A stretch of DNA of 32,452 bases. Origin: an uncultured Flavobacteriales bacterium (lineage in GTDB: Bacteria; Bacteroidota; Bacteroidia; Flavobacteriales_G; Salibacteraceae). Positions 1 through 32,452 of this stretch are shown piece after piece. The stretch's first letter is position 1, and the number at the start of each line of letters is the position of its first letter. The stretch lies in the NCBI GenBank assembly GCA_913057205.1, contig CAJXNO010000033.1:1-32452 (forward strand). The letters run 5' to 3'. The notes beneath the pieces were generated by a model. That model was not told the DNA's origin and made no database searches. It worked only from the letters and a program-made list of their open reading frames with translations. The position numbers and the translations under genes were made by a program.

Positions 1-93
1 ATTGACATACACAATTTTGGAGAGGTCATATTTGTCCCCATGAGTTTCTCTTATCCTTCGTATGACTTCCTCAGTTGTTAGTTTACTTCCCAT
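1..93 (-). CDS. Partial protein with DUF723-like N-terminus (cut by window edge)
   Basis: An open frame starts at the ATG complementary to 91-93 and runs off the left edge after 31 codons. The visible residues include TTEEVIRRIRETHGDKYD followed by LSKIVYVN. This resembles the N-terminal motif (T-x-E-E-F ... HGdKYdYskveYvn) of DUF723-type proteins, which are often phage- or element-borne and may carry zinc-ribbon or endonuclease-like modules further on. Those modules would lie outside the window, so no activity is assigned. Its place in the element next to other orphan genes fits an accessory role. The identification rests on a short motif recognised by eye. Confidence 0.55.
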   Translation of the reverse strand, partial: MGSKLTTEEVIRRIRETHGDKYDLSKIVYVN

Positions 94-429
94 ATCCAAA
101 TAACTCAACCTGTTTCATTGGTTACATTTTCATGAGTCACATTATTCTTCGTGAAGTTAATAATCTTGACACACCTCTGTGGAAATCAGGTGGTTATTTT
201 GTGAATTCTAGGGAACGTGATTGACTCTAAGTAGAAAAAAGAGTGAAAACAAGAAAATCAGAAAGAAGTACCAAGTCACCGGAGAATAGTTAATCGAAGA
301 AGGGAAGTTAGACCCCTATTACCACCTCCAAGATTGAGTGGAAATCAAAAAAGAACAAAACCCATTGTTGTTCAGAGTATAGATGATTTGAATGGAGTTT
401 TGAGGAGGATGGTTGGTTAAGAATACAAC
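94..429. other. Intergenic stretch, no convincing gene
   Basis: No ATG-started gene is visible here. On the plus strand one frame is open from about 254 to the TAA at 418-420 (roughly 55 codons, rich in Arg and Lys). Its only possible starts are a TTG at about 333 and a late ATG, so it is not called as a gene. The stretch probably contains the promoter and leader of the leftward DUF723-like gene. No repeats or stem-loops stand out. Confidence 0.4.
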
Positions 430-849
430 TTATCCCACATCTCCTTCTCTCGAATTCAAACTCATTTTGTACGAAAAATAAATGGGTAACACTGAACCAA
501 TAATCGATGGTATATAATTGGTGTATGAACCTATCCCACCATTTACACTAATTATTGTAAATATTATTGAGACCATAAAAAATGATAAAGAGGATATCCA
601 TTTATGTTTAGGAATAATCATTATTCCAATCATTCCACCAAATAAAAAGGACAAGAATGGGATTAAATAATCAAGTATTACAATTGGAAGATGTTCGTCT
701 GAGAGGGTTTCAATTCCACTTTTAGAAATAGGGGGAGAAAAATCCCAAATAATTTTTACAAATTCGAGTACAAACCTAAACCCTAGTTCCAACAGAACAG
801 TTGAAAGAACTGAAATAGGTAAAAAAAATATCCAACGTAATATTTTCAC
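430..849 (-). CDS. Small integral membrane protein, function unknown
   Basis: This is a 139-residue hypothetical protein that I do not recognise. It has about four hydrophobic segments: roughly residues 5-27, 55-80, 84-104 and 108-128, with a short polar loop around 40-52. The start is a GTG at 849-847. An in-frame stop lies a few codons upstream and no ATG precedes the first membrane segment, so GTG is the only sensible start for the full-length form. It lies in the AT-rich element, in the same direction as the next membrane gene (987-1793) and 137 bases downstream of it. No signal peptide cleavage site or sorting domain is seen. Confidence 0.5.
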   Translation of the reverse strand: MKILRWIFFLPISVLSTVLLELGFRFVLEFVKIIWDFSPPISKSGIETLSDEHLPIVILDYLIPFLSFLFGGMIGIMIIPKHKWISSLSFFMVSIIFTIISVNGGIGSYTNYIPSIIGSVLPIYFSYKMSLNSREGDVG

Positions 850-986
850 TTGTTCAATAGTTTAATCAACGTAGTAATCTAAATTTCAAATTTCTAAGTT
901 TATTAGAGAACCCTTTGGGAATCATTTTTATTACTCAAACTTGTACTACTTAATTCCTCAATGGAACAAGTTCTTAAATAATTGTA

Positions 987-1793
987 TTAAAGATTGTTTG
1001 AGTTTCTCCACTTATAAAAAGTATCCACCAATTCTTGTCCACGAATCAATTTTTTGAAATTAGAATGTTCAATTCCTTCAATCTGTAACTCCAATCCTTT
1101 CAAGTAATAATCTCTGAAATACTTACGATAATCCACATGAATTTCTCTAAGATAGTGAAGTTGAACTAATTCACCTTCAGTTAAAGATTTTTGAATTAAA
1201 CCGTGGTATTCTTCTATTTCTTCAAAATAATAAATCTCTTCATCGGAATTATTTAGAATTTCTATTGATTCATTACAATAATTATACGACCGTCTTAAAT
1301 GGTCAAAACTTTCCTTTATTTCCTTATCATGATTAACAGAATCAATTCTTTTGTCATTTTTTACAAGGTTGTATAAAGAAGATTCTCTAGGAAAGAAGAA
1401 TAGGGGTAAAAAAATAAGTATTACTACAGAAATGAAATCGAAAGAAGAAATTCTGTCCTCGTTTTTATCAATTTTTTTAGTCTGACTTTTCCATTTAATC
1501 GTAAATAATATGAGACTAGGGAATTGTCCTAAAGTGAAGATTCCAAAAACTACAAATAGTCCAATCCACCATTTACTTATGAATAGGAAGGTAAGACAAC
1601 CAATTACTGACCAAGTAAATAGTGTCCATTGGTTTCGAGGTTGACCTAAAGTCAGACTAGTCATTACGAAAATCATTCCGATACCACCAAGAATCATTTG
1701 GAGGTCATCTTCCGATAGAAAACCTAGAATGAATACTATGAGGTAAGAAATACCAAGAATATTCAGACTTTGTACCAATAAGAGGTTCTTCAT
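987..1793 (-). CDS. Membrane protein with C-terminal helical domain, function unknown
   Basis: This is a 268-residue hypothetical protein with ATG start. Hydrophobic segments are seen at about residues 5-24, 32-50, 55-73, 76-97 and 117-134. A hydrophilic, charged C-terminal region of about 130 residues follows, rich in Glu, Tyr and Lys and probably helical. No catalytic motif is recognised. With the neighbouring 139-residue membrane protein it may form a two-gene unit on the element. The 66 bases upstream separate it from a divergent small ORF at 1860, so a shared promoter region is possible. The ORF is long and AT-rich like its neighbours, which supports it being a real gene. Confidence 0.6.
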   Translation of the reverse strand: MKNLLLVQSLNILGISYLIVFILGFLSEDDLQMILGGIGMIFVMTSLTLGQPRNQWTLFTWSVIGCLTFLFISKWWIGLFVVFGIFTLGQFPSLILFTIKWKSQTKKIDKNEDRISSFDFISVVILIFLPLFFFPRESSLYNLVKNDKRIDSVNHDKEIKESFDHLRRSYNYCNESIEILNNSDEEIYYFEEIEEYHGLIQKSLTEGELVQLHYLREIHVDYRKYFRDYYLKGLELQIEGIEHSNFKKLIRGQELVDTFYKWRNSNNL

Positions 1794-1859
1794 ATTTTTA
1801 ACTAATTTGAGGTCGAAAAGAGGGTGAAATTAGTTGATTTCTTCGTATCTTAACCTCAT

Positions 1860-2063
1860 ATGAGTAGTGGAAAAAGAAGAAACGAAATCAAAGAACTAAG
1901 AAAAGGAGGAATCAGTGGTTCTGAATTAGTTCTATTGGGATTACTTCCTAAGAATTACCATTTAGATGATGGTGATGATGGAGATGTTGGTTATTACATT
2001 GATGGTAGAAAAGGAAAATCTACTGTAAAAAGAATCGGTGGGTTGAGTGTTCCATCAGAATAA
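1860..2063 (+). CDS. Small orphan protein, function unknown
   Basis: This is a 67-residue ORF with ATG start that I do not recognise. The N-terminal third is basic (KRRNEIKELRKGG), the middle has an acidic run (DDGDDGDVGYYIDG) and the end is again basic. This could be a small nucleic-acid-binding or regulatory protein, but no family motif supports that. It is transcribed away from the membrane protein at 987-1793 and is followed by a 249-base spacer leading to the serine recombinase. It is short and could be spurious. Confidence 0.4.
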   Translation: MSSGKRRNEIKELRKGGISGSELVLLGLLPKNYHLDDGDDGDVGYYIDGRKGKSTVKRIGGLSVPSE

Positions 2064-2207
2064 ACCCATTAGTAGGATTTGATAAGTATCAATTAGGGGG
2101 TGGGGGGTGTTTTCTTGTAACCCCATTCGAACCTTTTCGTTGGGTTTGAAATAGAGTGGTTTTCATATCGGTATCAGGTTTTTAGGGTTGGGAGAAACCT
2201 ATTCCAT

Positions 2208-2320
2208 TATCATTTTAAAGTACACTTCAAATGATAGTGTAGAAACCCTTGTAAACCCTTGATTTTCTCAGGATATACTATTATTTTAGACATGATTCCT
2301 GATTTCCCTTAAATGATAGT
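2208..2320 (+). promoter_or_regulatory. Inverted and direct repeats upstream of the serine recombinase
   Basis: TATCATTT (2208-2215) and AAATGATA (2229-2236) form a perfect 8-base inverted repeat, with a smaller AAGT/ACTT repeat nested inside. The right arm extended by two bases, AAATGATAGT (2229-2238), recurs exactly at 2311-2320, over the first possible start codon of the recombinase. A second inverted repeat, TCAGGA (2268-2273) and TCCTGA (2297-2302), lies between them. Repeats of this kind fit a resolvase recombination site and/or an autoregulatory operator. That role is inferred from position only. Confidence 0.45.
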
Positions 2321-2939
2321 AAAAATGAAGGTACTTTATTCACGTGTTAGTTCCCAATCTCAGAATGAGGAACGACAGATTCAAAATACGGATGGATTCG
2401 ATTATGTTCTAGTAGATAAGTGTTCCGGTCTGATTCCATTTTGGGAACGACCACAAGGGTCTCAAATCAAAAAACTAATTGATTCAAACCAACTCACCCA
2501 TTTGGAGATTCACTCCATTGATAGATTAGGAAGAAACACATTAGATGTTCTTTCAGTATGGAAGGAACTCTCTGAAAAGAAGATTACCATCATTTGTAGA
2601 AATCCCAATCTCCGAAACATCGATGAGAATGGTAAAGAAGATAAGTTCTCACAATTGATGATGAGTATTCTATCTACAATGAGTGATTTCGAACGTTCGT
2701 TGATAAGGGAACGACAGATGGAAGGAATCAAAATCCGAAAAGAGAAAGGATTGTATAAGGGAAGACAGATTGGTACAAAAGAATCAACTGAGAAGTTCTT
2801 ATCGAAACCAAAGAATAAAGAGATATTCAAACTCCTACAACGTGGTTTGAAATATTCAGAGATTCAGAAGGTAGTTGGGTGTTCTCCTAATTTGATTAAG
2901 AAGGTAAAAGAATCAATAAACATATCTTTGAGTGAATAA
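2313..2939 (+). CDS. Serine recombinase of the resolvase/invertase family
   Basis: This 208-residue protein is a small serine recombinase that would cut and rejoin DNA at paired sites through a phosphoserine intermediate. The catalytic domain starts with YSRVSS, where Ser13 fits the active-site serine. It continues with the family-typical IHSIDRLGRN, a segment ending SDFERSLIRERQMEGI and a linker with KGLYKGRQIG. The last 40 residues (SEIQKVVGCSPNLIKKV) form a short helix-turn-helix for DNA binding. Length is normal for resolvases and invertases. The true start may be the second Met at 2325: MKVLYSRVSS aligns better with family N-termini, and the first ATG sits inside a repeat that could be an operator. 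It lies 11 bases upstream of the LamG protein and may share its transcript. Confidence 0.88.
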   Translation: MIVKMKVLYSRVSSQSQNEERQIQNTDGFDYVLVDKCSGLIPFWERPQGSQIKKLIDSNQLTHLEIHSIDRLGRNTLDVLSVWKELSEKKITIICRNPNLRNIDENGKEDKFSQLMMSILSTMSDFERSLIRERQMEGIKIRKEKGLYKGRQIGTKESTEKFLSKPKNKEIFKLLQRGLKYSEIQKVVGCSPNLIKKVKESINISLSE

Positions 2940-2950
2940 ATAAAAATTAT

Positions 2951-4024
2951 ATGAGAATTTTACTAACCCTCACGATTGTTCTGATATCCCAATTTGGATT
3001 TTCACAGAACGTTCCTTCGTACATTCCTACCAATGGTTTGATAGGATGGTATCCTTTTAATGGAAATACTAATGATGAAAGTGGTAATGGATACAACGGT
3101 ATATTAAATGGTCCTTTATTAGATTTTAATCGTTCAGGTTCTCCGAACTCCTCATACTCTTTTTATGGAGGTGGAGATCATATAAAAATCGATACACCCA
3201 TAGTAAGTACTGTAACTAATGAGATGGGTGTCTGTTTGTGGATGAAAATTGATTCATTAAGTCCTGGTGGTGGAATATTTAGAAAAAATTTCATCAACGG
3301 AAATCAAGACCAAAACCAACTATACTGGAATTCTCCCAACGAAAATCTAAGAATTTATAATTATTCAAATTCTTATACCACATATAACATCCAAAATCCG
3401 TACTTGTGGAATCACTTATGTTGGAATTTAGTAGACTCTGTTTCAGAGTTGTTTATTAATGGAGTTTCCCAAGGTGTCAATAATGTTGGTTTTCCTTTCG
3501 GTTCTACATCAGGTGAAGTATTTCTTGGAGGAAGTGGAGGATGGGGTTATATCATCGGAAACATAGACGATGTAGGAATTTGGGACCGGGAATTAACATC
3601 TTCAGAAGTTAGTATGATTTATAATGGGAATTGTACCCAATATGATACGATTATTATCACAGATACTATTCAGTATAATGATACTACTACAATACTTGAT
3701 ACCATTCCATATTCGGTAACAGACACAATATTTATTGATGTTCAACTCACATCAACTAATCCACTTCAATTCCAAAATACAATTAAGGTTTACCCAAACC
3801 CAACGAGTGATTTCCTTCAAATTGATTGTGGAGATATATCAACCATCAATGGATACTCAATTAAAATCATCAATTCTCTAGGTCAATCTGTGTTTGATGA
3901 ACCAGTATCTCAATCACCATTCAATATTGATATGAATGGATGGAATGGAAATGGTTTATACTTTCTCCATCTCATAGATGGAAGTGGTAACATCACTGAT
4001 ATAAGAAAGATTGTATTGGAGTAA
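2951..4024 (+). CDS. Secreted LamG/concanavalin-like protein with T9SS type A sorting domain
   Basis: This 357-residue protein is probably exported by Sec and then moved across the outer membrane by T9SS. Residues 1-18 are a signal peptide ending GFSQ. Residues about 25-225 are a LamG-like jelly-roll fold, recognised by GLIGWYPFNGNTNDESGNG near its start and GNIDDVGIWDRELTSSEV near its end, a common carbohydrate- or surface-binding fold. A Thr/Asp-rich linker (about 230-265) follows. The last 80 residues begin IKVYPNPTSDFLQI and end in IRKIVLE, the hallmark of a type A sorting domain. It follows the serine recombinase after 11 bases and ends before a stem-loop terminator. A surface protein as cargo on an integrated element is notable. 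The exact ligand is unknown. Confidence 0.85.
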   Translation: MRILLTLTIVLISQFGFSQNVPSYIPTNGLIGWYPFNGNTNDESGNGYNGILNGPLLDFNRSGSPNSSYSFYGGGDHIKIDTPIVSTVTNEMGVCLWMKIDSLSPGGGIFRKNFINGNQDQNQLYWNSPNENLRIYNYSNSYTTYNIQNPYLWNHLCWNLVDSVSELFINGVSQGVNNVGFPFGSTSGEVFLGGSGGWGYIIGNIDDVGIWDRELTSSEVSMIYNGNCTQYDTIIITDTIQYNDTTTILDTIPYSVTDTIFIDVQLTSTNPLQFQNTIKVYPNPTSDFLQIDCGDISTINGYSIKIINSLGQSVFDEPVSQSPFNIDMNGWNGNGLYFLHLIDGSGNITDIRKIVLE

Positions 4025-4052
4025 GATACTTTCAGATATCTAAATTATTAGA

Positions 4053-4080
4053 GGAGAATCCCAAATGGTTCTCCTTTTTT
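4053..4080 (+). terminator. Rho-independent terminator after the LamG gene
   Basis: GGAGAA(T)CC at 4053-4061 pairs with GGTTCTCC at 4067-4074, with one bulged T and a 5-base loop, and a run of six T follows. It ends the recombinase-LamG transcript. The T run overlaps the stop codon of the convergent integrase gene at 4079. Confidence 0.8.
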
Positions 4081-5614
4081 ATATCAATTCCCCAACTTTC
4101 ATTTCGTAAATCTCTTTGGTAATCAATCCTTCTTCAAAGAGTGATTTGAGTTGTGATAGTTTCGTTTTCAATTCAGAATCTACCGAAACCTTCTTTTCTT
4201 CGTTTTTAGGAGTTTCATTGGTGATAGAGAACATCATCTTACCAGTTTTATCTAATTCTTCATCTATCGTACTGAAATACCCTTGAAACACCTTGTCGTT
4301 TGAATGACCACTCATCGACATAATGACGTGATATGGAATATTGTTATTGATACCTTCTCTAATGAAAGTTCTTCTGATGATATGAGAGGTTAGAAACTTA
4401 TGAAGTGGTTCTCTGATATCAGTTCCTTCTTTAACCTTTCCATCAGAGGTGTAAGTTGGGTTTTGAACCCATCTATTCAATCCAACGATTCTTCCAATTT
4501 CCTTTAGATGTTTATTCATCTTTTGATTGGAGATGGGATTTCCTTTAGGTGTTCTGGGGAAGATGTAATCATATCGAGTTTTATTCTTTGAATACTTCTT
4601 CCAAATATTGAAGGTTAGTTGGTTGATTGGAACCCTCACTTGTTTTCCAATACGAGATTTCTTCATTCTGAAAACGAAGTATCCATTGGTTCGTTCTTCT
4701 CCGAATTGGTAGTTATCAATCTTCAGATTAACTAAATCACTGAAACGACATCCCAACCCACAACCAAACACCAACATATCCTTATATACCTCCCAATTGG
4801 TATAGGTTACTTCTTTTCCATTCTTTAGAGTATCAGTAAAGTATTCAGTCGTGTATTTATGGTGATTAGGTTCAGAGTAATTGAACTCTGTGAAATGATA
4901 CAACTTCAGAATCTCATCTCTTTTTAGATAAATAATCTCCTTCTCAAAGTTGGTGGTAATCTTTATTGTTTCTAACGGTGTCTCGACATAACCATTCTTG
5001 TAACACCATTTGATAAACGATTTCAAATGTTTAAACTGTTTTTGAATAGTCGAATTACCTCTTTCCTTTTTCTCTACGGAGTAATTAAAATAACCTTTCT
5101 GGAAATCATCTGTAAAATCTGAAATTGGGAAGAAACTCATCCCAAGTTCATCTTTGATATAATAAGAGAACTGATTGAATGAATTCACAACATTCCTTCG
5201 ATACCCCTGGGTGAACCTTACATCACTCAATACAGATTTCTTATACTCTTCAGATAAAATGAAGTAATCGAACTCTTTCTTAGTTTCAATAACCTTCTTA
5301 TTCTCTTCCTTTTTCAGATAGAGTTTAACTAAGGTTGTTTCAGGTATCTGACCATTCAACTCTATGTTCTGAACGATTTTCTCTATCTCAACCAACCTTT
5401 GTCTTAATTGAAGGTTTTTGAACTTGTGATTTGAATCAGAACGTTTAATCGGATTTTCTAAATCAGGGTTCCAATCACCTTTTCTTACAGAGACACCCGT
5501 TGAGATTTTAATCTTCTTTCCCTTGAAGTAATAAAAGAGTACAACTGGAATTTCATCCTGAGTTAAATAACTCGATTTTGGTTTCTGATAATTAAGTGAC
5601 GGATATAAACTCAC
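4079..5614 (-). CDS. Tyrosine recombinase (integrase) of the element, with SHOCT-like tail
   Basis: This 511-residue protein is a phage-type integrase that would recombine attachment sites in tRNA-Gln. Residues 1-110 hold an N-terminal arm-binding region, about 115-215 a SAM-like core-binding domain and about 225-455 the catalytic domain. Catalytic residues are visible: Arg290 in GCGLGCRFSDL, a Lys near 318-319, His411 and Arg414 in HIIRRTF, His437 in MSGHSND and nucleophile Tyr446 in FQGYFST. The last 30 residues (LKSLFEEGLITKEIYEMKV) look like a SHOCT motif, an unusual addition. The start is a GTG at 5614-5612, since the codon just upstream is a stop. The gene points away from the tRNA. Confidence 0.93.
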   Translation of the reverse strand: MSLYPSLNYQKPKSSYLTQDEIPVVLFYYFKGKKIKISTGVSVRKGDWNPDLENPIKRSDSNHKFKNLQLRQRLVEIEKIVQNIELNGQIPETTLVKLYLKKEENKKVIETKKEFDYFILSEEYKKSVLSDVRFTQGYRRNVVNSFNQFSYYIKDELGMSFFPISDFTDDFQKGYFNYSVEKKERGNSTIQKQFKHLKSFIKWCYKNGYVETPLETIKITTNFEKEIIYLKRDEILKLYHFTEFNYSEPNHHKYTTEYFTDTLKNGKEVTYTNWEVYKDMLVFGCGLGCRFSDLVNLKIDNYQFGEERTNGYFVFRMKKSRIGKQVRVPINQLTFNIWKKYSKNKTRYDYIFPRTPKGNPISNQKMNKHLKEIGRIVGLNRWVQNPTYTSDGKVKEGTDIREPLHKFLTSHIIRRTFIREGINNNIPYHVIMSMSGHSNDKVFQGYFSTIDEELDKTGKMMFSITNETPKNEEKKVSVDSELKTKLSQLKSLFEEGLITKEIYEMKVGELI

Positions 5615-5618
5615 CTAA

Positions 5619-5626
5619 TAAAGGTA
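5619..5626 (-). promoter_or_regulatory. Candidate -7 element of the integrase promoter
   Basis: On the minus strand this reads TACCTTTA, one base from the Bacteroidota consensus TAnnTTTG. It ends only four bases before the GTG start, so the transcript would have almost no leader. No clear -33 TTG is seen at the usual spacing, so this is tentative. Confidence 0.35.
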
Positions 5627-5644
5627 CAAAAACAAGTGTTTCAG

Positions 5645-5676
5645 AAGGTTAAATCTGGAACCTTATTTGGAACCTT
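5645..5676. repeat. Direct and inverted repeats beside the integrase (possible arm-type sites)
   Basis: TGGAACCTT occurs at 5656-5664 and again at 5668-5676, twelve bases apart. The reverse core AAGGTT lies at 5645-5650. They sit between the integrase start and the tRNA 3' end, where integrase or excisionase binding sites are expected. The role is inferred from position. Confidence 0.4.
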
Positions 5677-5686
5677 TTGAAAAGAA

Positions 5687-5725
5687 AAAATCCTAAACTA
5701 TTGATTATCAAAGGTTTAGGATTTT
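5687..5725 (-). terminator. Terminator downstream of tRNA-Gln
   Basis: AAAATCCTAAAC (5687-5698) and GTTTAGGATTTT (5714-5725) form a perfect 12-base stem with a 15-base loop. Read on the minus strand, T residues follow the stem, so it ends tRNA transcription. It lies 7 bases from the tRNA 3' end and could mark either host or element sequence, depending on where integration occurred. Confidence 0.7.
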
Positions 5726-5731
5726 AAAATG

Positions 5732-5803
5732 TTGCCCCACTAGGACTCGAACCTAGACTGACTGAACCAAAATCAGCTGTCCTGCCAATTAGACGATGGG
5801 GCA
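5732..5803 (-). tRNA. tRNA-Gln (anticodon TTG)
   Basis: On the minus strand a complete 72-base cloverleaf can be drawn. The acceptor stem TGCCCCA pairs with TGGGGCA, the D-arm contains TAATTGGCA, and the anticodon stem GCTGA/TCAGT surrounds a loop with TTG at the anticodon. The T-arm contains the GGTTCGAGTCC type sequence, and the discriminator base is A. TTG reads CAA, hence glutamine. CCA is not encoded. The 3' end faces the integrase. Confidence 0.96.
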
Positions 5804-5819
5804 TCCTTTAAAAGGACGG

Positions 5820-5827
5820 CAAATGTA
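5820..5827 (-). promoter_or_regulatory. -7 promoter element for tRNA-Gln
   Basis: The minus strand reads TACATTTG, an exact match to TAnnTTTG, 16 bases before the tRNA 5' end. A TTG lies 25 bases further upstream (5855-5853), slightly beyond the usual spacing. Expected transcription start is near 5814. Confidence 0.6.
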
Positions 5828-5864
5828 AAGAATATTTCATTTTTGCTGTGTTCAATTTTTCCTT

Positions 5865-6479
5865 TTGTACTTCAAGCATATACCCGATATCATCAAGCCG
5901 CTGGCAAAGGACCTCTCCTTTGAGCTTCCCAATGACCAACAGACCATCTACCTCACCTTTGATGATGGCCCGCACCCGGAGATAACGCCGTGGGTGATGG
6001 AGCAATTGGAGGCCATTGATGCTAAAGGAACCTTCTTTCTCCTGGGTAAGCATGCCCAAGCGTTTCCTGCTGTTCATCAACAGCTAATTAACGGCGGACA
6101 TGGCATCGGGAATCACGGACAGGAACATTGGAGCGGATGGAAGACGAAGGATGCCGACTATTTTGAGAACGTTTACAAGGCGAACGAGACGCTTCACACC
6201 CGTTTATTTCGACCTCCGTATGGACAGATCACCTTGGGACAGGCAAAAGCGCTTAAAAAGGACTTCCAGATTATCATGTGGAGTGATCTCAGCGCAGATT
6301 TCAACCCAAAAATCGACCCAAGTGCTTGTTTTCATCATGCTACCCATAAGGTGAAACCCGGGAGCATCATCGTTTTTCACGACAGCGAAAAGGCATGGCC
6401 TCGGTTGAAGTCATGCCTTCCTAAAGCATTGGAATACTATACTCAGCAAGGCTTCCGCATGGCGGCCCTGCCTTATTAG
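5865..6479 (+). CDS. Polysaccharide deacetylase (NodB/CE4 family)
   Basis: This 204-residue enzyme belongs to the metal-dependent NodB-homology deacetylases, which remove N- or O-acetyl groups from polysaccharides such as chitin oligomers or peptidoglycan. Motifs are in order: TFDDGP at residues 31-36 (Asp33/Asp34), GNHGQEH at 82-88 (metal ligands His84 and His88), RPPYG at 116-120, WSDLSADFNP at about 139-148 and IVFHDS with His172. Residue 85 is Gly where the usual motif has Thr or Ser (HTxxH). Start is TTG at 5865: the frame has no ATG or GTG back to the upstream stop, and MYFKHIPDIIKPLAKDL matches the N-terminus I recall for family members. No signal peptide is visible, so it may act inside the cell. 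It converges with the next gene, six bases apart. Confidence 0.9.
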   Translation: MYFKHIPDIIKPLAKDLSFELPNDQQTIYLTFDDGPHPEITPWVMEQLEAIDAKGTFFLLGKHAQAFPAVHQQLINGGHGIGNHGQEHWSGWKTKDADYFENVYKANETLHTRLFRPPYGQITLGQAKALKKDFQIIMWSDLSADFNPKIDPSACFHHATHKVKPGSIIVFHDSEKAWPRLKSCLPKALEYYTQQGFRMAALPY

Positions 6480-6485
6480 TCCTTA

Positions 6486-7874
6486 TTAAGCCATCGATGG
6501 TTGCACGTACTCAGCGCCAGCAGCCTTCAAGCCATCAAATCCTTTCTTGATGTCTGTGATGTGCTCGAATCCTTTTGATGCCAGAATACTCCACGCAATC
6601 ACCGAGCGGTAGCCTCCCTTGCAGTGGATCAGGTAGGGAGTGTTTTTTTCCACTTCGTCCATGTGGTTTAGCATCCAGTCTAAGGTAAAGAGCTGTGCGT
6701 CTGGCAGGTGGCAGTTGTCGTACTCCGATGGCTTACGCACGTCCAATACCTGCGTGGATGGCTTACTTGCTACGTACTCCTCCGGGGTGATGGATGGAAC
6801 GGATCGTACCGCTCGGCCCGCTGCCTTCCATGCTTCAAAACCTCCTTCTAGGTGGCCAACAACGTTGTCGTAGCCCACACGTGCTAAACGCATGATCGCT
6901 TCTTGCTCCTTTCCTGCCTCTGCAACGATGATCATGGGCTGGTGCATATCTTCGATCAAGGCTCCCGCCCACGGCGCAAACTGTCCGTGCAATCCGATGT
7001 ACCATGCATTTGGAATATGTCCTTCGCTGTACTCACCTTCTCTGCGTGTATCCAACACAAGCGTGCCATTGGCTTGGGCGCGCTCCACTTCAGCTACATC
7101 CATCGCATTCAGGGAGGCTTCGTACACCTCATCGATCGACTTGTAGCCTTTCTTGTTCTGCGCAGCCGCCTTGGAGAAGTACTGCGGCGGAGGCAGAATA
7201 CCCGTGGTGAGCTCTTTCACGAACTCCTCCTTGGTCAAATCTCCCAAAGCATAGTTGGTCTGCTTCTGGTCTCCAAGCAAGGCCGATGTTTCTGACGACA
7301 TATTCTTACCACAGGCTGAACCCGCTCCGTGTGCGGGATAAACAATGATGTGATCCGGCAACGGCATGATCTTCTCCCGAAGAGAATCGTATAAGGTGGC
7401 TGCCATGTCTTCTGCGGTCATGTCGCCTCCCTTCTGCGCAAGGTCTGGCCTGCCTACGTCGCCGATAAAGAGCGTGTCTCCTGTGTAAATGCTGTGCTCC
7501 TTTCCGTGCTCATCCAACAAGAGGTAGCAGCTGGATTCCGGTGTGTGGCCAGGCGTATGCAAGAGCCGCAAGCGCACATTGCCCAAGGTGAACTCCTGTC
7601 CGTCCTTCGCTTGGATGATCTCAAAATCGGTCTCCGCAGTTGGTCCGAACACGATCGGTGCTCCCGTCTTTTCTGAAAGGTCGATGTGGCCGCTTACGAA
7701 GTCGGCGTGAAAGTGGGTCTCGAAGATGTATTTGATCTTAGCTCCTCGCTCTTCTGCTAGTTTGATATAGGGTTCGGTTTCGCGCAATGGATCGATGATC
7801 GCTGCTTCTCCGTTCGATTCGATGTAGTAGGCTGCCTCGGCTAGGCAACCGGTGTAAAGTTGTTCGATGTACAT
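6486..7874 (-). CDS. MBL-fold hydrolase with two rhodanese domains (persulfide dioxygenase-like)
   Basis: This 462-residue protein fuses a metallo-beta-lactamase domain (about 1-240) to two rhodanese domains (about 255-355 and 362-460), the CstB/BlH arrangement linked to persulfide and thiosulfate metabolism. Iron ligands expected for ETHE1-type enzymes are seen: His54 in THFHADF, His110 in HTPGHTPES and Asp133 in TGDTLF. The first rhodanese domain has AEAGKE where a catalytic Cys loop would be, so it is probably inactive. The second has Cys418 in IHCKGGYRS and should be active. ATG start at 7874 lies directly after a TAATTTTG promoter element, so the mRNA may be leaderless. Whether the reaction is persulfide oxidation or sulfurtransfer cannot be settled from sequence. 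Confidence 0.9.
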   Translation of the reverse strand: MYIEQLYTGCLAEAAYYIESNGEAAIIDPLRETEPYIKLAEERGAKIKYIFETHFHADFVSGHIDLSEKTGAPIVFGPTAETDFEIIQAKDGQEFTLGNVRLRLLHTPGHTPESSCYLLLDEHGKEHSIYTGDTLFIGDVGRPDLAQKGGDMTAEDMAATLYDSLREKIMPLPDHIIVYPAHGAGSACGKNMSSETSALLGDQKQTNYALGDLTKEEFVKELTTGILPPPQYFSKAAAQNKKGYKSIDEVYEASLNAMDVAEVERAQANGTLVLDTRREGEYSEGHIPNAWYIGLHGQFAPWAGALIEDMHQPMIIVAEAGKEQEAIMRLARVGYDNVVGHLEGGFEAWKAAGRAVRSVPSITPEEYVASKPSTQVLDVRKPSEYDNCHLPDAQLFTLDWMLNHMDEVEKNTPYLIHCKGGYRSVIAWSILASKGFEHITDIKKGFDGLKAAGAEYVQPSMA

Positions 7875-7878
7875 GCCG

Positions 7879-7886
7879 CAAAATTA
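7879..7886 (-). promoter_or_regulatory. -7 promoter element of the MBL-rhodanese gene
   Basis: The minus strand reads TAATTTTG, an exact TAnnTTTG match, ending four bases before the ATG (7874). The -33 region would fall inside the terminator hairpin of the upstream operon (7892-7920), and no clean TTG is found there. Confidence 0.55.
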
Positions 7887-7891
7887 GCAAC

Positions 7892-7920
7892 AAAAAACCC
7901 CGCCAGAAAACCTGACGGGG
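7892..7920 (-). terminator. Terminator of the SprB-like/PorP operon
   Basis: On the minus strand CCCCGTCAG and CTGGCGGGG pair over nine bases, including one G-U pair, around a 5-base loop, and six T follow. It lies between the porP-like stop (7952) and the MBL-rhodanese start (7874). Confidence 0.88.
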
Positions 7921-7951
7921 CTGTGTTATGAAGGCTTAACAACTGCTAAAC

Positions 7952-8902
7952 CTAAAGTTGATTGGCCGGTATGACGGGGGCCGAATTCTTCTTGGTAAAA
8001 CGAATACCGAGTACGATCTCATGCGAACCAGTGGTTGCTGCACCGATGCGTCCAACATCCAGGTCATAGGCATAACCGATTGAGAGGTTGTTCTCAAAAG
8101 CGTAACCAGCCATGATCCCTACGGCCGATGGCAATTGGTCTGTGATGATCGGTGATCGGTAGGAAACGCCCAACCAGATCATGTCATCATAAATACCACG
8201 CACCTGAAGGTCGAACATGTCCATCGGTGTTACGTAACGCCCGAGGAAATTCGCATCGATCGCCCAGGTATCATCAAAATCATAGCGATAACCCGCATTC
8301 AGGTAATAGTGCCGTGCAAGCACGTTCTCTGTGGCCGCATAGTCATTGAAGAACTGCGCCTTCAAACCTGCAATCTGCGGCACGTAGAAGCCCACATGGA
8401 AGTTCTTCCCAGCAAAACGCAGTCCTGAACCAAAATCAAGCGACCAAAGCGACATGAAGCCATTGCTCAAAGCGATGTCATTCTGTTGCTCCAGATCAAG
8501 CTTGTTCCCATCAACAGAGAACTGCAGCATACCTGTGCTCAATGACATCGACAACTTGAGGTCATCGGTCACCTTAAAGTGGTAGGCATAGGTAGCCTGA
8601 AAGCCTGATCGACGGGTTTGTCCAACCACATCGCTGAACACTGCTCCTCCGATGCCCATGGTTTCCTTCACGATCGGACCATGTACGCTGAGGTAGTAGG
8701 TCCGCGGTGAGTCTTGAATACCGACCCACTGGTCGCGGTAGAGGGCATTGGCATGGAAGTACTGATCAGATCCGGCTGCGGTGGGATTGATCATGTACTC
8801 GTTCATGTAGAACTGCGTCCATTGCTCCAATTGCTGTGCTTTGAGGCTGATCGTGCTGATCAGCGCTACAGCTAGTATGATGATGTATTTCATAGTACGC
8901 AT
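7952..8902 (-). CDS. PorP/SprF family type IX secretion outer-membrane protein
   Basis: This 316-residue protein belongs to the PorP/SprF family of beta-barrel-like proteins that work with T9SS type B cargo, anchoring or aiding export of the giant protein encoded just upstream. Residues 1-22 are a signal peptide ending SLKAQ. The mature N-terminus QWTQFYMNEYMINPTAAG is the family signature (Q-x-Y-x-N-x-x-x-x-NPAxAG type). Alternating hydrophobic/aromatic strands follow, ending in HEIVLGIRF. Met4 (8893) is an alternative start. The gene begins 11 bases after the stop of the SprB-like gene, so the two form an operon. This mirrors the sprB-sprF pairing known in Flavobacterium johnsoniae. Family assignment is firm, the specific partner is inferred from position. 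Confidence 0.93.
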   Translation of the reverse strand: MRTMKYIIILAVALISTISLKAQQLEQWTQFYMNEYMINPTAAGSDQYFHANALYRDQWVGIQDSPRTYYLSVHGPIVKETMGIGGAVFSDVVGQTRRSGFQATYAYHFKVTDDLKLSMSLSTGMLQFSVDGNKLDLEQQNDIALSNGFMSLWSLDFGSGLRFAGKNFHVGFYVPQIAGLKAQFFNDYAATENVLARHYYLNAGYRYDFDDTWAIDANFLGRYVTPMDMFDLQVRGIYDDMIWLGVSYRSPIITDQLPSAVGIMAGYAFENNLSIGYAYDLDVGRIGAATTGSHEIVLGIRFTKKNSAPVIPANQL

Positions 8903-8913
8903 ACGTTCAAGGT

Positions 8914-11900
8914 TTATTTAAGGATCGTTACAGGTCCTGTGATGAGACGTTGAATGTTCGGATCCTTCAGATCGATCACGTAGTAGTAAGTACCCACCGG
9001 CAACGCATTGCCATTGTAAGTACCATCCCACGGTGTGGTGTATCCGGTTGGTGATTCGTAGATCAAGTTACCCCAGCGGTTGAAAATCTGTACCACTGCG
9101 TTCGGGAAGTCGCCGATGCGATCGATGGTGAACACGTCGTTCACACCGTCACCGTTTGGCGAGAAGCCGCCCACAGGATCAACTACTTCTTCTACCGTTA
9201 CCGTTACGCTATCAATTCCGAAACAGCCATCGCCATCGGTTGCACTCACGTAGTACACCGTGGTCTCCAATGGATTCGCTTCAGGGTTGAAGGCAGTAAC
9301 GCTAGTCAAGTTAGCCGCTGGGGTCCAATTAACCTCCACTCCTTCACGTGCCGTTGGCGAACCTCCAATGCTGGTGATTTCACCTGGCTCGATGTTGCGA
9401 TCCGGACCGGCATCAATGCCAGGACCCGGCGTCCAAAACACGCGTAGAGTATCGCGTGCCACACAAACATCATTGATTCCTTCCAAGACGAAGATCGATA
9501 TGTCTGTGGTCGTATTCACGTCGATGGAGATGCCTGAACCAGCGATTGTTCCGTTCTCGAACAACCAGCGGACATCGCTAGCACCTGTTTGGGTTCCTGT
9601 GATGTCTACACCTTGTGACTGTGGACAAACACTGAAGTCATCCATGGCAGTAACGCTCACATTGAACTCAACACCCACGTTGAAACTATCGGTCACCGTA
9701 CAGCCCAGTGTATCGGTTACGGTTAAGCCATATCCACCTGCAAGTACTCCATTCAGGTCTTGTGCTGTGAGTGTATCGAGGTTATCGTAATTCCACTGAT
9801 AGGTGTATGGAGCCGCGCCACCCGTAACGGTGATCTGGATGGTTCCATCACCGGTATTGTTACAAGTTGCATCTCCAAGTGAATCGAGGGTGATGATCAT
9901 TGGCTGTGGACCACCTACCGTTAGGGTAGTGATGTAGGCACAACCATTGGCGTCGGTAACGGTCAAGCCGTAATCACCTGCACAAAGGTCTGCGATGGCC
10001 GTATCACTCGCACCTGTACTCCAGCTGTAATTGTACGGCGCTGTGCCTCCGGTCATGCTCACAGAGATGCTACCATTACAATCGGATCCACAGAACACAT
10101 CGGTGATCTCCACGTTACTCGGGATGAGTTCATCGGGCTCCGTAATGGTGTAGATATCGAATGCAGCACACAAGTTCGCATCCACTACCGCAATGGTATC
10201 GCTACCCGCACATAGCGAGTCGATATCATCGGTGGTTTCGCCGGTAGACCAAAGGATACTTACCGGAGCAATACCACCACTCACCGTGGTCTCGATGCTT
10301 CCGTCGCACTCGCCGAAGCAGCTCACGTTGGTCAAGTTATCCAAGGTGATCACTGGCGCATTCAAGTTGTTCAGGATCACCGCCGTGGTGTCTTCACAAC
10401 CATTTGCATCCACCACTCGCACGTTATAGATACCTGCCAGGAGGTTGTTTGCTGTTGGAGTAGTCTGCGCTGGGATCAACGGATCACCGTTCACATCCAA
10501 CCACTGATAGCTGTATGGTCCGCCGTTTCCACCACTCGCTGAAACTGTAACAGAGCCGTTGTTCTGCTGACAGTCTGGGTTCGTGATGTTTGTTGTGGTC
10601 ACCACAATGGCCGGCGGTTCATTCACGGTAAAGTCAAGCGCTACGGAACAACTTGCCGTATCCATAATGGTCACGCTATAAAATCCTGGACAAAGCCCTG
10701 TCAGCGTTGCAGTTGTGTCACCTGTGTTCCACATGTACATGTAGGGTGGACTTCCACCTGCAATGTTGAGGATGATCTCGCCATCACATGCATCTGGACA
10801 GGTTACATCAGACACGCTGCTCGCAATCGTGAATGGCTGTGGAACGGTCAGCTCCACAGAGTCAGTCACCTGCGCTCCGTTGTTATCGGTTACCGTCAAG
10901 GCATAGACCCCAACACAGAGGCTATCGATCAAGCTCGCGGTGTCACCGGTATTCCATGCCAAGCTGTAAGGAGGGATACCTCCATTGACGATCGCTTCGA
11001 TCAATCCATCACAACCATTACCGGCGCAGCTGATCTCCGTTACATTGAAACTCAACGTAAGCGGCGTAGGCTCAGTGATGGTTACCGTATCCACGGTTGA
11101 ACATCCATTCGTATCGGTTGCCGTTACAAAGTAGGTGCCCGCGCAGAGAGAATCTGCAGTAGCCGTGTTGTCGCCATTCGACCAAGTGAAGGTCACGTTT
11201 CCGAGTGATGTGATCACGTTGGCCGTTGCTTCGCCATCGCACTCACCTGCCGCAGAAACGTTGATCGAAGTGATGTTGATCTCTGGACCATCTGTTTCAG
11301 AAACTGGATAGTTGAATGCGGCCGTACATCCATTCGCGTCGGTCACCGTTACGGAGTATCCACCTAAGCAAAGCGAGCCGATGGTATCCGTAGTGGCACC
11401 GTTGCTCCAGAGATAGGTGAATCCACCAGCACCACCAGAGAAGGTTGGTGAAACAGAACCGTCGCACAGCCCGCAAGTGGCATCAGCTATGATTACCGTA
11501 TCCTGAACGATTGCTGCTGGCTGATCGATGGTGAAGGTATCGGTTACGGTACATCCATTTGCATCGGTGATGGTCAGGAAGTAATCTCCTGCACAAAGAC
11601 CGGTGGCTTGCGATGTACCATTCCCGTTGGCCGGTACTGGGCTCCAGTTGAAGCTGTATCCGCCTGCACCGCCGCTTGGCGATGTATTGATGCTACCATC
11701 ACACGTGGCGAAGCAGCTCGCGTCTGCGATCGTTGGGTTAACATCAATAGCACTCGGCTCATCGATCACGAAGGTTTCTACGGTGTCACAACCCGCATTA
11801 TCGCTGATGGTAACCGTATAGCTATCTGCGCACAAGTTGTTCACCGTTGCCGTTGTAGCTCCGTTGCTCCAGAGGTAGGTATAAACACCAGACCCACCTG

Positions 11901-14900
11901 TAGCAGCGATCACGATGGTACCGTCGCATTGACCGTTACAAGAAGCATCGGTAACGGTAGCGTTCGGATCAATCAATGCAGGAGCAACAAGGGTTACCGT
12001 ATCTACGCTCACACAGCTTCCTCCGTTTGTCAATTCAACAGCGTAGGTACCTGCACAGAGTCCGTTCACGGTATCGGTAGTACCTACAACCAAGGAGGTT
12101 GCCAGATTGGTCCATTCTACCGTACATGGTGCTTGTGAGCAGTTGTACGTAGCGATCACGGTACCATCACAATTACCACAAGTAGGATCGATCTTAGATG
12201 CGATCACGGTATCGGCACCGTCTGCGTTGATTGGTAAGGTAAACACCTCTGTACACCCACCATTATCAGTTATGGTTACGGTATTGATACCCGCACACAG
12301 CGTGTTGTTGGTATCTGCTGTTCCTCCGTTGCTCCATACATAAGTGAAGACTGGACCGTTACCGCCGCTTGGGTTGGCTGTAGCAGAACCATCGCACACG
12401 GTACAAGAGGAGCTCGTGATGCCTGTAAAGTTGTTCTGGATGCCTGCTGGATCAGTGATGATCACACAAGCCGTATCCGTACAACCATTGACATCTGTTA
12501 TGGTAACGCAGTATTGTCCTGCTGCTAGTCCAGTTTCGGTCACGGTTGTATTACCTGATGGCCACTGATAGGTATAACCAGGTGTACCACCTGTTCCTGC
12601 AATGGTAGCTCCACCGTCTGCCTGTCCGGCACACGAAGGATCGATGATGTTGGAGAACGTTCCTCCAACAGGTGTCGGCTCATTGATGTCAATGGTATCG
12701 CTGGCCACACAGCCTCCGTTATCGGTTACTTGAATGATATAGGTTCCTGCAGGCTGATTGGTTAAGGTATCCGCCGCAATGGTTCCATTCCAAAGGAAGC
12801 TGTAAGGGGCAGTACCTCCTGTTGCGATCGCCGTTACCGATCCGTCGGTTCCTCCGTTACAACTAACATCATTGATCAACACGGCTGTTACCGCGATGCT
12901 GTTCGCAGGTGCACCGATGCTCACGCATGCGGTGTCTGTACATCCATTGTTGTCGGTAACCGTTACACAGTAGTTGCCCACCGCAAGGTTATTCGCTGTT
13001 GCCGTAGTAGCTCCATTTGACCACAGGAAGCTGTAGCCTGGGGTACCACCAGAACCAGCCACGGTTGCAGAACCGTCGCCGCTACCAGGACAGGTCACAT
13101 CAATTGAGCTGGTGATGCTTGCCACCACTGGGGTTGGCTCTGTTATGGTGATGGTATCGAAGCTAACGCAACCTGAGTCATTGGTCAATTCTACGTAGTA
13201 GTCACCTGCGCTCAAGCCTGTAATGGTATCTGTTGTGCCTTGAAGCGTAGAAGTGTTCAGATCGAACCACGCTACCGTACATGGTGCTACGTTGCAGTTG
13301 TAAACAGCGGCACCGATACCATCGGAACCTCCATTGCAGCTCACGTTCTGAAGGGTTGAAGCAAACACTGTATCTGCACCAAGGCTGCCGATGTTCACAT
13401 CGAAGGTCTCGATGCAACCGTTTCCATCGGTTACAGTAACGGTATTCAAGCCTGCACACAAACCAGTACCTGTAGCTGCAGTAGACCCACCTGGCCATGC
13501 GTAATTCAACGGTGAAGTACCTCCGCTGATGTTGACCGTTGCAGACCCGTTGCATGTTCCACATGATGAAACATTGACGTTGCTGAAGGTGGCCGACATA
13601 CCAACAGGGTCGTTCAAGTTAAATTGTGCCTCTCCTGTACATCCATTACCATCCGTTACGGTGACGCTGTAGGTTCCGGCGTTCAGTCCGTTGCGAACAG
13701 GGTTGGTAGAGTTATCATCCCAAAGGAAGGTATACGGCCCACCGTCCCCTCCAGTACCCGATGCGGTCAAACTACCGTCATTTCCACCCGGACAAGAAGG
13801 CAAGGTAGCAATGATGGTTGCTGCAACAGGTGCTGGATCAACCACCGTTACACACGCTGTATCATCGCAAACACCGCCATCCGTTACAGTAACGCAATAG
13901 CTACCAGCTGGCAATTGTACAGTAGCAGTAGTATCTCCGTTCGGCCATTGGAAACTGTAGTTTCCATTACCACCGATTCCACTTGCTACAATAGTTGCAC
14001 TATCACCATTACAGGCGGGCTGTGTAGTGATGCTTACCGCAGCTGCCAAGCCTGTTGCTGGTTCTGTGACCACCGTATCGATCTCTACGGTACATCCATT
14101 AGCGTCCGTTATGGTCACCGAATATGAACCCGCCGGAATACTGGACAAGCAGCCGATCGCTGTTGAACCGTTAGACCATGAATAGGTGTATCCGGGGGTT
14201 CCACCGCTTGGTGTTACACAAATCTCTCCATCACTACCTCCGAAGCAATTCACATCGCTCACCGTATCGATCACTACTACCAAAGGCGAAGGCTGATCGA
14301 TGGTAACACCAGCACTGTCAACGCACGTCGTGGTAACGTCAGTAACGGTAACCGTGTAGCTACCTGGTGCGAGGTTGTTCACCACAGCAGTAGTAGCTCC
14401 TGTACTCCATAGGTAGGTATAGTTTCCTGAGCCCCCAGACAAGACACCGACCTCTGCGGAACCATCGGTTCCATTAAAGCACGTCACGTCTGAAGAGTCG
14501 ATCATTGCTACGATGAAGTTCCCTGGAGGATCTAAGACGTAGCAAGCTGAGTCCAAGCATCCTGCTGCATCCGTAGCCGTTACACAGTAGGTGCCCGCGG
14601 TAAGTCCTGTGATGCTAACACCGGTTCCACCGTTACTCCAAACAAAGGTGTAACCCGCAGTGCCACCTGTTACGCTCACAGATATTTCACCGTCGTTACC
14701 GGCTCCGCCACATGAGATCGGCACTTCCGTGAAGGCAAACGTCAAGCTGTCTGGCTGATCGATAAAGAGGTCGGCACTATCGATGCATCCGTTGGCATCG
14801 GTGATGGTAACGGTATAGGTTCCTGAAAGTACATTGCTTATGGTATCGGTAGTTGCACCATTATTCCAAGCATAGGTAAACGGAGCTGTACCGCCTACTT

Positions 14901-17900
14901 GGGTTGCAAATGCTGCACCTGAAGGCTCATCAAAACATGCTGCATCGGTAATCAGCACAGCAGATGCTGTATGCCCTACTGCTGCGTTCACATTTACGGT
15001 AGCAGAATCGGAGCAGCCATTGCCGTCCGTTACGGTTACCGTGTAGGCGCCAGCAGCAACGTTGAAGATCGTATCATTCGTAGATCCAGTTGACCACAAG
15101 TAGGTAAATGGACTTGTACCACCAGATGCTGAAACGCTCGCCTGACCTGTAGCGGATGTACAGCCTGCATCTGAAGAATCCATCGACAGAAGGATCTGAG
15201 CTGGCTCCGTAAGGATGATCGTGTCAAAGCGGTTACACCCGAAGCCAGTAGTCAAACGGCCTAAATAAGTTCCAGCTCCCACACCTGAAAGGGTATCTCC
15301 TGTTCCGATGAGGTTTGTAGTGTCCAATCCATCGTACCAGCGGAAGTCTTCACACGTAAAACAGAAGTAACTCGCGATGATCTGTCCGTCTGTTGAACCA
15401 AAACAAGATGGATTGGTCGTGCTCACCGTAAAGTTCGGAGCAAAAAGATCACTTACGTTGGTAGAGTTCGTTGCGCTACATCCATTGGCATCAGTAACCG
15501 TTACCGCATAAGGTCCGGAGCAAAGGCTGCTCTGCTGGTTACTGGTGCTGTTGGTATTTACGATAGTACTGGTACTCCAAGCATATTGGTAAGGAGCTGT
15601 ACCTCCGCTAACGGTAGCGGTAGCTGTACCCGTACATACAAAGCAAAGGCTGTTGGTAGATGTTGTTGCCACAGAGATAGAGGCGCCATTTCCAAGGGTA
15701 GTTGAAGCGGTCGCGGTACATCCATTCGCGTCTGTAACCGTTACGGTGTTCAATCCCGCTGAAAGGTTATTGGCTGTATCGGATGTTGCACCACCGGTCC
15801 AGAGATAGGTATAAGGTCCAGTACCATTTGCGGCAACCACTACCGCCTGTCCGTCTGAACCACCGAAGCACGTTGGAGGTGTGCTGGAGGTAATGGATGC
15901 ACTCACTGCTGTTGCAGGCTGTGTGATGGTAACTTGCGCCGTATCGGTACAGCCATCTGCTGCAGTTACCGTTACCGTATAGCTACCAACAGGCAGGTTA
16001 GAAGCCGTATCGGTTGTATTTCCGTTGCTCCACGCATAAGTAAATGGAGCAATGCCTCCGGTTGTTTGCACCGTAGCGGTTCCATCTGAACCTCCGAAGC
16101 AGTTCACGTTGTTTACAACCACACCTGTTGCCACCAAGGTACATGCGCAGGTATCGATAACCGTCACTTCTGCTGTATCCGTGCAGGCATCGTTATCGGT
16201 TACTGTAACGGTATAGGTTCCGGCAGCAAGTCCGGTGATGGTCTGCGTAAGCTGTCCGCCATCCCAAGAGAAGTTGAATGGCAATGTTCCTCCGATCATG
16301 TTCACAGAGGCAACACCTGTGCTGTTGCCGCAAGTATCTCCCGCAAGCATAACTCCATTAGCGGTAAACCCAGCTGGGGCCACCAAGGTCGACTGTGCCG
16401 TGGCTGTACAGTTGTTATCATCTGTGATGGTCACGGTATAGGTTCCGGCAGCAAGTCCGGTGATCGTTGCAGTGGTGGCCCCGGTGTTCCAGAGATAACT
16501 GTAAGGAGGTGTTCCTCCTGTACCTTCTACCTCCAACTCACCGTCATTATTGTTACACGATGGCTGGATCGAATCGATCATGGTAGCCACCAACGCAGGT
16601 GGGTCTGTCAAGGTTACTTGCTCTACATCCTGACAACCGGTATTGTTATCCGTCAAGGTCACCGTATAGGTACCTGCAGAGAGACCGAACAAGATGTTCA
16701 AGGTAGAACCTGTATTCCATAGGTAGGATGTGCTCGTGGGAACAGAAGCATTGGAGTCCGTAACTGCGATGGAACCGCTCATGCCACCTGCACACAACGG
16801 ATCTTGAACCACAGAAACGCTGACCTGAATACCAATTCCTTGTCCTACGGTAGCACTATCGATGGCTTCACAGCCATTGTTATCGGTAATAGTAACCACA
16901 TATGTTCCCGGTGCTAGACCTCCGATGGAATCCGTTGTTCCACTGTTGCTCCACAAGTACGTGTAAGGCGTGGCCCCTCCAGCAGGAGAAACCAGTGCAC
17001 TTCCAGAATTCGAACCTGCACAAGCCGCATCATTCGCACTCATTGTCAATGTAATCGTGACACCTGAGTTGATTACCCTGCTATCTGTAGTGGTACAGCC
17101 GTTAACGTCCGTAACGGTAATGGTATAGGTTCCAGCAGCGAGGCCAGAAACGTTTTGAGTGGTAGCACCATTACTCCATAGGAATGTATATGGTGCCGTT
17201 CCTCCAGCAATGGTTGAGTTGATAGAGCCATCTGCGGCTCCGGAGCAAGTTTCATCCGTTTTATTCGTGAAAACATTGAGCGGACTAGGCTCCGTGATGG
17301 TAGCAGAAGCGGTGTCTGTACATCCATTTGCATCGGTAACGGTAATGGTATAGGTTCCAGCAGCGAGGTTGGAATTGGTCAGGTTGGTGCCACCGTTGCT
17401 CCATAAGTAGGTATAAGGACTAGCCCCGCCTGTAGCTGCATTTGCAGTGATTGAACCTGTGGAATTTCCATTACAATCTACATTGGTCACACTATTGATG
17501 CTAATACTAACTCCGGTTGCTGGTTCGGTGATGGTAGCTTGTGCGGTATCGGTACATCCGTTGATATCCGTAGCCGTAACGGTGTAGGTACCTGCCACCA
17601 GGTTATTGATGGTAAGCGTAGTTCCACCATTGCTCCATAGATAGGTGTAACCAGGTGTTCCACCTGTAGCAGCATTGGCGGTGATGGTACCATCATTTCC
17701 ACCGATACAGCTCACGTTGGTCTGTGAGGCAATGCTGATATCAACTGGTGTTGGCTCATTTAGGATCCGTACATCGGTTGATGTACAACCATTGTTGTCA
17801 GTTACGGTAACCGTATACGTACCTGCACCAAGGTTGGTAATGGTAGCTGTAGTGGCTGTGGTAGACCACAAAAAAGTATAGCCCGGTGTACCCCCTGAAC

Positions 17901-20805
17901 CTAATGCGGTGAGCTCACCATCAGCTGCACCATTACAACTGATCGGCACATCTATATTGGTTGTCGCTACAACTGGCGTAGGCTCCGTCAAGGTGATGGT
18001 CAATGCTTCTGTACAACCAGCGGCGTCAGTGGCAGTGACCGTATAGGTGCCCGCAGCAATGTTATTCAACAAGGCTCCGGTTGCACCGGTATTCCAAGCA
18101 TAAGTGAAAGGCGCTCCGTTCGAACCGCTTGCGCTGGCAAGGATTGACCCATTGGCATCCCCATTACACAATGGTTGGGTCAAAGTGGTATCAATTATAA
18201 TTGGAGCAGGCTCTTGAATGTCAAACTGCAAGGTATCCTCGCAGCTGCGTGGGTCAGAAATGGTCACCGTGTAGCTTCCAGCCGTCAAGTTTGTGGCTGA
18301 GCTTCCAGATCCAACGCTCGACCACGTGTAGGTGAATGCTTGGCTGGAAGGGATGAAAGCAACATAGTCGTTGGTTAGGGTAAAGTTTGCATTATTCCTA
18401 GATGGCACTGCTAGACCGCTGGAGCCTCCGGCACCTTCAATGCCTTGAACTCCAGTAAGTGCAGTTACATCCTCAGAGAAGATCTGTATGATGTTACTTG
18501 ATTCATACAACACGATCTGGAATGTGAATGTATTCACTGCATTGTTATAGCGTGGAACATCAATAAAGTTGATGACATGCGCCTCCTGAGCGCCGTTGCC
18601 AATCTCATAATGCTCGATGGTTCCTCCACCAGAGAAATCCAGGTCATCCCAGATACCTATCCAATTATTGGGATAGCCCGCTGCTGGTATAGCGGTTTGA
18701 TTAAACGAATTCGATCCTGGAGGATTGGCAACATCAAAGGTGATGAAGCCATTAGCATGCACCCTAAATTGGGTGTACGAGGTACCAAAGAACTCAAATG
18801 GGAAACCGATGTTAATCGCAACAGATAAACCCTCGTCACCACCTGCGAATCCACTTCCGTAGGATGTAAAGGCAGCTTGGTCTAGAACCGTAGCACCAGC
18901 ATAATTGAAAGGATATGGCTCGTAGATGTTTTCGGTTTGATCGATGATGTAGCTCGTAGTAGAGTCTGATGCGGCGTAGCCACCGTGTGCAGACAAGAAG
19001 GCTGCACCATCATTACCTCCATTACAGGTAACCGAATCGGTTGAATCTACCGCACTGAAAATGGCAGGTCCGTCGGGAATAACAATATCTTGGATCACCT
19101 GACAGCCATTGGTTGCCTCCGTAATCGTCACCGTATGCAGTCCACCGCAAAGCGCATCGTTGGTCTGTGTGGTAGCTCCGTCATCCCATAAGTAGGTCTT
19201 CGGGTTTCCGCCGAAAAGGGTCAACGCCCGTGCCCTACCGTTGCATTCATCATCACAAGCAGCGAGGATACTGTTGAAACCGGCTGAAAAGAAATTCCCC
19301 CCTGGTTGAATGGTTACCGTAACCGAATCGAGGGAGTTATCGAAAGAGTCAATAGCGTAGACATTGTAAGACAATGGCTCAAGGCCTGTGAACACGGGTG
19401 TACTTTGGGTGATCGTATCTAGTGTTCCTGAAAAGAATACGATGTAATAGCCGAACGGCCCCACACCTCCACTGATGTTCACGGTGATCTGTCCGTCATC
19501 CAATCCTGCACATGACTCATCCACCACCTGCACATTATCGATCTCAAAAGGACCTGCAGATTCCTGTACGATGACTACCACGCGCTGCGCAGAACGACCC
19601 GAAACCAAACATCCGTCGTCAACTGCCGAAATACTGTATACGTAGGTTCCTACATCCGCACCAGTAGGCGTCCAATCAATTTCTAATGTGGCTGTATTCG
19701 ACGCTGTTGTGATGTTCGTTGTAGCCCCATTCAACTGACTTGCCGCGTTGGTTGTCAAGGTTACCGCTTCACCTGCATCACCGGTGAATACCAGCGACCA
19801 GCTTGCTGCACTTCCCGTGTCAATGATGATGGTATCGTTACCACTAGAATTTGAAAGGTTGGCCGTAGCGCTGAAGCTGCCAGCTGCTGCTGGACCTGAG
19901 TTCGAACAGGATGGATCTACTTCAAACTGAAAATCACGGAAGGAGGTAGAGATCAAATTACCGGTAGCTGGGTCATATTCGTTCACTTCAACCACGATCT
20001 GGTAAACACCAGAGGCAGGGGCTGTGAAAGTAAGTATACCTGTACTCTGGTCGATGGTGATTCCGTTTCCAGTTGGGTCCAAAGCAGAAAAACCCGTTGC
20101 GTAAGAATAAACCGTTGGAGTAGTTGCACCTCGTTCAGCCGCACGTAAGGAGAACACCAAGCTATCGCCGTCAGCTTCACTGATCTGGGGATCGAATCCA
20201 ACAGTTGTTCCAGCACAAATGAAGGGTCGTTCTACCGCTCCAAAGACGGGACTGTTGTTCAAGGTATCCACACTTAAGTAAAGGTCCAACGCAAGACGCA
20301 CCCTGTCTTGCGAGCTGGTAACATTCACCAAGTTGGTCGCATCAAAACGATTCGAATAGAATAGGGAGTACTCAATAAATGCAGATGCACCCATCAAAGC
20401 CACCTCATCGGTCACATCAAGACTTGCCTCATAGATCACGTGCTCCTCACCATCCAAGCTACCGCCTGCCGCACAATAGGGCATCGAGTCGGCACAAACC
20501 ACGTCAACCTCGGTTGGACCGGAGATCCGATAGAGAAAGTCCCCGGTTATAGTGGATGGAGAACCATTCCTGAAAAAGAAGATGGAATCAGGAAAAATCG
20601 CGGTCGACGGGCAATCATCGTACGCGTTCAACCGAAGGATGATACTATCCTGAGTCGCATTCAAGGTTGCCGACAGGTCTCCACCGGAGTAGGCTCCAAC
20701 TGACGGTAGTGTCTGAGCAGAAGATGCGATTGGTCCGAAAAACGCAATAGCGCATACGAAGACCACAAGAAGTTGTCTTGAAATTAGGTGCATAGTAAGG
20801 TTCAT
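8914..20805 (-). CDS. Giant SprB-repeat cell-surface protein with type B gliding-motility C-terminal domain
   Basis: This protein of about 3,963 residues is probably exported by T9SS to the cell surface as an adhesin or gliding-related filament. The signal peptide is MHLISRQLLVVFVCAIAFF..SSAQ. A non-repeat N-terminal module (to about residue 310) resembles that of the 911-residue protein at 23352-26087. An Ig-like stretch precedes about 40 SprB-type repeats of about 75 residues (about 419-3719). Typical repeat features are CNGGxDG, PYTYLWSNG, AGTYTVTVTD and NGC. The protein ends with a type B sorting domain (GGFSPNGDGVNDVF, IFNRWGNLIYE, LPVGTYYYVIDL). The frame stays open to an ATG at 20862, but a consensus promoter lies at 20814-20821, so I place the start at 20805 (or 20793). 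It heads an operon with the PorP-like gene. Confidence 0.93.
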   Translation of the reverse strand: MNLTMHLISRQLLVVFVCAIAFFGPIASSAQTLPSVGAYSGGDLSATLNATQDSIILRLNAYDDCPSTAIFPDSIFFFRNGSPSTITGDFLYRISGPTEVDVVCADSMPYCAAGGSLDGEEHVIYEASLDVTDEVALMGASAFIEYSLFYSNRFDATNLVNVTSSQDRVRLALDLYLSVDTLNNSPVFGAVERPFICAGTTVGFDPQISEADGDSLVFSLRAAERGATTPTVYSYATGFSALDPTGNGITIDQSTGILTFTAPASGVYQIVVEVNEYDPATGNLISTSFRDFQFEVDPSCSNSGPAAAGSFSATANLSNSSGNDTIIIDTGSAASWSLVFTGDAGEAVTLTTNAASQLNGATTNITTASNTATLEIDWTPTGADVGTYVYSISAVDDGCLVSGRSAQRVVVIVQESAGPFEIDNVQVVDESCAGLDDGQITVNISGGVGPFGYYIVFFSGTLDTITQSTPVFTGLEPLSYNVYAIDSFDNSLDSVTVTIQPGGNFFSAGFNSILAACDDECNGRARALTLFGGNPKTYLWDDGATTQTNDALCGGLHTVTITEATNGCQVIQDIVIPDGPAIFSAVDSTDSVTCNGGNDGAAFLSAHGGYAASDSTTSYIIDQTENIYEPYPFNYAGATVLDQAAFTSYGSGFAGGDEGLSVAINIGFPFEFFGTSYTQFRVHANGFITFDVANPPGSNSFNQTAIPAAGYPNNWIGIWDDLDFSGGGTIEHYEIGNGAQEAHVINFIDVPRYNNAVNTFTFQIVLYESSNIIQIFSEDVTALTGVQGIEGAGGSSGLAVPSRNNANFTLTNDYVAFIPSSQAFTYTWSSVGSGSSATNLTAGSYTVTISDPRSCEDTLQFDIQEPAPIIIDTTLTQPLCNGDANGSILASASGSNGAPFTYAWNTGATGALLNNIAAGTYTVTATDAAGCTEALTITLTEPTPVVATTNIDVPISCNGAADGELTALGSGGTPGYTFLWSTTATTATITNLGAGTYTVTVTDNNGCTSTDVRILNEPTPVDISIASQTNVSCIGGNDGTITANAATGGTPGYTYLWSNGGTTLTINNLVAGTYTVTATDINGCTDTAQATITEPATGVSISINSVTNVDCNGNSTGSITANAATGGASPYTYLWSNGGTNLTNSNLAAGTYTITVTDANGCTDTASATITEPSPLNVFTNKTDETCSGAADGSINSTIAGGTAPYTFLWSNGATTQNVSGLAAGTYTITVTDVNGCTTTDSRVINSGVTITLTMSANDAACAGSNSGSALVSPAGGATPYTYLWSNSGTTDSIGGLAPGTYVVTITDNNGCEAIDSATVGQGIGIQVSVSVVQDPLCAGGMSGSIAVTDSNASVPTSTSYLWNTGSTLNILFGLSAGTYTVTLTDNNTGCQDVEQVTLTDPPALVATMIDSIQPSCNNNDGELEVEGTGGTPPYSYLWNTGATTATITGLAAGTYTVTITDDNNCTATAQSTLVAPAGFTANGVMLAGDTCGNSTGVASVNMIGGTLPFNFSWDGGQLTQTITGLAAGTYTVTVTDNDACTDTAEVTVIDTCACTLVATGVVVNNVNCFGGSDGTATVQTTGGIAPFTYAWSNGNTTDTASNLPVGSYTVTVTAADGCTDTAQVTITQPATAVSASITSSTPPTCFGGSDGQAVVVAANGTGPYTYLWTGGATSDTANNLSAGLNTVTVTDANGCTATASTTLGNGASISVATTSTNSLCFVCTGTATATVSGGTAPYQYAWSTSTIVNTNSTSNQQSSLCSGPYAVTVTDANGCSATNSTNVSDLFAPNFTVSTTNPSCFGSTDGQIIASYFCFTCEDFRWYDGLDTTNLIGTGDTLSGVGAGTYLGRLTTGFGCNRFDTIILTEPAQILLSMDSSDAGCTSATGQASVSASGGTSPFTYLWSTGSTNDTIFNVAAGAYTVTVTDGNGCSDSATVNVNAAVGHTASAVLITDAACFDEPSGAAFATQVGGTAPFTYAWNNGATTDTISNVLSGTYTVTITDANGCIDSADLFIDQPDSLTFAFTEVPISCGGAGNDGEISVSVTGGTAGYTFVWSNGGTGVSITGLTAGTYCVTATDAAGCLDSACYVLDPPGNFIVAMIDSSDVTCFNGTDGSAEVGVLSGGSGNYTYLWSTGATTAVVNNLAPGSYTVTVTDVTTTCVDSAGVTIDQPSPLVVVIDTVSDVNCFGGSDGEICVTPSGGTPGYTYSWSNGSTAIGCLSSIPAGSYSVTITDANGCTVEIDTVVTEPATGLAAAVSITTQPACNGDSATIVASGIGGNGNYSFQWPNGDTTATVQLPAGSYCVTVTDGGVCDDTACVTVVDPAPVAATIIATLPSCPGGNDGSLTASGTGGDGGPYTFLWDDNSTNPVRNGLNAGTYSVTVTDGNGCTGEAQFNLNDPVGMSATFSNVNVSSCGTCNGSATVNISGGTSPLNYAWPGGSTAATGTGLCAGLNTVTVTDGNGCIETFDVNIGSLGADTVFASTLQNVSCNGGSDGIGAAVYNCNVAPCTVAWFDLNTSTLQGTTDTITGLSAGDYYVELTNDSGCVSFDTITITEPTPVVASITSSIDVTCPGSGDGSATVAGSGGTPGYSFLWSNGATTATANNLAVGNYCVTVTDNNGCTDTACVSIGAPANSIAVTAVLINDVSCNGGTDGSVTAIATGGTAPYSFLWNGTIAADTLTNQPAGTYIIQVTDNGGCVASDTIDINEPTPVGGTFSNIIDPSCAGQADGGATIAGTGGTPGYTYQWPSGNTTVTETGLAAGQYCVTITDVNGCTDTACVIITDPAGIQNNFTGITSSSCTVCDGSATANPSGGNGPVFTYVWSNGGTADTNNTLCAGINTVTITDNGGCTEVFTLPINADGADTVIASKIDPTCGNCDGTVIATYNCSQAPCTVEWTNLATSLVVGTTDTVNGLCAGTYAVELTNGGSCVSVDTVTLVAPALIDPNATVTDASCNGQCDGTIVIAATGGSGVYTYLWSNGATTATVNNLCADSYTVTISDNAGCDTVETFVIDEPSAIDVNPTIADASCFATCDGSINTSPSGGAGGYSFNWSPVPANGNGTSQATGLCAGDYFLTITDANGCTVTDTFTIDQPAAIVQDTVIIADATCGLCDGSVSPTFSGGAGGFTYLWSNGATTDTIGSLCLGGYSVTVTDANGCTAAFNYPVSETDGPEINITSINVSAAGECDGEATANVITSLGNVTFTWSNGDNTATADSLCAGTYFVTATDTNGCSTVDTVTITEPTPLTLSFNVTEISCAGNGCDGLIEAIVNGGIPPYSLAWNTGDTASLIDSLCVGVYALTVTDNNGAQVTDSVELTVPQPFTIASSVSDVTCPDACDGEIILNIAGGSPPYMYMWNTGDTTATLTGLCPGFYSVTIMDTASCSVALDFTVNEPPAIVVTTTNITNPDCQQNNGSVTVSASGGNGGPYSYQWLDVNGDPLIPAQTTPTANNLLAGIYNVRVVDANGCEDTTAVILNNLNAPVITLDNLTNVSCFGECDGSIETTVSGGIAPVSILWSTGETTDDIDSLCAGSDTIAVVDANLCAAFDIYTITEPDELIPSNVEITDVFCGSDCNGSISVSMTGGTAPYNYSWSTGASDTAIADLCAGDYGLTVTDANGCAYITTLTVGGPQPMIITLDSLGDATCNNTGDGTIQITVTGGAAPYTYQWNYDNLDTLTAQDLNGVLAGGYGLTVTDTLGCTVTDSFNVGVEFNVSVTAMDDFSVCPQSQGVDITGTQTGASDVRWLFENGTIAGSGISIDVNTTTDISIFVLEGINDVCVARDTLRVFWTPGPGIDAGPDRNIEPGEITSIGGSPTAREGVEVNWTPAANLTSVTAFNPEANPLETTVYYVSATDGDGCFGIDSVTVTVEEVVDPVGGFSPNGDGVNDVFTIDRIGDFPNAVVQIFNRWGNLIYESPTGYTTPWDGTYNGNALPVGTYYYVIDLKDPNIQRLITGPVTILK
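9650..19550 (-). repeat. Array of about 40 SprB-type repeats within the giant gene
   Basis: I counted 40 units of about 225 bases (75 residues). Each generally has a Cys near its start, a YxWSNG strand, an AGxYTVTVTD strand and an NGC near its end. Neighbouring units share long identical DNA tracts. For example, 16208-16239 equals 16433-16464 (32 bases) and 17111-17143 equals 17336-17368 (33 bases), each 225 bases apart. Units of a cysteine-rich subtype cluster toward the C-terminus. Exact unit number may shift by one or two depending on how the edge units are treated. Confidence 0.9.
18350..18960 (-). other. Domain of about 200 residues inserted inside one SprB repeat
   Basis: The third repeat begins normally (CNGGNDG) but breaks off after about 30 residues. 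It resumes at FTYTWSSVGSGSSATNL with its second half intact. Between the halves lies a segment with INIGFPFEFFGTSYTQFRV, HANGFITFD and NWIGIWDDLDFSGGG. It resembles nidogen-like beta-sandwich domains seen in secreted Bacteroidota proteins. The family name is tentative. Confidence 0.6.
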
Positions 20806-20813
20806 TATCAACT

Positions 20814-20846
20814 CAAATTTACGAGGAAATCGGGCTGAATCCACAA
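20814..20846 (-). promoter_or_regulatory. Promoter of the giant SprB-like gene
   Basis: The minus strand carries TAAATTTG (complement of 20814-20821), an exact TAnnTTTG match. A TTG (complement of 20844-20846) lies 22 bases upstream, within the reported 17-23 base spacing for Bacteroidota. Transcription should start near 20809, just before the ATG at 20805 and about 16 bases before the ATG at 20793. An ATG at 20862 would lie upstream of the transcript. Confidence 0.7.
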
Positions 20847-20902
20847 TTCCCAATGCTTCCACGCAGATTCAGTACGAAAGGTTGGGTAGAAGGTTTGAAA
20901 AA

Positions 20903-22690
20903 TCAGTCGAGTTTCAATACCGCCAAGAAGGCTTGCTGAGGAATTTCCACGCTGCCGATCTGCTTCATGCGCTTCTTTCCTTTCTTCTGCTTCTCGAGCA
21001 GCTTGCGCTTCCGAGAGATGTCACCCCCGTAGCACTTGGCAGTAACGTCCTTCCGCAATGCCTTTACGGTTTCACGAGCAACGATCTTAGCTCCAAGCGC
21101 AGCCTGAATGGCGATCTCGAACTGTTGACGTGGGATCAATTCTTTAAGCTTCAAGCAGATTTTCTTTCCCAGATCAAATGCGTTGTCTCGGTGGATCAAA
21201 GCGGATAAGGCATCCACTTGGTCGCCGTTCAAAAGGATGTCCATCTTCACCAAATGACTCACCTGATAACCCGTTGGAGAATAATCAAAAGATGCATAAC
21301 CTCGAGAGATGGACTTCAATCGATCATAGAAATCAAAAACAATTTCAGCAAGCGGCATTTCGAAACTCAATTCTACTCGGTCTGCTGTGAGATAGACTTG
21401 GTTCTTCAGCATGCCACGCTTCTCGATGCAGAGGTTCATGACCGAACCTACATAATCCGACTTGGTGATGATCTGAGCATTGATGAATGGTTCCTCTACC
21501 GACTCCAACTTTGATGGGTCTGGAAAATCAGAAGGGTTATTCACCTGAAGCCGCGTTCCGTCTGTGGTGGTGGCGAAGTAAGACACGTTGGGAACCGTTG
21601 TGATCACGGTCATGTCGAACTCACGCTCCAAGCGCTCCTGGATGATTTCCATGTGCAACATGCCCAGGAATCCACAACGGAATCCAAAGCCCAATGCTGC
21701 ACTTGATTCGGGCTCAAAGGTGAGTGAAGCATCGTTGAGCTGAAGCTTCTCCATGCAATCACGCAACTCCTCGTAGTCATCGGTATCTACTGGATAGATC
21801 CCCGCAAACACCATGGGCTTCACGTTCTCAAAACCCTCAATGGCCTTGTCGCAAGGGTTCGCCTTCATGGTGATGGTATCCCCTACCTTGATCTCCTTGG
21901 CTTGCTTGATACCCGAGATGATATAACCCACATTGCCCGCCGAGATTTCGTCGCGCTTCTCTGGTTTGAGACGCAGTACTCCGATCTCATCTGCTAAATA
22001 GTCTTTCCCAGTGTAGTAGAATTTGACGTGGTCGTTCTTTCGTACACGTCCGTTCATCACACGGAAATAAGCGATGACCCCACGAAATGGGTTAAACACA
22101 CTATCGAAAATCAGTGCCTGTAAAGGTGCGTCTGGATCACCGGATGGAGCCGGCACCCGCTCTACGATAGCCGAAAGCAACTCATCCACACCCGCTCCAG
22201 TCTTACCACTCGTTCCGATGATCTCATCGCGGTTGCAGCCGAGTAGGTCAACCATTTCATCCTTCACCTCTTCGGGCATCGCCGAAGGAAGATCCATTTT
22301 ATTGAGTACGGGAATGATGGTCAAATCATGCTCCATGGCCAAGTAGAGGTTGGAGATGGTCTGCGCCTCAATGCCCTGGCTAGCGTCTACCAACAATAGC
22401 GCTCCTTCGCACGCCGCAATGGCTCGAGAAACCTCGTATGAAAAATCTACGTGTCCAGGTGTGTCGATCAAATTCAGCACATAGTCTTCGCCGTTGTGCT
22501 TGTAGTTCATCTGGATCGCATGACTCTTGATGGTGATACCACGTTCACGCTCCAGATCCATATCGTCTAGCGTCTGCTCCTTGAGTTCGCGCTCACTAAC
22601 GGTTCCGGTTACCTGTAAAAGTCGATCAGCCAAGGTACTCTTACCATGATCGATATGGGCTATAATGCAAAAGTTTCTAATGTGCTTCAT
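20903..22690 (-). CDS. lepA: Elongation factor 4 (LepA), ribosome back-translocating GTPase
   Basis: This 595-residue translational GTPase acts on stalled or mistranslocated ribosomes and helps translation fidelity and ribosome assembly. The GTP-binding motifs are clear: AHIDHGKST at 11-19, the RGITIKSHA switch region, DTPGHVDF near 77-84 and NKMD near 130. The LepA-specific C-terminal domain ends with [19 protein letters not shown] and the [17 protein letters not shown] tail. Length is normal for the family. ATG start at 22690. It is transcribed toward the giant gene but separated by a promoter region, so it is likely a separate unit. Confidence 0.98.
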
Positions 22691-22709
22691 GCACGCAAAA
22701 AATTGGCTG

Positions 22710-22717
22710 CGAAGGTA
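22710..22717 (-). promoter_or_regulatory. Candidate -7 element upstream of lepA
   Basis: The minus strand reads TACCTTCG, one base from TAnnTTTG, 19 bases before the lepA ATG, in the short gap after ribE. No clear -33 TTG is seen. Readthrough from ribE is an alternative. Confidence 0.3.
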
Positions 22718-22752
22718 CTTGAAATAACGCCGTTACGCTAAGTTTTGTTGAC

Positions 22753-23352
22753 CTATGATTTCGCGAGGATTCGGCGCTGGGCTTCCATGACGTATTTGCC
22801 CAGGATATCGAACTCCAGGTTCACCCGATCGCCTTGTTGAAGCGCGTGAAAATTGGTGTGCTCGTAGGTATATGGGATGATGGAAACAGAGCAGTGTCGT
22901 TCACTGGCCTGAACCACGGTCAGACTGACCCCGTTGATGGTAATGCTCCCCTTCTCCACTACAATAGCTTGGTCTGAAGGCTCAAAGCGAAAGAAGAAGT
23001 TCCAAGAACCGTCCACTTCCTCTACCCGTTCCATAACAGCTGTCTTGTCTACATGTCCCTGTACGATGTGCCCGTCGAAACGACCATTGGCAGACATACA
23101 GCGCTCCAAGTTGACCGGATCGCCTTCCTTAAGGTCACCGATGTTACTGCGTTTTAAGGTTTCATCAATAGCGGTCACTTTGTAGCGATCACCTTGGATC
23201 TCCACCACCGTTAGACACACCCCATTGTGCGCCACGCTTTGGTCAATTTGTAACTCTGAGGTAAAGTCGCAAGTGAGCCAGATGTGTCTGTTGCTTCCTT
23301 CCTGCTCGATCTGTTCTACGCGTCCTACGGATTCAATGATTCCTGTAAACAT
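22753..23352 (-). CDS. ribE: Riboflavin synthase, alpha subunit
   Basis: This 199-residue enzyme makes riboflavin and a pyrimidinedione from two molecules of 6,7-dimethyl-8-ribityllumazine. The protein shows the expected internal duplication: N-terminal MFTGIIESVGRV with NGVCLTVV near residue 45, and a second barrel with GHIVQGHVD near 93-101 and INGVSLTVV near 138-146. Length and start match the family. Its ATG overlaps the stop codon of the upstream 911-residue surface protein by one base (TGATG), so translation is probably coupled. Many genomes call this gene ribE, others ribC. The enzyme itself looks complete. Confidence 0.97.
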   Translation of the reverse strand: MFTGIIESVGRVEQIEQEGSNRHIWLTCDFTSELQIDQSVAHNGVCLTVVEIQGDRYKVTAIDETLKRSNIGDLKEGDPVNLERCMSANGRFDGHIVQGHVDKTAVMERVEEVDGSWNFFFRFEPSDQAIVVEKGSITINGVSLTVVQASERHCSVSIIPYTYEHTNFHALQQGDRVNLEFDILGKYVMEAQRRILAKS

Positions 23353-26087
23353 CAGGGGGCTAATTGTTGATCTTCTTGTTCGTTCAACAAATGTAGGCTT
23401 CCTTTGATCTCACGCGGTTCAATTCCTGTCAATCGGATCTCATTGATAATGCATACGTAATAGTACACCCCAGACGGCAATGGTTTACCGGTACGCTGAT
23501 CTGTACCATCCCAGTTCACATCCGGGTCGATCGTTTGAAAGACCCGTGTTCCCCATCGATTGTAGATCGACAGGTTGATGCTTTCTACAAACTTGTACGG
23601 GAACGGTGTGAAGAAATCATTCCTTCCGTCATCCCCTGGTGTAAATACGTTCGGCAACTCATACAACGGGCAATTATCAACGCAAAGCGGCTCGTCCATA
23701 TCGCTCTCGTTACCAAAACTATCGATTGCCGTGATCGCATAACACCCCGCTATGGAACCGTTCGCGTTGTGCACATACTCCGTTACATTCGGGTCATCGA
23801 TCACCTCTAGCACCTGAACTGGGTCTCCTAAAAACGGGGCATAATAAATGTTGTAGCTCACCACATCATCGGTATCCTCGCAATTCTCATTTGGATTAGA
23901 CCATGTGATCACCGTTTGCTCTAAGTCGCAATCGCCTTCAATGATGCGATCTGGCGGAGCACAAGGAGCTTCCTTATCAATTGGTAGACCCGTGTGGATC
24001 TGCGATAGGTTCACCAGGGTATCGTTCAAGTCCAACGCTGAGTAAGCGCCGATGCTCTGAATTAGGTACCTGAATCGCACCAAGTTAGCCAAACCTTCAT
24101 CCACATAACTGGTCGTACTTACGGTATCCAGAATGATCACCTGGTTGGATGACTCCTCATCATTGAGGAAGCGGTAAACAACGTATTCGTGGTTGGTCCA
24201 CGGCACGTTCAAATCCCAACTTAATGACAAGGTGTTATCAGAGGGCACCGAGCTCAAGAAAATCGATGAAGCCGAACGAGAGGCACCAACACTTTCTTCT
24301 TCAGAACCACTCAGCATGGTAATGCGATAGAAGAATTGCTCGCGAAGGGTGTTGATGCCAACATCAGTGTAGCTGGTATCCAACGAAAACGGATCATTGG
24401 AGGCGTCACTGGTGTAGACCACTTCAAACACCCCTTCCCGATCTGTAGAACGAGACAGTTGGTAGCGATAAGGCGGTCCATAAACCGCGGTATTCAATTC
24501 TATGGGTTCATACCATGCGATATCAATCGAACCATTCAAACTATCTGTGTTGGTAACACTGACTTGATTCAAGATCGGAACATCTCGAATGAGCAACCCA
24601 CATGCTTCTTCAGAAGGATAGCTTTCAGAGCCATCTCGGAATCGGGTCACGATCATATAACAATAGCGCTGACCATGAATCAAGCCCTCCCCGTCATCAT
24701 CATCAACAAAGCGGGTGTTGCTTCGCCCTTCCGTACTTCCAATGTATTCATAGCCCAGTGCTGCAGGCACACCGGTAAGGCACTCAGGAGCAACATACCC
24801 CAAGCTATCGTTGAAACGATAAATATCGTATCCCGTAGCCTCAGCGCAAATCGCTTGGGTCCAATCGATCATCAAAGAAGTGCCTTTTGGTTCAATGTTG
24901 GTGATGCGCACCGCTGGGGAAACCACCTCTATGGCCATGGTCTTGAAATCAACGAGATCAGCGTTCATGCCGCTCAACTCCTTGGCCTTGAAATACATCC
25001 AGTAGGGCGACTTACGTACCTGAGTGCAATTGGTATTCCATCGAAAGGTCATGGAAACCGGTGAAAGTCCGGTGACGCTATCGCCCTCAACAATACTACC
25101 GCCGTTACCAGGATCAAGCGGGAAGCCCACTGCAGACAGGCGTAAGTTACCCCCTTCGGGATCGGTTGCCGTGATGCGCTCTTGAAGGGTTTGTCCAGCT
25201 GTAACACAAACCTCCTCATTCAGCGTAATGAACGGAGGATCGTTTGGCGGACAGTTTCCGATATCGATCTGCATGTCGCGCATGATCGACCCCACCTTGA
25301 AAACCGCGCCGCTGTTGACGTTGGTTCGGTATTCTTCAATAAGGATGGCAACATTGTATTCTCCGGCCAGCTGGGGTGCAACCCATGTCAAGGTGCCTGT
25401 TTGCGGATCGATGCTCAACTGGTTGTTCGGTCCAGGGCTCACTTCATCTGGAAAGAGGTAATTGGTAATGTTAGCGCCATCAAAAGAGCGACTGGCAACG
25501 ATGGAATAGACCAAGCTATCGCCTTCTGGATCTACCGCGCCCGGATTGTGATAAAACGGCACGCCAACACAACCGTTATCGATTGGTGGGTTCTGAAGCA
25601 CAGGTGCTCGATTGCCCCCTGTAGCGATGTCGATGGTCAAGAAACTTTCGATGTAGAACGGGACATTGTCGCTGTTCTCAATATTCACCACGCCGCCGTT
25701 GCGCATAGGGTCTTCCATGCTGAGGCGATAAGTGCCTGCTCCTGGAAATTCATGGGTGGTGGTATAGACATTATACCTGGTGTTCGGAGCGATCTTCACG
25801 CCAATACCGACCCCTGGATCGCACCCCTGATTCAAAGGACCATTCACCCGATCGACCACCTCGCTGGTGCCATCGCCAAAGAACAGCTCCAATTCACAGC
25901 GGTCAGCGGCATCGCTTGGTCCACCGGTCTTGGTGTAGGTGATGATCGAAATCTCATACAAGAAGGGGTTGGAGTTAACTCGTTTATAAATGATCTCTCC
26001 TGCGCGGTTATGGGTTGCCCATGATGCGGTATAGACCAGCACAGACACCAGCAAAAGCAGACCATATTTTAAACCGAGTTTCCTCAT
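23352..26087 (-). CDS. Secreted protein with FN3-like segments and T9SS type B C-terminal domain
   Basis: This 911-residue protein is probably exported to the cell surface by T9SS. A signal peptide (1-24, ending SWA) is followed by THNRAGEIIYKRV, a recurrent N-terminus in Bacteroidota gliding-associated proteins. A cadherin-like/Ig stretch (about 165-290) contains DPEGDSLVYSI and LSIDPQTGTLTWVAP. About four fibronectin-III-like segments follow (about 395-810). Residues 820-905 are a type B domain: LPNVFTPGDDGRNDFF, IYNRWGTRVFQ and GVYYYVCIINE. The N-terminal module has a counterpart in the giant SprB-like protein. It overlaps ribE by one base at its stop. Function is unknown beyond surface location. 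Confidence 0.9.
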   Translation of the reverse strand: MRKLGLKYGLLLLVSVLVYTASWATHNRAGEIIYKRVNSNPFLYEISIITYTKTGGPSDAADRCELELFFGDGTSEVVDRVNGPLNQGCDPGVGIGVKIAPNTRYNVYTTTHEFPGAGTYRLSMEDPMRNGGVVNIENSDNVPFYIESFLTIDIATGGNRAPVLQNPPIDNGCVGVPFYHNPGAVDPEGDSLVYSIVASRSFDGANITNYLFPDEVSPGPNNQLSIDPQTGTLTWVAPQLAGEYNVAILIEEYRTNVNSGAVFKVGSIMRDMQIDIGNCPPNDPPFITLNEEVCVTAGQTLQERITATDPEGGNLRLSAVGFPLDPGNGGSIVEGDSVTGLSPVSMTFRWNTNCTQVRKSPYWMYFKAKELSGMNADLVDFKTMAIEVVSPAVRITNIEPKGTSLMIDWTQAICAEATGYDIYRFNDSLGYVAPECLTGVPAALGYEYIGSTEGRSNTRFVDDDDGEGLIHGQRYCYMIVTRFRDGSESYPSEEACGLLIRDVPILNQVSVTNTDSLNGSIDIAWYEPIELNTAVYGPPYRYQLSRSTDREGVFEVVYTSDASNDPFSLDTSYTDVGINTLREQFFYRITMLSGSEEESVGASRSASSIFLSSVPSDNTLSLSWDLNVPWTNHEYVVYRFLNDEESSNQVIILDTVSTTSYVDEGLANLVRFRYLIQSIGAYSALDLNDTLVNLSQIHTGLPIDKEAPCAPPDRIIEGDCDLEQTVITWSNPNENCEDTDDVVSYNIYYAPFLGDPVQVLEVIDDPNVTEYVHNANGSIAGCYAITAIDSFGNESDMDEPLCVDNCPLYELPNVFTPGDDGRNDFFTPFPYKFVESINLSIYNRWGTRVFQTIDPDVNWDGTDQRTGKPLPSGVYYYVCIINEIRLTGIEPREIKGSLHLLNEQEDQQLAP

Positions 26088-26102
26088 TTTATCTTAGACG
26101 AA

Positions 26103-26150
26103 TAAGCGTCCATAAAAGTTGACCATCCTATAGCTACCTTTGGACGCTTA
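26103..26150 (+). promoter_or_regulatory. Inverted repeat and promoter element between divergent genes (pdxA side)
   Basis: TAAGCGTCCA (26103-26112) and TGGACGCTTA (26141-26150) form a perfect 10-base inverted repeat with a 28-base spacer. A consensus TACCTTTG (26135-26142, plus strand) overlaps the right arm, 74 bases before pdxA. A TTG at 26119-26121 is only 13 bases upstream, too close for a standard -33. The repeat could be an operator acting on both divergent genes or a leader hairpin. Confidence 0.45.
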
Positions 26151-26216
26151 ATGCTCTCAAAATAATACATTTTCAACGATACTTTGTTGAGGAGTTAGAA
26201 TACGCTATAGTTAACG

Positions 26217-27269
26217 ATGGGAAAACACAAGAAGATCAGGGTAGGAATTACGAGTGGGGATATCAATGGGATCGGGCTGGAAGTAACAATCAAGGCATTG
26301 CAGGATGCTCGGGTCTATGAGCACTGCACACCGATCATCTACGCATCCGAAGATGTGATGAAGACCCACATGGAAACCCTGAAACTGGAAGGGTTTCACT
26401 TCAAGAGCATCAAGGATTTGGAGCATGTTGACGCCAATAAGGTGAATGTGCTGAATGCCTGGGAAGACGAGGTAGAGGTTGCCCTCGGCGAAAACACAAA
26501 GATCGGCGGCACCTATGCCTTTCAATCTTTGAAGACCGCTGTTGAGGACCTGGCTTCAACCAAGATCGATGTCTTGGTCACTTCACCAATCGACAAGAAG
26601 AATATTCAGTCGGAGGAATTTGACTTTCCGGGTCATACGGAGTTCCTCGCCGATTACGCGAATGAAGAGAATCCGCTGATGATCCTTTGCCATGAAGGAC
26701 TCCGCGTTGCGCTGGTAACCGGACACATCGCTTTAGAAGATGTGAGCAAAAAGCTAACAAGCGACCTCATCGAGCGCAAACTTGATACGATGAATAAATC
26801 GCTCATCCAAGACTTCGGCGTTCACCGTCCGCGCATCGCAGTGCTGGGATTAAACCCGCACAACGGCGATGGTGGGTTGATGGGGGAAGAAGAAGCACAG
26901 GTCATCATACCAGCCATCAACAATGCACAGGAGGCTGGCATCTTGGCTTTCGGACCTTATGCAGCTGATGGCTTCTTTGGTTCACCCAGCCGCAGCAAGT
27001 TCGACGGCGTACTTGCCATGTATCATGACCAGGGACTAGCTCCGTTCAAAGCCCTCGCATTTGATGAAGGCATCAATTTCACTGCCGGACTCCCGATCGT
27101 GCGTACCTCTCCAGACCACGGAGTAGCGTTCGATATTGCTGGCAAGAACGCAGCATCAGAACGCTCTATGCGTCAAGCGATCTCGGTTGCCTGCGACATT
27201 TTCAAGCAGCGCAAGCACTACCGTGAGATCAGCAGCGACCCCTTGCCAGAACACTCGAAGAAGAAATAA
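26217..27269 (+). CDS. pdxA: 4-hydroxythreonine-4-phosphate dehydrogenase
   Basis: This 350-residue enzyme oxidises 4-phosphohydroxy-L-threonine with NAD in the DXP-dependent pathway to pyridoxal phosphate. The N-terminus VGITSGDINGIGLEV is the family signature. Metal-ligand histidines fit His170 (VTGHIAL), His215 (GLNPHNGDGG) and His270 (MYHDQGLAPFK). The C-terminal nucleotide-site sequence TSPDHGVAFDIAGK is intact. Length is in the normal range. It is transcribed away from the 911-residue surface protein. The next gene has its own consensus promoter. The dxs-like gene at the window end supplies DXP for the same vitamin. Confidence 0.97.
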   Translation: MGKHKKIRVGITSGDINGIGLEVTIKALQDARVYEHCTPIIYASEDVMKTHMETLKLEGFHFKSIKDLEHVDANKVNVLNAWEDEVEVALGENTKIGGTYAFQSLKTAVEDLASTKIDVLVTSPIDKKNIQSEEFDFPGHTEFLADYANEENPLMILCHEGLRVALVTGHIALEDVSKKLTSDLIERKLDTMNKSLIQDFGVHRPRIAVLGLNPHNGDGGLMGEEEAQVIIPAINNAQEAGILAFGPYAADGFFGSPSRSKFDGVLAMYHDQGLAPFKALAFDEGINFTAGLPIVRTSPDHGVAFDIAGKNAASERSMRQAISVACDIFKQRKHYREISSDPLPEHSKKK

Positions 27270-27279
27270 AATTAGGCGC

Positions 27280-27307
27280 TTGTCTATCAAGCTTTTCATT
27301 ACCTTTG
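27280..27307 (+). promoter_or_regulatory. Promoter of the yceD-rpmF-plsX-fabH block
   Basis: TTG (27280-27282), 17 bases, then TACCTTTG (27300-27307) gives an exact Bacteroidota promoter. Transcription should start near 27312, about six bases before the TTG start codon of the first gene. Confidence 0.75.
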
Positions 27308-27317
27308 CAACCCTTTT

Positions 27318-27863
27318 TTGGATAGCTCTTTGAAAGAAAATGATTCATATGCGATCGGTGTTTCGGGACTGAAACTCGGTAAGCACACGTTTGATTGGGA
27401 GGTAAATACCGCCCTACTAAATGCCTATGGTGTAGACCATTTGCGGGATGTAGCAATCGAATGCACGCTTGACCTGGAGAAGAAGGAACGGCTCATGCAA
27501 CTCGATTTTGAGTTGAAAGGTGACGTTGTTACCGATTGTGATCGATGTGGGCTTCCGATGACCCTAACACTCGACCTAGAAAACAGGTTGGTGGTGCGGT
27601 TTGCAGAGGAAAGCGACTTCAGCGACGATGAAGTGGTGTTCTTAGCAGAATTGGAATCGAAACTCGACGTTGGTCAGTTCATTTATGAATTCATCATGAC
27701 GGGATTACCAACGCGATTGGTGCACCCAGAAGGTGAATGTGACCCGGAAGTAGAATCATTTTTGGCAGAAGCTCCATCTGAGGAAGGACAAGGAGACGAA
27801 GAAAAAGAAGAAAAAATAGACCCCCGCTGGGAGGCATTGAAAAAACTTAGAACTAAAGATTAA
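27318..27863 (+). CDS. YceD family protein (DUF177)
   Basis: This 181-residue protein belongs to the DUF177/YceD family, encoded next to rpmF in many bacteria and in other organisms linked to 23S rRNA accumulation. The core is DCDRCGLPMTLTLDL (Cys-x-x-Cys near residue 75) followed by LVVRFAEESDF. The C-terminal tail is acidic with a Glu/Lys-rich run and DPRWEALKKL, a common ending. The start is TTG at 27318; a second in-frame TTG lies at 27330 and the only nearby ATG is out of frame. It lies three bases before rpmF. Function in this organism is inferred from family and position. Confidence 0.88.
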   Translation: MDSSLKENDSYAIGVSGLKLGKHTFDWEVNTALLNAYGVDHLRDVAIECTLDLEKKERLMQLDFELKGDVVTDCDRCGLPMTLTLDLENRLVVRFAEESDFSDDEVVFLAELESKLDVGQFIYEFIMTGLPTRLVHPEGECDPEVESFLAEAPSEEGQGDEEKEEKIDPRWEALKKLRTKD

Positions 27864-27866
27864 GCC

Positions 27867-28058
27867 ATGGCGCATCCTAAACGTAAAATCTCGAAAACGA
27901 GAAGAGACAAGCGAAGAACGCACTACAAGGCGGAAATGCCTACAATCGCTACCTGTCCAACTACTGGCCAGCCTCACCTCTATCACCGTGCTCACTGGTA
28001 CGAAGGCAAGCTCTATTATAAGGGCAAAGTTGTGATGGAGAAAGAATCAATGGCATAG
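27867..28058 (+). CDS. rpmF: 50S ribosomal protein L32
   Basis: This 63-residue protein of the large ribosomal subunit starts [20 protein letters not shown], the typical basic N-terminus. It then has [16 protein letters not shown], the Bacteroidota form with one Cys and several His instead of four zinc-binding cysteines. It follows the YceD-family gene by three bases and precedes plsX, the standard order. Confidence 0.98.
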
Positions 28059-28068
28059 ATTTGTGCCC

Positions 28069-29007
28069 ATGAGGGTAGGCCTGGACGTATTAGGTGGTGA
28101 TTTTGCTCCAGAGGCAAATGTCCACGGAGCGATTGCTGCGAAAAAAGATTTGGGTGACCGTGCCTCCATTGTTCTATATGGTGACACGGAGACCATTCAG
28201 CGCATCCTAAGCGAAGCGGGCGAATCAGTAGATTCGTTCGATATCGTGCAGACCAATGAGAGCATTGAGATGGGGGAACACCCTACCAAAGCCTTCATTA
28301 AAAAGCCAAATTCTTCCATCGCCCTCGGTTTCAAGCACCTTCAAGACAAGAGCATCGACGCGTTCTCCAGTACAGGAAACAGCGGAGCCATGCTCGTTGG
28401 TGCGATGTATACCATCCGCACCATTCCTGGTGTGATACGTCCATGCATCACCACCGCACTTCCGGTTCTCGGAGGCGGTGTGAGCATCATACTAGACGTA
28501 GGCATCAACTCTGACTGTAAAGCAGATGTACTGTATCAGTTTGGGATATTAGGTACCATGCTCGCTGAGCAGATCTATGGTATTGAAAACCCGCGCGTAG
28601 GACTGATCAACATCGGAGAAGAAGAAGAGAAAGGCAATATGCTTTCTCAATCCGCTCACCAGTTAATGAAGGATACCCAGGAGTTCAACTTCATCGGCAA
28701 TATCGAAGGCCGTGACCTTTATGCAGGCAAGGCTGACGTTATTGTATGTGATGGTTTTACGGGTAACGTAATCCTCAAGCAGGCCGAAGCCTTATACACG
28801 ATGATCAAGAAAAGAGGCGTTCACGATGAATATTTTGAACGATTCAATTATGAAATTTACGGAGGCACACCGGTCCTTGGTGTAAATGGAAATGTTATTA
28901 TTGGCCACGGTATTTCAAATGCCAACGCGGTCAAAAACATGATCAAATTGTCGGTTGATACGGCTGAAGCCCAACTGGCAGACCGCATTCGTAAAGTGTT
29001 TAAGTAA
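28069..29007 (+). CDS. plsX: Phosphate acyltransferase PlsX
   Basis: This enzyme of about 312 residues converts acyl-ACP to acyl-phosphate, the first acyl donor for membrane phospholipid synthesis. The N-terminus MRVGLDVLGGDFAPEANVHG is the family signature. Further conserved blocks are FSSTGNSGAMLVGA, GVINSD-like VGINSDCKADV, GLINIGEEEEKGN and VCDGFTGNVILK. A GTG at 28063 would add two residues, but the ATG at 28069 matches family N-termini better. It lies ten bases after rpmF and nine before fabH, so the genes are surely co-transcribed. Confidence 0.97.
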   Translation: MRVGLDVLGGDFAPEANVHGAIAAKKDLGDRASIVLYGDTETIQRILSEAGESVDSFDIVQTNESIEMGEHPTKAFIKKPNSSIALGFKHLQDKSIDAFSSTGNSGAMLVGAMYTIRTIPGVIRPCITTALPVLGGGVSIILDVGINSDCKADVLYQFGILGTMLAEQIYGIENPRVGLINIGEEEEKGNMLSQSAHQLMKDTQEFNFIGNIEGRDLYAGKADVIVCDGFTGNVILKQAEALYTMIKKRGVHDEYFERFNYEIYGGTPVLGVNGNVIIGHGISNANAVKNMIKLSVDTAEAQLADRIRKVFK

Positions 29008-29016
29008 CCTAACCCT

Positions 29017-30015
29017 ATGGCTCGTACAACTGCTGCTATAACAGCTGTCGCTTCTCACGTACCCGATTACAAGCTCACCAATAAAGAGCTTGAAAAGATG
29101 GTGGATACCAATGATGAATGGATCACCTCACGGACCGGAATCAAAGAAAGGCGCATCCTTAAAGGAGAGAATAAAGGCTCAACCGAAATGGCGAAACACG
29201 CCGTGAATAAACTCTTGGAAAAGCGTGGTATCGGGCCAGAAGAAATCGATCTCGTCATCTACTGCACGGTTACACCAGACCAGATATTCCCAGCATCAGC
29301 TAACATCGTTAGCCATAAAACGGGAATGATCAATGCCTTTGGATATGACCTGAATGCAGCTTGCTCGGGCTTCTTGTATGGTTTGGTAACGGGGTCGAAG
29401 TTCATCGAGAGTGGCACCCACAAGAAGGTTGTCATCATTGGATCCGACAAGATGTCTTCAATTGTGGATTATGAAGACCGCGCAACATGCATCATCTTCG
29501 GAGACGGAGCGGCTGCAGTTTTGCTTGAGCCTACCGAAGACGGTACGGGCATTTTAGACAGTATTTTGCGCAGTGATGGCTCTGGACAGGAGTTCCTCCA
29601 CCAGAAGGCAGGTGGATCTGAACGTCCGCCTTCAGCTGAGACCATTGCGAACAAAGAACATTACATCTATCAAGAAGGCAAGACCGTATTCAAGTTTGCC
29701 GTGTCTAACATGGCGGATGTGAGCTATGAGATCATGCAGAAGAACGACCTCACTGCAGAAGATGTGGCGTGGTTGGTTCCGCACCAAGCGAACCTTCGCA
29801 TCATCGACGCCACTGCAAATCGCATGGGTGTTGGAAAAGACAAGGTCATGATCAACATTGATAAGTACGGTAATACCACCAACGCTACCATTCCATTGTG
29901 TTTGGTGGATTGGGAGCATCAATTGCACAAAGGTGACAACATCATCTTAGCCGCTTTCGGCGGAGGTTTTACATGGGGATCTGTATACCTGAAGTGGGCA
30001 TATGATCCTGCATAA
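29017..30015 (+). CDS. fabH: 3-oxoacyl-ACP synthase III (FabH)
   Basis: This 332-residue enzyme condenses acetyl-CoA, or another short starter, with malonyl-ACP to begin fatty-acid synthesis. The catalytic triad is visible: Cys116 in NAACSGF, His256 in VPHQANLRI and Asn286 in KYGNTTNAT. EWITSRTGIKERR near the N-terminus and FGGGFTWGS at the end are also family hallmarks. Length is normal. Starter-chain preference (straight or branched) cannot be told by eye. It follows plsX by nine bases. Confidence 0.98.
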   Translation: MARTTAAITAVASHVPDYKLTNKELEKMVDTNDEWITSRTGIKERRILKGENKGSTEMAKHAVNKLLEKRGIGPEEIDLVIYCTVTPDQIFPASANIVSHKTGMINAFGYDLNAACSGFLYGLVTGSKFIESGTHKKVVIIGSDKMSSIVDYEDRATCIIFGDGAAAVLLEPTEDGTGILDSILRSDGSGQEFLHQKAGGSERPPSAETIANKEHYIYQEGKTVFKFAVSNMADVSYEIMQKNDLTAEDVAWLVPHQANLRIIDATANRMGVGKDKVMINIDKYGNTTNATIPLCLVDWEHQLHKGDNIILAAFGGGFTWGSVYLKWAYDPA

Positions 30016-30021
30016 CCTCCT

Positions 30022-30050
30022 TTGATTTAGCATTCAAAAAACTACATTAG
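30022..30050 (+). promoter_or_regulatory. Candidate internal promoter for accB-accC
   Basis: TTG (30022-30024) and TACATTAG (30043-30050, one mismatch to TAnnTTTG) are 18 bases apart in the 56-base gap before accB. It would let the carboxylase genes be expressed separately from fabH. Confidence 0.4.
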
Positions 30051-30071
30051 TAATCCATTTAAAACTAGCTT

Positions 30072-30569
30072 ATGGATCTCAGCCAAATTCAATCTTTGAT
30101 CAAGTTCGTTTCCAAGTCTGGTGTGTCAGAAGTGGAACTCGAAACGAAGGACTTTAAGATCAACATCAAGTCCGACAAAGGCGAAACTCAAACCCAGATG
30201 ATTCCGGTGCAGCAAGCATACATGCCACCGCAACCAGCTGCTCCACAACCGGCTCCGGCGCCAGCGCCCGCACCAGCACCTGCTGAAAGCGGTGCAAAGA
30301 AGGAAGAGGCACCTGCTGATGACGACAAGTACATCACCGTAAAATCGCCGATGATCGGTACCTTCTATCGCTCTCCGAATCCTGAGTCTGACGCGTTTGT
30401 AAACGTGGGTGATGACATCTCTCCTGGAAAGGTGATCTGCATCATCGAGGCGATGAAGCTGTTCAATGAGATCGAAGCAGAAGTTTCTGGTAAGATCGTG
30501 AAGGTGTTGGTAGACGATGCCACACCGGTAGAATACGATCAGCCATTGTTCTTGGTTGACCCATCGTAA
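30072..30569 (+). CDS. accB: Biotin carboxyl carrier protein of acetyl-CoA carboxylase
   Basis: This 165-residue protein carries the biotin that shuttles CO2 between biotin carboxylase and carboxyltransferase. The N-terminal segment (1-45) binds partners. A Pro/Ala-rich linker spans about residues 50-80, and the biotinyl domain covers 88-165. The biotin site is EAMKLF, with the modified Lys at 129. [20 protein letters not shown] is the characteristic start of the domain. It precedes accC by 41 bases. Confidence 0.97.
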
Positions 30570-30610
30570 ACCAAGTTTGCAGGAATACGAAACGCAAAAC
30601 GTTCGACCTC

Positions 30611-31969
30611 ATGTTTAAAAAGATCCTTATCGCCAACCGTGGCGAAATAGCCCTTCGTGTTATTCGCACAGCACGTGAAATGGGTATCAAAACCGTTGCT
30701 GTCTACTCTAAAGCAGACGCTGATAGCCTGCATGTTCGCTTCGCTGATGAAGCCGTATGCATCGGTCCGAATGCCAGCAGCGACTCTTACTTGAAGATCC
30801 CTAACATCATAGCAGCAGCGGAGATCACCAACGCTGACGCCATCCATCCAGGTTACGGCTTCTTGTCTGAGAACGCCAAGTTCTCTAAGATCTGTCAAGA
30901 GAATGGCATCAAGTTCATCGGAGCCTTACCTGAGCAAATCGATGGTATGGGCGACAAAGCGAGCGCCAAGAAGACCATGAAGGATGCGGGTGTACCGACC
31001 ATCCCAGGTTCTGACGGACTCCTCGAAAGCCTTGACCAAGCCTTGAAGATCGCGAATGAAATGGGCTATCCCGTCATCATGAAGGCAACTGCCGGAGGTG
31101 GTGGAAAAGGCATGCGCATCTGCGAAAACGAAGAAGGCGTCAAAAATGCTTGGAGCACCGCTCGTAAAGAAGCACTGGCGGCTTTCGGTAACGATGGCAT
31201 GTACATGGAGAAATTCATCGTTGAACCCCGTCACATTGAGATTCAGATCGCAGGTGATCAGCATGGAAAAGCTTGCCACCTCTCTGAACGAGATTGCTCC
31301 GTGCAACGACGCCACCAGAAGTTGGTGGAAGAAACCCCTTCGCCATTCATGACCAAGGAGTTGAGAAAGAAAATGGGCGAGGCGGCCATCAAGGCGGCCA
31401 AAGCAGTGAAATATGAAGGCGTAGGAACGGTTGAATTCCTAGTGGATAAAGACCGCAATTTCTACTTCATGGAGATGAATACCCGTATTCAGGTAGAGCA
31501 TACCATTACCGAAGAAGTGATCAACTACGACCTCATCAAAGAGCAGATCAAGATCGCAGCAGGCATGCCGATCAGCGGAAAGAACTACGAACCGGTAGGT
31601 CATGCCATCCAGTGCCGTATCAACGCTGAGGATCCACTTAACGATTTTCGTCCAAGTCCTGGAAAGATCACGGAATACCACGAACCAGGTGGACATGGTA
31701 TCCGCATAGACACCCACGTGTATGCCGGGTACACCATTCCTCCGTATTATGACTCCATGATCAGTAAACTCATCACGGTAGCGCAAACCCGTGAGGAAGC
31801 GATCACGAAAATGGAACGCGCCTTGGGTGAGTACATCATTGAAGGAGTGAAGACGACCATTCCATTCCATGTGCAACTCATGAAACACCCAAAGTTCCGT
31901 GATGGTAAGATTACCACTAAGTTCTTGGAAGAGTGGGATTACAAAGAAGCCATGGAGAGGGCGAAGTAA
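30611..31969 (+). CDS. accC: Acetyl-CoA carboxylase, biotin carboxylase subunit
   Basis: This 452-residue ATP-grasp enzyme carboxylates the biotin on AccB using ATP and bicarbonate. The N-terminal [17 protein letters not shown], the ATP-binding glycine loop GGGGKG at residues 162-167, [12 protein letters not shown], the [16 protein letters not shown] block and [11 protein letters not shown] are all intact. Length is normal. It is the last gene of the plus-strand lipid block and is followed by a strong terminator. Confidence 0.98.
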
Positions 31970-31992
31970 GCGCCCTTCCCATCAACTCATAG

Positions 31993-32021
31993 AAAAGCCC
32001 CAACATCTGATGGGGCTTTTT
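31993..32021 (+). terminator. Bidirectional terminator between accC and dxs
   Basis: AAAAGCCCCA (31993-32002) and TGGGGCTTTT (32011-32020) form a perfect 10-base stem with an 8-base loop. T runs occur on both strands, so it can end accC on the plus strand and the convergent dxs-like gene on the minus strand. Confidence 0.92.
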
Positions 32022-32050
32022 CATTGAATAATATTTCGGCTAAAAGTGAT

Positions 32051-32452
32051 TTATCCTGCCACGTTGGATTTCGAACTACCCGCCTTTTCCATAAGCTTGA
32101 GAGCAGCGTCATTGATGGAATCTGCATCATAGCCACACTCCTTCCAAAGCTCTGGCTGCGAGCCATGTTCCACAATACGATCAGGAATACCTAATCGGAT
32201 GACCTGCGCTTGATAGCCATGATCGACCATGAATTCGGTGATGGCACTGCCAAATCCTCCTTGAATACAACCATCCTCCACGGTAATCACGCGATCAAAC
32301 TTCCCGAACACCTCGTGTAAGAGCATTTCGTCTAACGGCTTCACGAAACGCATATCATAAAGCGCTGCGCTCCCTCCTTCCTTCTTCAATGCTTCTGCTG
32401 CGTTTAGGCCTTCGTTGCCGATGTGTCCTATCGATAGGATCGCTACGTCTTC
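32051..32452 (-). CDS. dxs: 1-deoxy-D-xylulose-5-phosphate synthase, C-terminal part (cut by window edge)
   Basis: The last 134 codons of a transketolase-like enzyme are visible, open to the right edge. The order of motifs fits the C-terminal domain of DXP synthase: ILSIGHIGNEGLNAAEAL, DMRFVKPLDEMLL, VITVEDGCIQGGFGSAI, RLGIPDRIVEHGSQPEL and GYDADSI. DXS makes DXP from pyruvate and glyceraldehyde 3-phosphate for isoprenoids, thiamine and, together with PdxA, pyridoxal phosphate. The short tail after the last motif (EKAGSSKSNVAG) is not conserved. Pyruvate dehydrogenase E1 beta has a similar fold, but GSQPEL and the IPD spacing favour DXS. Confidence 0.85.
   Translation of the reverse strand, partial: EDVAILSIGHIGNEGLNAAEALKKEGGSAALYDMRFVKPLDEMLLHEVFGKFDRVITVEDGCIQGGFGSAITEFMVDHGYQAQVIRLGIPDRIVEHGSQPELWKECGYDADSINDAALKLMEKAGSSKSNVAG

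Follow-up and report, generated by a model that had tools for sequence, protein, structure and literature searches.

The window, that is the whole stretch of 32,452 nucleotides that was analysed, carries on its minus strand a long open reading frame for a SprB-repeat adhesin and, directly downstream of it, the gene of a PorP/SprF-family outer-membrane partner. The features used below are as follows.

7952..8902, minus strand: PorP/SprF-family outer-membrane partner gene, directly downstream of the adhesin (family profiles)
8914..20862, minus strand: SprB-repeat T9SS type B adhesin reading frame, 3,982 aa counted from GTG (Pfam SprB, CHU_C, TIGR04131)
8956..9168, minus strand: CHU_C / T9SS type B sorting domain, aa 3899-3969 (Pfam CHU_C, TIGR04131)
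9169..9666, minus strand: two terminal Ig-like domains between array and sorting domain (limits set by eye)
9667..19563, minus strand: array of 40 SprB repeats, R1-R40, aa 434-3732 (split by hand, alignment)
9667..12684, minus strand: C-terminal block R28-R40, cysteine pattern conserved in 8 species (ortholog comparison)
9916..10371, minus strand: R38-R39, four-cysteine repeats (alignment)
10624..12456, minus strand: R29-R36, eight consecutive repeats, all with the C2/C3 pair (alignment)
10852..11304, minus strand: R34-R35 putative staple break, R34 without C1 and R35 without C4 (all 8 orthologs)
13390..13614, minus strand: R24, four-cysteine repeat, C2 at 2437 and C3 at 2469 (alignment)
15457..15696, minus strand: R15, four-cysteine repeat, C2 at 1743 and C3 at 1781 (alignment)
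19078..19308, minus strand: R2, four-cysteine repeat, C2 at 540 and C3 at 572 (alignment)

The true start of the adhesin is likely to be Met20 at position 20805 rather than the GTG. The order of its parts is signal peptide, N-terminal domain, 40 SprB repeats, two terminal Ig-like domains and CHU_C sorting domain. The match to Pfam SprB (PF13573) has E=2.5e-262 and 846.6 bits against a curated cut-off of 28, spread over 29 stretches, while the sorting domain is recognised by CHU_C (E=7.8e-23) and TIGR04131 (1e-17), which marks the protein as a T9SS type B substrate. The SprB repeat family and its fold are already known; a phmmer search with the whole adhesin against PDB gave nothing useful. The third repeat (R3, aa 596-881, 18220-19077) is split by an additional domain, about 200 aa long, and the same split is seen in several orthologs. 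The source genome is a nearly complete 2.83-Mb draft in 68 contigs with about 100 SprB-repeat matches. Elsewhere in the window a second T9SS type B protein of 911 aa with 17 cysteines in its open frame is encoded at 23352-26087, and a resolvase, a LamG-type T9SS protein and a phage-type integrase stand together at 2313-5614, which may be a mobile stretch.

Repeats of the window protein were split by hand and aligned, and a profile of 76 columns was built. Set 1 contained 1,425 repeats, drawn from the window and from 60 stretches of its own genome and relatives, of which 1,213 full-length ones (strict) were tabulated; the held-out set was taken from 80 named loci and, after removal of repeats already seen, comprised 1,140. 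Cysteines of the profile are almost confined to columns 18 (C1), 22 (C2), 54 (C3) and 68 (C4), with rare additions at 59/73 and 32/37. About 97% of repeats have C1 and about 96% have C4, so that these two form the constant pair and C2 and C3 the optional one.

The first-pass annotation had described a second cysteine pair that is either complete or missing in each repeat of the array, and the alignment bore this out: 13 repeats have both residues (R2, R15, R24, R29-R36, R38 and R39), 27 have neither and none has one. In the profile-based table of the window, ordered as both, C2 only, C3 only and neither, the counts are 13/0/0/26, with a total of 39, one repeat being gapped in column 22 or 54; the Fisher value (p = 1.2e-10), like those given below, is only indicative and overstates independence, since repeats are related to each other by duplication. 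The same table reads 285/0/0/928 for the 1,213 repeats of set 1, window included, and 28/3/1/1108 for the 1,140 held-out ones. Two of the held-out repeats with C2 alone (L201 and L212) and the one with C3 alone (L175) look genuine; in the remaining C2-only case (L147) the unit is non-canonical. Once all units had been aligned, both columns tabulated and other Bacteroidota brought into the comparison, the coupling was thus exact both in the window and in its relatives, and almost so in the phylum as a whole, with a pair frequency of about 23% near the lineage of the window and 2-3% elsewhere. The reported clustering toward the C-terminus was found as well, 11 of the 13 four-cysteine repeats lying within the last 17. 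The position of the extra cysteine just before Asp/Asn-Gly proved correct as a general rule but not for R15, where in CFVCTG it precedes Thr-Gly.

To the joint gain and loss of C2 and C3 the same annotation had given a structural meaning, an optional second disulfide within the repeat, and on this point several lines of evidence converge. Direct coupling analysis (DCA) of 2,006 pairs of adjacent repeats placed C2-C3 at ranks 1-2 of 10,731 couplings. The two columns fall on the register of strands B and E (22+54 = 27+49), and in a contact graph derived from DCA with all cysteine columns excluded the path between them is bounded by 13 A. A bond between C2 and C3 of one repeat is a well supported prediction because this pair gives the strongest covariation of all. 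At the site of R31 the orthologs have either both cysteines (the window, G009, G003 and G015) or neither (G001, G004, G005 and G010), that is, the pair switches as a whole. That the all-or-none pattern reflects descent only, with four-cysteine repeats forming one duplicated subfamily, is scarcely credible: in a tree of the repeats they do group together (about 100-111 parsimony changes versus about 257-267 after shuffling), and R14-16, R23-25 and R28-30 seem to be one block that was copied, but the changes along the tree are many and separate and have left hardly any one-cysteine intermediates, and the objection is answered because R31 switches as a whole pair and the coupling holds in set 1 and in the held-out set, the 59/73 pair of R28, which is present in seven species, being likewise lost whole in one (G004).

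A different picture emerged for the constant pair. The annotation had implied that C1 and C4 form a first disulfide inside each repeat, and this part had to be given up, as counts, covariation and topology all place the bond between consecutive repeats. C1 and C4 of the same repeat were never lost together in 2,353 repeats of both sets (1145/33/35/0 in set 1 and 1065/40/35/0 in the held-out set, that is 68 and 75 single losses and no double one). At junctions, counted as C1(i) with C4(i+1), C1(i) only, C4(i+1) only and neither, the numbers are 1025/2/8/14 for set 1 (p=1.8e-24) and 940/3/4/10 for the held-out set (p=1.7e-18), so that C1 of one repeat and C4 of the next are together or absent together, as a disulfide-stapled chain would have them. 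The double losses come from about 12 separate proteins over both sets, if the eight R34/R35 orthologs are taken as one event. Among the 12 junctions with C4(i+1) and without C1(i), ten have a linker cysteine before strand A and two have C1 shifted by one residue in the alignment; among the five of the opposite kind, three go back to a single duplicated unit that has a local CYGC, and in two a cysteine stands 1-2 residues away from the C4 column. These explanations of exceptions are post hoc, and the held-out set behaved alike. Examples of the former are L123 (10888-13635) and L110, where repeats without C1 have a linker cysteine before strand A as an apparent substitute partner of C4. In L138 (6041-12700) a unit whose C1 loop contains CYGC has been duplicated, and the repeat that follows it is without C4; a local disulfide may have freed the neighbour there.

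Covariation agrees with the junction counts. The coupling C1(i)-C4(i+1) has rank 3 in the joint analysis and ranks 4 and 3 in each set alone, and C1-C4 within one repeat has rank 1,430-1,601 of 10,731. Couplings between non-cysteine columns, 19(i)-5(i+1), 16(i)-2(i+1) and 15-1, which link the AB loop of one repeat (i) with the beginning of the next (i+1), persist when only pairs with all C1/C4 held constant are considered. In the contact graph without cysteine columns the path length is 45 A for C1(i)-C4(i) and 17 A for C1(i)-C4(i+1). An AlphaFold2 (AF2) model of R28-R30 (pLDDT 96.5, pTM 0.83) yields strands that match those from the couplings, with C1 located on the AB loop and C4 on the FG loop; in this predicted Ig-like fold the two cysteines of a repeat occupy opposite poles.

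If C1(i) bonds with C4(i+1), C4 is dispensable in the first repeat of a chain and C1 in the last domain. First repeats with a single cysteine have C1 only in 14 cases of 14, single-cysteine last repeats have C4 only in 17 of 18, and all 49 first repeats that do have C4 possess at least one cysteine in the 110 aa upstream of C1. Against bonding between neighbours, 5 of 69 array ends have C1 and no cysteine in the next 110 aa. Under bonding between neighbours the window protein would have 40 staples and no orphan half, terminal Ig-like domains included, and these two domains would close the chain (C1 3667 with C4 3800, and C1 3746 with C4 3880). With optional pairs counted, this scheme accounts for 124 of the 130 cysteines that follow the signal peptide; the remaining six belong to the N-terminal domain.

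The alternative with both disulfides inside the repeat, a constant C1-C4 and an optional C2-C3, owes its appeal to the fact that nearly all repeats have both constant cysteines, which therefore look like a pair at casual inspection. It is very improbable in view of the single losses without a double one, the low DCA rank and the location of the two residues at opposite poles with a contact path of about 45 A, and it would leave four cysteines of the window protein (451, 3254, 3279 and 3880) unpaired; the intra-repeat C1-C4 bond was rejected on co-loss counts, DCA and topology. Rejected as well was the reverse connection, C4(i) with C1(i+1), which had no double losses in set 1 and whose sites are more than 90 A apart by contact path. 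Five double losses of this kind in the held-out set would fit blocks of two repeats.

Cysteines outside the four main columns also tend to come in twos. The window protein has a 59/73 pair in R19, R22, R26 and R28, which continues the register of strands F and G, a 32/37 pair in R25 and R30, CFTC in R16 and a further pair, 2215/2238, in R21. The linker between R12 and R13 contains CAC (16141-16149, aa 1572-1574), which fits neither the staples nor the optional pairs; most orthologs have it too, in the form D[ST]CxC (CSC, CTC, CAC, CGC).

Based on these data one can assume that the array is very probably a disulfide-stapled chain of Ig-like domains with optional internal locks. A staple would connect C1, in the AB loop at the far pole of repeat i, with C4, in the FG loop at the near pole of repeat i+1; the first repeat would require C1 alone and the last domain C4 alone, and a linker cysteine just before strand A could stand in for C1 of the previous repeat. 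The internal lock would be a bond of C2, at the start of strand B, with C3, in the E-F turn of the same repeat, gained or lost as a unit, and rarer locks may be formed by columns 59/73 across the F-G hairpin and by columns 32/37. The window protein would thus have its 40 staples and one break at R34/R35, conserved in orthologs. From the observed co-occurrence, covariation and conservation and from the fold we infer that the cysteines are oxidised to disulfides, and presumably they serve to make a long surface filament stable against mechanical stress or proteolysis.

Pairing of the cysteines for metal binding, or their presence as thiols at contact sites with no disulfides at all, is improbable, though somewhat less so than the intra-repeat arrangement. 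It would agree with the fact that no homologs of the known Dsb oxidases VKOR and DsbB were found in the nearly complete source genome, despite its many cysteine-bearing SprB-repeat surface proteins (VKOR was found in 2 of 60 relatives), and covariation as such indicates contact rather than oxidation. However, each site has only two cysteines, and no conserved residue was seen that could act as a third or fourth ligand; export carries the protein to the cell surface, and Flavobacterium johnsoniae does form disulfides in its SprF-GldK pair (PMC12635249).

Along the putative stapled chain the C-terminal block is conserved. In each position of R28-R40 the cysteine pattern is identical among eight species from two genera, the exceptions being two whole-pair switches (C2/C3 of R31 and 59/73 of R28), and the number of plain two-cysteine repeats in the middle of the array varies among orthologs. 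Inside the block all of R29-R36 have the C2/C3 pair, R30 has the 32/37 pair too, R34 is without C1 and R35 without C4. Since the latter two absences are found in all 8 orthologs, they would make one fixed break of the chain near the membrane end, where a hinge is plausible. The AF2 model of R33-R36 (pLDDT 95.2, pTM 0.74), with slightly lower pLDDT near the R34/R35 junction, is weakly consistent with such a hinge.

The first-pass annotation had also read the C-terminal clustering as graded stiffness. A stiffness gradient formed by four-cysteine repeats toward the membrane end of the filament is unlikely, even if it survives better than the other alternatives. Clustering of this kind is present in all 8 orthologs and in L107, L117, L119 and L120, but it is absent from many arrays (L109, L121 and L199 among them): in L109, L118 and L121 the pair extends over almost the whole array, in L098 it returns periodically, and in L185 the trend is reversed (p = 0.036). 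Moreover, staples would run along the whole array.

Comparison with known systems places the adhesin among SprB-type proteins in the first instance. With PF13573 and SprB of F. johnsoniae it shares a strong profile match, the T9SS type B sorting domain and the adjoining PorP/SprF partner gene; the Pfam model itself, unlike the unit described here, has 37 positions, which is part of a unit of about 76 aa, and its match to the best repeat ends well before C4. The gliding SprF of F. johnsoniae has a C-tail Cys-X-Cys and is linked to GldK by a twin-cysteine disulfide (PMC12635249). This link cannot apply to the neighbouring SprF-family protein (7952-8902), because it has no cysteine, and the C-tail motif is absent from all seven full-length PorP/SprF-family members of the genome. 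The partner expected of a mobile gliding SprB was thus not found, and the adhesin may be other than a gliding one. The closest solved relative is GhpA, the grappling hook protein A of Aureispira (cryo-EM structures 9flp, 9fls, 9flu and 9flw), detected by fold with Foldseek (E=2e-7) and by profile (E=3.6e-19). It is similar in having tandem Ig-like domains with cysteines at C1-like and C4-like places of the aligned stretch, and differs in having only about 20% identity. The matches to GhpA fell in Ig-like repeats only.

Ig-domain arrays of vertebrates (NCAM, Dscam, titin I-band) have a similar fold, but their canonical disulfide is intra-domain and connects strands B and F, whereas the constant bond of SprB repeats would lie between domains. 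In pilins of Gram-positive bacteria isopeptide cross-links, mostly intra-domain or between subunits, strengthen surface fibres of tandem Ig domains. Both these fibres and the SprB array would be covalently cross-linked, yet by different chemistry, and the likeness is an analogy only.

In the literature searched, mostly without subscription papers and the GhpA study among these, no earlier description of the staple or of the C2/C3 pair was found, and the deposited GhpA structures could already show such bonds. The pairing rule offers a simple check for annotation and truncation of SprB arrays, for instance for cutting constructs so that no half-staple is left, and the proposed architecture, if true, yields predictions that bear directly on structural and single-molecule studies. 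In that case dozens of cysteines in every molecule would have to be oxidised by these organisms with neither VKOR nor DsbB. SprB-type filaments, which are among the longest bacterial proteins, bear load in gliding and adhesion. It is fairly likely that SprB-type adhesins across Bacteroidota are covalent chains of Ig-like domains with a strict rule for start, middle and end, optional locks and fixed breaks as hinges, and disulfides from domain to domain would, in this case, explain how such chains can be extended and resistant to proteases.
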